Under the pieces are notes generated by a model. The model worked only from the letters and a program-made list of their open reading frames with translations. It was not told the DNA's origin and did not search any database. This document shows, in pieces, positions 1 through 64,000 of a DNA stretch of 64,000 nt. The stretch spans positions 806,001 through 870,000 of the forward strand of contig NZ_QFZQ01000001.1 of NCBI RefSeq assembly GCF_003171675.1. Direction: 5' to 3'. Source of the stretch: Reichenbachiella versicolor (GTDB taxonomy: Bacteria > Bacteroidota > Bacteroidia > Cytophagales > Cyclobacteriaceae). Each line of letters begins with the position of its first letter. Within the stretch, counting starts at the first letter, position 1. The translations under genes were made by a program, and so were the position numbers.

Positions 1-42
1 TATCAAAGTTTTGAAGAAATTCAGAAGATTCCAGTTCTCTAG
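1..42 (+). CDS. possible 3' end of an upstream gene (partial)
   Basis: The first 14 codons are open in frame 1 and end in TAG at 40-42, giving a tail reading YQSFEEIQKIPVL. This could be the C-terminus of a gene that begins before the window. The stretch is too short to assign to a family, and an open run of this length can occur by chance. The remainder up to 247 contains no gene that I can see. Confidence 0.25.
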   Translation, partial: YQSFEEIQKIPVL

Positions 43-247
43 TCAAAGTATCGTTGTTCACAAGTTATTCACAAAAGTAGGAAGCTTATTGTTGATAAAA
101 AAGTAACCTATTCATAATGATTAGAATTGAACCAAAAAAAGAGGTGTGTTTTATTAAGTCAGCTGAATTTGAATTTGAAAAGTCAATTTGTCCACCTACA
201 CTTTCGCCAATTTCATAGTTATTTGAAGATTCAATTACGAACTAAGT

Positions 248-2587
248 ATGATGAACGTAACTAAATCTTTAATAATTGGATGGCTTTTTACAGGTCTTCT
301 TTCGTGTCATTCAGCTTCTCAACTAGATATTAGAACAGAGGTCGATTCAAGAGTTGTTGAACTCATGTCGAAGATGACATTAAAGGAGAAGGTAGGACAA
401 ATGACCCAGCTTACCATAGGCTCTATGTCTAATAAAAAGGTTAAAAGGCATTTTGGTCTGCCTATTACCTTAGATACAGCTAAAGTTCGCAGGTATATAG
501 TTGAATACGGCATTGGGTCTGTGCTAAACACAGGAAGGTTTGCTCATACCAAGGAACAATGGAATGAGCTAATAGGTTACTTTCAAAAACTGGCCTTAGA
601 AGATACGAAAAATGGAATTCCTATTCTTTATGGTATTGATGCTATACATGGGACTAATTATACCGTGGGTGCAACTTTATATCCACAGCAAGTAGGTTTA
701 GCGGCAACTTGGAATCCTTCGTTGGTTGAAGAATTGGCAGAATTGACTGCTTATGAAACTAGAGCCTCTGGTATTCCGTGGACATTCAGCCCTGTATTGG
801 ATCTAGGAATAGACCCTAGATGGCCTAGAATATGGGAGGGGTTTGGTGAAGATCCTTATTTGACTGCTCAGATGGGGTTGGCGATGCAATCTGGGTTCCA
901 AGGTGATGATATATCTGATAGCAGCAGAGTAGCGGCTTGTATTAAACACTTTATTGGATATAGCAATCCTAGAAGTGGAAAAGATAGAACTCCAGCTTGG
1001 ATTCCTGAGAGAATGATGCGAGAACTTTTTATTCCCCCATTTAAGGAGGCTATTAATCAAGGTGCAACCTCTATTATGATTAACTCAGGAGAGGTGAATG
1101 GAATACCTGTACATGCTAATTACGATATCTTAACTAAGCTATTGAAAAAGGAGTTGAATTTTAGTGGTCTGGTAGTTACTGATTGGTATGATATATACAA
1201 CCTAGTAGAACGTCACCATGTAGCTGTAGATAGAAAAGAAGCTACAAAAATGGCTATAAATGCAGGGATTGACATGGCTATGGTGCCGAACGATATTGAA
1301 TTTGCTGATTGCCTAACAGCTTTGGTCAATGAGGGAGAAGTTCCTATGTCAAGAATAGACGATGCGGTTCGTAAAATTTTGAAGCTCAAGTTTGATCTTG
1401 GACTATTTGATAGCCCTTTGACAGATTTTAAAAATTATCCTGATTTTGGGTCTGATAAACATATTGCTAAAGCTAAAGAAGGGGCATTAGAGTCCATTGT
1501 GTTGTTGAAAAACGATAACGATATCCTTCCTCTTAGTAAGAGACAAAAAGTACTGGTATGTGGACCAAATTCCGATAATATGAGAGTATTGAATGGAGGC
1601 TGGTCTTACACTTGGCAGGGGCAAATGACTGACCAGTTTGCCAAAGAGAAGCTTACGATACTGGAGGCGATTCAGGGGAAAGTAGGTCATGATAATGTTT
1701 TGTTTGAAAAAGGGGTGGCTTATTCAAAAGGGAAATATTGGAAAGATGAAATAGTGGATATGAAAGCCCTAGAATCGGCTGCTATGAATGTCGATGTGGT
1801 GGTAGCTTGTATCGGAGAGAATACATACACTGAGAAACAAGGAGATCTTGATGATTTGGTTCTGTCTGTGAACCAAAAGGAATTAGTAAAGTTATTGAGT
1901 ACAACAGGTAAACCGATAGTATTGGTAATAAATGAGGGGAGACCGAGAATAATAAGAGACGAGGTTAAACTATCTGATGCTGTAATTGATGTTTTATTAC
2001 CTGGTAATGAAGGAGGAGAAGCTTTAGCAGATATTCTATATGGTGATGCTAACCCTTCCGGAAAACTTCCTTTTACCTATCCAAGCTATACTAATGATTT
2101 GATCCCTTATTTTTATAAGTATTCTGAAGCTTCTCCTCATGCTGATGGTAGCGAATACAATGACCCATTTATAAAGTCACAATGGCCTTTTGGCTTCGGT
2201 TTGAGTTATACGAAATTCAAGTACTCCAATTTGAAGATTGATAAAGAAGAATATGGAGCTAATGATGTGATTAGTGTTTCAGTAGATGTTGAAAATATTG
2301 GTGACCGAGGCGGAAAGGAAGTTGTGCAGTTGTATTCGTCTGATTTGGTAGCGTCAGTGACTCCTTCTGTGAAAAGGTTAAGAAAGTTTGAGAAGTTATA
2401 TCTAAATGAAGGTGAGTCAAAAACTGTTTTCTTTGAGTTGCCGATCAAAGATTTGGCTTTTGTCGATAGAAACTACCAGAAGTTAATAGAGAAGGGAGAT
2501 TTTAAAATTACTGTAGCGGATCAGTCTACTTCCTTCAATGTTAGTGAAACCTTGGTGGTGGAAAAATTGCAGGATTGGAGGTTGTAA
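248..2587 (+). CDS. GH3 beta-glucosidase-like lipoprotein (BglX type)
   Basis: Glycoside hydrolase family 3 enzyme that probably releases terminal beta-linked glucose or related sugars from oligosaccharides. The N-terminus carries a lipoprotein signal with the lipobox LLSC (Cys20), so it is probably anchored in a membrane facing the periplasm or outside. The family-3 barrel covers about residues 35-390. It has the KHFIGYS substrate-binding motif near 233 and the catalytic nucleophile Asp312 in VVTDWYD. An alpha/beta sandwich domain (about 410-640) and a fibronectin-III-like C-terminal domain (about 670-765) follow, the usual BglX arrangement and length. An alternative start is the second Met. 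It converges on the ammonium-transporter fusion gene, with a shared hairpin between them. Substrate specificity cannot be read from the sequence. Confidence 0.93.
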   Translation: MMNVTKSLIIGWLFTGLLSCHSASQLDIRTEVDSRVVELMSKMTLKEKVGQMTQLTIGSMSNKKVKRHFGLPITLDTAKVRRYIVEYGIGSVLNTGRFAHTKEQWNELIGYFQKLALEDTKNGIPILYGIDAIHGTNYTVGATLYPQQVGLAATWNPSLVEELAELTAYETRASGIPWTFSPVLDLGIDPRWPRIWEGFGEDPYLTAQMGLAMQSGFQGDDISDSSRVAACIKHFIGYSNPRSGKDRTPAWIPERMMRELFIPPFKEAINQGATSIMINSGEVNGIPVHANYDILTKLLKKELNFSGLVVTDWYDIYNLVERHHVAVDRKEATKMAINAGIDMAMVPNDIEFADCLTALVNEGEVPMSRIDDAVRKILKLKFDLGLFDSPLTDFKNYPDFGSDKHIAKAKEGALESIVLLKNDNDILPLSKRQKVLVCGPNSDNMRVLNGGWSYTWQGQMTDQFAKEKLTILEAIQGKVGHDNVLFEKGVAYSKGKYWKDEIVDMKALESAAMNVDVVVACIGENTYTEKQGDLDDLVLSVNQKELVKLLSTTGKPIVLVINEGRPRIIRDEVKLSDAVIDVLLPGNEGGEALADILYGDANPSGKLPFTYPSYTNDLIPYFYKYSEASPHADGSEYNDPFIKSQWPFGFGLSYTKFKYSNLKIDKEEYGANDVISVSVDVENIGDRGGKEVVQLYSSDLVASVTPSVKRLRKFEKLYLNEGESKTVFFELPIKDLAFVDRNYQKLIEKGDFKITVADQSTSFNVSETLVVEKLQDWRL

Positions 2588-2606
2588 TTAAAATTATAAA
2601 CAAAAA

Positions 2607-2648
2607 ATGCTCCTCACACTGATAGCCATAGCTATAGAGGAGGAGCAT
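2607..2648. terminator. bidirectional hairpin terminator
   Basis: The arms ATGCTCCTC (2607-2615) and GAGGAGCAT (2640-2648) pair perfectly around an inner dyad ATAGC/GCTAT. On the minus strand the hairpin is followed by TTTTTTG, a good intrinsic terminator for the Amt fusion gene. It also lies 20 bp after the stop of the GH3 gene. Confidence 0.8.
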
Positions 2649-2681
2649 ATAATTAGAAGTTAGAAAAATTTAGGAATCTCT

Positions 2682-4985
2682 TTATCTAAGTTTGAATCCC
2701 ATGATCAGAACATCATCAGTTTGTTCTGCTCCTGTGGACCAGTTGTCAAAGTCTTCTTTAAGAATGCGTTGCTGATTGACAAAGGACTTGTCCATATTTG
2801 TTTTTAGGATATCAAGAAGAACCTCCTTAGTAATGGGTTCACCAATTAGATTTTTTTGATCATAGTAACCATTGGTAAACAAATAGACAATATCACCTGT
2901 TTTGTATTTGATAGACTCTCTTTTAAAAATACTGTCATTTGACATGTCTTTTCTGCCAATAGAGCAATTGTTGCCTAAGAACTCTTTTAATGCTCCATCA
3001 TTTCCAATGTACAGATTGCTATTTGCACCTGCAAAATGCAGCTCTTGCTTCAGCTCGTCTATTACTATTATTGACATGTCTAGTTTGTCCATCAATTGCT
3101 GGCCTAGAGATTTTGCACGCAGAGTTTTGACAAACTTTCTATCGATTATGTCTAGTACTTTTTCAGGGTAGAGCACTTTATTGCTACTAAATATCTCATT
3201 GATCATTGACATACCTAAGATTGATAAAAAGCCACCAGAAACTCCAGAGCCAGTACTGTTGCAGCATAAGACTATCTTGTAAGTTCCGATTTTTTTAAAC
3301 CAGTAAAAATCACCAGAAACTTTGATTTTAGGTTTGAAGTAAATCATACTCTCTTCGAAGAGGTTTTGAAAAGTATCTATGCTGCCAAGCAAGGCACTTT
3401 GTAGTTTACTGGCATGTGAGATGTTTTTCGTAGTCTGTTTTTGCTCTTCAATGAGCTTGTCTCTTTCTTCTTCTATTTGATGCTTTTCATTTTCTAGTTG
3501 TTGTCCTAGCTGTCTGACTGCTATCAAAGGAGACATAATATTGCCTACTTGATCCATATATTTGACCTTGTCATGTCGAACAAGTTCACTGCGCTTGTCT
3601 TGTTCGATTTTCAGATATTCTTCTATTGAATACATGTTGTATCCACGAGCACTAATCTGTACGGCTACTTGAGTTACTTTTCTGTTTTCATCGACCTCAT
3701 CATTCATTTCGTCTGCTATCTGCCCTACAAACGCTCCTTTCATTTCTTCTAGAGGTGATACCCTTAGCCCTATTGTTTTTTTAATTAGAATAAACATGCC
3801 TAGCGAGATGACTGTAGTGAATCCAAAACAGGTTATAATTCCAACTACTTGAATGCCTAATTGAAGCCATCTGTCATGTACTAATAGGTCAGCTTCTCCA
3901 AAAAGGGCTACTGCTAGCGTACCGAAGATGCCTCCGATACCATGTACTGCTATTGCCCCAACAGGATCATCAAGTTTTAGGTTTTCCGAAAGGTATACAT
4001 AGAAGAGGTTGTGAATTATTCCAGCAATAGCACCAATCAAAATAGCTGATATAGGAGAGACAACATTACAACATGCGGTAATGGCTACTAGTCCAGTCAA
4101 ACTCCCGCCTGCAAGCTTTTCAATTACATCTTGTTTGTCTTGAAAGAAAACGGCGTAAAAGAAAGCTGTGAAGGCTGCAGCAGCCCCTGCCAAATTCGTG
4201 TTCAGAATTATCTTTACTACATCCTCATTGAATGCAAGAGTACTTCCTCCATTGAATCCCCACCAGCCAAGCCAGAGGATCATTACACCCAGAATACTGT
4301 AAGAATAATCAGAGGCAGGCATCTTTTGGAGTTTGCCCAAGGCATCATATCGACCGATTCTTGGTCCCACCATATAGATGCCTACTACGGCTATCCATGC
4401 TCCAGTACTATGAACCACAGTAGACCCTGCAAAATCCATGAATCCTAATCCTGCTAACCAAGGTGTATTATCTTCAATAAGAAGATTACCCCATGACCAG
4501 TATCCAAATACTGGATAAATTACCATGGCAGTCATCATAGAGGCTATAAAATACGGTATGACCCCAGTACGACCAGACATAGCTCCTGATACTATTGTGA
4601 GGGCAGTACCTGTAAAAGCCAACTGGAAAAGGAAGAAAATATACTCCTTACCTGTGTCAATATTATTACCTGCAAAAAAATCGAATCCAAACCATGCACT
4701 GTCTGAACTTCCGAACATAATACCGAAACCTACAACGAAAAAAGCTATACTTCCAGCAACCCAGTCTAAGAGGTTTTTAGCCCCTATACCTGCTCGGTGC
4801 TGTTTTTTAACTAATCCAGTTTCTAATACTTTAAATCCTGCCTGCATGAAAAACACCAGTGCGGCAGCTACCAAAACCCATAAATCGTCTAGATTCATGG
4901 TTACCATTTGATTTGAATACGTGTCTGCTTTTGCGAAAGCTGGAGCTAATGCAAAGAGCATGAATGGGATAATTATTCTCTTCAT
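2682..4985 (-). CDS. ammonium transporter fused to a SpoIIE/PP2C-like domain
   Basis: Two-part protein of 767 residues. After a signal-like N-terminus (about 1-20), residues 27-425 form an Amt/Rh channel with eleven or so membrane segments and the conserved twin-His pair (His192 in VVHSTGA and His348 in AVHGIGG), so ammonium passage is expected. Residues 430-540 are a charged linker and coiled coil. Residues 545-767 resemble the SpoIIE (PPM/PP2C) phosphatases common in Bacteroidota. SGDFYW (Asp559) and the terminal QTDD (Asp757-758) are present. Two other expected metal-binding Asp are Asn: CNSTGSG (Asn576) where DCTGHG is usual, and FTNGYYDQ (Asn705) where TDGYYDQ is usual. The output domain may therefore be inactive, weak or ligand-sensing. 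No glnK is adjacent. The start is supported by the signal-like sequence. Confidence 0.9.
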   Translation of the reverse strand: MKRIIIPFMLFALAPAFAKADTYSNQMVTMNLDDLWVLVAAALVFFMQAGFKVLETGLVKKQHRAGIGAKNLLDWVAGSIAFFVVGFGIMFGSSDSAWFGFDFFAGNNIDTGKEYIFFLFQLAFTGTALTIVSGAMSGRTGVIPYFIASMMTAMVIYPVFGYWSWGNLLIEDNTPWLAGLGFMDFAGSTVVHSTGAWIAVVGIYMVGPRIGRYDALGKLQKMPASDYSYSILGVMILWLGWWGFNGGSTLAFNEDVVKIILNTNLAGAAAAFTAFFYAVFFQDKQDVIEKLAGGSLTGLVAITACCNVVSPISAILIGAIAGIIHNLFYVYLSENLKLDDPVGAIAVHGIGGIFGTLAVALFGEADLLVHDRWLQLGIQVVGIITCFGFTTVISLGMFILIKKTIGLRVSPLEEMKGAFVGQIADEMNDEVDENRKVTQVAVQISARGYNMYSIEEYLKIEQDKRSELVRHDKVKYMDQVGNIMSPLIAVRQLGQQLENEKHQIEEERDKLIEEQKQTTKNISHASKLQSALLGSIDTFQNLFEESMIYFKPKIKVSGDFYWFKKIGTYKIVLCCNSTGSGVSGGFLSILGMSMINEIFSSNKVLYPEKVLDIIDRKFVKTLRAKSLGQQLMDKLDMSIIVIDELKQELHFAGANSNLYIGNDGALKEFLGNNCSIGRKDMSNDSIFKRESIKYKTGDIVYLFTNGYYDQKNLIGEPITKEVLLDILKTNMDKSFVNQQRILKEDFDNWSTGAEQTDDVLIMGFKLR

Positions 4986-5365
4986 TTTTTTCCATAATAG
5001 GACATAGTCGTCCTGTCAACTGTTAATCTTTTAGTACAGATGGATTTCAGTCTTCTAAACAAAAAGGACTAATGTTGTTATGGGTGCCTCTTACTTGAAT
5101 TTTGTGAAGAGAAAGGTCAGGGTAGCTCTGTTTAGTTGATTGACTTAATTGTTATATTTTCACATCCAACAAAAGTATTTTCTACGTAGTTGGATTAAAA
5201 TGCAGATTGTGAGGAATTAAAGTGTCTTTTAGTTGGTGTTTTTAATGAGTTATGGTTGTTTTTAATATGCTTTTAGGTCACTAAAAACATTGTTTTGCAA
5301 CTATAAATGATGAATCTCGCTAGTAATAAGCGTTTCGGCGATAGATATTTTAATTTCGAGTTTCT
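4986..5365. other. intergenic region between divergent genes
   Basis: 380 bp between the Amt fusion (leftward) and the cytochrome b5-like gene (rightward). It presumably holds both promoters. I see no convincing gene, RNA structure or operator in it. Confidence 0.5.
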
Positions 5366-5599
5366 ATGACAAGAACATATACTAGAAGTCAATTGGCCCT
5401 TAGAAATGGTCAAGATAGGGAAGAAATTTGGGTAGCATATCAAGGTAAGATTTATGATGTGACTAGATCTAGAATGTGGAAAAATGGTAAACATTATGAA
5501 CACTGGGCAGGTCAGGATTTGACTTCCGAATTGGATACTGATGCACCTCACAACGCTAATGTTTTTGATAAATTTGAAGTGGTTGGTCAACTAGTATAA
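5366..5599 (+). CDS. small cytochrome b5-like heme-binding protein
   Basis: A 77-residue stand-alone cytochrome b5-fold domain. The core pattern is ALRNGQD, then WVAYQGKIYDVT, then a HYEHWAGQDLT segment, then DAPHN. The histidines at about 49-52 and at about 63 match the two axial heme ligands of the b5 / heme-steroid-binding family. There is no signal peptide or membrane segment, so it is probably cytoplasmic. The role is unknown; the family carries electrons or binds heme or steroids. It is 35 bp upstream of the sugar kinase and may be co-transcribed, although a functional tie to peptidoglycan salvage is not obvious. Confidence 0.8.
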   Translation: MTRTYTRSQLALRNGQDREEIWVAYQGKIYDVTRSRMWKNGKHYEHWAGQDLTSELDTDAPHNANVFDKFEVVGQLV

Positions 5600-5634
5600 G
5601 CGCTTACTATCACCTCTCTTAAAAGTAATAATAC

Positions 5635-6480
5635 ATGATAATAATTGCGGATAGTGGATCGACTAAGACTGATTGGAGATTTATTGATTCTAATGGAAAT
5701 GTCACACAGGCTAAATCAGAGGGAATCAATCCAAACTATATGACCGAGGAAGAAATTAAGGTCAATATCACTTCTGTTTTAAAGGATTACAAATCAGAAT
5801 CTGTAAAGCTGTATTTCTATGGTGCAGGCTGTAAGGCTGAGAAGAATGTTGCTTTTGTCCATAGGTTATTTATGTCTTTCTTCTTTTCTGCCAATGTGTA
5901 TATTAATCACGACATGTTTGGAGCAGCTAGATCGCTGTGTGGGCATGATTCTGGAATAGCCTGTATTTTAGGTACTGGTTCCAATTCGTGTTTATATGAT
6001 GGGCAAGAGATTACTGCCAATGTTCGTTCATTGGGTTATCTTTTAGGAGATGAAGGTAGTGGTTCTTACATAGGAAAGAAGTTATTGCAGAACTATTTTA
6101 GAGGAAACCTATCAAGTCAAGTAACCAAGAATTTTGAAAAGAGATTTGGTGACAATCAAGATGAACTGATTAGAGAAATTTATAATGCTGAGAATTCAGC
6201 GCGCTACATTTCTAAATTTTCCAAGTTTGTTTTTCAAAATATCAAGGATCCGGGAATGTATAAAATGGTCTATAGCATTATGGTAGAGTTCCTTGAGCTT
6301 AATGTGCAGCAATACGAAGGGTACGAGACTACACCTGTTCATTTTACAGGCTCAGTGGCTTATTACTTTAGCAATATTCTACGCAAAGCTGGTCAAGACA
6401 AAGGCATTACAATAGGGCATGTTGTAGAAAGCCCGATAGCTGGTCTCACACTTTATCATAAAGAGGAATCTATTTTATAA
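5635..6480 (+). CDS. BadF/BadG-family amino sugar kinase (MurNAc or GlcNAc kinase)
   Basis: ASKHA-fold sugar kinase of 281 residues. The N-terminal phosphate-1 loop is IADSGSTKTDW (5-14), the probable catalytic base is Asp93 in NHDMFGAA, and the phosphate-2 loop is ILGTGSNS (111-118). The family includes N-acetylglucosamine kinases and, in Bacteroidota, the N-acetylmuramic acid kinase MurK that works with MurQ. Because murQ follows 126 bp downstream on the same strand, phosphorylation of MurNAc (giving MurNAc-6-P for MurQ) is the favoured role. GlcNAc kinase activity is the alternative and cannot be excluded from sequence. Confidence 0.85.
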   Translation: MIIIADSGSTKTDWRFIDSNGNVTQAKSEGINPNYMTEEEIKVNITSVLKDYKSESVKLYFYGAGCKAEKNVAFVHRLFMSFFFSANVYINHDMFGAARSLCGHDSGIACILGTGSNSCLYDGQEITANVRSLGYLLGDEGSGSYIGKKLLQNYFRGNLSSQVTKNFEKRFGDNQDELIREIYNAENSARYISKFSKFVFQNIKDPGMYKMVYSIMVEFLELNVQQYEGYETTPVHFTGSVAYYFSNILRKAGQDKGITIGHVVESPIAGLTLYHKEESIL

Positions 6481-6606
6481 TTTCAGGGTAAAAATTTATT
6501 AAAACCTTATGATTCATTTCTTAGGTCTTAGCTGAACAAAATTTAAAACAGTCTCTAAACTTAGTTCAAGGGTTTACTTTGAACTTTTATTTCAACAACA
6601 TTCTAT

Positions 6607-7407
6607 ATGTCTACTACAGAATCTGCATCTAATTACAATGATCTCCAAAATATGTCTACTGAGGATCTTCTTATCAATATGAACAAGGAGGATCAAACTG
6701 TCCCGTTAGCAGTAGAAAAGGTTATTCCTGAAATAAAACTGCTCGTTGAAAAGATATTAGAGAAAATGATGGCAGGTGGACGCATTTTCTATATTGGAGC
6801 AGGGACAAGTGGTAGATTGGGAGTAGTAGATGCGTCTGAAATTCCCCCTACTTATGGCCTTGATCATGGAAGGGTAGTTGGGTTAATAGCAGGAGGTGAT
6901 GGAGCTATTAGGAAGGCTGTGGAATTTGCAGAAGATGATACCCAACAAGCTTGGAAAGATTTAGAGGCCAATGATATATCAGATAAGGATGTTTTGATTG
7001 GAATCGCAGCGTCAGGGCGAACGCCTTATGTTATAGGTGGAATCGAAAAGGCAAGAGCCAATGGAATTGTTACAGGTTGTATTGTTTGTAATAGTGATTC
7101 GAAACTTGCTGCAGCTTCAGAATATCCTATTGAAATTGTTGTTGGACCAGAGTTTGTGACGGGTAGTACGAGAATGAAGTCCGGAACTGCACAGAAACTA
7201 GCTCTAAATATGATTTCAACATCTGTCATGATTAGACTAGGTCATGTGAAAGGAAATAAAATGGTCGATATGCAACTGAGTAATGAGAAACTTGTAGATC
7301 GTGCTGCTCGTATGGTGATGGATGAAACCGGTGCCGATAGAGCTACTGCTGAGAAATTGGTGGAGAAATATGGCTCAGTGAGAGCAGCGGTGCAAAACTA
7401 TAAATAG
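6607..7407 (+). CDS. murQ: N-acetylmuramic acid 6-phosphate etherase
   Basis: Cleaves the lactyl ether of MurNAc-6-phosphate to give GlcNAc-6-phosphate and D-lactate in cytoplasmic peptidoglycan recycling. It is a SIS-fold protein with the family signature GAGTSGRLG (64-72) followed by DASEIPPT, in which Glu78 corresponds to the proposed catalytic acid/base. The late motif VTGSTRMKSGTAQK (184-197) is also typical. At 266 residues it is slightly shorter than the enterobacterial enzyme at the C-terminus but has the complete core. It sits in a rightward group with the BadF kinase upstream and an unknown protein 7 bp downstream. Confidence 0.96.
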   Translation: MSTTESASNYNDLQNMSTEDLLINMNKEDQTVPLAVEKVIPEIKLLVEKILEKMMAGGRIFYIGAGTSGRLGVVDASEIPPTYGLDHGRVVGLIAGGDGAIRKAVEFAEDDTQQAWKDLEANDISDKDVLIGIAASGRTPYVIGGIEKARANGIVTGCIVCNSDSKLAAASEYPIEIVVGPEFVTGSTRMKSGTAQKLALNMISTSVMIRLGHVKGNKMVDMQLSNEKLVDRAARMVMDETGADRATAEKLVEKYGSVRAAVQNYK

Positions 7408-7414
7408 TCGTACA

Positions 7415-7984
7415 ATGCATCAGTTAGAACCTTACTTTGGTTGGCTTAAGTATTATGATTCCAGCCTTGATTCACTTTCTCCATTCAACGGTAAAGAGTA
7501 TAACTATGATCTGTACTCGGATACTATATATGGCTATTACATAGCACCAGGCTGGGACTTTATGGGGTCAGAGACACTTTATTTGAAGCTGCTTTATGTG
7601 AATTATGATGCTGGTTTTGCAGTAATTGAGTTCATAGGAGAGTGGAATGATGCCATAAATAATGATATCATGAACCTTAAAAGAAATATCGTTGATGAGA
7701 TGATTCATCAAGGAGTTAATAAGTTTATTCTAATAGGGGAGAACGTAATGAATTTTCATGGTTCGGATGATAGCTATTACGAAGAATGGTTTGAAGATGT
7801 AGAAGACGGTTGGGTAACTGCTATCGGTTTCAGAGATTTCGTATTAGATGAAATGAATAACTATGGTATTGATAGTTATGTTAACTCAGGGGGGCAGTTG
7901 GAAGCAATTAATTGGAGAACAATGAAACCACATCTACTTTGCCAAAAAATAGATTCGCAAATCATGAAAAGACTTGGAATGTAA
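7415..7984 (+). CDS. conserved-looking hypothetical protein in the murQ group
   Basis: 189-residue acidic, soluble protein with many aromatic residues and no signal peptide. I do not recognise a family. It begins with a segment rich in Tyr, Trp and Asp, and the middle has an alternating strand/helix pattern (AVIEFIGEWND, KFILIGENV, TAIGFRDFVLDEM) suggestive of an alpha/beta fold. The start is only 7 bp after the murQ stop, which points to co-transcription and perhaps to a cell-wall-related role, but that is inference from position only. Confidence 0.75.
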   Translation: MHQLEPYFGWLKYYDSSLDSLSPFNGKEYNYDLYSDTIYGYYIAPGWDFMGSETLYLKLLYVNYDAGFAVIEFIGEWNDAINNDIMNLKRNIVDEMIHQGVNKFILIGENVMNFHGSDDSYYEEWFEDVEDGWVTAIGFRDFVLDEMNNYGIDSYVNSGGQLEAINWRTMKPHLLCQKIDSQIMKRLGM

Positions 7985-7990
7985 AAAAGT

Positions 7991-8019
7991 CAGGAGAGTT
8001 ATGAATGTTAGCTCTCCTG
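7991..8019. terminator. hairpin between convergent genes
   Basis: CAGGAGAG (7991-7998) pairs with CTCTCCTG (8012-8019) around a 13-nt loop. Read on the minus strand the hairpin is followed by ACTTTTTTAC, so it fits an intrinsic terminator for the amidase/holin operon and may also stop the murQ group. Confidence 0.75.
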
Positions 8020-8029
8020 TCTATTACTA

Positions 8030-8851
8030 TTATTTAATATCTACATACTGTCCAGCTACCCAGCCTTCAATTTTAGTTTCAACTTTTAGCCACCCATTGT
8101 GTTGTTGGAGCACTTTGAGTTTTGTACCTCCTTCAAGTGGAGCTGCTGCTAAATCAGCACTTCCAGATGGCATTTCACGAATATTAAGTCTGGGAACATC
8201 TACAATTCCTTCATAATCATCGCTCATCGGCAATTCTTCTTCTCTGCTCTCCAAGAAACCATTTCTGACTTTGTCTAATGGAAATGCAGGGCCTGGATCT
8301 TGTTTGCGTCCTTTAGATATCTCCTCATGTCCTAGAATATTGGTAATGGTAGGATATCTATCCATCAGCGCCTCGATCATTTCTATAGTCTTGTCAATCT
8401 GTACCTCAGTGTAAGTGTGCCAAAACCTAGATGCTGACTCATTTCGATGGACTGCTTGCATAACCTCTTCCTCTGGATATGTCTTGCCAAACCAAGATTT
8501 GTACTTGTTACCAACTTTCTCTAAAACCCCAGCATTATCTATTTCAATTCCTATAGAAAACTTGTTGAATCCTGATCTACCCTCGTATGAGCTTTTACCA
8601 GCATGCCAAGTGACCGTATCAAAAGGAACTAATTGATAGATATGACCAGATCTATCTAATACTATGTGTGCAGAAGCCTTGACCTTTTTTCTACAAAGAT
8701 ATTTGGCAGAGCTCTCACCAGATTTACCAGCAGTATAATGGATAATGATAGTATCCGGCTGGCCGGGTGCGAATTTGACAGTATTCTTTGGACAAGAAAG
8801 GTGACTGACTGATTCACCTTTTTTGAATAAGTGATCTTCTATTTCCATCAT
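8030..8851 (-). CDS. N-acetylmuramoyl-L-alanine amidase with C-terminal SH3 domain
   Basis: Amidase_2 (AmpD/phage lysin type) enzyme that cuts the bond between MurNAc and the first peptide residue. The expected zinc ligands are visible: His38 in IIIHYTAG, His175 in ILGHEE and Asp185 in QDPGPAF, with the same ten-residue spacing between the last two as in AmpD. Residues 215-273 form a bacterial SH3 domain (LNIREMPSG, WLKVETKIEGWVAG) that likely binds wall peptide. No signal peptide is visible. Directly upstream in the same operon, 3 bp away, is a holin-like membrane protein, which resembles a phage lysis pair. A housekeeping recycling role beside murQ is also possible. Confidence 0.9.
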   Translation of the reverse strand: MMEIEDHLFKKGESVSHLSCPKNTVKFAPGQPDTIIIHYTAGKSGESSAKYLCRKKVKASAHIVLDRSGHIYQLVPFDTVTWHAGKSSYEGRSGFNKFSIGIEIDNAGVLEKVGNKYKSWFGKTYPEEEVMQAVHRNESASRFWHTYTEVQIDKTIEMIEALMDRYPTITNILGHEEISKGRKQDPGPAFPLDKVRNGFLESREEELPMSDDYEGIVDVPRLNIREMPSGSADLAAAPLEGGTKLKVLQQHNGWLKVETKIEGWVAGQYVDIK

Positions 8852-8854
8852 AAT

Positions 8855-9313
8855 TTACCCAAAGATGTCTTTACGGTCTTTTTTCCTTACAAAAGGAATA
8901 TCGACATTTTTAGTGACGGTCGTAGCTATCTTTTCCGCAGACCTACCTACTACATACCCACCGATACCGATTTCTAGGAGAGTCCAAAATTTAGGATCAA
9001 TGTTTTTGCTAATAGGGTCTGCTGTATTGACAAATGCAGGTTCTATGAAATATGCATACACTACTATAAAAGCGAATGTAAGCATCACGATTGGTCTCCA
9101 GCTACGTTGTAGCCAGTTGCCCGAAGCCTCAGCAGTGATGATGTCTCGCTGAGCATTTTGGACATTGTTCATAGCGTTGAATACGATATTAGAGAGTTCA
9201 TTTTTTGCTCTCAATTTTTCGTCATCGCTCGTAGATAAGTTGTCTACAATCTTGCCACCTTCCGACAAGATGTCTTTAGCACCTTTGCTAAAGATTTTCG
9301 AGAATAATCCCAT
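8855..9313 (-). CDS. GTA/phage-type 3TM holin-like membrane protein
   Basis: 152 residues. The N-terminal half is amphipathic, and the central motif GNWLQRSWRPIVMLTF leads into a membrane segment (about 70-90). A second hydrophobic stretch around FWTLLEIGIGGYVVGRS (about 110-128) follows, with a basic tail. The combination of SW(L)QRSWRP and GIGGYVVGRSAEK matches the GTA_holin_3TM family as I remember it. Such proteins make lesions that release phage or gene-transfer agents or let endolysins out. It lies directly before the amidase in one operon. No capsid, tail or packaging gene is nearby, so this looks like a lone lysis cassette or a domesticated one. Confidence 0.75.
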   Translation of the reverse strand: MGLFSKIFSKGAKDILSEGGKIVDNLSTSDDEKLRAKNELSNIVFNAMNNVQNAQRDIITAEASGNWLQRSWRPIVMLTFAFIVVYAYFIEPAFVNTADPISKNIDPKFWTLLEIGIGGYVVGRSAEKIATTVTKNVDIPFVRKKDRKDIFG

Positions 9314-9761
9314 AAATCTAGTATTGGTTAGAAATAAGAAATACGCTCACCACCTTGATGAGCTAATGGTCGAAATTGGTTAATTCTTATTGAAAATACT
9401 AATAATACAAACGAGGCATCAAAAGCAGTCATATTATTCGATCCATTAGAGAAGATATGCCTTTAGCATGGCCAATGATACAGGTCACGAAATAGTAATA
9501 AGGTCATGGTTTAGATGATTGGTGAAATTTATACGTGTACGAGCACGAATTTTTTCGTGTAGCTGCACGGGCAATAATATGATGTGATCGTTAAAACATG
9601 ATCAAGATCTAGAAACATATGATCTACGTCCTGTTTTCAAGAATAGGTCTAGTCCATTTTTACAATCGGATAAGGCAGGTTAAGCCCTGTTTGCCAGTAG
9701 ATACTTATTAAGAACTAACTAATCTCTACTGACATCATTTCTACCAAAACGGAAACTAAAG
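9314..9761. other. 448-bp divergent intergenic region with paired dyads
   Basis: Separates the holin/amidase operon from the giant PEPCK-like gene. No gene is visible. Around the middle are two related dyads with CGTG/CACG ends, listed separately. The rest is AT-rich and presumably carries two promoters. Confidence 0.5.
9534..9569. promoter_or_regulatory. pair of operator-like CGTG-N6-CACG dyads
   Basis: CGTGTACGAGCACG (9534-9547) and CGTGTAGCTGCACG (9556-9569) are two near-copies of one dyad, starting exactly 22 bp apart, about two helical turns. They lie in the divergent region, about 190 bp upstream of the PEPCK-like start and 220 bp upstream of the holin-like start. The arrangement suggests cooperative binding of a dimeric regulator, but I cannot name one. 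A transcript hairpin is an alternative. Confidence 0.4.
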
Positions 9762-12700
9762 ATGGAAGAACAAAACAACGAAATCAGTCAAAGTCGAAAG
9801 GACACAGTTCAGTACCTTAACCTTCAACTGGCAGCACTAGGACAGCCAGTATTCGAAGACAGGGATGGGGCATTTTGTAACCCTAATTTTACAGCGCTTA
9901 CAGATGGTTTTATTCAAAGTACTCGTGAAGTATCTCGACTTGTGGATCAACCACTTTCTCCAGCAGATCAGAGAATTCAAGATTTTATTGATGATTATTT
10001 GAAGGATGTTGAGATTGATAAAGCCCCTAAACTTGCAAATAACACGCTAGTTCTGACTAAGAAAGGTCATGCAAGAGAATTGAGTCTGCCTCCAGATGCT
10101 AACTATTTCAAAAGTGCAGATGTAACGTCTCATAGAATAAAACAAGGGGTTCTAAATAATCCTTTGAAGGATAAAAGAACTACTAAAGGTACTTTCCATA
10201 TCGTGGAAGGGGACTTACCAGTTCCGCTAGATAAAAAAGAAGTTCCTAAGATTGTATTCGCACATTTCTTGAATGAGGCTTTTAATCAGCCGAGTGATGT
10301 TAAGGTATTACCATTCACAGCAAATCAAGACGAAAAGGCAAAACTGATGGTCTCTTCATTGTTAAGACCTGTAGTCTGTCCCGAGGTAAAGGGAGTCGTG
10401 CCCAAGAAACGTCTAGAGGTTAGATTTTTCGTGCCAGGAACTTTGGTCTCGAACATTGATTTTGTGGAGAATATCTTCGGTAACGCTGGAGATCCATACT
10501 TAGCAGAGAATGATTCTGCTTTAGATCCAGAGCACTGGACTGGACATACTGGTTGTATCATTTTAGCACCTCATTTGAAGACATTGAAGATGAAAGATCT
10601 TGGTCTTCCACATTGGGATGCTGCTACAGAACGTCAGCGCAACGATGGTATGGCTTGGAAGGATGAAAATGAACTGTATAATGATGGTGGTGCATTCAAA
10701 TTGACCTGTAGAGATGATAGAGGTGTAGTGGTGACATTGATTGCTGATAACTATTACGGGTATTCTAAGAAGGAAATTAAAACTCAGATCAGTTACTCCG
10801 CTAATCTATATGGATTGCTAGAAGAAGAGCATGCTGGAGGAGCTATTGCTTACCACAGGGCCGTACTGGGTGATAGAGTGGATGGAAGAAGAGTATCTGC
10901 GAAGCTGGGTAATCTTCACAAGTTTGAGGATGCAATGAAACTTCTAGGTGATAGGGTAGACGTTAAACCAGAAAAATATGCGGTAGATAAGAAGTATCCC
11001 AATATCATATACATACCGGAGTATGCCTTGATCAATACAAATACCAACAGTATCAGTTGGACGTATCAGGGCAAAGAACAGAAGCTAACATTGTCTCCTT
11101 ATAAAACTTATATTCATCCATCTGGAAATAAATATAACCTGGAGAAACATCCAGCTATTTCTCTCTGGAGAATAGTTACCACTCGGGCAGAAGGAGTATT
11201 CTGTCACAAGCCATGTACCGTATCAGGGGGAGGTAAATCTGAGATTTCAAAGTCTATGCAGAATGCAATCTCATACAATGCTTTCCATATCCATAATTTG
11301 GAAGAGGATATTAAAATGGCTGATGAGATTATTGAGAAAGATTACTCTGATAGATATCGAGAAGAAAAGGCTAAAAGACCAAAGTCCAGAGCATTTTTGA
11401 GCCCAGATCGTTCTTTGGGGTCTACGGTTAAGCTTTTAACCGTATCGGATAAACATTCAGATAAATACAATGAGTGGGTACGCAGTATTCCTGATCATAT
11501 TAGGTCATTGGTATTATTCATCAAACGTCTGTATAGACAAAATGAAGGCGGTTTGAACTGGAAGGATAGCATGTCGGTACAGATCATTAATAACCATCAA
11601 GGGACTAAATTCTTATATAATAATCAGCCTGTAGTAGGGAGTTATGTAAGAATAGGTTTCAACCAGCAAGGAACATGGTTGTTACACAAACTAAGATCAG
11701 ATTTTTCAGCGAGTAAGAAAATTCAGACAGAAGATGATATCTCAGCATCTATTGTTCTTCCTAAAGACCGTATCAAGAACCTAAATCCAGAATATTCTAA
11801 TAGGAGTGTCAAAATTCTTGAAAACTGTGAGGCTCACCTATTTCAGAGACCAGATGAAGCTATCGTCCGTGGGTATGATAAGAAAGCGGAAAAGGATCTA
11901 GTATCTGATGGAGTATTCTTGACTAACTATGAGCCACTATCTCGGCAAGATGCGATTGATCTGTATGAGGATACCATCAATTTTGATAAGTATACTCAGC
12001 CTGTGAAGGATTTTCTGATGGATATCATTGAAAACGGTAAGGATGATGAATTCTTTGCTGTACCATCTCATACTAGAATTGTAGACGGGACCCCTACTGT
12101 AAACCCAAGATACCTTGAGAAAAATATTCATTTTGGAGAGACAGAAGATAAATACATCGCGGAAGTTGGTACAAGATTGTTCAGGAAGATAAAATCCGAA
12201 GATCCTGTGATTTATACTGTCAATGCTGTATTGCCAGGTCGAAGAAATAATCCTGTAGACAGGAAAAACGGGATCAGACCATTGGCTGTATACAACCCTA
12301 TTCACTATCAAGAGACTCCTGAACTGTTCATGGACTTTATTAGTAGTTTGACCGGTAAGTCTCCATCTACTACAGGTGCTGGATCTGAAGGTGCTTTGAC
12401 CAAAGGCCCTTTCAATATGTTGACACCTACATCTGACTTGAACAATGCTATGCTAGCACACATCTTAACCGAATCTAGTGCATTTAGTACGGCAGCAGGA
12501 TACGTAGGAGCAGAGAATAAAGTAGATCATGATATTAGTTTACTGATTCCAGAGATTTGGGCAAGGATGATGCCTGAGGATAGAGATCCTAAGGAATTGA
12601 TTAAGCACAAAGCCCTTGAGAAGTTAGACGACTTTGAGTTCGAAGGCAAGAAAGTTTTAGCCAGTAGACTTGGCTATAGAATTACCAACATGTTTGCCTT

Positions 12701-13262
12701 TAGGTGTATGAATAGACTGTTTGATGAACCAGGAGCAGTATTCACAGAGAGAATGTTGAAGCCAGAGCTTCAGGGTATGGAAGACTATGTAGATGGTATC
12801 AATAATATCGTCGAAACTCAGCAGAAAGTAGCTAAGAGATATTTCGATGACAATAGTGTGAGCGCTGCGATACCTCCACTACAAATTCTACTACACGTAA
12901 TGGCTTATGGTCACTATGAAGGTAAGGATATCAGCGACCCAGAACTCAGAAAACAGTTTGATCGCGATCATGTATTGGCAAGTGACTGGTATCAAGAGCG
13001 ACTGAAGCTGAAGCAAGAGAAAGACATTTCTTTCGTGGAGAAGCAGATCAAATACTTAGAAAACTTCATAAAGCTGCCTCAAAATGCTCCTCTTACCGTT
13101 GATTTAGATATCGAGTCCAAATTAAAAAGACTGAAGGTAGAATTTGAAAGAGTGTCAGCATCTGCGTACTTGGATACATTAGTAGGAACTATAGGTGCTG
13201 ATCCATTATTTAGGAAGCAACCTGCAGTAGAAGAAGAACAGGTGGAGTTGGCAATGGAATAG
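9762..13262 (+). CDS. giant (1166 aa) PPi-type phosphoenolpyruvate carboxykinase-like protein
   Basis: Very large soluble protein without signal peptide or membrane segments. Size and a P-loop-like motif at about residues 487-495 (VSGGGKSEI) fit the diphosphate-dependent PEP carboxykinases described from Entamoeba and propionibacteria, which are about twice the size of ATP/GTP enzymes and were long annotated as hypothetical. I assign this from memory of the family rather than from an alignment. If right, it interconverts oxaloacetate plus diphosphate with PEP, CO2 and phosphate. The N-terminal third contains a Trp/His/Gly-rich segment (DPEHWTGHTGC, about residues 258-268). The C-terminal 130 residues are charged and helical. 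The gene is monocistronic and is followed by a hairpin terminator. Alternative: an uncharacterised kinase-like family. Confidence 0.6.
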   Translation: MEEQNNEISQSRKDTVQYLNLQLAALGQPVFEDRDGAFCNPNFTALTDGFIQSTREVSRLVDQPLSPADQRIQDFIDDYLKDVEIDKAPKLANNTLVLTKKGHARELSLPPDANYFKSADVTSHRIKQGVLNNPLKDKRTTKGTFHIVEGDLPVPLDKKEVPKIVFAHFLNEAFNQPSDVKVLPFTANQDEKAKLMVSSLLRPVVCPEVKGVVPKKRLEVRFFVPGTLVSNIDFVENIFGNAGDPYLAENDSALDPEHWTGHTGCIILAPHLKTLKMKDLGLPHWDAATERQRNDGMAWKDENELYNDGGAFKLTCRDDRGVVVTLIADNYYGYSKKEIKTQISYSANLYGLLEEEHAGGAIAYHRAVLGDRVDGRRVSAKLGNLHKFEDAMKLLGDRVDVKPEKYAVDKKYPNIIYIPEYALINTNTNSISWTYQGKEQKLTLSPYKTYIHPSGNKYNLEKHPAISLWRIVTTRAEGVFCHKPCTVSGGGKSEISKSMQNAISYNAFHIHNLEEDIKMADEIIEKDYSDRYREEKAKRPKSRAFLSPDRSLGSTVKLLTVSDKHSDKYNEWVRSIPDHIRSLVLFIKRLYRQNEGGLNWKDSMSVQIINNHQGTKFLYNNQPVVGSYVRIGFNQQGTWLLHKLRSDFSASKKIQTEDDISASIVLPKDRIKNLNPEYSNRSVKILENCEAHLFQRPDEAIVRGYDKKAEKDLVSDGVFLTNYEPLSRQDAIDLYEDTINFDKYTQPVKDFLMDIIENGKDDEFFAVPSHTRIVDGTPTVNPRYLEKNIHFGETEDKYIAEVGTRLFRKIKSEDPVIYTVNAVLPGRRNNPVDRKNGIRPLAVYNPIHYQETPELFMDFISSLTGKSPSTTGAGSEGALTKGPFNMLTPTSDLNNAMLAHILTESSAFSTAAGYVGAENKVDHDISLLIPEIWARMMPEDRDPKELIKHKALEKLDDFEFEGKKVLASRLGYRITNMFAFRCMNRLFDEPGAVFTERMLKPELQGMEDYVDGINNIVETQQKVAKRYFDDNSVSAAIPPLQILLHVMAYGHYEGKDISDPELRKQFDRDHVLASDWYQERLKLKQEKDISFVEKQIKYLENFIKLPQNAPLTVDLDIESKLKRLKVEFERVSASAYLDTLVGTIGADPLFRKQPAVEEEQVELAME

Positions 13263-13296
13263 GCATTCCTGTTATAGTAGTTAATACGAATTATTG

Positions 13297-13326
13297 AGCC
13301 ATGTTTCTGTTGAGGCATGGCTTTTT
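13297..13326 (+). terminator. intrinsic terminator of the PEPCK-like gene
   Basis: AGCCATG (13297-13303) pairs with CATGGCT (13316-13322) and is followed by TTTTTA. It lies 35 bp after the stop codon. Confidence 0.8.
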
Positions 13327-13337
13327 ATATGAATGAC

Positions 13338-13589
13338 AGTTGATGAATTGTAATATCTGGTTGATCGCATGTAACCCTTGGTTGATGAAATGTAACGTCT
13401 GGTTGATCGCATGTAATGCTTGGTTGATGAATTGTAATGTCTGGTTGGTCACATGTAATGCTTGGTTGATGAAATGTAAAGTCTGGTTGGTCACATGTAA
13501 TGCTTGGTTGATGAAATGTAACGTCTGGTTGATCACATGTAATGCCTGGTTGATGAGATGTAACGTCTGGTTAATCATATGTAATGTCA
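13338..13589. repeat. 21-bp tandem repeat, 12 units (six 42-bp dimers)
   Basis: Twelve consecutive 21-bp units without indels. Odd and even units differ consistently: type A resembles GGTTGATGAAATGTAACGTC plus T, type B resembles GGTTGATCACATGTAATGCT plus T, so the real period is 42 bp. Because 21 is a multiple of three, several frames stay open: the plus strand reads a 14-residue repeat (CNVWLITCNAWLMK) and the minus strand a 7-residue repeat (INQALHV/INQTLHF). Neither has a convincing start context, and both are probably by-products of the repeat. It lies between the PEPCK-like terminator and the 3' end of the sulfatase-like gene. Confidence 0.9.
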
Positions 13590-13612
13590 GTGAGGCTTCT
13601 CAACAATAAACA

Positions 13613-14995
13613 CTACTTCGGAGTATTTGACATATAAGGGCCATCCTTGCTCTTTTTGTCTTTAATTTTTGTCATATACCGGAGATAGAGAGAATCTTGG
13701 CGGGAAGGAGCAGGGATCTCTTTGAGGACTTTTTTTATTATAGCTATTTGGTCAGCAAATTCGACAGAATTTCCACTGATGAGTTTGTAAGGTCCATGAT
13801 CCATTTGGTGCCAATACATGTTATACCCATCTTTTAGGATGTCTTTAGTACGGACCATTTGATGAACCGTCATATAGCTGTAAATCCATTCACGATGTGT
13901 TTTGTGTTTTCCGTGAAGTACAGGGACTAGAGAAACACCGTCAATATTTTGAGAAAGTTTAGCACCTACCAATTCTTCGATAGTAGGGAAAATGTCCGTT
14001 AGGTCAGTCAAAGCATCAGACCTACCTATTGCTTTTACCCCAGCGCCACTAATGATGAGTGGTACTCGGGTACCTTTCTCTAGAGATACACTTTCTTTTC
14101 CAAAATCCTCACTAGCGTTATCAGAAGTAATAATGAAAATAGTGTTTTCCAGTTCCTTTATTTTATGGAGTTGGAGTTTAAGTTGTCCAATCATCATGTC
14201 TATGTAGTTAGCATGAGCAGCCATGGAGTTGTCACTATAGATATAGGTTCTTCTAGGGAAGAAAGAATATTGAGGGGTTTTAGGAAGGTTGTTGTTCCCA
14301 TTTCTATTCCCCAAGTGTAGCGGCATATAGAGTAAGAATGGTTTATCTTCTCTATGTGCGCGTCTAATGAAATCCATTGAATATCGAAGTACCATCTCAG
14401 GACCAAAGTCATTGTCTGTTGTCTGTAGCCATTCTGCGGTATCTTCCTCATGCTTATAAATACTTACATAAGGATTCCAGTAGCATGAAGGTTTTGTTTT
14501 TCCTTTCTTGGTTACGTATTGACCAAAACCTTCTGGTCCATGCCAATCACCAGTGATGAAGTATTCATCAAACCCGTGATCAGTGACTTTTCCATTGAGT
14601 TGAAACTTTCCCGCCATCAAAGTCTTATATCCAGCTTCTTTAGCCACATTCGAAAACAATTTGTGCTCATGTAGGTGATGATTTTTTTCTTCTATGCTGG
14701 GTCTCATAGATCCATGATACCATTCAGTTTGGTGAGCATATTTGCCAGTCATGAGCATGGCTAGCGTAGCTTGATTTTTAGGTGTAGCCCATGCCGTTTT
14801 AAAAAAGACTCCATTTTGAGCTAATAAATCTAGATGAGGAGTTTTGGCAATTTTATTCCCATAGATTGGTAATTCTCGTGGGCTCATGTCATCTGCCATC
14901 AACAATATGATGTTTGGACGCTTCTTTGCCAGAGTACTAATGGAAGCCAAAAATAGAAATACGAACATAGTGTTCCTCATACTTTCTTTTTTCAA
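13613..14995 (-). CDS. secreted sulfatase-like protein with degenerate active site
   Basis: Alkaline-phosphatase-superfamily (sulfatase S1-like) protein of 460 residues with an N-terminal signal sequence. Metal-site residues are kept: Asp35-Asp36 in LLMADDM and Asp292-Asn293 in ITSDNAS, and Lys307 in EKGTRVP. The formylglycine motif is not: aligning on LMTGKY, the positions of C-x-[PA]-x-R read N74-Q-A-T-L78, so both the Cys/Ser nucleophile and the Arg are missing. GKWHLG is GKFQLNG, losing the His. It is therefore unlikely to be a normal formylglycine sulfatase. It could be an inactive binding homologue or an enzyme with another nucleophile. Leftward, apparently monocistronic. Confidence 0.85.
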   Translation of the reverse strand: MKKESMRNTMFVFLFLASISTLAKKRPNIILLMADDMSPRELPIYGNKIAKTPHLDLLAQNGVFFKTAWATPKNQATLAMLMTGKYAHQTEWYHGSMRPSIEEKNHHLHEHKLFSNVAKEAGYKTLMAGKFQLNGKVTDHGFDEYFITGDWHGPEGFGQYVTKKGKTKPSCYWNPYVSIYKHEEDTAEWLQTTDNDFGPEMVLRYSMDFIRRAHREDKPFLLYMPLHLGNRNGNNNLPKTPQYSFFPRRTYIYSDNSMAAHANYIDMMIGQLKLQLHKIKELENTIFIITSDNASEDFGKESVSLEKGTRVPLIISGAGVKAIGRSDALTDLTDIFPTIEELVGAKLSQNIDGVSLVPVLHGKHKTHREWIYSYMTVHQMVRTKDILKDGYNMYWHQMDHGPYKLISGNSVEFADQIAIIKKVLKEIPAPSRQDSLYLRYMTKIKDKKSKDGPYMSNTPK

Positions 14996-15221
14996 TTGTC
15001 TCAGGTATAGTAGGTTGAGAACAAAGTAGGGATGGGGAAGAGTTCATTTAAGTTAACGAATTCGACTAATATATTAGTGCTTTACAAAAGAAAACTATTC
15101 TGCATGCCTACTACTTTTTGAGAAAGTACCGGATTTCAAGTCCTTTATTTTGAATTTTTATTGGAAATTATGCCGATAAATCAGCTATTCATAGAGTAGA
15201 GAGATCTAATCATTTTTTGAC

Positions 15222-16361
15222 TTACTGTACAGTTTTCCACCAATGATCAAACTTTTGATCTTTGCCAATCAATATTTCTTCACCGATACGAGGTGTTTTA
15301 ATATCGATGCCATGCTTTAGGCTAGCAGCTAGTACTCTGTCAGCGCTGTTATACCATTCATGATTGGCCAAAGTAAAAGCGCCCCAGTGAATTGGAATTA
15401 AAGTTTTTCCTTTAAGATCAATATGGGCTTGGACAGTCTCTTCAGGGAACATGTGAATATCACTCCATAATGAGTCATATTGCCCACATTCCATTAGACA
15501 TAAGTCAAAAGGACCATGTTCATCTCCGATTTTTTTGAACCCATCAAAATATCCAGAGTCCCCACTAAAATAGATTTTATTCTTTCCTTCAATAACCCAT
15601 GAGCACCAAAGAGTTTTGGCTCGATCACTAAGTCCTCTTCCGCTGAAATGCTGTGAAGGAGTACATACGAACCTGATTCCATCAATATTAGTTTCTTCAT
15701 CCCAATAGAGCTCAGTGATTTTTTCGCTGGGAACGCCCCATCCTTCAAGGTGTGATCCTAATCCCATAGGTACTAAAAAGTGCTTAGCCTTGTTCTTGAG
15801 TTTAAGTACCGTAGGGTAGTCAAGGTGGTCATAGTGGTCGTGAGAATAGACAATTAAATCAATTTCAGGGAGGTCTTCTATTGCTATGGGAATAGAATCA
15901 GAGTTATAATACCTCTTTCCTGTTAGATAAGGAAGAGGGGCAGGGTATTCACCAAACATAGGATCCAGAAGTATGTTTTTATTGTTCATTTTCAGATAGA
16001 AAGATGAGTGCCCATACCAGATGGCAGAGCTAGTAGAGTCTGCTATGTTTTCTACTTCTTCCTTAGACCATCTTTGTACTGGGACATTATTAGCAGGTCT
16101 ACCGTTTGGGTTTCCTTTGAGCATTTTTGAAATCATCTTTTTATAATCCGAAAAGGAGAATTCAAGCTTTACAGGAGATAGGTTTACAAAATTGTCATCT
16201 TTATATGTTTTCAACGTTTTAATCTTTTCTAATCTTTCACCGCTTGGTTTAGCTCCGAATGAAGGGTAGAAGTTGATAATTAAAATGCCAATAAGCACTA
16301 AGGTGCTTACAATGCTCAAAATTGTTAAAAGCATATACTTTATGATTTTTGAAATACTCAT
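15222..16361 (-). CDS. membrane-anchored metallo-beta-lactamase-fold hydrolase (UlaG/NAPE-PLD-like)
   Basis: 379 residues. An N-terminal hydrophobic segment (about 8-30) suggests a membrane anchor with the catalytic part outside the cytoplasm. The metallo-beta-lactamase core contains the metal motif SHDHYDHLD (HxHxDH), preceded by the strand IWYGHSSFYLKMN. Later metal positions include FSGDSGYFDG and PIHWGAF. This arrangement matches the L-ascorbate-6-P lactonase / NAPE-phospholipase D-like branch. The natural substrate, a phosphodiester or lactone, cannot be told from sequence. It stands alone between AT-rich spacers. Confidence 0.88.
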   Translation of the reverse strand: MSISKIIKYMLLTILSIVSTLVLIGILIINFYPSFGAKPSGERLEKIKTLKTYKDDNFVNLSPVKLEFSFSDYKKMISKMLKGNPNGRPANNVPVQRWSKEEVENIADSTSSAIWYGHSSFYLKMNNKNILLDPMFGEYPAPLPYLTGKRYYNSDSIPIAIEDLPEIDLIVYSHDHYDHLDYPTVLKLKNKAKHFLVPMGLGSHLEGWGVPSEKITELYWDEETNIDGIRFVCTPSQHFSGRGLSDRAKTLWCSWVIEGKNKIYFSGDSGYFDGFKKIGDEHGPFDLCLMECGQYDSLWSDIHMFPEETVQAHIDLKGKTLIPIHWGAFTLANHEWYNSADRVLAASLKHGIDIKTPRIGEEILIGKDQKFDHWWKTVQ

Positions 16362-17005
16362 CTAGGAAATACTAAAGCCAAAACGAAATCGGCTATTCAT
16401 ATGTTTTTAGTTAAGCTAAACTATAAAAAGTCTACTAAGGAGGGAAAGAAGAATTCTATCTGTATAAATCCAATACAGAAATTAAGAAATCGTATTTTAC
16501 GTTGATTTGGGCTCAAGTAGAAAAAAAGGACTGCTCTATGAACAGTCCTACACATTTTTTACTTGAATGAAGTTGTACTAAGCCAACACTTATCTTTAAA
16601 ATAGGCTGGTTTTTGGTATCAAACTAAAATCAGGTATAAGGCTACACTTGCTGCTTTGAAAGCAATGGCATAGAATAAAATCGATGTTTTAAGAGCTTTA
16701 GTTTCCAAGGGCTATAATAGTTTATTTTACGATTCAAATTTAGATATTGATTGAATTAAATCAATGGGTATAATCACGTAATATAGAATATAAGGGTTTT
16801 ACTTATTTATGATTATTTAAAGATAAAATTAGTAATCGGTTATTTATTTAGGATTTATCTAATAATTAAAGCTTCTTTTAAAAGGGGTTTAGTATCTCTT
16901 TGAATGTATTTTTATTGTATTATTTTAATAAGTGGTATTATTCCAAGAAAGACTTGTTGGTAAATTATGTGATAGGTTAAGGTGTTGGTTTTAATGTGCA
17001 GTATT
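16362..17005. other. 644-bp AT-rich gene-free stretch
   Basis: No open frame with coding character is visible on either strand. The DNA is noticeably AT-rich. Its one clear structure is a hairpin at 16527-16549. It may contain a small RNA or a decayed gene, but I see nothing that shows either. Confidence 0.5.
16527..16549. terminator. hairpin with T-tracts on both sides
   Basis: AGGACTG (16527-16533) pairs with CAGTCCT (16543-16549). The minus strand continues with seven T and the plus strand shortly with TTTTTT. It resembles a bidirectional terminator but lies about 450 bp beyond the nearest leftward gene end, so the transcript it would stop is unclear. Confidence 0.6.
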
Positions 17006-17677
17006 TCAGTTGGTTAAGGGTAGTTTTTCTTTGTATTCTTCTAGAAAAATATGCTTTGATTTTAATCTGTATTGCATGACCCATCTTGGATGTGGTAAAG
17101 ATTCGATCTTTTCGAAGAAGTTGTGTTTTTTGTTGACGTATTTCAGGAATTTTATATTTTCTCCTTTACCAATACTATAGGCTATGGAAGTATCTATGTT
17201 GAATTGCAACTGAGCTTTGATCCACTGAACCACAGACTCTTCAAAAATCTCCTTCCAACCCTTGATATCGTAGTAGTTTAGGTTTTTACCGTCAGATATA
17301 TAGCCAAGAGGAGAAATTCCTGTTATAAAATAGTTGGCGTAGAAATTTTTTGGGCCACCTATAAAATTAATCATTTCGTAGACGAATTTTGAGCTCAATT
17401 CGTGCCTTTTTGGAAATGGATTAGTGATGCCACAAAAATCTTCCATACAGATCGGGTCGGTAAATGGAGCACCAGTTAATCCTCCTCCTAGTCTACCAGG
17501 ATTGATCCCAAATAAGATTTTACGAAAGTTATTATCGTTATAAAACTTATGGTAAAAAGCTTCTGTAGTATCCCAACCTTCTTTCGTGATATAAGGGTTA
17601 AGAGTTTCCACATTAGCAGGAAGTAAATCTGGAGGAGTTAGGGATTGGTAGAAATCAAGTATCTGATTAGCTATCAA
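17006..17677 (-). CDS. uracil-DNA glycosylase-superfamily protein (SMUG/DUF4918-like)
   Basis: 223 residues. The two UDG-superfamily motifs are present: GINPGRLGGG (57-66), which holds the water-activating loop region, and LPHPRWVMQYR near 195-205, replacing the usual HPS leucine loop. The family is expected to excise uracil or related damaged bases from DNA. Motif 1 has no Asp/Asn directly after GINPGR, so the exact specificity is uncertain. It begins 1 bp after the stop of the bifunctional nuclease gene, and the pair is probably one transcript. Cytoplasmic. Confidence 0.8.
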   Translation of the reverse strand: MIANQILDFYQSLTPPDLLPANVETLNPYITKEGWDTTEAFYHKFYNDNNFRKILFGINPGRLGGGLTGAPFTDPICMEDFCGITNPFPKRHELSSKFVYEMINFIGGPKNFYANYFITGISPLGYISDGKNLNYYDIKGWKEIFEESVVQWIKAQLQFNIDTSIAYSIGKGENIKFLKYVNKKHNFFEKIESLPHPRWVMQYRLKSKHIFLEEYKEKLPLTN

Positions 17678-17678
17678 A

Positions 17679-18263
17679 TTAATTCCTTTTATTTAGTTCG
17701 TCTCTGATTAGAGCCGCTTTTTCATAGTCTTCATTTTGAAGAGCTTCTTCCAGCATACTATTCAGTTTATCCAGAGATTGGTTTTTAAGCTCATCGTTTT
17801 CTTCTTCCTCTTGATCAGCTGCTACCGTTTCCAGTTCATCTTCTACTTCGTCAGTTACTAAGATACCAGCTTCTTCCATTACTTTTTCATTAGTATAGAT
17901 TTCAGCGTTGAACCTAATACCTATAGCAATAGCGTCAGAAGGACGAGCGTCTATCTCAACATTATTGCCACTGGAGTCTTCACAAATGATTCTTCCAAAG
18001 AAGACACCTTCTTTAAGGTCAGAAATGTATATTTCTTTGACATCAACATTGAAGTGTCCTGCAAAAGATTTGAAGAGATCATGAGTCATTGGTCTGTTAG
18101 GGGAAATCTTTTCAATTTCAATAGCTATAGCTTGTGCTTCAAACATTCCTATAATTATTGGTAATCGTCTGCTGCCATTGCTTTCTCCTAATACTAGTGC
18201 GAAAGAACCTGATTGAGCGTGACTAGATGATAGTCCAATAATTTCAAGTTTTAATTTATCCAA
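17679..18263 (-). CDS. bifunctional nuclease (BFN) domain protein with UVR tail
   Basis: 194 residues. Residues 1-130 match the BFN (DNase-RNase) domain: IIGLSSSHAQSGSFALVL, RRLPIIIGMFEAQAIAIEIE, and the acidic ARPSDAIAIGIR motif. An acidic linker (about 138-160) leads to a UVR motif (about 160-194, NEDYEKAALIRDEL) as found in UvrB/UvrC and Clp-associated proteins, where it binds protein partners. This arrangement is typical of Bacteroidota homologues. Nuclease activity has been reported for plant BFNs; the bacterial role is not settled. First gene of a pair with the UDG-like gene. Confidence 0.9.
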   Translation of the reverse strand: MDKLKLEIIGLSSSHAQSGSFALVLGESNGSRRLPIIIGMFEAQAIAIEIEKISPNRPMTHDLFKSFAGHFNVDVKEIYISDLKEGVFFGRIICEDSSGNNVEIDARPSDAIAIGIRFNAEIYTNEKVMEEAGILVTDEVEDELETVAADQEEEENDELKNQSLDKLNSMLEEALQNEDYEKAALIRDELNKRN

Positions 18264-18281
18264 TGCTTCTTAATATTAAAT

Positions 18282-18312
18282 GCAAGTACCCACGCTGAGC
18301 CTAGATACTTGC
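18282..18312 (-). terminator. hairpin after etfA
   Basis: GCAAGTA (18282-18288) pairs with TACTTGC (18306-18312). On the minus strand the hairpin is followed by ATTTAATATT, a weak T-tract. It lies between the etfA stop and the BFN start. Confidence 0.55.
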
Positions 18313-18355
18313 CAAAATTCTAACTTTTAAGGTAACTAGTGTTCCAACTATTGGA

Positions 18356-19306
18356 TTAACTAATTGCCTTGATAGCTTCAGTTAATTTAGGAATCACCTC
18401 AAACGCGTCGCCTACGATACCATAGTCCGCCGCTTTGAAAAATGGAGCTTCCGGGTCTTTATTAACTACTACGATATATTTCGAAGAGTTGACCCCAGCA
18501 AGGTGCTGAATAGCTCCTGAGATTCCGACCGCAATATACAAGGAAGGCGCAACTTTTATACCTGTTTGACCAACATGTTCATGGTGTGGACGCCAATCCA
18601 TATCCGATACAGGTTTACTACATCCTGTAGCTGCACCTAAAGTAGTAGCAAGTTCCTCAATCATACCCCAATTTTCTGGGCCTTTTAGACCTCTTCCGCC
18701 AGAAACTACTAAATCGGCCTCTGGAAGTAGAATCTCTCCTGTTGTTTTATTTTGTGAAGTGATTTTGGCCTTGAAGTCTGTGTCAGTTGATGAAGGAGTA
18801 AAGGATTCTACTGTAGCAGCGTTACCATCTTCTTTGATGCCGATGGCATTTTTCTTTATGCTTATCACCTTTTTGTCTTCAGTTAGTTTAGTGATCGCAA
18901 AAGCTTTTCCTGTATATATGCTCGTTTTTACTGTGAATCCATCGGAGGTATCAGGTAATTCTATTACGTTGGACGCTAGAGAAGCACCTTGTTTGATAGC
19001 AACTCTGGCAGAGATCGGATCGCCTAAAGAGGACTTACTCAAGACAAGAGTATCTGCACCAATAGACTCCATCGCTTCGGATATTGCACTGGAGTATGCC
19101 TGAACATTGCCTAGATGGTATTTTTCGTCCGATACATGCAAAACCTTACTAGCTCCAGAGAGACCAGCTTTTGCTAATTCTTCGACTGATATCTCACCAA
19201 ATGCGATGGCGGTAACGTCACCAAGTTGAGCTCCATAACTTATTGCTTCCAGTGACGATTTTTTTATTGTTCCTTCAGTTATTTCTATAAATACTAATAT
19301 TGACAT
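18356..19306 (-). CDS. etfA: electron transfer flavoprotein alpha subunit
   Basis: Large ETF subunit, 316 residues, which holds FAD and passes electrons from acyl-CoA and related dehydrogenases to ETF:quinone oxidoreductase. The C-terminal FAD-binding part is typical: SGGRGLKGPENW, then GAATGCSKPVSDMDWRPHHEHVGQTG, then IAVGISGAIQHLAGV. The N-terminal alpha/beta domain is complete. It is the second gene of an etfB-etfA operon with a 29-bp gap. ETF dehydrogenases are not in this window. Confidence 0.96.
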   Translation of the reverse strand: MSILVFIEITEGTIKKSSLEAISYGAQLGDVTAIAFGEISVEELAKAGLSGASKVLHVSDEKYHLGNVQAYSSAISEAMESIGADTLVLSKSSLGDPISARVAIKQGASLASNVIELPDTSDGFTVKTSIYTGKAFAITKLTEDKKVISIKKNAIGIKEDGNAATVESFTPSSTDTDFKAKITSQNKTTGEILLPEADLVVSGGRGLKGPENWGMIEELATTLGAATGCSKPVSDMDWRPHHEHVGQTGIKVAPSLYIAVGISGAIQHLAGVNSSKYIVVVNKDPEAPFFKAADYGIVGDAFEVIPKLTEAIKAIS

Positions 19307-19335
19307 TTCGTTATAATTCTTGGGTTGTACATTGA

Positions 19336-20079
19336 TTATATGACTTTTGCCTCATTCTTGAGAAGGTCTACCAGCTCTGATACGTTATCCGCATCAATCA
19401 TTTTGACAGCACCCTTCTCTGGTGGTAGCTCGTAGTTTTTGAACTCGGTTTTGGTCGTATTAGCCGATGGCTCCTTGACTTCTAGAGGCTTGGTTCTTGC
19501 TGTCATAATTCCTCTCATGTTTGGAATCTTCCATTCAGCAATTGGCTCTTGGCATCCAAGAACTAGAGGTAATTCGGCTTGGATAGACTCTTTTCCTCCT
19601 TCAATTTCTCGTGTCATTTTAGCTGTCGCATCTTCTATATCTAAAGTCATCACAGGAGATATCGATGGGATTCCTAAAATTTCGCCTACCATACTGTGAA
19701 CAACTCCACTATTGAAGTCGATAGATTCTCGACCCATTAGTATCAAGTCATATTGACCTTCTTTGGCAATAGTTGCTATTTCATTAGCAACAAAGAAAGA
19801 ATCAGTTGGGATAGCATTTACTCTGATAGCGTCGTCTGCACCGATCGCTAATGCTTTTCTAATCGTAGGCTCTGTCTCAGCTTCACCGACATTTAAGGCT
19901 GTAATAGTTCCTCCTAGTTGCTCTTTCAATTCAACAGCCCTAGCTAATGCATAATCATCATAAGGTCCAATGATAAATTGCACGCCAGTTTTATCAAATT
20001 GAGTGTCATCTTCAGTAAATGCAATACGGGATGTAGTGTCAGGTACGTGTGTAATACAAACAAGTATTTTCATAATCAA
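19336..20079 (-). CDS. etfB: electron transfer flavoprotein beta subunit
   Basis: Small ETF subunit, 247 residues, binding AMP and interacting with the dehydrogenases. Recognisable segments are the N-terminal ILVCITHVPDT strand, DDYALARAVELKE, the central ILMGRESIDFNSGVVHSMVGEILGIP and the late recognition-loop region PNMRGIMTARTKPL. Full length. First gene of the etfBA operon; the 404-bp divergent spacer upstream should hold its promoter. Confidence 0.96.
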   Translation of the reverse strand: MIMKILVCITHVPDTTSRIAFTEDDTQFDKTGVQFIIGPYDDYALARAVELKEQLGGTITALNVGEAETEPTIRKALAIGADDAIRVNAIPTDSFFVANEIATIAKEGQYDLILMGRESIDFNSGVVHSMVGEILGIPSISPVMTLDIEDATAKMTREIEGGKESIQAELPLVLGCQEPIAEWKIPNMRGIMTARTKPLEVKEPSANTTKTEFKNYELPPEKGAVKMIDADNVSELVDLLKNEAKVI

Positions 20080-20483
20080 TAAAGAGTTGAAGTTGTATTT
20101 AATTAATCAGACGTTCTGAATGATCATTTACTTAAACTAAACAATCATTTAGATATCACTTCTATTTAAAACGGAAAATACAAGGTTTAGGCTTAAAATA
20201 TAGAAGAGATCAATTTTGATAGAATTAACTTCTGGATTGGTCTTAGTACTATTCATTTATAGCTACACAGTGTTGTCAATTGAGTATTGCCAGCTTAGTT
20301 AAAATAAAAATTGCGGTATTTAATTGGCTTAACTTTTGCTGAATAGACTCAACATATCCTGAATTTTAAGGTTAGGCGTGTGGTGTAATATTAGATATTA
20401 ACAGGGGCATTTTAGACATCATATGTATATGTCCCTATTGCTCACAGAATCTTCTTAATTTGCCAAGAATTGAATAGTAATAT
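20080..20483. other. 404-bp divergent intergenic region
   Basis: Lies between etfB (leftward) and a sulfatase (rightward). No gene is visible. It is AT-rich and presumably contains both promoters; I could not single out a regulator site. Confidence 0.5.
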
Positions 20484-22364
20484 ATGATGAACAGAAACAC
20501 TTTAAACTTGTTTTCAATATTGAGTCTGATCCTTTTGACTCAATTTGTACAACCATTAGAAGCTAAACAAGATCGACCTAACATAGTATGGGTTGTATCC
20601 GAGGATAATTCAGCTAACTGGTATAGGTTATACAATCCAGAGAATGGTGCTGCGATGCCAAATATTGAAAAGTTAGCGGAACACGGCTTAGTATTTAACG
20701 ATGCATATTCATGTGCTCCAGTTTGTTCTGCGGCAAGAAGTACTATTATTTCAGGTTGTTACGGTCCAAGGTTGGGATCTCATTTTCATAGAAACCAAGG
20801 TCCAGTGACTATGCCTAAAGGGTTAAAAATGTTTCCAGCTTATTTAAGAGAAGCAGGTTATTATACTTCTAATTGCCACAAAGAAGATTATAACTTCAAT
20901 AAGGATGAAAAGATAGGAGTATGGGATGAAAGCTCTAAGAGAGCATCGTATAGAAAAAGAGCAGAAGGCCAACCATTTTTTCATGTTCAGAATTATCATA
21001 GAACGCATGAAAGTCAAATGTTTAAAGGCCTACCTGAAGGAAGAACGCCTGTAGTAAAGAAAAGTGAGGTTCAATTGTTTCCTTACCATCCAGATACAGA
21101 GTTATTCAGAGAGAAATACGCTCAGTATGTAACTCTAAATACTATAGTAGATGAAGAGATAGGTAGACTAATCAAGCAGCTAGAGGATGACGGTTTGATG
21201 GATGATACATTTATCTTTCATTATGGAGATCATGGAGGAGTATTGCCTGGAGGAAAGGGGTATGCTCACAATGACGGTTTGCAAGTAGCTATGGTCGTTT
21301 ATGTACCGGAGAATTGGAAGCACCTAGCACCTGCCGCTGCAGGGTCTCGTGTAGATGGAATGGTCGAGTTTGTGGATTTGTCTGCTACTGTATTGAATCT
21401 TGCAGGGGTTGATGTTCCTGAGCAAATGGATGGAAAGCCATTCTTAGGTAAAGGAGTTACTACTGAAAGTCTCAAAAAGGATGATGTAGCTTTTGGATAT
21501 GCAGATAGATTTGATGAGAAGTATGACCTAGTTAGATTCTTAAGAAAAGGGAAGTATACTTACTGGAGAAGTTATCAGCCTTTCAACTACGATGGATTAT
21601 TTAACGAATACCGTTACAAGCAGCCAGCATTTAGAGAATGGAGAGACATGGCTTGGAGTGGTAAATTGAATGAAGTGCAAGGTGCTTTTTATGAGCCGAG
21701 ACAGCCTGAGCAGCTTTATGATCTTGAAAGTGATCCGCATGAAACGAACAACTTAGCAAACGATCCGAAATTTGCGTCTGTATTAAAAGAAATGAGAAAA
21801 GAGGTTCAGAAAAGGGTAAAATGCATGAACGATTTGAGTTTTATTCCCGAATCTGAGTTTCTTAAGAATAGTAGTGGAGACGGAGAGGCGTATGGAAATG
21901 AAAATTCAAGCAGAATTAGTGATTTAGTGGATATTGCTGACTGGCAATTACTCAGTTTTAAGAAAGTAAAAGGTAAACTTAAGTCTGCTCTAGAAATGGA
22001 TGATCCTTACAAGCGGTATTGGGCTTTGATTAATTGCAGTGCCTTTGGTAAAGAAGCTGCTATTTTCTTACCCAAAGCGAAAGAATTGGCTAAGAATGAC
22101 CCAAGTCTCTTAGTAAGAACAAGGGCAGTTGAATTTATTGGTTTAGTAGAAGGAACTGAAGGGCTAGCTCCTCAAGTAATGGATATTTTATCAAAGAGTA
22201 CAGATCCAGTTGAAGTCAATTTGATTTTGAATACAGTGGTTTTGTTAATGGATGGAGCTGGTTTAGAGCTTCAAAAGGCTGAAATTGAAAAATCACAATG
22301 GTCTAAGATGGAAGGAAAAGTAGTGCCTCGTAGAGTCGAGTACTTACTATCTAAGGCTAAATAA
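20484..22364 (+). CDS. secreted sulfatase, heparan N-sulfatase (sulfamidase) type
   Basis: 626 residues with a signal peptide (cleavage probably after about residue 27). The formylglycine motif is Cys81-S-A-A-Arg85, so it should be matured by an anaerobic sulfatase-maturing enzyme. Metal-site residues include SEDN (about 39-42) and the YGDHGG motif near 247-252. The family removes N- or O-sulfate from glycosaminoglycan-type or marine sulfated glycans. Beyond the catalytic part (to about 450) is a helical tail of about 170 residues that looks like HEAT-type repeats (LAKNDPSLLVRTRAVEFIG). An alternative start is the second Met. Confidence 0.92.
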   Translation: MMNRNTLNLFSILSLILLTQFVQPLEAKQDRPNIVWVVSEDNSANWYRLYNPENGAAMPNIEKLAEHGLVFNDAYSCAPVCSAARSTIISGCYGPRLGSHFHRNQGPVTMPKGLKMFPAYLREAGYYTSNCHKEDYNFNKDEKIGVWDESSKRASYRKRAEGQPFFHVQNYHRTHESQMFKGLPEGRTPVVKKSEVQLFPYHPDTELFREKYAQYVTLNTIVDEEIGRLIKQLEDDGLMDDTFIFHYGDHGGVLPGGKGYAHNDGLQVAMVVYVPENWKHLAPAAAGSRVDGMVEFVDLSATVLNLAGVDVPEQMDGKPFLGKGVTTESLKKDDVAFGYADRFDEKYDLVRFLRKGKYTYWRSYQPFNYDGLFNEYRYKQPAFREWRDMAWSGKLNEVQGAFYEPRQPEQLYDLESDPHETNNLANDPKFASVLKEMRKEVQKRVKCMNDLSFIPESEFLKNSSGDGEAYGNENSSRISDLVDIADWQLLSFKKVKGKLKSALEMDDPYKRYWALINCSAFGKEAAIFLPKAKELAKNDPSLLVRTRAVEFIGLVEGTEGLAPQVMDILSKSTDPVEVNLILNTVVLLMDGAGLELQKAEIEKSQWSKMEGKVVPRRVEYLLSKAK

Positions 22365-22367
22365 GTA

Positions 22368-22403
22368 AATGGTCTATTCATTGTACTATGATTAGACCGT
22401 TTA
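22368..22403 (+). terminator. hairpin after the sulfatase
   Basis: GGTCTA (22371-22376) pairs with TAGACC (22393-22398), extended by flanking A/T pairs. The T-tract is poor, so it may be a weak terminator or an RNA-stabilising hairpin. Confidence 0.45.
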
Positions 22404-22552
22404 AGATGTTATAATGTGTTGATTCCCAATATTGTCTTGATTTTAACAGTTTTGGGAATTTTCATTTAGAATAAGTTTTGAAGAATATCTTTTACTTATT
22501 ATCACCAATAAAATCTAGTCATAAAATTATGATTGTTTAACTATTACTTCGA

Positions 22553-25057
22553 ATGAAAAAGTCCATCTATTTAGCCATGATATTACTGGCGTTTGTGAGT
22601 TTGTTAATTAGTTCAAAAAGCAAGCTGTTGGAAGATAAAGTAGCTTCAACTTTCTTGAACTATCAAAAGTACAACGCACAAGAAAAAATCTACCTCCATT
22701 TTGATAAACCTAATTATGCCAGTGGTGAGACTGTTTGGTTTAAGGTTTATCTACGTAATCTAAATGGTCTGATGAGATCAAATTTGAGTACCACTGTTTA
22801 TGTGGAGCTAATTGATGCTGAAAGAACTGTTATAGATAAGAGATTAATTTTTGCTGGAGACGATTTTGGAGCAGGAGATTTCAAACTGAAAGATGATTTG
22901 TCATCAGGTATTTATAGTGTTCGTGCGTATACCAACTGGATGAGGAATTTTGATCAGAGCTTGTTTTTTGAAAAAGATATTAGAGTCACTTCTGTTGGAG
23001 ATAAAATAGCTATTGAGACTAGTCAAAAAGGCTCGCTATCAGAAGAGGTTAATGAAGAGCAGCAGGTGGCAGAAGAATCTAGTAGAGGTGAAAAAATAGA
23101 CGTTCAGTTTTTTCCAGAAGGTGGACAGATGGTTAATGGTTTGACATGTAGAGTTGCTTTCAAAGCTGTTGGTAAAGATGGTAGCAGTGTTCAGGTTTCA
23201 GGTGAGCTTTTGGACGGTAAGAATGAAAAGGTTAGTGATATAAAGACTGTACACTCGGGAATGGGTAATGTGTTTTTATTACCAAAAACAGGAGAAGAAT
23301 TCACAGCGTTGATTACTGAAGTCAATGGTAAACCGACTAGTCAAAGGTTTACCTTACCTAAAGTTCAGCAAGCAGGGTATACACTTACTACAAGGAGCAA
23401 GGCTAATGGAGATGTATTGGTACAGATTCGTGCATCTAACAATGATGATTTGTTGAATACTACTTTGGCAGTAACTCAGGCTGGGGAACTGTTGATTGTA
23501 AAGACTGTTGACGAGTCTAAAAAAGCGCATAATTTCAATATTCCAGTTAGGTATTTGAATGATGGGATTGTTCAACTAACACTGTTTGATGATCAATTGA
23601 GACCAAGGTCTGAGAGACTGGTTTTTGTATATCAGACTCCAAACCAAATCAATACTTCATTGCAGGTTTCTAAAGACAGGTTCAAAAAAAGAAGCAAGAT
23701 TGAAGTTGATGTCGCTATTAGAGATAAAGAAGGTAACCCTTTGAACTTCGATGGTTCTTTGTCCGTGGTCAACGAAGAACATGTTAATCTGATGGATAAG
23801 AAATCAAATATTGTCTCACAACTTTTATTGACTTCTGATCTTAAAGGGAAAATAGAACGGCCAAGAGAGTATTTCATGGATTTTAGTCCTGATAAAGCTA
23901 AAAGACTAGATCTAGTGATGTTAACCAATGGATGGAGAAGGTATAGTTGGCAGGATATGTTGGTTTATGAGCCAAAGTTTCCTGATTTTCAGATTGAAAA
24001 AGGAATTACTTTCCAAGGTTCTACCACAGGCTGGGTATCTACCCAAAAGGAAGTGCAGACGCAGATTACTGCAACTGCCTTTGCTAGTCCTATGATCAGC
24101 GACACACTAGTTACTTATGCTAATGGAAAGTTCTTCTTTTCGGGCTATGTGTTCTTCGATACGCTGGATTTTTATTTCCAAGCTAGAAGGTTCAATGCTA
24201 AGAAAAATACTGCCACTAGAGCTAACAATGTGAGTGTGAACCTTGAAGAGAAGACCCCGCCACAAGTGGAAGAACTAGACATATTGCCAAGTTCGATATC
24301 TGCCGAAACTATTGAGAAAAACAGACAAGCAAGAATCAAAGCTGCTAAAATAGATTCAGCTTTCGCAATGGCTAACCGGACGATTATCCTAGAAGGAATT
24401 GTCATAGAAGACGAAGAGATCAAAGAAGATGAAGAATGGGTAATTCACTCATATGCTGATCAGACTCTGAGCATGGATGATTTAATTCCTACTGGTACTA
24501 TGTGGGATTTGATTAGTTCTAGACCTGAGTTTATCAGGATAATGAGATTTCTTCCTAGAGATCCTATATTGGGTGACTCATCAGGCGGTGATGGTTTTGT
24601 AGTCAATGGTATAGTGTTTATTCTGGACGGCTTTGAAGTGTCACTTGATCAGTTGACATCGATCCAGCAGTCAGAGATCAAAAAGGTAGACGTTTTATAT
24701 GACTTTGAAGCGACGGTATATAATTCAAGAGCATTCAATGGAGCGGTAGTGATGTTTTCAGATCCAAATAGGTCAGTAGAAACTATTGTAAAAGGGATAG
24801 GGTCATATACACATCCTGGTTTCTACAATAAAAAAGAGTTCTACTCACCTAACTACGATGTGCCATCAAAAGACCATGCCAAAACAGATATGAGGTCTAC
24901 CTTGTATTGGAATCCTAATTTGAAACCATCAGAAGATGGTCAGATCAAAGAGGTGTTTCACGCAAATGATGTATCTGGGCAATATTATGTCGAGGTGGAA
25001 GGAATTACTGATGGAGGGAAGCCTTTTACTGTCTATAGTAGATTGGAAGTGAGATAG
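22553..25057 (+). CDS. large exported MG2-domain surface protein
   Basis: 834 residues with an N-terminal signal sequence or anchor. Residues about 42-140 (EKIYLHFDKPNYASGETVWFKVYL) form an MG2 (alpha-2-macroglobulin-type) domain common in Bacteroidota envelope proteins. Several beta-sandwich segments follow, then a part around 620-760 resembling a TonB-receptor plug (PIFILDG-like: VNGIVFILDGFEVSLDQL, IKKVDVLYDFEATVY, FNGAVVMFSD). The barrel of a true receptor is missing. It is probably periplasmic or on the outer membrane, and the function of this family is not known to me. It is followed by a strong bidirectional terminator. Confidence 0.8.
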   Translation: MKKSIYLAMILLAFVSLLISSKSKLLEDKVASTFLNYQKYNAQEKIYLHFDKPNYASGETVWFKVYLRNLNGLMRSNLSTTVYVELIDAERTVIDKRLIFAGDDFGAGDFKLKDDLSSGIYSVRAYTNWMRNFDQSLFFEKDIRVTSVGDKIAIETSQKGSLSEEVNEEQQVAEESSRGEKIDVQFFPEGGQMVNGLTCRVAFKAVGKDGSSVQVSGELLDGKNEKVSDIKTVHSGMGNVFLLPKTGEEFTALITEVNGKPTSQRFTLPKVQQAGYTLTTRSKANGDVLVQIRASNNDDLLNTTLAVTQAGELLIVKTVDESKKAHNFNIPVRYLNDGIVQLTLFDDQLRPRSERLVFVYQTPNQINTSLQVSKDRFKKRSKIEVDVAIRDKEGNPLNFDGSLSVVNEEHVNLMDKKSNIVSQLLLTSDLKGKIERPREYFMDFSPDKAKRLDLVMLTNGWRRYSWQDMLVYEPKFPDFQIEKGITFQGSTTGWVSTQKEVQTQITATAFASPMISDTLVTYANGKFFFSGYVFFDTLDFYFQARRFNAKKNTATRANNVSVNLEEKTPPQVEELDILPSSISAETIEKNRQARIKAAKIDSAFAMANRTIILEGIVIEDEEIKEDEEWVIHSYADQTLSMDDLIPTGTMWDLISSRPEFIRIMRFLPRDPILGDSSGGDGFVVNGIVFILDGFEVSLDQLTSIQQSEIKKVDVLYDFEATVYNSRAFNGAVVMFSDPNRSVETIVKGIGSYTHPGFYNKKEFYSPNYDVPSKDHAKTDMRSTLYWNPNLKPSEDGQIKEVFHANDVSGQYYVEVEGITDGGKPFTVYSRLEVR

Positions 25058-25093
25058 CGTATTTATCTAACATCCATTGTTGTACAAAAAAGT

Positions 25094-25127
25094 TAAGGGT
25101 GTTTTGTCCATGGACAAAACACCCTTA
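25094..25127. terminator. 34-bp perfect palindrome, bidirectional terminator
   Basis: TAAGGGTGTTTTGTCCA (25094-25110) is followed without gap by its exact reverse complement (25111-25127). On the minus strand it continues into AACTTTTTTG, an excellent intrinsic terminator for the SDR gene; on the plus strand TTTATAA follows the MG2 protein gene. Confidence 0.85.
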
Positions 25128-25151
25128 TTTATAATCTGGTGAGCTAGAAGT

Positions 25152-25946
25152 TTATTTTATAACCTTATCGGTGACATCTAACAAATCTTTTATTTTACTT
25201 GGATTATAAGCATCAGGGTGAGCTTGTTTATATCCGCCTGAGTCATTGTCAAAATACTTTCCTGATTTGTCAGCATGTTGCTCTCCCGTAGCCAATTCAA
25301 ACAAAATGTTACTGCCCTTGTCAGGAGTAGACCAATAATCACCATAAGCTTCCAATGCCATTTTGGTTTTAAGTAATGAGCCTGGGTTAACTGCTATAGT
25401 AATGATATCTGGATGTTTTTCTGCAAAGTCAAAACTCCACATAGTCAGTGCTAATTTGCTTTGAGCATAACTTTGACTAACTCCAATTGTTACCTCGCCT
25501 GTAAGAACACTCTCTGTAACTGGTGATTGAGCTGCAGAACTAAGGTTAATTAATCTTGGCGAATTGCCATTTTGAAGTAAAGGTAAAAGTTCATTGGTAA
25601 GAGTGTACGGTGCTAAATAGTTGACCATCATTCTTAGATCCAAGCCATTCGGTGCTTTAACATTTGGGCTTTTAAATACACCAGCATTATTAATCAATAC
25701 GTCCAACTGATCAGTGCTTGCCTTGATGCTATTACTTAATTCCTTGATCGAGGCAAAATCAGATAAGTTTCCAACAAAACCTTCAATATTCTCATTATTC
25801 GACTCTTCTTTGACTTTTTTGACCGTCAAATCTACTTTTTGCTCATTTCGGCCATGTACAAAAATCCTATGGCCTTCTTTCGCTAATTCAATAGCTACTA
25901 GCTTACCTATGCCATCAGTGCTTCCAGTGATTAATATTGTCTTCAT
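25152..25946 (-). CDS. short-chain dehydrogenase/reductase
   Basis: 264-residue classical SDR, an NAD(P)-dependent oxidoreductase. The cofactor loop is ITGSTDGIGK (6-15), with Arg in FVHGRN after the second strand favouring NADP. NNAG (86-89), the catalytic Ser in NLSSAAQ, and YxxxK in SYAQSKLAL are all present. It resembles the retinol-dehydrogenase-like/WW-oxidoreductase branch. Its substrate is unknown. Monocistronic and leftward. Confidence 0.9.
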   Translation of the reverse strand: MKTILITGSTDGIGKLVAIELAKEGHRIFVHGRNEQKVDLTVKKVKEESNNENIEGFVGNLSDFASIKELSNSIKASTDQLDVLINNAGVFKSPNVKAPNGLDLRMMVNYLAPYTLTNELLPLLQNGNSPRLINLSSAAQSPVTESVLTGEVTIGVSQSYAQSKLALTMWSFDFAEKHPDIITIAVNPGSLLKTKMALEAYGDYWSTPDKGSNILFELATGEQHADKSGKYFDNDSGGYKQAHPDAYNPSKIKDLLDVTDKVIK

Positions 25947-26181
25947 TTTAGTATGTATTCAGATTGTTGATGAAATTCTACTATTATTTTATTGACTACT
26001 TTTCAATTCCTTCTTGAGCTAAGGATCAAATAGCGTATTCAATTTATTGTAAATGTTTGATGCTGTATCAAAAGTCAGAAAAGTGTTTCATCGATAAAAT
26101 CGAAAAATATAGGGCTTAATATTCCCTTTATTAATTACTCAATATGATGATTTCTTCTTTTGAAACAGCATCAGTTGACCT

Positions 26182-26496
26182 CTATGCAAGGTCGTCTTTT
26201 GCTTCAATTAGATAATGATGGCTAACAGATCCATTAGTTCTAGCCTCTAAATGAGGAGCGTACCCCGTGTCATTCATAAAATCAAGAGCAGCTTGTTTTG
26301 AAGGCCATTCAATGATAATTCTTAAAGCAGCTTCTTTTGTTTCTCCTTCTAGTTGCTCATGAGATCCAGTACGTGCTAAATATGTTCCTCCATATTTAGC
26401 TACTAGTCTATTAGCTGGTTCTAAATAGTCGGGAATCCAGATATCAGTAGTAGGAGTTACATCTAGTACTGAAAAGAATTTCTTTGAATTTTCCAT
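26182..26496 (-). CDS. DUF1330 family protein
   Basis: Small ferredoxin-like-fold protein of the DUF1330 (dimeric alpha/beta-barrel) type: PDYLEPANRLVAKYGGTYLARTG, then a LRIIIEWPSKQAALDFMND segment. I start it at the internal Met (MENSKKFF) because the preceding ten codons read as non-coding leader; the longer form would begin at 26526. The biochemical role of the family is not established. Confidence 0.8.
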   Translation of the reverse strand: MENSKKFFSVLDVTPTTDIWIPDYLEPANRLVAKYGGTYLARTGSHEQLEGETKEAALRIIIEWPSKQAALDFMNDTGYAPHLEARTNGSVSHHYLIEAKDDLA

Positions 26497-26536
26497 TGTT
26501 CTACATTTTGATTGAACAAAGGTCACTTTTCTTAAA

Positions 26537-26650
26537 ATGGAAACTATTGTTAATATATTGGTATGTGTTGTATTTGTATTGGTTTTAGTCTCTTTTTTAG
26601 TGTTTTTAAATATCTTAAAGTTCTTTTTAGGTCTTTTTGGTGAGTTTTAA
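26537..26650 (+). CDS. possible 37-residue single-pass membrane peptide
   Basis: Small open frame starting METIVNILVCVVFVLVL and ending in LGLFGEF, almost entirely hydrophobic. It lies in a T-rich intergenic region, and T-rich DNA gives hydrophobic codons by chance. No clear ribosome site is seen. Listed as a possibility only. Confidence 0.25.
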   Translation: METIVNILVCVVFVLVLVSFLVFLNILKFFLGLFGEF

Positions 26651-26776
26651 ACCTTTTATTGTACAGTTAAATTACTTGCTTTAAGTTTGGGCTAATTCAC
26701 AACCTCCACCTATTCATTTCGTTTTGTTCCATTCCTGCCTGATCAGAATTATAATTGCGATCTCAATTAAATAAGT

Positions 26777-29269
26777 ATGAAGATAAAATTCTTGATGCTG
26801 GCAATATCAATGTCAGTATACCAAGCTTTTGCGCTAAAACCTAAGTCTTACCCTTCTTCGCAGATTCAGCATATGCTGAATAAACTAGAAGTGCTAGGTT
26901 CAGTTTTGTATGTAGCAGCCCATCCAGATGATGAAAATACAAGAGTAATTAGCTATATGGCTAATGATCGACATTATTACACTTCGTATCTATCGGCTAC
27001 TCGTGGTGATGGAGGGCAAAACTTGATAGGTCCTGAGATTCGTGAATCGCTAGGCGTGATTCGAACGCAAGAATTGCTAGCAGCTCGTAGAACTGATGGA
27101 GGAACCCAATATTTCAGTCGAGCAAATGACTTTGGTTATTCCAAGACTCCAGAGGAGACGTTTGAGATTTGGGACAAGCAGCAAGTGCTGGAAGATTTTG
27201 TAATGACAATTCGTAAGCATAAACCAGATGTGATCATCACCAGGTTTCCAGAAGATGGAGGAGGAGGACATGGTCACCATACCGCTTCTGCTTTGTTGGC
27301 AGCTGAAGCATTTAATCTAGCTGCTGATGATAAAGCCTTTCCAGAATCTGCAGCGATATATGGTACTTGGCAGAGTAAGCGTTTGTTTTTCAATACAAGT
27401 GTTTGGTTCTACAGAAGAACGAACTCGAAAATGGACACTGCTAAATTCTACACTATAGATATTGGGAAATACAATTCGCTTTTAGGAGAGTCTTATTCTG
27501 AGATAGCTGCTAAGAGTAGAAGTCAGCATAAAAGTCAAGGTTTTGGTACCATAGGTACTCGTGGTAAACAAACCGAATACTTTGAATTCTTGTATGGAGA
27601 AAAACCAGAAGGAGCACCTTCAGAGGTGGATTTGTTCCAGTCGATTGATACTTCTTGGGATAGGTTAGATGAAACTAAATCTATCTCTAAGATAGTTTCA
27701 AAAATTAAGTCAAATTTCAATCCAGCAAATCCTTCAGGCATCGTTCCTTCTTTGGTTACGCTTAGAAAGCAAGTCAATGTATTAGAAAATGAAACTTGGA
27801 GACTTAGAAAACTAGCCGAAATAGATGAGCTAATTTTAGCCTGTTCAGGTCTATATGTAGAGGCAGTAGCTTCTGATTATAGCTATACATTAGGAGATGC
27901 TATAGATTATACTTTGGAAGTGGTCAATAGATCTTCAATCTCAATGAAATTAAAGGAAGTATCTATCGGATCAGAGGTATCAGTAGAGATTGATTCGCGC
28001 CTAATTGATAATGCTAAATTCAGCCAGAAAGGGGAATTAAAAATTCCAACTGACTATTCGTACACAAACCCATATTGGCTGGATGAACCGGGAACAGTAG
28101 GGATGTATGTGGTGAAAAATAAAATGCTTATCGGAACTCCAGAGAACCAACCAGCATTTACTGTTCGATTCAGACTCGATATAGAAGGACAAGAAGTAGT
28201 TATCCGTACTCCTTTGATTTATAAAAAAAGAGATCCTGTACGAGGAGAGGTTTACAAACCTTTAGAAATCGTTCCTCCAGTAATGGTCAATATTTCTGAT
28301 CCTGTATATGTGTTTGGGAATGGATACTCCAAGAATTTAGAGGTCAATGTTTTGGCAGGTAAGTCAGGAGTAAAAGGTCAAGTAAAATTGGACGTTCCTA
28401 AAGGCTGGAAAATTGAACCTCAATCTTTTGAATATAGTTTGAAACAAAAAGGGTCAGAGAAATCTTTCACTTTTAAGGTTTCACCTCCTGATACGCAGTC
28501 AGTGGGATATGTATCAGCCATAGCTAGTTACAATGGAAAAAACTTTGATAAAAGTATTGTCAGAATAGAGTATGATCATATTCCAAACCAGATCATTTTG
28601 CCTGAGGCTAAATCTAAGTTGGTAAAAATTGAGTTGGAAAAGAAAGGCCAAAACGTAGCTTATATTAAAGGAGCTGGAGATCAGATTCCAAATAGTTTGC
28701 GTCAAGTAGGTTATACTGTTACAGAGCTATCCAATGACCAGATTAAGACTGATGTATTGAGTCAGTATGATGCAGTTATACTAGGAGTAAGAGCCTTCAA
28801 TACTAATGAATCACTCAAGTTTCATACTGAGGATTTAAAAGAGTATGTGAAGCAAGGTGGGAATGTGGTAGTACAGTACAATACTTCACATGCTTTAAAG
28901 ACAAAAGATATTGCGCCCTATGACCTGACATTGTCAAGAGATCGAGTGACAAAAGAGGAAGCTGAGATTAAAGTATTGGCTCCAGATCATCAAGTATTGA
29001 ATTTTCCTAATAAGATAACCCAAAAGGATTTTGATGGATGGGTACAGGAGCGAGGATTGTATTTCCCTAATAAATGGGCAGACGAATTTACACCTATATT
29101 ATCTAGTCACGATCCAAATGAACCCGCCCGTGACGGTGGATTATTAGTTGCCAAATATGGAAAAGGATATTATGTCTACTCAGGCTATTCTTGGTTTAGA
29201 CAGCTGCCTGCTGGGGTGCCTGGAGCTTATCGTTTGTTCACAAACTTGATTTCAATCGGACAAAAATAA
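26777..29269 (+). CDS. secreted PIG-L/LmbE-family deacetylase with C-terminal GATase-like domain
   Basis: 830 residues with a signal peptide (about 1-19). The PIG-L domain (about 35-270) has the zinc motif AAHPDDE (His49, Asp52) and the later HGHHTAS zinc histidines, so it probably removes N-acetyl groups from an amino sugar. A beta-rich middle (about 360-620) follows, then an alpha/beta segment (about 625-830) resembling ThuA/GATase-1-like folds (YDAVILGVRAFNTN, GGNVVVQYNTSH). Proteins of this layout occur in Bacteroidota next to sodium:solute symporters, as here. Its stop overlaps the start of a tiny gene and then the symporter, indicating translational coupling. Confidence 0.9.
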   Translation: MKIKFLMLAISMSVYQAFALKPKSYPSSQIQHMLNKLEVLGSVLYVAAHPDDENTRVISYMANDRHYYTSYLSATRGDGGQNLIGPEIRESLGVIRTQELLAARRTDGGTQYFSRANDFGYSKTPEETFEIWDKQQVLEDFVMTIRKHKPDVIITRFPEDGGGGHGHHTASALLAAEAFNLAADDKAFPESAAIYGTWQSKRLFFNTSVWFYRRTNSKMDTAKFYTIDIGKYNSLLGESYSEIAAKSRSQHKSQGFGTIGTRGKQTEYFEFLYGEKPEGAPSEVDLFQSIDTSWDRLDETKSISKIVSKIKSNFNPANPSGIVPSLVTLRKQVNVLENETWRLRKLAEIDELILACSGLYVEAVASDYSYTLGDAIDYTLEVVNRSSISMKLKEVSIGSEVSVEIDSRLIDNAKFSQKGELKIPTDYSYTNPYWLDEPGTVGMYVVKNKMLIGTPENQPAFTVRFRLDIEGQEVVIRTPLIYKKRDPVRGEVYKPLEIVPPVMVNISDPVYVFGNGYSKNLEVNVLAGKSGVKGQVKLDVPKGWKIEPQSFEYSLKQKGSEKSFTFKVSPPDTQSVGYVSAIASYNGKNFDKSIVRIEYDHIPNQIILPEAKSKLVKIELEKKGQNVAYIKGAGDQIPNSLRQVGYTVTELSNDQIKTDVLSQYDAVILGVRAFNTNESLKFHTEDLKEYVKQGGNVVVQYNTSHALKTKDIAPYDLTLSRDRVTKEEAEIKVLAPDHQVLNFPNKITQKDFDGWVQERGLYFPNKWADEFTPILSSHDPNEPARDGGLLVAKYGKGYYVYSGYSWFRQLPAGVPGAYRLFTNLISIGQK

Positions 29270-29362
29270 ATGAACTGGAAAAGGATTTATATAGCTGTAG
29301 TACTATGGCTAGTCGTAATGGTAGGGCTAATGTTCACTTTTAGTCAGGTATTTACAGTATGA
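29270..29362 (+). CDS. 30-residue membrane peptide coupled to the symporter
   Basis: The open frame starts with ATG at 29270, directly abutting the TAA of the deacetylase, and ends with TGA at 29360-29362, overlapping the ATG of the symporter (ATGA). The peptide begins MNWKRIYIAVVLWL and has one hydrophobic span with a basic N-terminus, so a single-pass membrane protein with the N-terminus inside is predicted. The overlap at both ends is the main evidence that it is translated. It could be a small accessory subunit of the transporter; I do not recognise a named family. Confidence 0.65.
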   Translation: MNWKRIYIAVVLWLVVMVGLMFTFSQVFTV

Positions 29363-31053
29363 GTATATTAGATTTTATCGTACTATTCGGTACGTTGGCT
29401 CTTATCGTAGGATATGGAGTATATAAGACAAGAGGAACGCAGGACTTGTCAGATTACCTCAAGGGGGGAAGTTCAATGAAATGGGGAACCATAGGGCTAT
29501 CAGTAATGGCTACCCAAGCGAGTGCAATTACATTCATTTCCACTCCAGGGTTAGCATATGAAAGTGGAATGGCTTTCGTCCAAAATTATTTCGGTTTACC
29601 AATTGCCTTGATCATTGTCAGTGTAGTATTTATTCCTATTTACTACAAGCTCAATGTTTTTACAGCCTATGAATTTCTGGAAAAGCGATTTGATAAGAAG
29701 ACGAGGTTATTGGGTGCATTTTTGTTTTTAGTTCAGCGTGGCCTTGCAGCAGGAATAACTATCTACGCACCTGCTATTATACTTTCAACCATATTAGACT
29801 GGGATTTGGCATTCACGGTAGTATTAGTTGGTATGCTGGTGATCATCTATACAGTGAGCGGAGGTTCTAAGGCTGTCAGTATTACTCAAAAGCAGCAGAT
29901 GACGATTATATTGATAGGTATGATTATCGCCTTTGGATATATAGTGTATTATCTCTCGCCGTTTGTTTCCTTTGGAGAGGCACTTGATATAGCAGGAGCC
30001 TCAAATAAGTTGGATACTGTTGATTTTTCACTTGATCCTGAGAAAAGATACACTGTGTGGACTGGATTGCTAGGAGGTTTATTCTTAGCACTTTCATATT
30101 TTGGTACAGACCAGTCCCAAGTACAGAGATATCTTGGAGGTAAAGACGCTACGGAAAGTAAAATGGGCTTGATGTTCAATGCCGTATTGAAAGTTCCTAT
30201 GCAGTTCTTCATTTTGCTGACTGGTGCGTTGCTTTACGTTTTCTTTGTATTCTACCAGCCACCAGTTCATTTCAATTTGTCTGCAATGGATGAAGTCGCT
30301 TATCATCAAAAAGATAAATACGAAAAGATAACCAGTGAGCATGATGATTGGGCGTTTAGAAGAAAAGTATATGCTCTGGACCTGAGAGATGCACTGAATA
30401 ATGGTGACGAATCTAAAGTCTCAATAGCTAAGCATAATTTAGATTCTGCAGCTAATGGTCTCAATGCTTCAAGGCAGAAAATGAAAGATTTGATCACCTC
30501 TCAGGATGAATCTGCTAAGACTAAAGATTCGGATTATGTGTTTCTTACTTTTATTCTTAAGTTTTTACCAGTGGGGTTAGTAGGATTGTTGATTGCTGTA
30601 ATATTTTCGGCAGCGATGTCCTCTACTTCAGGAGAGCTCAATGCATTGGCTTCTACCATGACGGTTGATTTTTATAAGAATATTATCAAACCAGAAGGTG
30701 AAGAGTCTCATTATGTAAAGGCTTCCAAATGGTTGACTTTCGTCTGGGGGATTATTGCTATTTTCTTTGCGTTTTGGGCACACAAGTCAGAGAACCTAAT
30801 TGAAATGGTTAATATTCTGGGTTCAATATTCTATGGTGTGATTTTAGGAATCTTCCTTGTCGCTTTTTTTCTAAAGCGAGTAGGGGGTAGTGCAGTATTC
30901 TTCGCGGCTGTTATTTCTCAAATAGCAGTGATCGTACTTTACAATACTACAGAGATAGGTTATTTATGGTTTAATGTAATTGGATGTCTAGGAGTCGTGG
31001 TATTAGGGGTAGTTTTCTCTGTATTTGATAATGCTAAGGCTGCAAAATCGTAA
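29359..31053 (+). CDS. sodium:solute symporter (SSS family)
   Basis: 564-residue secondary transporter with about 13 membrane segments, LeuT fold. Typical pieces are the N-terminal LSDYLKGGSSMKWGTIGLSVMATQASAITF, the GGSKAVSITQKQQ region, and FSAAMSSTSGELNALASTMTVDFYK, which holds the conserved sodium-site serines. A polar insertion (about residues 305-390) between two membrane segments is longer than usual. The substrate is probably a sugar or sugar acid released outside the cell; coupling to a PIG-L deacetylase suggests an amino-sugar-related compound, but this is inference. Confidence 0.93.
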   Translation: MSILDFIVLFGTLALIVGYGVYKTRGTQDLSDYLKGGSSMKWGTIGLSVMATQASAITFISTPGLAYESGMAFVQNYFGLPIALIIVSVVFIPIYYKLNVFTAYEFLEKRFDKKTRLLGAFLFLVQRGLAAGITIYAPAIILSTILDWDLAFTVVLVGMLVIIYTVSGGSKAVSITQKQQMTIILIGMIIAFGYIVYYLSPFVSFGEALDIAGASNKLDTVDFSLDPEKRYTVWTGLLGGLFLALSYFGTDQSQVQRYLGGKDATESKMGLMFNAVLKVPMQFFILLTGALLYVFFVFYQPPVHFNLSAMDEVAYHQKDKYEKITSEHDDWAFRRKVYALDLRDALNNGDESKVSIAKHNLDSAANGLNASRQKMKDLITSQDESAKTKDSDYVFLTFILKFLPVGLVGLLIAVIFSAAMSSTSGELNALASTMTVDFYKNIIKPEGEESHYVKASKWLTFVWGIIAIFFAFWAHKSENLIEMVNILGSIFYGVILGIFLVAFFLKRVGGSAVFFAAVISQIAVIVLYNTTEIGYLWFNVIGCLGVVVLGVVFSVFDNAKAAKS

Positions 31054-31080
31054 ATAACCCAAAAAATCAATAATAGGCTG

Positions 31081-31257
31081 CTCCGCGGCGGAGGAAGGAA
31101 TTGTTTAGCGTAAAAACCTTCCTCCGCAGCGGAGCAACGTTTTGTTTGGCGTAAAAATCGTCCTCCGCCGCGGAGCACACTTTTGTCATGCGTAAAAACC
31201 TTCCTCCGGAGCGGAGCGAGCTTTTGTCACCAGTAAAAACCTTCCTCCGCCGCGGAG
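31081..31257. repeat. 41-bp tandem array of GC-rich palindromes, five copies
   Basis: The core CTCCGC-N-GCGGAG occurs at 31081, 31122, 31163, 31204 and 31245, exactly 41 bp apart (the fourth core reads CTCCGGAGCGGAG). The linkers are also related (TTTTGT, then GCGTAAAAACCTTC), so this is a tandem repeat and not a CRISPR. The final copy extends to CTTCCTCCGC-C-GCGGAGGAAG. It lies 27 bp after the symporter stop and is strongly GC-rich in AT-rich surroundings. Each unit could form a stable hairpin, so transcription termination or mRNA 3'-end protection is plausible. Confidence 0.92.
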
Positions 31258-31328
31258 GAAGCTAAAAAAGACTTTTTAGTTTGGAATATGTATGATCGAG
31301 AATGAAAGATCATAGCTAGAATGACAAC

Positions 31329-32147
31329 TTATTTTTTGTCGATAGTTCTTCTAGCTCGTTTGATGATTTTTTCCGTCTCCTTTGAAGAAGAGTCTTTCTT
31401 CCATTTTTCGCATAGACTTATGACAAAATTAGCACTGGTTTTGCTAGCATCATTTAGCCAGTTTCCGACACTATCCTGAACATATTTAGAACTGTCAGAC
31501 TTTAAAGGTTCCAATATTGGTAATGCTAATTCTGGGGTTTCTTTGAGTGCTTCTATGTGTTTACACCAGACACCTCTAGGTCTAGTAGATTCAGTAGTGA
31601 ACCGTCTTATATTTTCGTCTCCGTCGGTAGTCCACTGACTTAAGATTTTGATTGATTCTTCCAAGTTAGTGTCAATTTCGGGTCGTAATGCCATCCAAAC
31701 TACTTCCCTTACCCCGAAGTGCTTATCGGCTACTAGCTTTTGAGCTTTAATAAGCTTCTCTTCGATCGAAAACTTTTCATTTAATCCAATCAAATAGGGG
31801 GCATAGCAGCGAATAGAATCAGACGTATGAGAGCTTAACTTGTTGAATATTTCTTCGAGATCCTCAGTTTTAGAATACAGTTCGTAGAGTGATGAGCCAA
31901 CGAGCTTAGTTGTATTCATTGTTGAAGGCTTTTTTTGCGCCTCAACCTCTTCAGTAATTAATTTGACCTTATCAGAACTAATACCTAAATCTGTGAAAAT
32001 AGCTTTGATAAGTATCAAATGATCTATGGCCAACCACTCAGTTAGGTTTACTGTCTCTATTTTTCCGTTGTTCAGTAACTCTAAAACTTCTGCTGGAATA
32101 TCTTGAGCTTTTCGAGCTCCTTTTCTTTCTAGTATCTCTTGCGTCAT
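31329..32147 (-). CDS. DNA alkylation repair protein, AlkC/AlkD-like HEAT repeat fold
   Basis: Helical-repeat protein related to the AlkC/AlkD DNA glycosylases that remove N3- and N7-alkylated purines. Recognisable parts are the N-terminal region around LTEWLAIDHLILIKAIF, HFGVREVVWMALRP, and the AlkC-type motif FTTESTRPRGVWCKHIEAL, followed by KYVQDSVGNWLNDASK. I start it at the Met of MTQEILERKGARK (32147), which leaves 5 bp after the upstream stop; the longer form to 32168 would overlap the FISUMP gene. Co-transcription with that gene is likely. Confidence 0.85.
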   Translation of the reverse strand: MTQEILERKGARKAQDIPAEVLELLNNGKIETVNLTEWLAIDHLILIKAIFTDLGISSDKVKLITEEVEAQKKPSTMNTTKLVGSSLYELYSKTEDLEEIFNKLSSHTSDSIRCYAPYLIGLNEKFSIEEKLIKAQKLVADKHFGVREVVWMALRPEIDTNLEESIKILSQWTTDGDENIRRFTTESTRPRGVWCKHIEALKETPELALPILEPLKSDSSKYVQDSVGNWLNDASKTSANFVISLCEKWKKDSSSKETEKIIKRARRTIDKK

Positions 32148-32152
32148 GTTGC

Positions 32153-32728
32153 TCAATCCCTTACGCACCTTACACTATTGTAGTGTGTTTCATCTACTTG
32201 ATCATCTGTGATGTATTCTACACCTCTATGAATGGTGATAGTCCCTGGAGTAGAGGAAAACTTGTCATCACTTTTCCAATAGTATCCATTGACACCTATA
32301 TCGATGAACTGCCCACCTTTTTCACCAAATCCAGCGGGAATTAGGTTGAGATTACTGTCGCCTCCTTCACGCAGAGTGTTAGCAGCGATCGCTTTAGTGC
32401 CAAATTTATCAATGACTAGTTTCCATTCTTTGTCGCTACTCAAGTGCCAACCCTGAGGACATATGCTTTTAGCATCCTTCCAACTATACAGTCTTCCGTA
32501 GGTATTACAGTATTCAGGGTAGTTTTTGTAGCATTTAGATTCTTCAGATTCATAGTTAAGATTGGAAGCTATCCACTCATTAGTAAGTAACACACCATCT
32601 ACTTCAAATGTGAGAAGAATAGTTTCGTATTCTTGACCATCACGGTCATCATACATAATTCCCATATCTTGAGCTTGGATCTGAAACCATGCTAGAGTTG
32701 CGAAAGAAAAAGTTAATAGAGATTTCAT
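32153..32728 (-). CDS. secreted FISUMP-domain protein
   Basis: 191 residues with a signal peptide (cleavage near residue 19, IQAQ). The rest matches the Fibrobacter succinogenes major paralogous (FISUMP) domain: EWIASNLNY, YGRLYSWKDAKSICPQGWHLSSDKEWK, LNLIPAGFGEKGG, YYWKSDD, and SVRCVRD at the end. Probably extracellular or outer-surface. The function of the family is unknown. It lies between an Rhs-like gene (upstream) and the AlkC-like gene. Confidence 0.88.
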   Translation of the reverse strand: MKSLLTFSFATLAWFQIQAQDMGIMYDDRDGQEYETILLTFEVDGVLLTNEWIASNLNYESEESKCYKNYPEYCNTYGRLYSWKDAKSICPQGWHLSSDKEWKLVIDKFGTKAIAANTLREGGDSNLNLIPAGFGEKGGQFIDIGVNGYYWKSDDKFSSTPGTITIHRGVEYITDDQVDETHYNSVRCVRD

Positions 32729-32822
32729 ATGCTTATTATTTTCTTGTTAGTGGTCTTACAGAATATATCATTCCTCAATACTCCTTTTCCGTTTCCGGAA
32801 TTAGAATAGAAGTTTTATTGAT

Positions 32823-34649
32823 TTAAAATTTTTGTCCGTTGTGCATTTTACCGGATTTGATAGACACCTTTTGATATTTGACACAGTGATTTCCAGATGT
32901 TTTGTGACCGTATCCATGATGTGAGTGACTGTAATGTGTGATAATTAACTTACCGTCTTCACGTCCATCCATTGTATAGTCAAACTCTTTGTAGATCGTT
33001 TCGTCAGGGTACTTTTCTTGGATCTCTTTGATTCGAAGTCCTCCAAATAGAAATGGATTTAGTGCATGATCTAAATTTGATTCTGCCATATTCTTCTCGA
33101 AGTGACTTGATATCTCTTCATCAATATGAAAAAACTCTTGGTGATCATACAAATATGAAACCTCTTTCCCACCAGCATAGCTTACTTTATTGAGAACACC
33201 TTCCATGATGTGGTCAAGAGAATAATGCTTACTCCTTCCTTCCTCTTGCAGCATTTTTTCAGGCTGGCTGTAATTGAAGTAGTCTGAAGGTGTAATGTTG
33301 TACAGGTCTTCTTCGCCATTATAGAAACCCCAAAGATCTCTAGCATGACTTTCTTTGGATGCTAATCCAAATTTCTCTTGGTAACCGAAGTCCATTGTTC
33401 TCGTTTTTGAGCCAGTTGTAATGGATAGACCATCAAGTTTAAGTCTTGAATAGAGCATGGGTAAATCTTTGCCATCTCCATTCCAGAAGTAAGAGTATTT
33501 AAAGTCTGCTGTTTGAATCTCTTTCCCATCTCTAGTGATAGATATTTTATCAAGTTTTTGACGGCCTAGCCCATCACCGATATCTGAAAAGTGTCGTTTA
33601 GAGTCGTTACTTTGGATCTCTTCTTTTGGGTGAGAATGTTTTTGTTCTGAAATAGTGAATTCAGCTCTAAAACCTCCTAAAGTGATAGATTTCAGATAGA
33701 CATCTTGATAATTACTCTGACCAGTGATTTGTACATTTTCGATATTTTCAGGGAAGCAATAAGATGAGTAATGTACATCCCAAACATCAGCATCATTGAT
33801 ATTCATTTTTTGGAAAGCTCCATCGCTCTTATAACCCATGTCGTCATATTCGAAATAAGCATTAGCTCCTTTGGGTGAGGTTACTTTGTCTAGGTACCAG
33901 GCATTCGTGGCATGGATCTCTTGAAAATCAAAATGGATTTTATGAGACTGAAACTTATAGTCAAAGTAGTTATTTAAGTTGTATGTGGTAGATCTTGTTT
34001 TGAATTCGTATTTGTATCCTCTACTATCTACGAACTCCCAGCTGTTTGACTTTAGGAAGTATTTACCCGTCATCTTTTTAGGAGAAACGATTTCTATCTC
34101 AACATACTCTGCATCTGGTTTGTGGTCAGGAGTCAATAAAAACTTGCCTTTAGTCCCTAGAATATCAAAAAAGAAAATATCTGGATCGGAGTCTATTTCT
34201 CCCGCACAGACAGACTTGTGAAATTCGTCATTCTCGTTTTCTTCACAATCATCAAAACAAGGTTTGATATGTTCAAATGGGTAGCCTTTAGATTTGTTTT
34301 CATCAGGAAAATCACAAAGAGCAAAATCGTTTTCACCTCTTACGATTCTAGTAATCATACCTCCAGCCTGCAAATACCATCCAAGTCCTACCCAAGTAGC
34401 TTCTTCTTCCACTTTAATACCCAGAGGGTGGTAGTTTAGCTTAATTGGAACATACAGATCCTGATCAATCAAAGTTCTCATAGGAAATTGAATTTTAGGA
34501 ATTCCATACTTGATCCCGGTAGGGTGATCACAATACTTGATGATCGCAGCTGCATCAAATGATGGAGGGATAGCCTTATCAATTCTGAGTTGGCTAAATG
34601 TAGAGGTGGAAAATAGAAATAATATTATAAAGGAAATATATAGTCTCAT
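32823..34649 (-). CDS. secreted Rhs-like N-terminal protein lacking the repeat core
   Basis: About 608 residues from the chosen Met (MRLYISFIILF), which starts a clean signal peptide; a longer form begins at 34691. The sequence GIPKIQFPMRTLIDQDLYVPIKLNYHPLGIKVEEEATWVGLGWYLQAGGMITRIVRG is typical of the first part of Bacteroidota Rhs/YD-repeat proteins and SpvB-like N-termini. There are no YD repeats, no RHS-associated core and no toxin tail. It may be a truncated relative or a stand-alone surface protein; the frame ends in an ordinary stop followed by no obvious continuation. Confidence 0.75.
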   Translation of the reverse strand: MRLYISFIILFLFSTSTFSQLRIDKAIPPSFDAAAIIKYCDHPTGIKYGIPKIQFPMRTLIDQDLYVPIKLNYHPLGIKVEEEATWVGLGWYLQAGGMITRIVRGENDFALCDFPDENKSKGYPFEHIKPCFDDCEENENDEFHKSVCAGEIDSDPDIFFFDILGTKGKFLLTPDHKPDAEYVEIEIVSPKKMTGKYFLKSNSWEFVDSRGYKYEFKTRSTTYNLNNYFDYKFQSHKIHFDFQEIHATNAWYLDKVTSPKGANAYFEYDDMGYKSDGAFQKMNINDADVWDVHYSSYCFPENIENVQITGQSNYQDVYLKSITLGGFRAEFTISEQKHSHPKEEIQSNDSKRHFSDIGDGLGRQKLDKISITRDGKEIQTADFKYSYFWNGDGKDLPMLYSRLKLDGLSITTGSKTRTMDFGYQEKFGLASKESHARDLWGFYNGEEDLYNITPSDYFNYSQPEKMLQEEGRSKHYSLDHIMEGVLNKVSYAGGKEVSYLYDHQEFFHIDEEISSHFEKNMAESNLDHALNPFLFGGLRIKEIQEKYPDETIYKEFDYTMDGREDGKLIITHYSHSHHGYGHKTSGNHCVKYQKVSIKSGKMHNGQKF

Positions 34650-34900
34650 GGGCTCTTTTTGTTCTTTTTTCCGATTGCAAGGGTAAGACAAATCTAATAT
34701 AAGTACAATTAGTATTTGTGGTATGATGAATTGATTGATATCTATTGCCTATTTTGTAGGAATAGTACAATTCGGTAAATAGTTAATACTTTTCCTAGTT
34801 TGCAAAAGAAAAGTATTGCCTCTAATAACCTATTCTATGAATAATGATATAGCTATTTAATAGGTTAAAACCCTTATAGTTAACGGTGTATCTAGGTTGA

Positions 34901-35713
34901 TCAGTTTAAAAACATAGGTATAGTAGTAAACTGTTGAGTTTTACCACTTAGGTATAGTAACTCTACTTTCTCTTCAGAATCAATTTGCTGAAAAGTTAAG
35001 GTGAGTGTATGCTTTCCTTCTTTTAGTTCAGCTACTGCTTCTTGATCATGTTCCTTTATTGAAATTGAAGTCTTTTTGTCAATAGATAATTGAGCAGGAG
35101 TGGAGCCTTTTAATCGAAATATATACTTAGCCAATTCTGAGATTTCAATATTAGCTTGAAGTTGAACGACCTCATATTTTTTAGGTTTAAGAGTTTGAAT
35201 TAATTCGTCTGTTTTAATTTCCTTTTGCTCCGAAGACATAACAAGAGTAGAATCAAGAACATCGAAGGATTTTAGTTCCTTAGAGTAGCCAAATCTTAGA
35301 ATATCGAACTTGACCTTTGAATTCGACAGTAACTTAATATTTTCTAGTGAGTCGATCGAAAGTATCCAATCTACCATGCTTTCGATTTCTTCATTTTTGA
35401 TAAGAGGATGCCCTGACATCACTCCTCCATACCAGAGTCCTCCTCCACCATTTTTAATTTTGTCGATGAGGATTGGCTTTATATTATTGTCTCCAATATA
35501 TCTTTTTGAAATGTCTAAATAAGGTGGCCCTACTACTTTATCAACCACACCATGACAGTGAAGACAATCATGCGACATGATGTGCTCAACTGATGTCTTT
35601 TTAGCAATAAACCTTTCTATTTTTTTCGAGGGTTTAGGTTGGCTGCAAGATGCTACAAATAGCACAGGTAGGAATAAGAATGGTAGGATGTTGATATTGA
35701 TAATTTGAGTCAA
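34901..35713 (-). CDS. cytochrome c domain lipoprotein
   Basis: 270 residues. A signal with lipobox VASC (Cys about 23) indicates a lipoprotein. Residues 45-125 form a class I cytochrome c domain with the heme motif CLHCH, the segment VVGPPYLDISKRY, and the probable distal Met in GGVMSGHPLI; this is the cytochrome c551/552-like type. The C-terminal part (about 135-270) is beta-rich and resembles a carbohydrate-binding or PA14-like sandwich. Proteins of this layout in Bacteroidota often accompany secreted polysaccharide-active enzymes, and a GH operon starts about 0.5 kb away, divergently. Confidence 0.82.
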   Translation of the reverse strand: MTQIININILPFLFLPVLFVASCSQPKPSKKIERFIAKKTSVEHIMSHDCLHCHGVVDKVVGPPYLDISKRYIGDNNIKPILIDKIKNGGGGLWYGGVMSGHPLIKNEEIESMVDWILSIDSLENIKLLSNSKVKFDILRFGYSKELKSFDVLDSTLVMSSEQKEIKTDELIQTLKPKKYEVVQLQANIEISELAKYIFRLKGSTPAQLSIDKKTSISIKEHDQEAVAELKEGKHTLTLTFQQIDSEEKVELLYLSGKTQQFTTIPMFLN

Positions 35714-36207
35714 TTTTTACTTGAAGTTAAAGTTATAATATGGGGTGCTTTCAAGCTTATTGCTAAAATGCATGCAAATATATCTTAGAACCTTGATTGT
35801 TCTAAAAAGTCGGTTGAATCTCTCTATTCACTGATTGCTAAAAATATTAGACATTGTTGGGGTTTTTAAACCTAGTTAATGATATGTTGTCTTAAGTATT
35901 AGTGAATCAGAAAGATATGATTCTGCACCTAAATTAAATTATAAGCTAATTTTGCAAGGCGGAAATCTGATTGGATAACTCATAGAAGACTGATAGATAT
36001 CATTTGATATTAATAATATACTTATAAGTTTGTGCTCGATCATTTTGAATTCAAAATGAGAGTTTTGAGTTGAGCTAAAGAATTTAATGATGGTCAAATA
36101 ATAAGATTTCAGGGGGAATTGTAAACTCGCTTTTCATATTAAGAATATACCCCCTAAGGTCTAATGTAGTCGATCTAAATTGCACGTAACATTAGTAATA
36201 AAACACG
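35714..36207. other. 494-bp divergent intergenic region
   Basis: Separates the cytochrome c lipoprotein (leftward) from the GH3/DUF1080/DUF5060 operon (rightward). It is AT-rich and I see no gene, terminator or clear operator in it. Confidence 0.5.
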
Positions 36208-38388
36208 ATGATAAGAATAAGCCTATTACCCCTATTTGTATTCTCATTGATATCCATTGCGAATGCACAGAGGCCTTGGTTAGACACTTCAAAACCTTAT
36301 AAAGACAGAGCCACAGCTTTAGTGTCGGAGATGACATTAGAGGAAAAAATCTCACAGATGGTGGATCAGAGTATGTCCATAGAGAGGCTTAATATTCCAG
36401 AGTATAATTGGTGGAATGAGGCGTTACATGGAGTGGCTAGAAATGGTCGTGCCACTGTCTTTCCTCAAGCAATTGCGTTTGGCGCTAGCTTTGACCCCGA
36501 GCTTATAGAAAAAGTGGGAAATGCGATTTCTGATGAAGCTCGTGCAAAGTTTAATGCCTCTCTAGCGATAGGAAATAGGAATCGATATGCAGGTATTACT
36601 TTTTGGTCGCCTAATGTCAATATCTTCCGCGATGCAAGGTGGGGAAGAGGTCAGGAAACTTATGGAGAAGACCCGTTTTTGACTAGCCGTATTGGAGTGT
36701 CTTTTGTCAAAGGACTGCAAGGAAATCATGATAAGTATATAAAAGCAGCAGCTTGCGCCAAGCACTATGCAGTTCACTCTGGACCGGAAGAATTTAGACA
36801 TGAATTCAATGCCATTGTCAATAAAAAGGATTTATACGAAACTTACTTGCCAGCATTTGAAGCACTAGTCAAGGAAGCTAAAGTAGAAGGTGTCATGGGA
36901 GCTTATAATAGAACCCTAGGAGAGCCATGTTGTGGTAGTCCTTTTCTACTTCAAGATATTTTAAGAGATGATTGGGGGTTTGATGGGTATATCGTTTCGG
37001 ATTGTGGAGCGATTTCAGATTTTCATCGATTTCACAAAGTCACTAACTCCCCCGCAGAATCTGCTGCTCTGGCTCTGAAGTCAGGTACAGATGTCAACTG
37101 TGGTGGGGTTTACAAGGCATTGGATAAAGCAATAGAACAAGGGTTGGTTGAAGAGCAGCTGCTTGACGAAAGGTTGGTCCAACAGTATACCACACGATTC
37201 AGACTAGGTCTATTTGATCCTGCGGGTTCTAATCCCTATGATGACATCTCCACAGATGTGGTTGATTCTGACGAAAATCGTGCATTGGCTAAAGAAGTGG
37301 CTCAGAAGTCTATCGTGATGCTTAAAAATGACGGGGTACTTCCTCTAAAAAAAGATATTAGATCTATTTACATAGCTGGACCTAACGCTCATAGTGAAGA
37401 AGTTTTATTAGGAAATTACTTTGGCTTGACGTCAAGTACTCAATCAATATTGGATGGTATTGTTTCAAAAGTTTCGGTTGGTACTACCATCAATTATAAA
37501 TACGGTCAACTTCCTTGGGATAAGAATATAAATCCAATTGATTGGGCAACGGGAAGTGGAGCGAAGTCAGATGCTTTGATAGCTGTGATGGGGATATCTG
37601 GTTTGCTTGAAGGAGAAGAAGGAGAAGCTATAGCATCAGATGCTAAAGGAGATCGCAACTCACTGAAACTACCTCAAAACCAAATTGATTTCGTGAAAAA
37701 GTTGAAGAAGAGGAGTAATAAGCCTTTGGTACTTGTCTTAACTGGAGGGAGCCCTATCGCAATTCCAGAGTTGTACGATATAGCAGATGCTATCTTATTT
37801 GTGTGGTATCCAGGCGAAGAAGGAGGGAACGCTGTAGCTGACGTGATATTCGGTGATGTTTCACCATCAGGAAGGCTTCCTATTACCTTTCCTAGATCTA
37901 TTGACCAACTTCCTCCTTACGAAGACTATAACATGAAAGGAAGAACGTATAAGTACATGACAGAAGAGCCTCTGTTCCCATTTGGGTTTGGTTTGTCATA
38001 CGCTGATTTTACATATAGTGACTTAAGCGTATCAAGAATAAGTAAAGGCAAAGCAGTTGCTAAAGTCAAGGTTAAGAATAACAGTAGTATAGCTGCTGAA
38101 GAAGTTCTTCAATTTTATATCAGTTCTCCGATAGCAGGTCAAGGTGATCCCATTTATGATTTGAAAGCTTTCAAAAGAGAGTCTTTCCAAGCAGGAGAAG
38201 AAAAAGAAGTGTCCTTTGATCTGACATTGGCTCAATTTCACCAGTTTACCGATGAAGGGCAAAAGGTAGTACGTAAAGGAAATTACCAAATTTATGTGTC
38301 AGGTTCATTACCTTCCAATAGAAGTGTGGAGCTCGGGGCAAAATCAAAGACTACAATCACAGTCAACGCTAGAAAATTGATGAAATAA
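36208..38388 (+). CDS. secreted GH3 beta-xylosidase/beta-glucosidase
   Basis: 726 residues with a signal peptide cleaved after about residue 20 (ANA-Q). GH3 domain with MVDQSMSIERLNIPEYNWWNEALHGV, GRGQETYGEDP, AKHYAVHSGPE (190s) and the nucleophile Asp265 in YIVSDCGA. The EALHGV and FRH features resemble the xylan beta-xylosidase branch (plant BXL-like). Alpha/beta and fibronectin-III-like domains complete it. It is the first gene of a three-gene operon with gaps of 22 and 12 bp, whose products all appear exported, so the three probably degrade one glycan. Distinct from the GH3 protein at the window start. Confidence 0.93.
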   Translation: MIRISLLPLFVFSLISIANAQRPWLDTSKPYKDRATALVSEMTLEEKISQMVDQSMSIERLNIPEYNWWNEALHGVARNGRATVFPQAIAFGASFDPELIEKVGNAISDEARAKFNASLAIGNRNRYAGITFWSPNVNIFRDARWGRGQETYGEDPFLTSRIGVSFVKGLQGNHDKYIKAAACAKHYAVHSGPEEFRHEFNAIVNKKDLYETYLPAFEALVKEAKVEGVMGAYNRTLGEPCCGSPFLLQDILRDDWGFDGYIVSDCGAISDFHRFHKVTNSPAESAALALKSGTDVNCGGVYKALDKAIEQGLVEEQLLDERLVQQYTTRFRLGLFDPAGSNPYDDISTDVVDSDENRALAKEVAQKSIVMLKNDGVLPLKKDIRSIYIAGPNAHSEEVLLGNYFGLTSSTQSILDGIVSKVSVGTTINYKYGQLPWDKNINPIDWATGSGAKSDALIAVMGISGLLEGEEGEAIASDAKGDRNSLKLPQNQIDFVKKLKKRSNKPLVLVLTGGSPIAIPELYDIADAILFVWYPGEEGGNAVADVIFGDVSPSGRLPITFPRSIDQLPPYEDYNMKGRTYKYMTEEPLFPFGFGLSYADFTYSDLSVSRISKGKAVAKVKVKNNSSIAAEEVLQFYISSPIAGQGDPIYDLKAFKRESFQAGEEKEVSFDLTLAQFHQFTDEGQKVVRKGNYQIYVSGSLPSNRSVELGAKSKTTITVNARKLMK

Positions 38389-38410
38389 CCCTAATTATAG
38401 AATATAAATT

Positions 38411-39286
38411 ATGAGAAGAATATTTGTAATAGTGCTATTGGTAATAGCGCAAAATGCATTTGCACAAAAGTCATGGACACCAATGCTGGATAAGGATCTT
38501 TCCAAATGGGAACTATTTATGGGGGTTCCTCATACTACAGTTCAAGGCCTTGATGTACCGCAAAGTGATGATATTAGAAAAGGAACACCTCTAGGATTAG
38601 GAAATGATCCTAAAAACGTATTTTCGGTAATAGAAGTGGATGGTGAAATTCAACTTTATATCACAGGGGAAATATATGGAGGTCTAACTACTCTTGCTGA
38701 GTATAGTGATTACCACTTGAAAGCTGAGTTTAAATGGGGAGAAAAGAAATGGGCTCCAAGATTGGACAAACTTAGAGATAATGGCATTCTGTATCATTGT
38801 CAAGGTAAGCATGGAGCGTTTTGGAATGTTTGGATGAAAAGTTTGGAGTTTCAGGTTCAAGAAACGGATTGCGGAGATTTTATCACACTTTTGGGTACTT
38901 TAGGAGACTTGAAGGTGAAGTATAAGCCTAAGGAAAACGGCAAAAAGTATGCTTACTTCCATCCAGACGGAGAACTAAAATCATTAAGCTGGGTTGAGCA
39001 TTTAGAATATCCTGATCAGGTTGAAAAGCCTAGTTTCGAAAAACCCAATGGTGAATGGAATACTCTTGAAGTTTTGACTATTGGACAAACATCCATTCAT
39101 GTAGTAAATGGCATCGTAGTGAACGCAGCTACTAATACACGAATGAAAGTCGATGGAGAAGAGTTACCTCTTTCTTCAGGAAAAATTCAACTTCAATCTG
39201 AAGGTGCTGAGTGCTACTATCGAAACATCCAAATGAAGAGCATTAAGAAGTTTCCTAAGAGCTATGTAAAGCAAGCCAAGTTATAA
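38411..39286 (+). CDS. secreted DUF1080 (3-keto-disaccharide hydrolase-like) protein
   Basis: 291 residues with a signal peptide (about 1-20, NAFAQ). The body is a concanavalin/LamG-like beta sandwich of the DUF1080 type: TPMLDKDLSKWELFMG, LTTLAEYSDYHLKAEFKWGEKKW, GILYHCQGKHGAFWNVWMKSLEFQVQE and GKIQLQSEGAECYYRNI. Family members have been linked with 3-keto-glycoside hydrolysis or with glycan binding. It is the middle gene of the GH3/DUF1080/DUF5060 operon. Confidence 0.9.
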   Translation: MRRIFVIVLLVIAQNAFAQKSWTPMLDKDLSKWELFMGVPHTTVQGLDVPQSDDIRKGTPLGLGNDPKNVFSVIEVDGEIQLYITGEIYGGLTTLAEYSDYHLKAEFKWGEKKWAPRLDKLRDNGILYHCQGKHGAFWNVWMKSLEFQVQETDCGDFITLLGTLGDLKVKYKPKENGKKYAYFHPDGELKSLSWVEHLEYPDQVEKPSFEKPNGEWNTLEVLTIGQTSIHVVNGIVVNAATNTRMKVDGEELPLSSGKIQLQSEGAECYYRNIQMKSIKKFPKSYVKQAKL

Positions 39287-39298
39287 ATCTAGCATAGT

Positions 39299-41065
39299 AT
39301 GAAGATGAGATTAATATTTGTATTATCCTTGATTTCTCCACTACTATCATATGCTGCTGATATTTCAGGTGAATTGAAACAATGGCATACAATAACCCTT
39401 CAATTCAAAGGTCCAGAAACGAGTGAGTATGATACTCTGAATCCTTTCTTGGATTATCGATTGGACGCTACCTTTACTATGGGTGATCAGTCAATAACAG
39501 TGGCTGGGTATTATGCAGCGGATGGAGATGCTGCTGAGACAAGTGCTAGGTCCGGAAATGTTTGGGAGGTTAAGTTTGTTCCTAATCAAATAGGGGAATG
39601 GAATTACCATATTTCGTTTAAAAAAGGAAAACGAATCTCGATAGCTAAAGATGGCTCAAAAGGTGAATCAGTGTTTTTTGATGGAGAGTCGGGCAAGCTA
39701 AATATTTCTAAATCAGATAAGACTGGTAAAGACTTGAGAGCAAAAGGTAGATTAATATCTAATGGACATTATCCAATTTTTGAAGGCTCAAGGGAGGTTT
39801 TTATAAAAGGCGGAACTAATAGTCCAGAAGATTTATTGGCTTACTATGAATTTGATGGAACTCGGCAAAAACATAAGTATCCTTCACATGCTAAAGAATA
39901 TGAAGAAGGTGATGTGACATGGCAAGGAGGAAAAGGTAAAAACATCATAGGGTCATTGAACTATTTATCCGGTAAAGGTGTGAATACGGTCTATTTTCTT
40001 ACAATGAATGTACAGGGTGATGGTAAGAATGTATGGCCCTGGACTGAAGATTATGAGAGATATAGGTTTGATATCAGTAAGTTGGCGCAGTGGGAATTGG
40101 TGTTCGACCACATGGACAAAATCGGCCTAGTGAAACATGTTATTACTCAAGAGACAGAAAATGAGAACTTACTTGATATTGGTCATGTAGGCATTCAAAG
40201 GAAACTGTATTATAGAGAATTAGTGGCTCGGTTTGGGCATCACCTCGGTCTTATTTGGAATATGGGTGAAGAAAACGGTTATGCAAAATGGACACCTGTT
40301 GCTCAAACTAATAAGATGAGAATTAAGATGATAGAGTATTTCGATAGTATAGAGCCTTATGGAAATATAGTAGCTATTCATACTCTTCCCGGTTTGAAGG
40401 ATCATGATTTTACTATGACGCCCCTGTTAGGAAATAAATCTCTTGATGCTGTGTCATTTCAGATACATCATTTGCACGATGCAGCTAAAGTTACAGCTTC
40501 TTGGGTAGAGAAATCTGAGAATAAAGGTCAGCCTTGGGCGGTTTGGATAGATGAAATTGGACCTGCTAAAGTTGGATCTTGGGATGATTCCAGACCAGAA
40601 CAACAGGATACAGTTCGTAAATATGTAATGTGGGCAAATCTAATGAAAGGAGGAGCGGGGTATGAGCATTATTTCGGTTACAAACAAAAGCATTCAGATT
40701 TATCTAGTGAAGATTGGCATACGAAAGATCGACTTTGGTCGATGACAGCAGTGGCGACTAGTTTTTTTGAGAATTTACCATTGCAACAAATGAAATCTTC
40801 GGATGAATTAGTATCTGGAGATCATGTTAGCTGTTTAGCTAAGGAAGGAGATACTTATGTCGTTTATATGGATAGTTTTAAGCCCGTACAGCTTGACTTG
40901 TCCTCTGTGGTTGGGAAATATGCTATACAGTGGTATGATCCAATTGGAGGGAAGTATCTTAAAGGGTCTTTAAAAACGGTATCTGGTGGTGAAAAAGTGA
41001 ATTTAGGGTTTTCTCCCAAAGGATATAATAAACAAGACTGGGCTGTTTTAGTAAAAAAGAAATAA
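39299..41065 (+). CDS. secreted DUF5060 glycoside hydrolase-like protein
   Basis: 588 residues with a signal peptide (about 1-19). Residues about 25-120 are the Ig-like DUF5060 domain (WHTITLQFKGPETSEYD, FTMGDQSITVAGYYAADG). Residues about 165-500 look like a (beta/alpha)8 barrel with possible catalytic acids in WNMGEENGYAKW and WIDEIGPAKVG. A short C-terminal beta domain follows (YAIQWYDPIGGKYLKGSL). This architecture occurs in putative polysaccharide hydrolases of Bacteroidota. The substrate is not known. Last gene of the operon; a hairpin follows. Confidence 0.85.
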   Translation: MKMRLIFVLSLISPLLSYAADISGELKQWHTITLQFKGPETSEYDTLNPFLDYRLDATFTMGDQSITVAGYYAADGDAAETSARSGNVWEVKFVPNQIGEWNYHISFKKGKRISIAKDGSKGESVFFDGESGKLNISKSDKTGKDLRAKGRLISNGHYPIFEGSREVFIKGGTNSPEDLLAYYEFDGTRQKHKYPSHAKEYEEGDVTWQGGKGKNIIGSLNYLSGKGVNTVYFLTMNVQGDGKNVWPWTEDYERYRFDISKLAQWELVFDHMDKIGLVKHVITQETENENLLDIGHVGIQRKLYYRELVARFGHHLGLIWNMGEENGYAKWTPVAQTNKMRIKMIEYFDSIEPYGNIVAIHTLPGLKDHDFTMTPLLGNKSLDAVSFQIHHLHDAAKVTASWVEKSENKGQPWAVWIDEIGPAKVGSWDDSRPEQQDTVRKYVMWANLMKGGAGYEHYFGYKQKHSDLSSEDWHTKDRLWSMTAVATSFFENLPLQQMKSSDELVSGDHVSCLAKEGDTYVVYMDSFKPVQLDLSSVVGKYAIQWYDPIGGKYLKGSLKTVSGGEKVNLGFSPKGYNKQDWAVLVKKK

Positions 41066-41073
41066 TCAAAATT

Positions 41074-41097
41074 GCTCAGGTTTTCATTTACCTGAGC
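41074..41097. terminator. hairpin between convergent genes
   Basis: GCTCAGG (41074-41080) pairs with CCTGAGC (41091-41097) around a 10-nt loop, followed by TTTCATT on the plus strand. It lies between the DUF5060 and DUF2059 genes. Confidence 0.7.
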
Positions 41098-41107
41098 TTT
41101 CATTCTC

Positions 41108-41559
41108 TTATTTACCTTCCTGTTGTTCTTGCATCTTAGCCGCTATTTTCATTCCGATTTGCATTCCCCACTGTTGACCTACTTGCATGGATTCTTGCGT
41201 AATGAAAGGCTGTTTTTCCGCGAATTTTTTTCCGAGAGGACTTTCATAGAAACTAATGATTTCTTTCAAGTCATCTTGTGTTAGGTGCTTTTGGTAAATA
41301 GGAACTAACATACCTACTAAGTCAGTCAAAGAAGTACTTTTAAATTCTTTTTCCATATCATCCCAATATTCTTGAGGAACGCTTTCGTATTGAGGTCGCA
41401 TAGCTGTCATCATTTGTTGGATTACCATACTGAATGTCTTTTCAGCACCACTTACTTCTAATAGTTTAGTTAAAGAGCGTTCATAGTCTGATTCAGACTG
41501 CGCAAAAGAGTTCAGAGTAGCTATACAAGCCAATAATATTATTGGATAGTCTTTTTCAT
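41108..41559 (-). pseudogene. DUF2059 protein gene with a frameshift in the signal peptide
   Basis: The body (from about 41533) is a DUF2059 protein: EKTFSMVIQQMMTAMRP, DLVGMLVPIYQKHLTQDDLKEIISFYESPLGKKFAEKQP. The only start in that frame is a TTG in mid-signal peptide. An ATG at 41559-41557 opens MKKTIQ and then hits TAA. Inserting one A in CCAATAATA (near 41542-41544) joins them into MKKTIQIILLACIATLNSFA, a perfect signal peptide. So either one base is missing in the sequence, the gene is a recent pseudogene, or translation begins at TTG (41533) and yields a protein with a shortened leader. DUF2059 proteins are of unknown function and normally exported. Confidence 0.75.
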
Positions 41560-41708
41560 TTGGATTATAACTTTTTGTGTTTAAGTAACCTAGCGAATTT
41601 AGGGTGTTCTATGTTAAGCAGAATACTTAATTTATAGAATACGTTATACTGCTACTATTACAGTAGTCATATTTTTTTCATCTTTGTATTGAGAAAAATT
41701 ATAATAAA

Positions 41709-41942
41709 ATGGCTAGAGAGAATTATGAAAATCCAGCCCAGTATTTGCTAGATTATTTAGCGGATCTGGAGCAGGTAATAGAGAAGCATGCTCAAATCAC
41801 TTATAGAAAGAAGTATCTGATATACAGAGACGGGTATTTATATACTGGAACAAATGAGTTTTCGGATGTACTGAAAGTAGTGAATGCACAAAAAGGATTA
41901 TATACTTACAAGGTAAATCAAAATGCAGATTTGGAGGAATAA
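41709..41942 (+). CDS. small hypothetical protein
   Basis: 77 residues, charged and soluble, starting MARENYENPAQYLLDYL, with two predicted helices and a short strand pair (KKYLIYRDGYLYTGTNEF). No family recognised. The starting context is plain, but the frame has normal codon use and tightly abuts (2 bp) the 3' end of the convergent ARMT1-like gene. Confidence 0.6.
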   Translation: MARENYENPAQYLLDYLADLEQVIEKHAQITYRKKYLIYRDGYLYTGTNEFSDVLKVVNAQKGLYTYKVNQNADLEE

Positions 41943-41944
41943 CT

Positions 41945-43024
41945 TTAAATCTGTTGAATTAAACCATACTGACCATTAATAAGCCATTTCGGATCTGAAG
42001 GTATAACTCCTTCATAGCCCACAAGATGTTCTGACTTTAATGTTCGGATAGCATAGGTACTTCCATCAATATAATTCGCAGCAGATTTTGTGGATAAATT
42101 GATGGGGTATTTTCTATCGTTAAACAAACGACGATAGTTGGCATCACCCTTTACTATTGTACAATTTTTTTTTTGAAATATTTCTAGCTCTTTAGGGCAA
42201 TATTTAAACCAGTTAGGGGAAGACCAAAATTCAGACTTTCTAAGTTTTAACTTTTTCATTTTGATATGATCCTGAACTTTTTGAGTAAGTTTTTGGATAC
42301 TCAAACTATTAAGTAAAATCCAAAGATCGTTTTCTAAAGCATCTGATACGAAAATAGGGGATGCTTTGAAATGAATTGTGACAGGTTTGTCTTCATCCTC
42401 AATTATTTTCAAAGACAGAAGAATATCTGAAAGCAGTTCTTGCCCTGAATTGTCAAGAATAATATGAATCTCCTCTGCTCTTCTGATATCACTTATAAGA
42501 TTGTATCTGTCATTTAGGATGATAATTAATTCAGAAGATTTTACTTCTGATAATTGACTTAGGTCGGCAGTATTTCCAGTTAGAGATATTTGAACTAGGT
42601 CTTCTAATGAATATTTCTTAGCTAAAAATTCATTAGAAAGCTGAATAAGACTTAGTGTCTTATTATGATCTTTTTTCAACTCTTTTGTAAATCCAAATGG
42701 ATCGATAGGCAGTTCTACGGCTTGGTAAAAAGAATTTATTACTGAGAATAGATATATCTCTGCATATAAAAATGGCACTTGAATAAGTGGTTTACCTTTA
42801 TATTGATCATAGAATGCCCTCCATAATTGTGGTTCTTCATGAGTTAGTTCAATTACTTCGAATGTTAGGAGGTTTTCTTTAAGTTCAGATAATTGGTTTT
42901 GAAGGTAAGGAGTGGACTCTACTTGACTGATCAAGTCATTTAATAACTTAGGATATCTTACTTTGAACGTGAAGGCAGCAAATGAATCTTTTTCCGAAAT
43001 TTTCAGCAGTGGGAATTCATTCAT
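41945..43024 (-). CDS. ARMT1-like (DUF89) damage-control phosphatase
   Basis: 359 residues. The metal/phosphate motifs of the DUF89 family are visible: IHIILDNSGQELLSDILLSL (Asp-Asn metal pair) and KGDANYRRLFND, the hallmark of subfamily III. Members are metal-dependent phosphatases that remove harmful sugar phosphates or damaged metabolites. The N-terminal helical region (1-170) fits this family. Its start codon overlaps the stop of the upstream TPR histidine kinase by one base (43024), so the two are probably translated together. Confidence 0.85.
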   Translation of the reverse strand: MNEFPLLKISEKDSFAAFTFKVRYPKLLNDLISQVESTPYLQNQLSELKENLLTFEVIELTHEEPQLWRAFYDQYKGKPLIQVPFLYAEIYLFSVINSFYQAVELPIDPFGFTKELKKDHNKTLSLIQLSNEFLAKKYSLEDLVQISLTGNTADLSQLSEVKSSELIIILNDRYNLISDIRRAEEIHIILDNSGQELLSDILLSLKIIEDEDKPVTIHFKASPIFVSDALENDLWILLNSLSIQKLTQKVQDHIKMKKLKLRKSEFWSSPNWFKYCPKELEIFQKKNCTIVKGDANYRRLFNDRKYPINLSTKSAANYIDGSTYAIRTLKSEHLVGYEGVIPSDPKWLINGQYGLIQQI

Positions 43025-44967
43025 TAAGCTTTCTCAGTATCTTCTTCTATTATATCTAACTCTACTATGAAAGTAGTACCTTTTCCTTCCTGACTTTCAT
43101 GCCATATTCTCCCGTTCATTTCCTCGACGTACTTTTTTACAATTGATAGTCCTAGTCCGGTACTTTCTTCATTTCCAGTTGGTTTAGCACTCAATCTTTG
43201 GAATTTTTTGAAGATTTTAGCTTTATCTTCTTCCGTGAGCCCGGGTCCTTGATCTTTAACGGCAGCCCTTACTTTACTTCCATGTTTAGACAAATTGATA
43301 TTTATTTTTTTGTCGCTTTCAGAAAATTTGATGGCATTGGATAGAAGGTTCTCTAAAACTTGATGAAGGTGAATTTGATCTCCTAATACATAAATAGGCT
43401 CCACAGGAATCTCTATTTCAAGTTCTATATTCTTGTTTTTTGCAGTGTTTTTATAACCAGTAACTACTTCTTCTGTCACCGTATTGATACATAGCTTTTC
43501 AAGCTTAATATTACTTTCATCATTATCTAAAGATTCTACATTTAGAATTTTAGAAATCATATTAAGCAGTCTGTCAGATTCACTTTTGATTAAGTTTAGT
43601 GTGTGATTTTCTGCTTCACTAAATTGATCGGCATGATCCATTTGATGAACCATTGTCAAGCCTTTGATATTGTTTATTGGAGATCGTAGGTCATGCGACA
43701 GAATCCGAATAAGATTGTTCTTTTCGTTGTTAAGGTCAATCAGTTTGTTGTTATGTCGATAAGCGTTTTCCTTTTGCTTTTGGATTTGTTCGTTCAATCG
43801 GTTTTTTTGGATGTAAGATTTATACGCCATAATGGCCATTACCAAAAATAATACTGCCGATACTGCTGCTAAGAATATTACAGTCTGCTGTCTATGAATG
43901 GTTGTCTGGTCTATCTCTGTTTGAGCTTGAAGCGTTTTTTTCTCAGATTCACTTTTTTCACTGGTGTAAGTATTGTAGATGTTGGCAATTTTTCGGGTAT
44001 TTTCTTCGCTGAAAACAGAATCTTTTACACCAATATATTGCTTGAAGGTATATAAAGCATATTCAGTTTTTCCAAGTTGTTCTAAAATCTCGGCTTTGTT
44101 TTTGAGAACCAATATTTCTACACTCTTTAAATTATGTTTTCTACTTATGTCAAGAGCCATTTCAGAATACATTAAAGAGGCATCGAGATCTTCTTTTAAC
44201 CTTAATGCTTTGGCAGTGTTAAAGTAATTGTCAGCAAGAGTATTGTAATGACTAAGCTTATGAATGTTTTTTAGGTTGTCTTTGAGCAGTACTAGAGCGT
44301 CATCTGGTTTTTTCATAGCCATGTATAAATCTGCTAATTCATTATTGACAATAACAATGGCTTCTAGGTCATTTGAAGCCTCTCTAAGTTTTTTAGCTTG
44401 TGTAAAATGTACATCAGCATCAGAATAGCGTTTTAAACCAGCTAGAGATCTACCTATATGTAAGTGGCAATAAGCTGTCAACTGTGAGTCTGTAAGATCT
44501 AGCGCATATTGAAGTGCTCTTTCAAAATATTCGAGTCCACCTTTGAAATCTCCTTGTATCACATAGATATTACCAATATTTAAGAGGGTATAGCTTATTT
44601 CTTTAGCGTTTTTTTCCTCTTCCGATATTTTAAGGGCATCAAAGTACAAAGTCATTGCTTTTGAATACTCACTTTTGTTACGGTGGGCTATCCCCATGAA
44701 ATTCATAGCTCTAGAACAACCAGCCTTGTAATCAATTTCTTTTGCTAAATCACATCCTTTTTTGGCATAAAAAAGTGCAGAGTCAGCATCAATGTTTCTA
44801 TAGTTCCAACTAAGTTCTAGAATCAAGTTGACCTCTGTAGTATCCTTTCTATCATTTAGTTTAGACTGCAAAAGGTGTATTTTTTCCTTTGGCAATTGAG
44901 CTATTAACTGCGACGGTATTAAAACTATTACCTGAAAAAGGATATATGCTATTAAAAGCTTTTTCAT
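43024..44967 (-). CDS. TPR-repeat sensor histidine kinase
   Basis: About 647 residues from MKKLLIAY, which begins a signal sequence; a longer form starts at 44988. Tetratricopeptide repeats fill about residues 50-330 (long-form numbering), in the periplasm. One membrane helix (about 368-390) and a short coiled coil lead to the HisKA box SHDLRSPINN with phospho-acceptor His432, and the HATPase_c domain has DQIHLHQVLENLLSNAIKFS, KDQGPGL and GLGLSIVKKYVEE. This periplasmic-TPR layout is common in Bacteroidota. No response regulator is adjacent. A Fur-box-like palindrome lies about 60-80 bp upstream. Confidence 0.92.
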   Translation of the reverse strand: MKKLLIAYILFQVIVLIPSQLIAQLPKEKIHLLQSKLNDRKDTTEVNLILELSWNYRNIDADSALFYAKKGCDLAKEIDYKAGCSRAMNFMGIAHRNKSEYSKAMTLYFDALKISEEEKNAKEISYTLLNIGNIYVIQGDFKGGLEYFERALQYALDLTDSQLTAYCHLHIGRSLAGLKRYSDADVHFTQAKKLREASNDLEAIVIVNNELADLYMAMKKPDDALVLLKDNLKNIHKLSHYNTLADNYFNTAKALRLKEDLDASLMYSEMALDISRKHNLKSVEILVLKNKAEILEQLGKTEYALYTFKQYIGVKDSVFSEENTRKIANIYNTYTSEKSESEKKTLQAQTEIDQTTIHRQQTVIFLAAVSAVLFLVMAIMAYKSYIQKNRLNEQIQKQKENAYRHNNKLIDLNNEKNNLIRILSHDLRSPINNIKGLTMVHQMDHADQFSEAENHTLNLIKSESDRLLNMISKILNVESLDNDESNIKLEKLCINTVTEEVVTGYKNTAKNKNIELEIEIPVEPIYVLGDQIHLHQVLENLLSNAIKFSESDKKININLSKHGSKVRAAVKDQGPGLTEEDKAKIFKKFQRLSAKPTGNEESTGLGLSIVKKYVEEMNGRIWHESQEGKGTTFIVELDIIEEDTEKA

Positions 44968-45028
44968 CACATAAAAGTAATTATACAAACGGGTAAGAGG
45001 TGGGATGAATCATTTAATAACATTCACA

Positions 45029-45046
45029 AAATGATAATTATCATTT
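45029..45046. promoter_or_regulatory. 18-bp perfect palindrome resembling a Fur box
   Basis: AAATGATAATTATCATTT is a perfect dyad built of the TGATAAT/ATTATCA half-sites used by Fur-type metal regulators. It lies 62-79 bp upstream of the TPR histidine kinase start, a normal operator position. The regulator itself is not in the window. Confidence 0.5.
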
Positions 45047-45193
45047 ACACTGCAATATAACTAATGTGTTTCTGGATAGAATCTCTACCCGTCAGAATGT
45101 TTCAAATTAACTCACGATAAAGATGATTTTATTGGTGCTAACCGTCTAGTTTCATTCGATGAATGATTGATTTTTTTCGTTCGCTGAATACTC

Positions 45194-45895
45194 TTATCGA
45201 CAAATACTAGGTGTAGATAAATCTGGATACAAAATAGAAAGAGCTGGACTAAGGTATGGTATATCAAGGTGAAGACCACGTGTGACCAATAAGCATCCAA
45301 GAATAAGTGTGAATACTGGTGTGATTTTAGAAAATGCTTGATTAAACTTTGTTTGAGAAGAGAAGCCGATTATTGAAATAGATAGCATCATTGGTATGGT
45401 TCCAAGACCAAAAAGTGTCATGTACAAAATGCTGTCAGACAAATCTGAAAAACTAATAGAGGCCAACAAAGCGATATACACAAGTCCACAAGGTAGGAAT
45501 CCATTTACTGTCCCTGTCAAGAAAGGGAATAAAAGACTTTTAATATTGACACATCTTTTGAATGATGCTTTAATCCTAAAAATAATTGGTGAAATAGAGT
45601 TGGATAGTTTTCTTTCGAAAGATCTATTCAGGATTGAAAATGAAAGTAAAATGATTATGACCCCAGCACCAATTGAAAGTAATTCTTGAAATTTGTTGAT
45701 GAATATAAATCTAAAGTACCCAAAAGTTATTGCTAATGTTACATATGTGGTTATTCTCCCAACATTGTAAAGTATTCTAGATAGTAAAAATCTAATTAGG
45801 TTTCTTTGGCCAGATATGGATAGACTCAATGGCCCGCACATGACTCCACAATGCGTACTTCCTAACAACCCAAGAATAAAGCCACTCCACAACAT
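45194..45895 (-). CDS. sulfite exporter TauE/SafE-family (UreH-like) membrane protein
   Basis: 233 residues with six predicted membrane helices. The start MLWSGFILGLLGSTHCGVMCGPL has the conserved Cys pair found in the SafE/DsbD-like proteins encoded at the end of Bacteroidota cbb3 operons. It probably helps copper delivery or redox maturation of the oxidase, though this is inference from position. It is 2 bp after the fixH-like gene and is the last gene of the cco operon. Confidence 0.88.
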   Translation of the reverse strand: MLWSGFILGLLGSTHCGVMCGPLSLSISGQRNLIRFLLSRILYNVGRITTYVTLAITFGYFRFIFINKFQELLSIGAGVIIILLSFSILNRSFERKLSNSISPIIFRIKASFKRCVNIKSLLFPFLTGTVNGFLPCGLVYIALLASISFSDLSDSILYMTLFGLGTIPMMLSISIIGFSSQTKFNQAFSKITPVFTLILGCLLVTRGLHLDIPYLSPALSILYPDLSTPSICR

Positions 45896-45897
45896 CT

Positions 45898-46335
45898 TTA
45901 TATAACTATTGACTGTTCGTAGTAATACTCTACGCCACTGTTAGAAACCCAAGTAAGTTTGGTCTTCCAAAGTCCATGCTTGGTATCTTTTAAATCAAAA
46001 GCTTGAATACCTTCTTCATTGAATTTTAAAGAAAAGGTTTTATCAATATTTCCTTCTGAAGGACGAAAGAAGTGAATCTTACCTTTATCTAATTGTGTAA
46101 TAACTGAAACTGGAAATTGTAGAGAAATCATGCTTCCATTTTGAATAATAGCTGGTTTTTCTGCTAATCGGGTGTAGTTATTGATTCTGTCAATTTGGTC
46201 TTGATAGGCTAGTTCCTCTTCATAATAGTTGTTGGCTACAAGGTTAACGTCTTGCTTCATGCATAGAGTGACCATGGTAATTATCAAACCTGCAAAAAGG
46301 ACGAATGCTAATGTTACGCTTTTTCCCCAGTTCAT
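45898..46335 (-). CDS. ccoH: FixH/CcoH-like cbb3 oxidase assembly protein
   Basis: 145 residues. One N-terminal membrane segment (SVTLAFVLFAGLIITMVTLCM) is followed by the FixH signature VANNYYEEELAYQDQIDR and a beta-rich periplasmic part. FixH/CcoH proteins assist maturation of cbb3 oxidase, working with the copper ATPase CcoI. Its start overlaps the ccoG stop (ATGA), showing tight coupling. Confidence 0.9.
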   Translation of the reverse strand: MNWGKSVTLAFVLFAGLIITMVTLCMKQDVNLVANNYYEEELAYQDQIDRINNYTRLAEKPAIIQNGSMISLQFPVSVITQLDKGKIHFFRPSEGNIDKTFSLKFNEEGIQAFDLKDTKHGLWKTKLTWVSNSGVEYYYEQSIVI

Positions 46336-47753
46336 AGTATTTCAAATTTTGATGGTCCTGTAAATTTAGTTTGGTATGTATCTATCAGTTTTTCGTCTTG
46401 ATCAAACAATCCGATTTCTATGTTCATAGTTCTGCCTTTTAGTTCTTTTCTCGGAATCTTTATGATGAAAGTGCCTTCCGATTTTTCATTCGGACCCAAT
46501 TGTATGGTTGATTTACCAATTTTTTCGGTTTCTGCATCATTTACTCCTACTGTTTTAATTATGAGTGACTTATGGTTAAAAGTCTTATTTACAAATTCTA
46601 TATTATACAGATTTGTGATTCTACCATCTTCAAGTTTCTCATATACCTGGCCAGGAGCTTTAAGAATTGTAACTTCAATTTCCTCTCGAGACACCAACAT
46701 ATAAGATAGGAAAGTAACTAATGCAATTAATACTAGAATGTATCCTGCAATTCTAGTAGTGAATAATCTGCTGATACCATCTTTGACCGAATTATAGGAA
46801 GCGTACCTAATTAACCCTTTTGGACGTCCGACTTTAGTCATGACATCGTCACAGACATCCATACATGCAGTACAGTTAACACACTCTAGTTGCGTACCAT
46901 TTCTTATATCAATGCCAGTAGGACAGACATGAACACAAAGTTTACAATCGATACAAGCTCCCGCTTCGTTGGACGTTATTCCTTTTTTGATTCGTTCTCT
47001 AGGTTCGCCTCTCACCCAATCATACATTACAGCGATAGAATCCTTTACAAGAAGAACGCCTTGAAGTCTTCCGTATGGACAAACTGTTACGCAAGCCTGT
47101 TCTCTAAAGAATGCAAATACCCAATAGAAAATACCGGTAAAGAACATTAGTCCAACAAAGCCAGATAAATGTTCAGTTGGATACTGTGTCACTACTTTTA
47201 CCACTTCTTCAACTCCTATTAGATAGGCCATGACGGTATGAGAAATCAATAAAGAAATTAACAGGAAGATGGTTTGTTTGCTGATTTTCTTGAATATCTT
47301 TTCTCTAGTCCAAGGAGCATCATTTAGTTTTCGCTGTTGATTAGCATCTCCTTCGATCCAATATTCAATTTTTCGAAAGACCATCTCCATGAACAAGGTC
47401 TGAGGACATGCCCATCCACACCATACCCTTCCAAAGGCTACAGTAAAAAGAATAATGAATACGAATAAAGTGACTAGAAGTAATGCGAGTAGAAAAAAAT
47501 CCTGAGGCCAAAATGGTAGCCCTAGGATTATAAATTTTCGTTCAAAAAAGTTTAGAAGTAATAATGGTTGTCCCCCAACTTTTAGAAATGGCCCCAAAAA
47601 GAGTAAAGAAAGTAGTAATGCTGTTACTATTACACGTTTCTTGTGAAAAGCTCCTTTAGGTTTTTTAGGATAAATCCAGACTCTTTTTCCTTCCTCATCG
47701 ACAGTAGATATTGAATCTCTGTATTCTTCTTCGTACTCAAATTGGGTCTCCAT
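46332..47753 (-). CDS. ccoG: cytochrome c oxidase accessory protein CcoG (RdxA/FixG)
   Basis: 473-residue membrane ferredoxin required for cbb3 oxidase maturation, probably reducing copper. The N-terminal half has several membrane segments and the CGWACPQTLFMEMVFRKIEYW motif. Residues about 250-300 contain two 4Fe-4S clusters (CIDCKLCVHVCPTGID and CVNCTACMDVCD). The C-terminal third is an Ig-like periplasmic domain. Lies 32 bp after ccoP. Confidence 0.95.
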   Translation of the reverse strand: METQFEYEEEYRDSISTVDEEGKRVWIYPKKPKGAFHKKRVIVTALLLSLLFLGPFLKVGGQPLLLLNFFERKFIILGLPFWPQDFFLLALLLVTLFVFIILFTVAFGRVWCGWACPQTLFMEMVFRKIEYWIEGDANQQRKLNDAPWTREKIFKKISKQTIFLLISLLISHTVMAYLIGVEEVVKVVTQYPTEHLSGFVGLMFFTGIFYWVFAFFREQACVTVCPYGRLQGVLLVKDSIAVMYDWVRGEPRERIKKGITSNEAGACIDCKLCVHVCPTGIDIRNGTQLECVNCTACMDVCDDVMTKVGRPKGLIRYASYNSVKDGISRLFTTRIAGYILVLIALVTFLSYMLVSREEIEVTILKAPGQVYEKLEDGRITNLYNIEFVNKTFNHKSLIIKTVGVNDAETEKIGKSTIQLGPNEKSEGTFIIKIPRKELKGRTMNIEIGLFDQDEKLIDTYQTKFTGPSKFEIL

Positions 47754-47785
47754 TTCGTTAATTATGTGTTCGCTTTTTTGAGCTT

Positions 47786-48670
47786 TTAATTTGCCGCTTC
47801 TATGTATTTTTCACCTTGAGGCGCTTTAGCATTAGGCGGATTAGTCCCTCTCAGAGTAGCTATATAGGAGTTTACCTCGTAGATTTTAGCTGGTGATAAT
47901 ACATCTTTCCAAGCTATCATACCTTTTTCAGGAATACCGTTTTTAATTGAATAATACGTTTCAGAAGCAGACCCTCCATGCAACCAATATTCATCTGTAA
48001 GGTTTGGTCCGATTCCTCCTTCTCCAGAGGCTTTATGACAAGCAACACAGTTACGGTCATAAGTGGTTTTTCCATTAGCTATAATACTAGCATCTTCAGA
48101 ATAAACAATATTACTTTCATCGATTGTGACTTCTTGTTCACCGGAATTGGCTTTGGAAGATTCAGCTTCTGCCATAGCTATTTCATATTCCTCAACTGGT
48201 AAAGGTGCTGTTTTTAAAATGTGGTAATTGAACATATAGACTACAGCAAAAACAATAGTGACATAGAATAATGCTGTCCACCAAGGTGGAAGGTGATTAT
48301 CTAACTCTCGAATTCCGTCGTACTCATGATCAAGCTCAATAGTAGATTCTTTTTCAATAGGAATTGAATTGGTTAACTTATTCATCCAAACAGACCACAT
48401 ACTTGGTTCAGGAACATACTCTTCACCCTTTTCTACAGCCTTTTTAGTAGCATCTTGAGTAATTATTACTTTTAAAATTTGTAAAAGAACAATCGATATA
48501 ATTAATACTACTACTAGAATAATTACCATTAGCGAGAATATTGCTACAGTAAAATAGTCTTCTCCCATAAAAGTACCTGATGTATTTTGAGCTTGACCTG
48601 TTGACAGGAATAGAGCTGATAGAACTACTGTCAGTAATCCTTTAATCCATAGTTTTTTATCAATTGTCAT
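47786..48670 (-). CDS. ccoP: cbb3 oxidase subunit III, monoheme CcoP
   Basis: About 294 residues from the Met of MTIDKKLWIKG, which leaves 4 bp after ccoQ; the longer form to 48694 would overlap ccoQ. It has an N-terminal hydrophobic segment, a second membrane helix, and the CcoP motif EYDGIRELDNHLPPWWTALFYVTI (about 115-140) that precedes the third. The C-terminal cytochrome c domain has one heme site, CVACH, with a Met-containing GMIAWKDVLSP segment. Only one CxxCH is present, while proteobacterial CcoP has two; the monoheme form occurs in Bacteroidota. It delivers electrons to CcoO/CcoN. Confidence 0.93.
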   Translation of the reverse strand: MTIDKKLWIKGLLTVVLSALFLSTGQAQNTSGTFMGEDYFTVAIFSLMVIILVVVLIISIVLLQILKVIITQDATKKAVEKGEEYVPEPSMWSVWMNKLTNSIPIEKESTIELDHEYDGIRELDNHLPPWWTALFYVTIVFAVVYMFNYHILKTAPLPVEEYEIAMAEAESSKANSGEQEVTIDESNIVYSEDASIIANGKTTYDRNCVACHKASGEGGIGPNLTDEYWLHGGSASETYYSIKNGIPEKGMIAWKDVLSPAKIYEVNSYIATLRGTNPPNAKAPQGEKYIEAAN

Positions 48671-48674
48671 AGCA

Positions 48675-48845
48675 TTAAGAATTTTTAGTCTCATTAACAG
48701 GTAGATTTCTCATATCATTGATATATTTTTTATCGGCTTTAAAAACCCACCAGAGCAACCCGATGAAGAAGACGAAAAAAATCGACAGTGAAATAATAGG
48801 CCATATGGCTACATTATGAATTTGTTCGAAATAGTACTTAAACAT
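48675..48845 (-). CDS. ccoQ: cbb3 oxidase small subunit CcoQ
   Basis: 56 residues, read directly from the sequence. It starts MFKYYFEQIHNVAIWP, then has a single membrane helix (ISLSIFFVFFIGLLWWVF) and a basic tail ADKKYINDMRN. Size, one helix and the position between ccoNO and ccoP identify it as CcoQ, which stabilises the oxidase. It is 4 bp from both neighbours. Confidence 0.88.
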   Translation of the reverse strand: MFKYYFEQIHNVAIWPIISLSIFFVFFIGLLWWVFKADKKYINDMRNLPVNETKNS

Positions 48846-48849
48846 CGTT

Positions 48850-50970
48850 TTACTTTTTATCTCCTTGAATATCTGTTCCTAATCTTTGCAAATAGGAAAT
48901 CAAAGCAATGATTTCCATGTCTTGACTGATTTCAATACCATCACCCCTTAGATTTTTTACTATACCAGCTGCTTGAGCTTCTAGTTCCTTACTAGCTCTT
49001 TCTTCATACCCTTCTTCATATGGAACACCGACAGCTCTTAGAGCATTAATTTTGGCCCCAGTAGATGATTTGTCGATTTTTTGATCAAACAACCAAGGGT
49101 AATTTGGCATTATTGATCCTTCAGATACTGCTGCTGGTTCTAGCATATGGTTAAAGTGCCAAGTATCTGATTTTTTTAATTTACCCACACCTTCTCTAGC
49201 TAAGTCTGGACCTGTTCTCTTTGATCCCCAGAGGAATGGGTGATCATACACAAACTCACCAGCTTTAGAGTATTCACCATATCTCTCGGTTTCTGATCTA
49301 AATGGACGGATCATCTGTGAGTGACAGTTGTTACATCCTTCACGGATATAAATATCTCTGCCCTGAAGTTCGAGTGGGGTATAGGGTTTTACAGAAGATA
49401 TAGTAGGTACATTCGATTTTATCAAGAATGTAGGAACCATCTCAATTACACCACCAATTACAATTGCTACTGTAGTAAGTACGGTGAATATTACGGGTTT
49501 TCTTTCTAGTACATTATGCCAGTGACCACCAGTGATTTCTTTTTTCTCTAACGCTAGAGCTTCATCAGCTTCCTCTGCTTGGAATTGGCCAGATTTAGCA
49601 GTTTTTATCAAGTTGTAAATCATTAAGAATACACCTATTAGGTATAGTCCACCACCAACTGCCCTTAGAGCGTATAGTGGAATGATTTGGACAACTGTTT
49701 CTAAAAAATTACCATAAGCTAAAAAGCCTTCGCTATCAAACTCTTTCCACATAAGACTTTGAGTAATACCAGCTACATACATAGGAAGAGCATAGAAAAT
49801 GATACCAAGAGTACCTAACCAGAAGTGGGTATTGGCTAATGGTATGGAGTGAAGTTTGGTTTTCCACATTTTAGGTATTAACCAATAAAAAATGCTGAAA
49901 ATGATAAAACCATTCCAACCAAGTCCTCCAATGTGAACATGAGCAACGATCCAGTCCGTATAGTGCGCAATGGCAGAGACATTTTTCAATGATAGCATAG
50001 GCCCCTCAAAAGTTGCCATTCCATAAGCCGTTACAGCTACCACCATAAACTTTAGTACGGGGTCCTCTCTTACACGATCCCATGCACCTCTCAGAGTTAA
50101 TAAACCATTTAACATTCCTCCCCAAGAAGGTGCAATTAGCATTATGGAGAAAACCGTACCTAACGATTGTGCCCAGTCAGGAAGTGAGGTGTATAATAAA
50201 TGATGAGGTCCAGCCCATATATAGATAAAAATCAATGACCAGAAATGTATGATTGATAGCTTGTATGAATATACAGGTCTGTTTGCGGCCTTTGGAAGGT
50301 AGTAATACATGATTCCTAAGAATGGGGTAGTAAGGAAGAATGCTACAGCATTGTGGCCATACCACCATTGTACCAATGCATCTTGCACACCAGCATACCA
50401 TGAATAACTTTTAAAAAGTGAAACAGGCATCTCGAAGGAATTCACCACGTGTAATACGGCTACAGTGACGAATGTTGCTATATAAAACCAGATAGCCACA
50501 TACATGTGTCTTTCTCTTCTTTTTATGATGGTACCAATCATATTAATACCGAATACTACCCATATCAATGTTATAGCTATATCTATTGGCCATTCGAGTT
50601 CAGCATATTCTTTACTCGTAGTATATCCCAGAGGTAGAGTGATTGCAGCTGCTAGGATAATTAGTTGCCATCCCCAAAAATGAATCCATGATAATGTGTC
50701 ATTGAACATTCTTGCTTTTAGCAATCGTTGCATAGAGTAGTATACTCCAGCGAACATTGCGTTTCCTACGAAAGCAAAAATTATGGCGTTAGTATGAAGT
50801 GGTCGGATACGACCAAATGTAGTGTATTGCAAATCGAAGTTGAATACGGGATAGAATAGTTGAATAGCAGCGGTAAGTCCGCCTAACATCCCAACTACTC
50901 CAAAAATGATCGATGCAATGGTAAAGTACTTGACAATTTTATTGTCATAGCTAAATTTTTCCAGTTCCAT
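48850..50970 (-). CDS. ccoN: fused cbb3 oxidase catalytic subunit CcoN and heme c subunit CcoO
   Basis: 706 residues joining two usual subunits. Residues about 1-480 are CcoN: twelve membrane helices, heme-copper ligands in RPLHTNAIIFAFVGNAMF, WYGHNAVAFFLT, GPHHLLYTSLPDW and HVHIGGLGWNGF. From about 490 onward is CcoO: one membrane anchor then a cytochrome c domain with CNNCHSQMIRPF. The oxidase reduces oxygen to water with high affinity and pumps protons, suiting low-oxygen growth. First gene of the operon ccoNO-Q-P-G-H-safE. An FNR-like site lies about 86 bp upstream. Confidence 0.96.
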   Translation of the reverse strand: MELEKFSYDNKIVKYFTIASIIFGVVGMLGGLTAAIQLFYPVFNFDLQYTTFGRIRPLHTNAIIFAFVGNAMFAGVYYSMQRLLKARMFNDTLSWIHFWGWQLIILAAAITLPLGYTTSKEYAELEWPIDIAITLIWVVFGINMIGTIIKRRERHMYVAIWFYIATFVTVAVLHVVNSFEMPVSLFKSYSWYAGVQDALVQWWYGHNAVAFFLTTPFLGIMYYYLPKAANRPVYSYKLSIIHFWSLIFIYIWAGPHHLLYTSLPDWAQSLGTVFSIMLIAPSWGGMLNGLLTLRGAWDRVREDPVLKFMVVAVTAYGMATFEGPMLSLKNVSAIAHYTDWIVAHVHIGGLGWNGFIIFSIFYWLIPKMWKTKLHSIPLANTHFWLGTLGIIFYALPMYVAGITQSLMWKEFDSEGFLAYGNFLETVVQIIPLYALRAVGGGLYLIGVFLMIYNLIKTAKSGQFQAEEADEALALEKKEITGGHWHNVLERKPVIFTVLTTVAIVIGGVIEMVPTFLIKSNVPTISSVKPYTPLELQGRDIYIREGCNNCHSQMIRPFRSETERYGEYSKAGEFVYDHPFLWGSKRTGPDLAREGVGKLKKSDTWHFNHMLEPAAVSEGSIMPNYPWLFDQKIDKSSTGAKINALRAVGVPYEEGYEERASKELEAQAAGIVKNLRGDGIEISQDMEIIALISYLQRLGTDIQGDKK

Positions 50971-51342
50971 AAAGATTCTAGTTTGTATAGTTGCTGGCTA
51001 AAGTAGCTGAATGGAGTATTGGGGTAAATGACGTAGTTTGATCATTCACATGATCTAAGTCATATCTAAATATGACTGGATATTTAACACTTTATAAGTG
51101 CTTGTTAGTTAGTGTTGTATGTAAGTTTTGTTCTTTGGTGAGTTAAGTTTCTATAGCAATCTTTTTGCTTTGGAAGATGGAAGCAATTTTATTTTAATGA
51201 TGGGTGTCATTTTTTAGTCAATCAGATAAAAGTTATTTGTTCCAGTTAAAGATTGAATTATTCATTTCTCTGAGCAACTATTTGGTTTTAAGTCAAGTAG
51301 TTGCTCATTATTTGGAGTTGAAAAGTTATGTTTAGTCAGCTT
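50971..51342. other. 372-bp regulatory region upstream of ccoNO
   Basis: Separates ccoNO (leftward) from the end of the MCP gene (also leftward). It contains nested dyads about 70-107 bp upstream of ccoNO, described separately. No gene is visible. Confidence 0.5.
51040..51077. promoter_or_regulatory. FNR-like site and dyad cluster upstream of ccoNO
   Basis: Three overlapping dyads: GATCAT-TCAC-ATGATC (51040-51055), TGATCTAAGTCA (51051-51062, one mismatch from the FNR pattern TGAT-N4-ATCA) and AGTCATAT-CTAA-ATATGACT (51058-51077, perfect). The middle one is about 86 bp from the ccoNO start, matching the spacing of the exact FNR sites in front of hemN and the usp genes. Which dyad is bound, and by what, cannot be told by eye. 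Confidence 0.5.
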
Positions 51343-53046
51343 TTACTTTCTTTTCTCTAAAGTGAACATATTAAGAGTGCTTTGCAACTGATTAGAAAGT
51401 ACATTGAAGTTTTTGGAGTGCTCTAAAAATTGCTTCATACCTGCTGCAAGTTCTGTTGCAGAACTTGCTACTTGATCTGTTGCTGTAGAAGTTTCTTCGG
51501 CTATAACAAGGACGTCACCTGAAGATTTTACTATTGATGAAGCATTGTTAGTCTGCGAATCTGCTGAAGATAGAATTTGTTTAGATAAAGAAAGAGTAGA
51601 GCTTGATGCACTCGAAATGTCATTAATGACTTCTGAGACAAAAGTAGAGGAGTTGACACCTTTACTTACTTCAGTGAGCATATTGGTGATCATTTCTTCG
51701 GATACTTTGGTATCTTTTTGAATATCATTAATAAGTATTTCAATTTCTCTAGCTGATTTTTTAGAGTCTTCAGCTAGTTTTCTAATTTCTTCCGCTACTA
51801 CAGCAAACCCTCTTCCATAATCACCTGCTTGAGCAGCTTCAATAGCCGCATTTAGTGCTAATAAATTAGTTTGAGCTGCAATCTCAGTGATTACTCCAAG
51901 GACTCTAGATATATCCGTTGACCTTTGATTTAAATTGTTTATAGAATTGCTAGCTTTTTCAGATGTATTTGCAACGACTTTGATTACTTCAATTAAACCA
52001 CTTACATGATTATTACCTTTTTGTGAAGCTTCAGCGCCATTATTTGCCAACATGTCAATTTTACCAGATAGCTGTTGCATGTTTTTTGATGATGAAAATA
52101 TATGCTCTATTAAGACAGAAGTTTCTTCAAGTCTTGTCAATTGGTCTTGAGCTCCAGAACTGATTTGATTTATAGCTCCTGCAATTTCTTCAGTAGAGAC
52201 GTTCATATCCTGTCCTACGGTCATCATTTCCTCAGAATAAGTGTTTATGTGAGATGAACTAGAGCTTACTTCTTTTAATAACATTAATAAAGCTTCAAGC
52301 GATGCATTTAAGTTATCAGATAGCTTTTTAAAATCACCTTTAGCTTTGATTTGACATCTTCCAGAAAGATCCCCGTTTGACATATTCTCTAGAATATCAA
52401 CTACTTCAGTAAGAGGAGTGTCGATTGATTCTAATAGATTGTTAAATGATTGTGTTAAATCTTTCCATACTCCAACACGTTGCTCGTTATCTATTCTAAT
52501 TTTTAAATTTCCATTTTGACCAGCTTCTTGTACAGCATCATTGATTTCTTCAAAGGATCGTGTAAGCTTAGATTGCATAGTTTTAAGAGCTATTCCAAGT
52601 CTATCATCCTCACTAAGTAAATCAAGTTTATTATTGAGATTACCTGAACTAATATTTTCTACATACTTGGAGATAGAGTACAAATTACTATCCAGAGCTT
52701 TTAAATTGTGTATGGCTTCTCCTATTTCGTCATCAACGGTATATTCAATGTTATTTGCAAGTTTACCTCTTGATAGATTTCTTACGTAAGAATTTATGAT
52801 GTCAAAAGACTTTAATAACGTTCTGTTGTTATAAAAGAATATACCGCCAATCATTCCTGTGTTTATTAACATTATAAACACGCCTAGCCAATCAAATAAG
52901 GCTTCATATGAAACGTGACTAAGGAAAAACCTGAAATTCAGTATAGTAAGTATTAAAACTAGTAGTGGAGTAATAAGAGATTTGAAGCGGATACTTTTAT
53001 GAAAGTCTTTGCGTAATACTATTTTCCTTGATAAGCTTAGTTCCAT
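51343..53046 (-). CDS. methyl-accepting chemotaxis protein with tandem HAMP-like segments
   Basis: 567 residues from MELSLSRKI (a longer form begins at 53070). Two membrane helices (about 25-45 and 52-72, chosen-start numbering) are separated by a very short loop, so there is no periplasmic ligand domain. Several HAMP-like segments follow (about 70-260), then the signalling domain with the tip [19 protein letters not shown] and [15 protein letters not shown]. It likely senses membrane state, redox or an internal signal. No che genes are nearby. It is divergent from the STAS/PrnB fusion gene. Confidence 0.93.
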
Positions 53047-53400
53047 AACACTTTTAATGATTAAATACAATGATTGCCGTTACTTACTATCGAGAGTAAA
53101 AGCGGCCAAGATAATGACTATTTTAAAAAATGGAAGCTACGAAATATTAAAATAATTGTTACTCAATTGTCACTTAATTGGTCAAATAAAAATACCTGAG
53201 TCTGCCGTTATTTTTTATCGATTTAAGTGTGAAAATATAAATGAAAGTTTTACTTTTAAGAAATAGGAATGTACATAACCACTGAGACCAGCCGTGATAA
53301 TGTCCTTAATAGCTTAAGGATTTTCCACCTTATTATTTTTTACGAATGCCAATTGGTATTTAAATGAAGCAGCATTTGGGGTTTAACTTAAATCCTAAAG
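53047..53400. other. 354-bp divergent intergenic region
   Basis: Between the MCP (leftward) and the STAS/PrnB fusion (rightward). It should contain both promoters. I found no FNR-type dyad and no gene. Confidence 0.5.
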
Positions 53401-54930
53401 ATGAGTAATTACGAGATTTTAAAAGAGACTTGGTGTCAGGTATGGTTTGATGAAGAATCAGAATCGGTAAATGTTAACTGGGAAGGTTATTTGACTTATG
53501 CTCAAATAACAGAAGGTTGCAATGCAGTGTTAAATTATGTAAGGCTGAATAGCGTTAGTTTGTTGTTTTGCAATCAGTTAAGTATGAAAATACTCAACGA
53601 AAAGTCTAAAGACTTTTTGTCTAAGAAATGGTTGGGAGCATTGGAAGATTTGGGAATTGAGAAAATGGCCCTGCTTACGGCTCTAGATCCATTTGCTAAA
53701 GCCTGTATGAATCAGGTAATTGAGAAATATGAAGGAAGTAATTCAATGTCTTTTTTTACTTTCGGCCTAGAGAAGGATTTTTTAAATTGGCTAAAAAAAG
53801 AGCAAGAAGGAAAGACTACTGAAGAAGATGTAGAATCTAAAATATCTGCCTACCAACTTCTAAGAGTAGATGATGAAGTTAAGTTATTGGATCCTCTAGG
53901 GTTAGATCATGATTTAGGCCTTATTCGCGATTACAATAAGGAAGGAAGAACAGAACAGTTAGTAAGTTTGTTATTCTCTAAATTACCTTTACCAGAAGCA
54001 CTAAATAGCTATGATTATTATACGGCTTTAGCGGCTATGAGGGACATTGGTATTCTGCTAGGTTCGATAAAAAAGGCCGGTGTTGAGCCATTATCTGTTA
54101 TACCCGAACTTGAATATGTTTTGCATGAACTCAGTAGGATTACTGAACTGCCGGCAAGGGAAACTCTTATGCACTATACCATCTGGAATCCAGATGGTGA
54201 GAGAATGAGAACCTATACTCACTATAAAGATGAGCGTTCTCTTATTCAAAGTGTAAAAAATGCATTTCCAGCATTAGATAGTTGTATAGACCTTTTGTTA
54301 CAATTACACCATACACCCTTTGAATCCTCAAAATTTGAAGAGATTTGTGATCAAACAACCCGCAAGTTTAAATATGTTGTAGAAGCTATAGTTTTAGCTT
54401 ATAGAGAAGTCTCTCCGGAAATTTTTGCTAAGGAACTCAGATTTTATTTTGATCCTATTAAAGTGGGAGAAGAAGAGTTAATAGGTCCAGGCGCTGTTGA
54501 GATGCCTATGTTTGTATTTGACCACTTGTTATGGAGTTCTATGGTGCTTGATGAGGAATATGTGAAATTTAAAAAGACATATTTGAAATTCAACATGGGC
54601 TTTATGCAAGAGATATACGACAAGTATGATGGCTGGGATAGTCTTCTAGATAAAATGGTTATAAAATTGAGCCGAGAAGGATCTAATGATCAAGTTTTGA
54701 GGTCTGCAAAATCTCTCATGAAATTATGTAATTCACAAAAGAGCTTCAGGAAGCCTCACAAGAAGTTAGCTGATAAATCTTATGAGCATCAGGACGAAAC
54801 AGGAAAAGATAAAGGTAGCGGTGGGTATTCTACAGATATATTAAGTTATATTTATAGTATTAATCTTGAAAAAATTGGAGAGTTAGAAAACGCTTTGGAT
54901 CAATTTGTCGAAATTAAAGTGATCAAATAG
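53401..54930 (+). CDS. STAS-like domain fused to a PrnB-family heme domain
   Basis: 509-residue soluble protein with no signal peptide. Residues about 1-135 form a STAS/SpoIIAA-like domain, paralogous to the protein of the next gene (WEGYLTYAQITEGCNAVLNY, KDFLSKKWLGALEDLGI). Residues about 160-500 match the PrnB (monodechloroaminopyrrolnitrin synthase, IDO/TDO-like) family: AAMRDIGILLGSIKKAG, RETLMHYTIWNP, ELRFYFDPIKVG, GPGAVEMPMFVFDHLLW, and a late KPHKKLADKSYE then GSGGYS. His453 in KPHKKLA aligns with the proximal heme ligand (His313) of PrnB as I recall that sequence. No other pyrrolnitrin genes are present, so a sensor or another heme reaction is likelier than antibiotic synthesis. Followed 72 bp later by a stand-alone STAS-like gene. 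Confidence 0.82.
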   Translation: MSNYEILKETWCQVWFDEESESVNVNWEGYLTYAQITEGCNAVLNYVRLNSVSLLFCNQLSMKILNEKSKDFLSKKWLGALEDLGIEKMALLTALDPFAKACMNQVIEKYEGSNSMSFFTFGLEKDFLNWLKKEQEGKTTEEDVESKISAYQLLRVDDEVKLLDPLGLDHDLGLIRDYNKEGRTEQLVSLLFSKLPLPEALNSYDYYTALAAMRDIGILLGSIKKAGVEPLSVIPELEYVLHELSRITELPARETLMHYTIWNPDGERMRTYTHYKDERSLIQSVKNAFPALDSCIDLLLQLHHTPFESSKFEEICDQTTRKFKYVVEAIVLAYREVSPEIFAKELRFYFDPIKVGEEELIGPGAVEMPMFVFDHLLWSSMVLDEEYVKFKKTYLKFNMGFMQEIYDKYDGWDSLLDKMVIKLSREGSNDQVLRSAKSLMKLCNSQKSFRKPHKKLADKSYEHQDETGKDKGSGGYSTDILSYIYSINLEKIGELENALDQFVEIKVIK

Positions 54931-55002
54931 ATGATTTTTGTCAATAATTGAAGAACTTAGTCAGAGTCTAATTAACTCTCTCAAATTATAAATCTAAAAA
55001 TA

Positions 55003-55425
55003 ATGGAACAGTTATCAGCCTCAATTAAGGAGAGTCTTTTAGATGAAGACTATTGTAAAATCGCTATGCTAGATAATGGGATTTTATATGCTAAGTGGAA
55101 TGGTTTCTTAACAATCGACCAAATTAAAAATGGGTGCGGTGTGTTGACAAACTACATCAAGAAAAACGGATTGAAAATTCATTTAAGCGACCACTCTGAA
55201 TTAAAGGTATTGAATGATGAATGTAAGACCTACTTGTCAACAGAATGGTTTCCAGAAGTAGAAGCTTTAGGAATTACTAAAATCGCTGCCTTGATATCTC
55301 CGAATGTCTTCACTCGTAAAAGTGTGGATGATGTGAACGAGTCAAACAATAGAGTGCAAATGAGGAATTTAACAATTGAAAACTTCAATACTCAAGAGGA
55401 CTGTGAAAAATGGTTATTGGGTTAA
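55003..55425 (+). CDS. stand-alone STAS-like (SpoIIAA-like) domain protein
   Basis: 140 residues, soluble. It is clearly paralogous to the N-terminal domain of the preceding fusion: shared pattern W-x-G-[YF]-LT-x2-QI-x2-GC, NY, and [TF]-x-LS-x2-W-x4-E-x-LGI-x-K-x-A. A typical phosphorylatable Ser motif of anti-sigma antagonists is not obvious, so it may work by protein contact. The same strand and 72-bp gap suggest an operon with the STAS/PrnB gene; a strong terminator follows. Confidence 0.75.
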   Translation: MEQLSASIKESLLDEDYCKIAMLDNGILYAKWNGFLTIDQIKNGCGVLTNYIKKNGLKIHLSDHSELKVLNDECKTYLSTEWFPEVEALGITKIAALISPNVFTRKSVDDVNESNNRVQMRNLTIENFNTQEDCEKWLLG

Positions 55426-55446
55426 TTGATTGTTTTATCTGTTAAC

Positions 55447-55478
55447 AAAACACACGAGTTGAAAAGCTCGTGTGTTTT
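55447..55478 (+). terminator. intrinsic terminator after the STAS-like gene
   Basis: ACACACGAG and CTCGTGTGT pair perfectly (full arms 55447-55458 and 55467-55478, 12 bp each including A/T ends) followed by a T-run. It lies 21 bp after the stop. Confidence 0.88.
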
Positions 55479-55593
55479 TTTATACTTTGATTTAAGAGTA
55501 GTTTGAAATTTTACCATTTAGGTGACATTTATGATTAAATGATAGAGGTGTTTGTAATCATTTCAAATTACCTAAACTTGAGTAAAAAATATT

Positions 55594-55803
55594 TTAAGAC
55601 TTTTTTTGTATTTGCTCTATTAGAATTTCTCTTAATATAGAAGCTCTTTTTGTGTTAATAACACATAAACCCGAGCTTACTTCTTCCATTTTCTTTTTGA
55701 TGCCTTTGCGTATTTTGCCTGTTGTAATACTAGTGCTAAGTGAATCGATTACGAATACAGTTGTGCTATAATGATTAATTTTATGACAGAATGGAGGTGT
55801 CAA
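55594..55803 (-). CDS. doubtful small open frame downstream of hemN
   Basis: 69 codons, starting MTPPFCHKINHY and ending in EILIEQIQKKS. The second half is basic and helix-like. I do not recognise a family and see no ribosome site. It is 26 bp from the hemN stop on the same strand. It may be a real small protein, the remnant of a larger one, or chance. The other parts of 55479-55829 hold nothing recognisable. Confidence 0.3.
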   Translation of the reverse strand: MTPPFCHKINHYSTTVFVIDSLSTSITTGKIRKGIKKKMEEVSSGLCVINTKRASILREILIEQIQKKS

Positions 55804-55829
55804 ATTATGTAGATTGATAATAGAAATAG

Positions 55830-57191
55830 CTAAATTATTTTACTGTACACTGGTTTTGTTTCTTTGATAGTATTTTTCCAAAGGTGAGGGTCAAAAGCCA
55901 TGCAAACGTTCCGAACAAATGGTACTCCAGCTTTGGTAATGCGAATATTATTCTTGGTGCATTCTATGATACCATCTTTATAGTATTGCTGTAGTCGATT
56001 GTTAGTTTCTTCGAAATAGTAATCACCGCTATCTATCCACAAGGTTTGCATATTACACATAAGTTCCGTTATGTGTTTTCTTGCAATTCTCTCTTTTTCC
56101 GATAGATAATGTCCTTTAATTACAGGGAGTTGGGTTTTATTAATCAGCTTATAATAATCCTCTACTTTTTTTGTGTTTTGAGAATAGCCGTGGAAAGTAT
56201 CACCAATAGCAGATACTCCAAGACCAATCGTAATTTTAGACTTCGAAGTGGTGTATCCCATGAAATTTCTGTTTAGCCTTTTCTCAGTCAAGGCTATATA
56301 TAATTGGTCTGATACTAATGCGAAGTGATCCATTCCAATTTCTTTAAAACCCATTTCAGCTAACATATTTTTAGAAAGTTCATAGAGAGACCTTTTATTA
56401 TCACCATCAGGTAGCATTTCTGGAGTAAACATTTTTTGCGCTGGATTAGCCCAAGGAACATGAGCATAGCTATACAAGGCTATTCTATCAGGTAGAAGTT
56501 TTTTCACAAGGTCAATTGTCATGCTTATACTTTCCAATGTTTGAAGAGGAAGTCCATAAATCAAATCGAAGTTAATAGACTTATAACCTATGTTTCGAGC
56601 TTCTTTTACTACTTTTTGTACTTGACTGAAAGATTGCTTTCGATTAATTATTTCTTGAACTTTTGGATCAAAATCCTGAATGCCAAGGCTCATTCGATTA
56701 AAACCAACATCGTAGAGAACTTGCATGTGTTCTTTGGTTGTGTTATTTGGATGACCTTCAAAAGCGAACTGCCTATTATCGGCTATATCTACATCGTTAA
56801 GTATAGTTTCAATAAGGTGCTTTAGATTATGCGGATGGAAAAAAGTAGGAGTGCCACCTCCTAAATGAAACTCGGAAACAAGAGGTTTTTCATCGAAGGT
56901 CATTAAGTACATCTTCCATTCTTTAAGAACTGCTTCGATGTACGGAACTTCCACATTGTGATTTACAGTGATTCGTTTGTTACATCCACAATAGGTGCAT
57001 AGACTTTCACAAAAGGGCAAATGAATATATATGCTTATTCCAGTTTTAGCATCCTCAGAGTTGTTTCTTATTTTTAGATGATTAATCCAAGTTTCTGGAT
57101 TTGTGAAGTCACCATTCCAATTAGGAACTGGAGGATAGCTAGTATACCTTGGACCTGCCACATTGTATTTTTTAATGAGATCTTTATTCAT
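55830..57191 (-). CDS. hemN: oxygen-independent coproporphyrinogen III oxidase
   Basis: Radical-SAM enzyme converting coproporphyrinogen III to protoporphyrinogen IX in heme synthesis without oxygen. I start it at MNKDLIKKYNVAGPRYTSYPP (57191), since the family begins with this sequence; a longer form begins at 57218. The 4Fe-4S motif is CESLCTYCGC (CxxxCxxC plus the extra Cys typical of true HemN), followed by EFHLGGGTPTFF. Length of about 453 residues is normal. Heme is needed for the nearby cbb3 oxidase, and a perfect FNR-type site lies about 83 bp upstream. Confidence 0.94.
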   Translation of the reverse strand: MNKDLIKKYNVAGPRYTSYPPVPNWNGDFTNPETWINHLKIRNNSEDAKTGISIYIHLPFCESLCTYCGCNKRITVNHNVEVPYIEAVLKEWKMYLMTFDEKPLVSEFHLGGGTPTFFHPHNLKHLIETILNDVDIADNRQFAFEGHPNNTTKEHMQVLYDVGFNRMSLGIQDFDPKVQEIINRKQSFSQVQKVVKEARNIGYKSINFDLIYGLPLQTLESISMTIDLVKKLLPDRIALYSYAHVPWANPAQKMFTPEMLPDGDNKRSLYELSKNMLAEMGFKEIGMDHFALVSDQLYIALTEKRLNRNFMGYTTSKSKITIGLGVSAIGDTFHGYSQNTKKVEDYYKLINKTQLPVIKGHYLSEKERIARKHITELMCNMQTLWIDSGDYYFEETNNRLQQYYKDGIIECTKNNIRITKAGVPFVRNVCMAFDPHLWKNTIKETKPVYSKII

Positions 57192-57260
57192 TGCTATTTG
57201 ATTGGATAAGAATAGCAAATGAATAAAAGGAGAAGGGGAAGCTTGGTGAGGTTAATTAGT

Positions 57261-57301
57261 AGAGTAGGTGATCTTGATCATGAATGAAAAACACCTACTC
57301 T
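57261..57301 (-). terminator. hairpin after the universal stress protein gene
   Basis: AGAGTAGGTG (57261-57270) pairs with CACCTACTCT (57292-57301). It lies 8 bp beyond the usp stop. No T-tract follows on the minus strand, so it may be a weak terminator or a processing hairpin. Confidence 0.5.
57269..57280. promoter_or_regulatory. FNR-type site upstream of hemN
   Basis: TGATCTTGATCA is an exact match to TGAT-N4-ATCA, the CRP/FNR-superfamily anaerobox core, centred about 83 bp upstream of the chosen hemN start. It overlaps one arm of a hairpin (57261-57301) that follows the usp gene. Confidence 0.65.
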
Positions 57302-57308
57302 TTGATAA

Positions 57309-58154
57309 TTAATTTAATGTTATTGTCAATACTGGAATTGGACTGTGGTTGATAGTGTCTTCAGCAATACTACCAAGTAAAAAATGAGCTAGTCCTTTTC
57401 GGCTGTGCGTAGAAATAGCGATAAGTTCAGCTCCTAGTTCCTTTCCAAAGGTAATAATGCCTTCCTCTGGCTTTAGACCTGGGGCAATGTGAGACTCATA
57501 ATTTTCTATACCAGCTTTCTTTGCAATTTTATTCATTCTATCATTGATATCGTCATGGTGGTATTCTTCTTTAGGAGTATTAACCCATAGCATATGAATA
57601 ACTGCACCTTGAACTTCTTGAATCTTTTTAGCAGCAGCCAATAGTTGATCATTATCACTAGAGATATCAATAGCAACTAATAGATTTTTAATTGGTTTGA
57701 ATACAATGTCAGAATGAAGAGTAACGACAGGGCATTTGACCTTTCGAACGATCTTTTCTGCGTTTGATCCTACTAACATCTCCTCTAGACCTGTGGCTCC
57801 TTTAGTACCCATTATGATCAGGTCGATTCCCATCTCATCTACAGCTTCTGTAATTCCTTGGTATGGACGGCCTACTACAAGTTTAGATACTATATTTTCA
57901 TCTTTATATTTAGGAGAAGACATGATCTCTTCTAGATCTCTTGAAGTCTTTTTAATCAAGGCTAATACATAAGCTTTCTCTTCTAAGTCCAGATTCCCCA
58001 TTTCTCCTTCCACATTGAAAGTGTTCGTAACAGGAAACTCTATAACATGAAGAAGGTGGATTCTTCCTTCATTTATTTTATTGATTTCTATTGCGTAGTC
58101 CAAACCTGCTATCGCATGTTCGCTAAAGTCAAATGGTACTAAAATGTTGTTCAT
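57309..58154 (-). CDS. tandem-domain universal stress protein
   Basis: About 281 residues from MNNILVPFDFSEHA (a longer form begins at 58175). Two UspA folds: residues about 1-140 with MGTKGATGLEEMLVGSNAEKIV (G-2x-G-9x-G-[ST] nucleotide motif), and about 150-281 ending with STHSRKGLAHFLLGSIAEDTIN. Such proteins bind ATP and help survival under stress, often under oxygen limitation. A perfect FNR-type site upstream supports induction at low oxygen along with the cbb3 oxidase. Confidence 0.93.
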   Translation of the reverse strand: MNNILVPFDFSEHAIAGLDYAIEINKINEGRIHLLHVIEFPVTNTFNVEGEMGNLDLEEKAYVLALIKKTSRDLEEIMSSPKYKDENIVSKLVVGRPYQGITEAVDEMGIDLIIMGTKGATGLEEMLVGSNAEKIVRKVKCPVVTLHSDIVFKPIKNLLVAIDISSDNDQLLAAAKKIQEVQGAVIHMLWVNTPKEEYHHDDINDRMNKIAKKAGIENYESHIAPGLKPEEGIITFGKELGAELIAISTHSRKGLAHFLLGSIAEDTINHSPIPVLTITLN

Positions 58155-58223
58155 CGGTCTATTTTTATTTGTCAACTAATATACTTTATTGGTAACAAAC
58201 GGCATGATGAGCGGACTGTTAAA

Positions 58224-58235
58224 TGATACATATCA
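58224..58235. promoter_or_regulatory. FNR-type site upstream of the tandem usp gene
   Basis: TGATACATATCA matches TGAT-N4-ATCA exactly, centred about 75 bp upstream of the chosen start (54 bp if the longer start is used). It overlaps the stop codon of the MCP-like gene upstream. Confidence 0.65.
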
Positions 58236-58766
58236 GTCCCCAGAGTACTTTTCATATTCTCTAATCAAAACATTAATTACATCGATGATTTCATTTGCTT
58301 CATCTAGAGCTTGTTCCGAAGTCCAACTATCAATGTCAGTTTTAAAGTATATCCATTGCATTTTTATATTTTCAATTTGAGATAGGGTGTAATCTGAGTT
58401 AATGGAGGCTTCAGAAATTATATCTATATTTTTATCAAAACCCTCTGTAGTTTTTTCTTGAAGCTCTTTGTTGTTAAGGATTTTAGCATTTACGATGCGC
58501 ATGAGTAGCATACGAAGACTTCCTGTTTTATTAATGAGTTTCGATAGGATAGCAATTTCGTTAATGAGTTCATTAATTTCTTCCAGTTTATCCTTGGATT
58601 GAGTGCTCATTTCTTGTATTTCCCGCGCCAAAACTTTGAAAGCCGCTCCTTCACTATTTGTTAGTTTACTTGCGCGAATAGAAGCATTAATTGCCACCAT
58701 ATTGGATCTAGAAGAAAAACTATCCATGCTTCGAATGACACGGTTCAAGTTGCGTTTTATAGTCAT
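58233..58766 (-). CDS. soluble, degenerate MCP-like / PilJ-like signalling protein
   Basis: 177 residues without membrane segments. Residues about 18-65 (SNMVAINASIRASKL, GAAFKVLAREIQEMSTQSKDKLEEI) correspond to the tip of a chemoreceptor signalling domain ([24 protein letters not shown]), but with several substitutions. The second part (TGSLRMLLMRIVNAKIL) resembles PilJ/NarX-type helical sensor segments. It could sequester or modulate receptor arrays or signal by itself. It is next to a STAS-like gene and near a full MCP. Confidence 0.65.
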   Translation of the reverse strand: MTIKRNLNRVIRSMDSFSSRSNMVAINASIRASKLTNSEGAAFKVLAREIQEMSTQSKDKLEEINELINEIAILSKLINKTGSLRMLLMRIVNAKILNNKELQEKTTEGFDKNIDIISEASINSDYTLSQIENIKMQWIYFKTDIDSWTSEQALDEANEIIDVINVLIREYEKYSGD

Positions 58767-58928
58767 AGAAATCTATTTCTAAGATTAAATAATTAAGACT
58801 ATGGGTGCTGGACTTGCTGCTCTTCTAAATATCGGGAAAGTTTTTTCTTGGGCTATATGAGATTATACAAATTGAATTAAAATGAGTAAAACGCATGTAA
58901 CTGTATGCAGATTGGCATGGTTAGCAAA

Positions 58929-59285
58929 TTAACTGGTGAGGTATTCTAGAGCATCTTCTTCATTTTCAAAAGGCTTCAAACCATCATTATATAAATTTTT
59001 GTTTAGGTTCTCTAGAATAATTCGTTTGCTTCCATCTGCTCCTATGATTGCTCCTTTTTTTGATAAATGTTGAGTTCTGAGTGCAAGTTTAAATGCTTGA
59101 TCCATTACTCGCTTGGTAGCAAACACTCCACTGATAATGGTGAGATTTAAATTAGGTTCTTGATTTTTCATTAGTAGCTCTTCGGCTTTTATCAATGTTT
59201 CAATGATCTCATCTTCAATCATTCCACGGTAATCAAGAACTAAAATACTTTGGTTTTTATATTGGATAACGGATAATCCAGGCAT
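58929..59285 (-). CDS. small STAS-like (SpoIIAA-like) protein
   Basis: 118 residues with an alpha/beta alternation typical of STAS/SpoIIAA-like folds (SVIQYKNQSILVLDYRGM, LNLTIISGV, KKGAIIGADGSKRIILENLNKNL, FENEEDALEYLTS). No membrane segment. It is not closely similar to the two STAS-like domains at 53-55 kb, but belongs to the same general type. The partner and function are unknown. It lies between the MCP-like gene and ccoS on the same strand. Confidence 0.65.
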   Translation of the reverse strand: MPGLSVIQYKNQSILVLDYRGMIEDEIIETLIKAEELLMKNQEPNLNLTIISGVFATKRVMDQAFKLALRTQHLSKKGAIIGADGSKRIILENLNKNLYNDGLKPFENEEDALEYLTS

Positions 59286-59381
59286 AAAATACTACTAGCT
59301 TAAGTTGGATGGTTTTATTAAAAGTTAGTTTAAACACAGCTAAATAACTATGCCTTATGACATTGAATTGAATTTCATACG

Positions 59382-59534
59382 TTACTTCTTCTTCTGATTA
59401 TTATCAAATAATATCCGAACGGCAGGGGACTCTGTATCATCATATTGACCAGACTTGACAGACCATACGAACAGATAAAGAAAAACTATAGCCACAACTA
59501 GGCTGACAACAATTAACCCGATTATTATTTCCAT
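59382..59534 (-). CDS. ccoS: cbb3 oxidase maturation protein CcoS
   Basis: 50 residues read directly from the sequence: MEIIIGLIVVSLVVAIVFLY, then the CcoS hallmark FVWSVKSGQYDD, and a basic tail. One membrane helix. CcoS is needed for cofactor (heme b and copper) insertion into cbb3 oxidase. Its start overlaps the ccoI 3' end by 10 bp, so it is translationally coupled to it. Confidence 0.92.
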   Translation of the reverse strand: MEIIIGLIVVSLVVAIVFLYLFVWSVKSGQYDDTESPAVRILFDNNQKKK

Positions 59535-61912
59535 GTTCTAAAAATTCGATTTCCTAAAGTTCTAGTAGCTAATGTTGAGAAGATAACGACAGAAATGCTA
59601 CTTACAGGCATGAGTATCGCTGCAAATACGGGAGTGATATAACCTGCTACCGCCAAGCTTAATCCTACAAGGTTGTAGGCGAATGAAAGAATAAAACCAG
59701 CAATTATGATTGACTTCGCGGTCTTGACAAGGCTGAAAACTTGATGCAACTGACTTACCTTATTTCCCAAAATGATAATATCACTAGCTGGAGTAAAAGA
59801 TGAAATGTTCTCTGCGACTGAGACTCCGATATTACTTGCTTGTAGTGCTCCCGAATCATTTAAGCCATCGCCCAACATCATGACTTTTTCATTTCTAGAA
59901 ATATGCTCCACGTATTCTAGTTTGCTTTTAGGTGATTGTTCAAAAAGGAATTCTGTGTTTTCTGGAAATATTGTCTTTAAGTTGAGTTCCTCAAGACTAT
60001 TGTCCCCAGATAGAATAGTGAATTTGTATTCATTTAAATGTTGAATACACTGAGCAAGGCTTTTTCTGTATTGGTTTTTTATAACAAAATACCCCTTGTA
60101 CTCTTGGTTGATCGATACAAAAGCCTGTGCTCCTGATATAGTTTCATTCTCTATTCCTAAAAAAGAGGCATTTCCCAATCTGACTACGGATCCGCTGATA
60201 GATGCTTGTATGCCTTTTCCTTTAACCTCTATAAATTCATCAATTTTAAATGTTTCCACGTCAGAAAGGTGCGCTGAAATTTGCTGACTTATTGGATGAG
60301 TTGAGTTTTTTACCAGGCTCTTTATCATTCCAAGTTCCTTATTACTTAGGCTTTCTCCCTCGAAAGAAATAAGATTATCTCTTCCTGTTGTTAATGTTCC
60401 AGTTTTATCAAAAACTAAGTGCTGTATTTTCCAAAATCTCTCGAGGATGGAAGTGTTTTTGAGGTAAACTCCTTTGCTACCTAGGAAATTAAGCACTGTA
60501 CCTAGGGTGAAAGGAGTAGCTAAGGCCAAAGCACAGGGACATGCAATAATCAGTACAGAAGATACCACAAACAGCAACTTTGAAGAATCTATTACTGCCC
60601 AATAAGCCCCAGAAACAAAAGCAATTAATAAAACAATAGGAGTGAAGTACTGACTTACCTTGTCTATGATTGAGGCTTCTTCTTGATCTTGAGTTTTATC
60701 AAATACAGGATTATTCCATAGATCAGTTAAGTAGCCCTGAGATACTTTTTTAATCGCCCGTATTTTGATCGAAGGCCCTTTAACTCTACCTCCTGCATAA
60801 AGTGTAGTTTTTCTCTCTACTTCAAGTGGTTGTGACTCTCCAGTGACAAAACTGTAATCTATATATGAGTTTGTTGATAATAGAATACTATCACAAGGTA
60901 TGATTTCTTCATTTCTAATTTCTAATACATCGTCTATCTGTATATCACTAACCAGTATGCTTTTTAACTTTTGCTCTATTACTTTATTGACAGCAAGAGG
61001 GAAATAAGATTTAAAGTTCCTGTCAAAAGACAAACCTTCATAAGTCTTACTTTGAAACCATCTGCCTATCAAAAGAAAGAATATCAATCCCGCCAACGAA
61101 TCCAAATAGCCTGGGCCAGAATTTGAAATTATATCGAATATACTTCTGAAAAAAAGAGTAGCTATTCCAATAGTGATGGGTAAATCTATATTCAGTATTT
61201 TTTTCCTAAGCGCACCAATGGCCGAAGTGTAAAATTCTTGCGCACAGTAAAATATTAATGGTAGTGAAAAAGCCAGATTAATGTAGGCAAAGTAATCTTT
61301 GTATACACTGTCTGATTCTAACCCCAAATACTCTGGAAATGAGAGAAGCATGATGTTTCCAAAAATGAATCCCGATACTCCTAATTTCACAAAAGTCTCT
61401 TTTGAATTGTTTTTGACCTTTTCAGAATTTCCTTCAAGAGAAATATTCGGTTCATAGCCCAATTGACAAAGAAGGTCTACGGTTTTTCTGATTGTAGTTT
61501 TTTGTGGGTTGAGATCTACAGTTAATCGTTTTTTACTGAAGTTAATTTGAGATCGAATGATACCATCATCGAATCTATGTATATTTTCTAGAAGCCAAAT
61601 GCAGGAACTACAGTGAATAGAAGGTATATGAAAGGTGATTTTTTGAAACTCTTCAGAATTAAAATCCAACAGAAGTTGAGTGATTTCTTCATTGTCTAGG
61701 AAAGCATATTTCTCTTTAAAAAAATGTTTGAGTTGATTGCCAGGAGTATTTTCAAGGTCATAATAGTCACATAGATCATTTTGATCCAGAAGCTCAAATA
61801 CAGTTTTACATCCATAACAGCAAAATTGCTTGTCATCTTTCCATATTTCTGCTCCTTCTGTAGGCTCACCACAGTGATAGCAAACCGACTCTACTTCAGT
61901 TACATTTTCCAA
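59525..61912 (-). CDS. ccoI: copper-translocating P-type ATPase for cbb3 oxidase (CcoI/FixI)
   Basis: 795-residue P1B-type ATPase that supplies copper for cbb3 assembly. A Cys-rich N-terminus (CYHCG, CCYGCKTVF) is followed by an HMA-type segment with CSSC (about 110-115), eight membrane helices with the CPC motif (ACPCALALATPF), the phosphorylation site DKTGTLTTG, and GDGLNDSGAL near the hinge. The extra Cys-rich N-terminal zinc-finger-like part is typical of FixI/CcoI. The gene lies 14 bp after a usp gene, which probably shares its FNR-regulated promoter. Confidence 0.95.
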   Translation of the reverse strand: MENVTEVESVCYHCGEPTEGAEIWKDDKQFCCYGCKTVFELLDQNDLCDYYDLENTPGNQLKHFFKEKYAFLDNEEITQLLLDFNSEEFQKITFHIPSIHCSSCIWLLENIHRFDDGIIRSQINFSKKRLTVDLNPQKTTIRKTVDLLCQLGYEPNISLEGNSEKVKNNSKETFVKLGVSGFIFGNIMLLSFPEYLGLESDSVYKDYFAYINLAFSLPLIFYCAQEFYTSAIGALRKKILNIDLPITIGIATLFFRSIFDIISNSGPGYLDSLAGLIFFLLIGRWFQSKTYEGLSFDRNFKSYFPLAVNKVIEQKLKSILVSDIQIDDVLEIRNEEIIPCDSILLSTNSYIDYSFVTGESQPLEVERKTTLYAGGRVKGPSIKIRAIKKVSQGYLTDLWNNPVFDKTQDQEEASIIDKVSQYFTPIVLLIAFVSGAYWAVIDSSKLLFVVSSVLIIACPCALALATPFTLGTVLNFLGSKGVYLKNTSILERFWKIQHLVFDKTGTLTTGRDNLISFEGESLSNKELGMIKSLVKNSTHPISQQISAHLSDVETFKIDEFIEVKGKGIQASISGSVVRLGNASFLGIENETISGAQAFVSINQEYKGYFVIKNQYRKSLAQCIQHLNEYKFTILSGDNSLEELNLKTIFPENTEFLFEQSPKSKLEYVEHISRNEKVMMLGDGLNDSGALQASNIGVSVAENISSFTPASDIIILGNKVSQLHQVFSLVKTAKSIIIAGFILSFAYNLVGLSLAVAGYITPVFAAILMPVSSISVVIFSTLATRTLGNRIFRTWK

Positions 61913-61926
61913 CCTTTCTTTGATGA

Positions 61927-62565
61927 TTAAGTGGACTTATTGAAATTAACTATCCTATCTGCAATGCTTGAAAGCTTGCCTGTGAACTGTTTTTCATGGT
62001 CAGGAGATGGATACACCAAATAGGTCTGATCTGGTAGTTTGGATAGTTTGTCCAAATTGCGATCCAGATTACCTACAAAAGCGGTGTTCTCCATAGATAA
62101 TATATCATATTCTTGGTGATCCGTTTTGAAAGTATACCCTTGATCCACCACTAGCACTGGGATAGCAGTTTTCTTGATGATTTCTTCGAACCCCTTTCGT
62201 GAGTCAATGGGTTGTCTAGCATCCGTTCCCATGATGATAAGGTCTATGTCATTGTCGGAGACATATCTCGATACAGAATCTGGTGTGAAGCCAAGTTCTA
62301 AGGTGAATAGATAATTGTGTGCTTTCCTAAAGTCTACTTCCTCCTTGAATTTTTCAAATGTTCTCATCTTTCTAGAGATAATAGATTCTCTAATCTCACG
62401 AGGAGTCACGGCACTTTTTTCGTCATCAGAAGCGATGAGTCTATATGTATGTAATAGAATCACGTTACATTTTAGTAGCGATGACCATTCGAATGCCAGT
62501 TGCGTTGCTGCCTTCGATTCTATTGAGAAATCAATAGGCACTAAAATGTTGGATACCGTATTCAT
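61927..62565 (-). CDS. universal stress protein (UspA-like)
   Basis: About 212 residues from MNTVSNILVPIDFS; a longer form starts at 62592. One clear UspA domain (about 1-145) with MGTDARQPIDSRKGFEEII in place of the usual Gly-rich nucleotide loop, which is degenerate, and a C-terminal second half (about 150-212) that looks like a shortened second domain. It is the first gene of the usp-ccoI-ccoS run and has a perfect FNR-type site upstream. Confidence 0.85.
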   Translation of the reverse strand: MNTVSNILVPIDFSIESKAATQLAFEWSSLLKCNVILLHTYRLIASDDEKSAVTPREIRESIISRKMRTFEKFKEEVDFRKAHNYLFTLELGFTPDSVSRYVSDNDIDLIIMGTDARQPIDSRKGFEEIIKKTAIPVLVVDQGYTFKTDHQEYDILSMENTAFVGNLDRNLDKLSKLPDQTYLVYPSPDHEKQFTGKLSSIADRIVNFNKST

Positions 62566-62649
62566 TGTATTGTTAGAATGGGTTTTTAACATAGTTCAAA
62601 ATTAGGTGTGGTATGTGCGCTTTATAAGGATATCAGTCAAGGCAGAATA

Positions 62650-62661
62650 TGATGTAAATCA
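62650..62661. promoter_or_regulatory. FNR-type site upstream of usp-ccoI-ccoS
   Basis: TGATGTAAATCA fits TGAT-N4-ATCA exactly, centred about 90 bp upstream of the chosen usp start (63 bp for the longer start). It lies between the usp operon (leftward) and a sensor kinase gene (rightward), so it might also affect that one. Confidence 0.65.
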
Positions 62662-62712
62662 GTTTTTCAAATTTTCCATTTCGTAGATTTGTCTTATTAA
62701 AATTTTGACGAC

Positions 62713-63966
62713 TTGGAATCAACACAACTAGATCATTACAAAGAGATATTTTTAACCTGCGTGGAAGGGATCATGGTCTTCCAAAGAGGAAAAGTAATAC
62801 TCGCAAATCCTCAATGCACGAGTCTATTCGGTTATTCTCATGAAGAATTAATAGGTATGAGTGTTGAAAATTTCATACCACAATCTGGGCGAATAGCTCA
62901 TGAAAAACAACGGTCTGAATACATGAAAGCACCTGATACTCGTCAGATGGGCGTGGGCAGAGACCTGATGGCTGTCAGAAAAGATGGTTCTACTTTTCCT
63001 GTAGAAGTCAGTCTAAACCCTGCTATGATGGATGGAGAACAAACCATTATTACCCATATCATAGACATATCAAAGAGGAAACAAGCCGAGGATAATCTAA
63101 AAAAAAGTGAGGAACAGTTATTAAGGTACGCTGCTGAACTAGAAAAGAGAGTCCATGAAAGAACAGAGGAGCTAGCTACTACAGTCGAACGTCTGAAAGA
63201 GGCTAATGAAAGTATGAAAAAAGAGGTCTCGGAAAGAATCAAAGCCGAGAATGAAGCGCAAATAGCCCTTTCCAAAGAAAAAGAACTGAATGAATTGAAA
63301 ACCCGATTCGTGTCTATGGCTTCACATGAGTTTAGGACTCCTTTAAGTACAATTCTGTCTTCGGCATCATTGATATCCAAATACAATGCTCCAGATACAG
63401 AGCCTAAGCGAATGAAGCATATCAATAGAATCAAAGGTAACGTCAGTGAACTTACAAATATTCTGAATGACTTCCTGTCTCTGGATAAGTTAGACGACGG
63501 TAAGATGTCCGTCACCCTAGCCGAGTTCGATGTCTGTCATATGCTTGAAGAGGTGGTCTCAGAGTTGCAAATTGTAACTAAGCCAAATCAGGAAATTATC
63601 TTAAAAGCTGATATCCAAAACTGTATTATCAATAGTGATATTCAGATACTCAAGCAGGTGTTGACTAATCTAGTATCCAATGCCATCAAGTATTCTCCTG
63701 AAGGGTCAGATATCAAGTTGGAGGGAAATACAGTGAAGAATACCATTATTATCAAGGTAATAGATCAAGGTATAGGTATCCCAGAAGGAGACCAAAAGCA
63801 TTTATTCCAAAAGTTTTTTAGAGCACACAATGCCAGTCATATTCAAGGAACTGGGCTTGGGCTCAATATAGTATCAAAATATTTAGAGTTGATCGGAGGC
63901 GAAATCAGCTTCGAAAGTGTAGAAGGAAAAGGGTCAACCTTTATCGTAAAATTAAACTCAATATAA
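62713..63966 (+). CDS. PAS-domain hybrid-free sensor histidine kinase
   Basis: 417-residue soluble histidine kinase. The start is TTG at 62713: an in-frame TAA lies just upstream (62698-62700) and there is no ATG in between. PAS domain about 8-115 (FQRGKVILANPQCTSLFGYSHEELIG) of the FixL-like type, with no obvious heme-binding His of its own, then a coiled coil (about 118-195), the H-box MASHEFRTPLSTIL with His205, and HATPase_c (QVLTNLVSNAIKYSPEG, DQGIGIP, GTGLGLNIVSKYLE). The next gene is a response regulator starting 1 bp after the stop; the pair is a two-component system. Confidence 0.93.
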   Translation: MESTQLDHYKEIFLTCVEGIMVFQRGKVILANPQCTSLFGYSHEELIGMSVENFIPQSGRIAHEKQRSEYMKAPDTRQMGVGRDLMAVRKDGSTFPVEVSLNPAMMDGEQTIITHIIDISKRKQAEDNLKKSEEQLLRYAAELEKRVHERTEELATTVERLKEANESMKKEVSERIKAENEAQIALSKEKELNELKTRFVSMASHEFRTPLSTILSSASLISKYNAPDTEPKRMKHINRIKGNVSELTNILNDFLSLDKLDDGKMSVTLAEFDVCHMLEEVVSELQIVTKPNQEIILKADIQNCIINSDIQILKQVLTNLVSNAIKYSPEGSDIKLEGNTVKNTIIIKVIDQGIGIPEGDQKHLFQKFFRAHNASHIQGTGLGLNIVSKYLELIGGEISFESVEGKGSTFIVKLNSI

Positions 63967-63967
63967 A

Positions 63968-64000
63968 ATGGCTAGAATATTGTTAATCGAGGATAACGAC
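63968..64000 (+). CDS. response regulator (partial, cut by window end)
   Basis: Only eleven codons are in the window, reading MARILLIEDND, the classic beginning of a receiver domain with its acidic pair. It follows the sensor kinase by 1 bp. Output domain is unknown. Confidence 0.85.
   Translation, partial: MARILLIEDND

Follow-up and report, generated by a model that had tools for sequence, protein, structure and literature searches.

A conserved PrnB-STAS gene pair in Bacteroidota, fused in Reichenbachiella versicolor: a candidate two-part heme enzyme

Introduction

PrnB carries out an unusual rearrangement of tryptophan, and the prnA-D cluster alone yields pyrrolnitrin in Escherichia coli (PMC11791213). 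Purified PrnB is reported there to be inactive, and the authors suspect a missing component, with partner proteins among the candidates. The same text describes FbPrnB, a homologue that binds tryptophan with the amine on the heme and whose Gly210, Gly211 and Ser319 contact the substrate carboxylate (PMC11791213).

Here we analyse a 64,000-nucleotide stretch of the Reichenbachiella versicolor genome (the window), in which a PrnB domain is joined to a STAS-like domain. A first-pass annotation had read this protein as a heme-based sensor of oxygen, NO or redox state, pointing to a neighbouring chemoreceptor, to cbb3 oxidase and hemN genes and to FNR-type sites. We compared the protein and its neighbourhood with those of other PrnB-bearing genomes, and the conserved STAS-PrnB pair that emerged was not found described in the open-licence literature, a scope outside which most subscription journals lie.

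Results

A complete PrnB domain fused to a STAS-like domain

The features of the locus are as follows (window coordinates).

51343..53070, minus strand: chemoreceptor gene (MCPsignal and two HAMP matches, Pfam); not in the conserved unit
53071..53400, plus strand: intergenic region shared by the fusion and the divergent MCP gene; holds neither an FNR-type box nor an Rfam match
53401-54930, plus strand: fusion ORF (STAS-like + PrnB), 509 aa, by ORF reading
53401..53814, plus strand: STAS-like domain of the fusion, residues 1-138 (paralogy, predicted model, alignment)
53815..53880, plus strand: linker of the fusion, residues 139-160; low model confidence at 145-148
53881..54930, plus strand: PrnB domain of the fusion, residues 161-509 including the stop (PF08933, PDB matches, model); IDO/TDO-type heme fold
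54757..54759, plus strand: His453 codon; predicted proximal heme ligand, by alignment with PfPrnB His313
54814..54828, plus strand: GSGGY loop, residues 472-476, containing the equivalent of FbPrnB Ser319 (substrate carboxylate), by alignment
55003-55425, plus strand: stand-alone PrnB-type STAS protein, 140 aa, 72 bp past the fusion (ORF, paralogy, model); keeps H60, S62, K68 and N112

The C-terminal part of the fusion is a PrnB domain, as the first-pass annotation had recognised from its characteristic stretches. PF08933 matched residues 199-446 with 154.7 bits (E 4e-45) against a cut-off of 27, and a PDB sequence search aligned residues 179-500 with Pseudomonas PrnB (2v7i, E 4.1e-68) and recovered FbPrnB (9dfg, E 1.4e-49). 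The predicted model (pLDDT 89.7, pTM 0.75, weak in the linker around 145-148) overlays on the PrnB crystal structures with TM-scores of 0.87-0.92 by target length (Foldseek). Against PrnB with tryptophan and cyanide (2x67) the match reached E 3e-21, a TM-score of 0.90 by target length and an rmsd of 2.4 with 357 aligned columns, corroborating the earlier assignment to the heme fold of the IDO/TDO superfamily. The proximal histidine also appears to be retained as proposed: in the alignment to 2v7i, His453 is paired with PfPrnB chain residue 313, which we take to be the proximal heme ligand, and it is invariant in all 30 aligned PrnB sequences. G364, A365 and S473, kept in 29/29 PrnBs of the clade, are the equivalents of FbPrnB Gly210, Gly211 and Ser319 in a matching that allows for a numbering offset of ~20 residues in the PDB chain, and Tyr259 occupies the pocket position in all 29 as Tyr104 does in FbPrnB. 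The conservation of the carboxylate-site and pocket residues predicts a tryptophan-binding enzyme.

The window genome holds a single PrnB. Among the 31 PrnB loci described below the window holds the only fused PrnB, which is the sole fusion of the STAS-PrnB pair that we found; the other PrnBs have at most 407 residues. NCBIfam gave no match for either the fusion or the stand-alone STAS protein, and PADLOC anti-phage defence models recognised 0 families among four proteins.

The stand-alone STAS protein and the fused copy

The gene following the fusion encodes a paralogue of its N-terminal domain (28% identity, E 4.8e-15), in agreement with the first-pass annotation, which had named both a STAS-like fused domain and its paralogue next door. 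Three more weak STAS-like matches to the stand-alone protein occur in the window genome. Its predicted model (pLDDT 89, pTM 0.82) has a STAS/SpoIIAA fold, the nearest solved folds being SpoIIAA, RsfB, RsbS and the PF11964-type structures 2q3l and 2ook (Foldseek; best E 7.5e-4, three matches at E ≤ 0.001, TM-scores by query of 0.40-0.64 among the STAS matches listed). Pfam gave no match to the stand-alone protein, PF11964 appeared weakly and below threshold in 10 of the 26 members of the set (best E 0.0016), and a PDB sequence search with the STAS profile returned none at E ≤ 1. The annotation had pointed to PF08933 and to SpoIIAA-like profiles; the former matches above its cut-off, and the SpoIIAA-like Pfam families gave no match to the stand-alone protein.

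The separate copy in the window retains C45 and C134 in addition to H60, S62 and N112. The fused domain retains W32, G34, C45 and K68, but has H60, S62 and N112 replaced by L, C and I, and C134 by F (stand-alone numbering). The fold is thus preserved in the fused copy, whereas much of the subfamily signature is gone. The helix N-cap position, located by secondary structure and taken here as the equivalent of the SpoIIAA phospho-serine, is Ser in 26/29, Ala in 2/29 and Asn in 1/29 of the linked STAS proteins, and Asn in the fused copy.

PrnB and STAS genes are paired across Bacteroidota

PF08933 searches of overlapping genome sets identified PrnB in 2/395 genomes of the phylum set, 6/59 relatives, 21/390 of the family, 15/390 of the order and 3/247 of the class sets, and in 3/8 and 2/87 genomes of two further families, whose sets also overlap with the others; as an out-of-sample test of the pairing these two families supplied no new PrnB loci. 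Four genomes were dropped because they scored close to or below the Pfam cut-off (G164, 28.2; G428, 25.4; G952, 25.5; G515, 23.1 bits), and phmmer at 1e-3 found no PrnB in the neighbourhoods of the dropped genomes other than G952 (L062, L075 and L076). Around each of the 31 PrnB loci up to 20 kb was read, less at contig ends.

PrnB and a STAS gene lie on the same strand in 29 of the 31 loci: 23 adjacent, five with an O-methyltransferase gene between them and one as the fusion. The STAS gene stands upstream of PrnB as a separate gene in 28/31, and in 19 of the 23 adjacent pairs the called genes overlap or are separated by no more than 36 bp. PF00891 is present in both O-methyltransferases scanned (Pfam). 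The linked loci span 17 genera and five families. One exception is a divergent PrnB without a STAS neighbour on a MAG contig of Flammeovirgaceae bacterium BBD (L060, of which L008 is the exact reverse complement). The other is a PrnB gene broken into two frames and likewise without a STAS neighbour (L071), which was counted among the 31 loci and left out of alignments and trees.

Only three families recur in more than 6 of the 34 neighbourhoods: PrnB (31), STAS (29) and O-methyltransferase (7, of which 5 lie inside the module). No neighbour gene that could be a kinase recurs among the 34. Most modules have no further recurring gene, and most of the Bacteroidota loci consist of the pair alone. 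Whole-region synteny does not account for the pairing, as the genes around the module are mostly different from genus to genus.

A few loci depart from the common layout in detail. In L056 a far-diverged STAS-like protein of 115 aa is encoded directly upstream of PrnB and the PrnB-type STAS one gene beyond, with a third STAS-like gene ~5.8 kb off on the opposite strand (9608-17483). In L069 a 64-codon ORF, probably spurious, lies between the STAS and methyltransferase genes. The split PrnB of L071 (9459-10636, minus strand) belongs to a genome in which no STAS match reaches 1e-5, and where the PrnB and STAS parts may have been lost together.

A PrnB-linked STAS subfamily

A STAS profile built from 26 sequences was run on 62 genomes, 31 PrnB-positive and 31 PrnB-negative. 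Scores above 150 bits occurred in 29/31 PrnB-positive and 0/31 PrnB-negative genomes, where the positive scores are partly circular because the profile was built on linked members; the absence of high scorers without PrnB is free of that circularity. The best score among the 31 PrnB-negative genomes was 73.7 bits. The two exceptional genomes, G695 and G1032, have no PrnB-type STAS anywhere (best 53.4 bits and no match, respectively). Seven close STAS copies (>150 bits) are unlinked to PrnB, each of them in a PrnB-positive genome; six of these seven paralogues were read in context, L116 (G837) being without a STAS ORF call.

The linked proteins share residues that set them apart from the 16 other paralogues within the stretches fetched, which are a subset of the paralogues of these genomes. 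H60 and N112 are present in 29/29 stand-alone linked STAS proteins and in 0/16 of the others. The corresponding counts are 29/29 against 3/16 for S62, 28/29 against 1/16 for C45 and 27/29 against 0/16 for C134.

In four genomes of one genus a second PrnB-type STAS gene, unlinked to PrnB (L111-L114, near positions 6.3-9.6 kb of these stretches), adjoins genes for a cyclic-nucleotide-binding-domain protein and a flavodoxin-fold oxidoreductase (Pfam, L111 only); this setting is a possible hint of a redox link. In two further genomes a 661-aa protein (L122, 6238-8223; L123, 1989-3974) has a hydrophobic N-terminus and ends in a related STAS-like domain. Among viral contigs no STAS relative was confirmed. 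Plasmids searched with one member as query gave one weak match; a distant relative on a Bernardetia plasmid is annotated as STAS/SEC14 domain-containing.

The pair as a probable mobile unit

The PrnB tree separates the 30 Bacteroidota sequences from the PrnBs of Azotobacter and Burkholderia (support 91/90). Placement among the Bacteroidota sequences disregards taxonomy. For example, L069 (family f63) clusters with three loci of the f1 genus g183 (92/93), and the pair from f109 falls inside the g260/g268 group (100/99). The STAS tree repeats both groupings (100/96 and 97/99). STAS and PrnB distances correlate with r 0.77 among all 29 pairs and 0.65 among 22 dereplicated ones (0/2000 permutations each), r falls to 0.10 among the more distant half (115 pairs), and the nearest neighbour agrees between the two proteins in 9/22. 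From these trees and distances, we regard the pair as a unit whose two members probably move together between families, with weak signal at depth. The fused STAS domain groups weakly, on a long branch (3.17), with unlinked copies of genus g305 (82/70), which makes its origin within the STAS family unsure.

Genomic setting of the fusion

The chemoreceptor gene is indeed divergent to the fusion, and cbb3 genes and hemN, named by ORF reading, are present near it, as the first-pass annotation stated. The MCP gene, the fusion and the separate STAS gene lie in this order between a ccoN/O gene and hemN. The cco genes, hemN and a P-type ATPase gene occur together in 7/7 congeners, a gene for a universal stress protein separating cco from hemN in 6/7, and no MCP, PrnB or STAS relative was found in the cbb3-hemN locus of any of the seven (20-kb stretches). 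Proximity in the window is therefore most simply explained by insertion, the cbb3/hemN locus being the landing site of the module. MCP relatives occur in 1/34 neighbourhoods, that of the window itself.

The intergenic region 53071..53400 would be expected to hold a promoter. FNR-type sites had been claimed near the fusion; the sole TTGA[TC]N4[AG]TCAA palindrome of the window is at 32005, more than 20 kb away, and the looser TTGAN6TCAA is absent from 53071-53400. The looser motif is found in 0/31 upstream regions of the module (450 bp; shuffled mean 0.48), and no 10-mer is common to more than 3 of 20 representative upstream regions. Rfam at gathering scores gave no match in 50500-56500.

The cbb3 locus of the window also encodes a short MCP signalling-domain-like protein (58233-58766, minus strand) and a SpoIIAA-like protein (58929-59285, minus strand; PF11964, 24.2 bits, just below the cut-off of 25), and neither has a relative in the seven congeners' stretches.

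Relation to pyrrolnitrin biosynthesis

Reading the ORFs of 44000-64000 revealed no prnA, prnC or prnD, which bears out the annotation's statement that none is nearby. The sole Trp_halogenase match of the genome scores 25.5 bits, in a family that also matches in E. coli; judged from sequence, no convincing halogenase is predicted in the window genome. Elsewhere PrnB relatives do lie in biosynthetic surroundings. The Azotobacter and Burkholderia homologues are in prn clusters (plasmid neighbourhoods read), and one of two Streptomyces PrnBs adjoins flavin-oxidoreductase, ketoacyl-synthase and carrier-protein genes; relatives of the domain thus take part in biosynthesis. A regular place of homologues in biosynthetic clusters, which the annotation had named as refuting its sensor, holds for Azotobacter, Burkholderia and apparently one of the two Streptomyces, but not for most Bacteroidota loci.

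The STAS profile found no match in the 54 ORFs of four plasmid PrnB neighbourhoods (Azotobacter, one of three Burkholderia, two Streptomyces). Together with the sufficiency of prnA-D in E. coli, this implies that PrnB chemistry per se does not need a STAS partner.

Discussion

We propose, with a probability of roughly 55%, that the locus encodes a two-part heme enzyme, in which a PrnB-type, His-ligated protein works with a STAS-fold partner dedicated to it; the most likely substrate is tryptophan or an amine derived from it. The STAS protein would dock on PrnB and supply what PrnB needs in this clade, whether control of an active-site loop, hand-over of substrate or product, or coupling to a reductase. 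PrnB would bind the substrate amine on its heme and oxidise or rearrange the indole, and where a methyltransferase is present the product could then be methylated; a halogenase step is not expected. On the best reading the window fusion arose after duplication of the partner, and the fused copy may serve mainly as a tether.

The sensor proposed in the first-pass annotation gains no support from the comparison. PrnB heme would read O2, NO or tryptophan and relay its state to STAS domains acting on signalling partners. The ferrous PrnB heme binds NO and reacts with O2 (PMC11791213). The SpoIIAA/RsbS-type folds nearest to the STAS protein and the MCP gene divergent beside the fusion also speak for sensing, and the STAS protein might itself be the output domain. 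However, the STAS-PrnB link is general while the other neighbours do not recur: no signalling gene accompanies the pair, the MCP is confined to the window's own neighbourhood, the cbb3-hemN setting is incidental and the upstream region has no FNR-type box. Both window copies have Asn at the presumed phospho-serine position, where two others have Ala. The conserved substrate-site positions and the O-methyltransferase in 5/29 modules fit an enzyme, and we consider a sensor unlikely. A heme-loading or folding chaperone without a catalytic part appears quite unlikely as well, since chaperones are usually not kept fused to their clients, and the subfamily-specific H60, S62 and N112 suggest a specific site. 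Strict pairing and fusion would also be compatible with a chaperone, and soluble PrnB is hard to obtain from E. coli, GroEL/ES having been used for PsPrnB (PMC11791213); yet FbPrnB is soluble and more than 70% heme-loaded, with no partner mentioned (PMC11791213).

A role of the STAS protein in binding or carrying the PrnB product, or in protection from that product, with no contact to PrnB and the two genes merely co-transcribed, is improbable in our estimation. The gene pairing is compatible with this, but the window fusion favours closeness of the two domains. In favour of product carriage, SEC14-type folds carry small molecules, and the Bernardetia plasmid relative is annotated as STAS/SEC14 domain-containing. 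The least probable explanation by far is a chance neighbourhood or an assembly artefact, in which a sequencing error removed a stop codon and created the fusion. Of the 23 adjacent pairs, 7 have their STAS and PrnB genes in one common frame, and in L053 a single stop separates them, so that loss of one stop could fuse the two; moreover, only one fused genome is known. Against this, the pairing itself occurs in 29/31 loci, the far-diverged fused domain (branch 3.17) keeps an open frame of 138 codons and a STAS-like fold predicted with confidence, and the window genome has a separate STAS copy besides.

Within the two-part heme enzyme, the STAS protein might be a subunit that this PrnB clade strictly requires for activation, so that a heme oxygenase is switched on by a STAS-fold partner; we advance this tentatively. 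If true, this would add a new mode of activation to those of heme enzymes and open a way to active PrnB-type chemistry in vitro. Since purified PrnB is inactive, the STAS partner is a directly testable candidate for the missing component in this clade, and a clade with its own candidate partner turns the open question of PrnB inactivity into a simple co-expression test. The halogenase-free modules, in turn, suggest that Bacteroidota make an unknown product from tryptophan.

Compared with described systems, the partner domain has the same fold as SpoIIAA, RsbS and the PF11964 structures 2q3l and 2ook at 8-19% identity among the STAS matches listed, but SpoIIAA-type proteins carry a Ser at the helix N-cap that both window copies lack, and no kinase-like neighbour recurs at the STAS-PrnB loci. 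IDO and the bacterial IDO-like SO4414 (1zee, 2nwb) share the helical heme fold of the window PrnB at 12-15% identity among the matches listed, and we know of no STAS partner for them. The Azotobacter and Burkholderia PrnBs are ~35% identical to the window PrnB. FbPrnB of a Flavobacteriales bacterium (9dfg) shares the PrnB fold and the pocket Tyr (Tyr104 = Tyr259), and is less similar to the window protein than PfPrnB (172 vs 233 bits). P. fluorescens PrnB (2v7i/2x67) differs from the window protein, which has the STAS fusion and pairing, no convincing halogenase in its genome and Tyr instead of Val117, but the two are alike in the whole domain, the fold, the proximal His, the loop Ser and the Gly/Ala carboxylate site.
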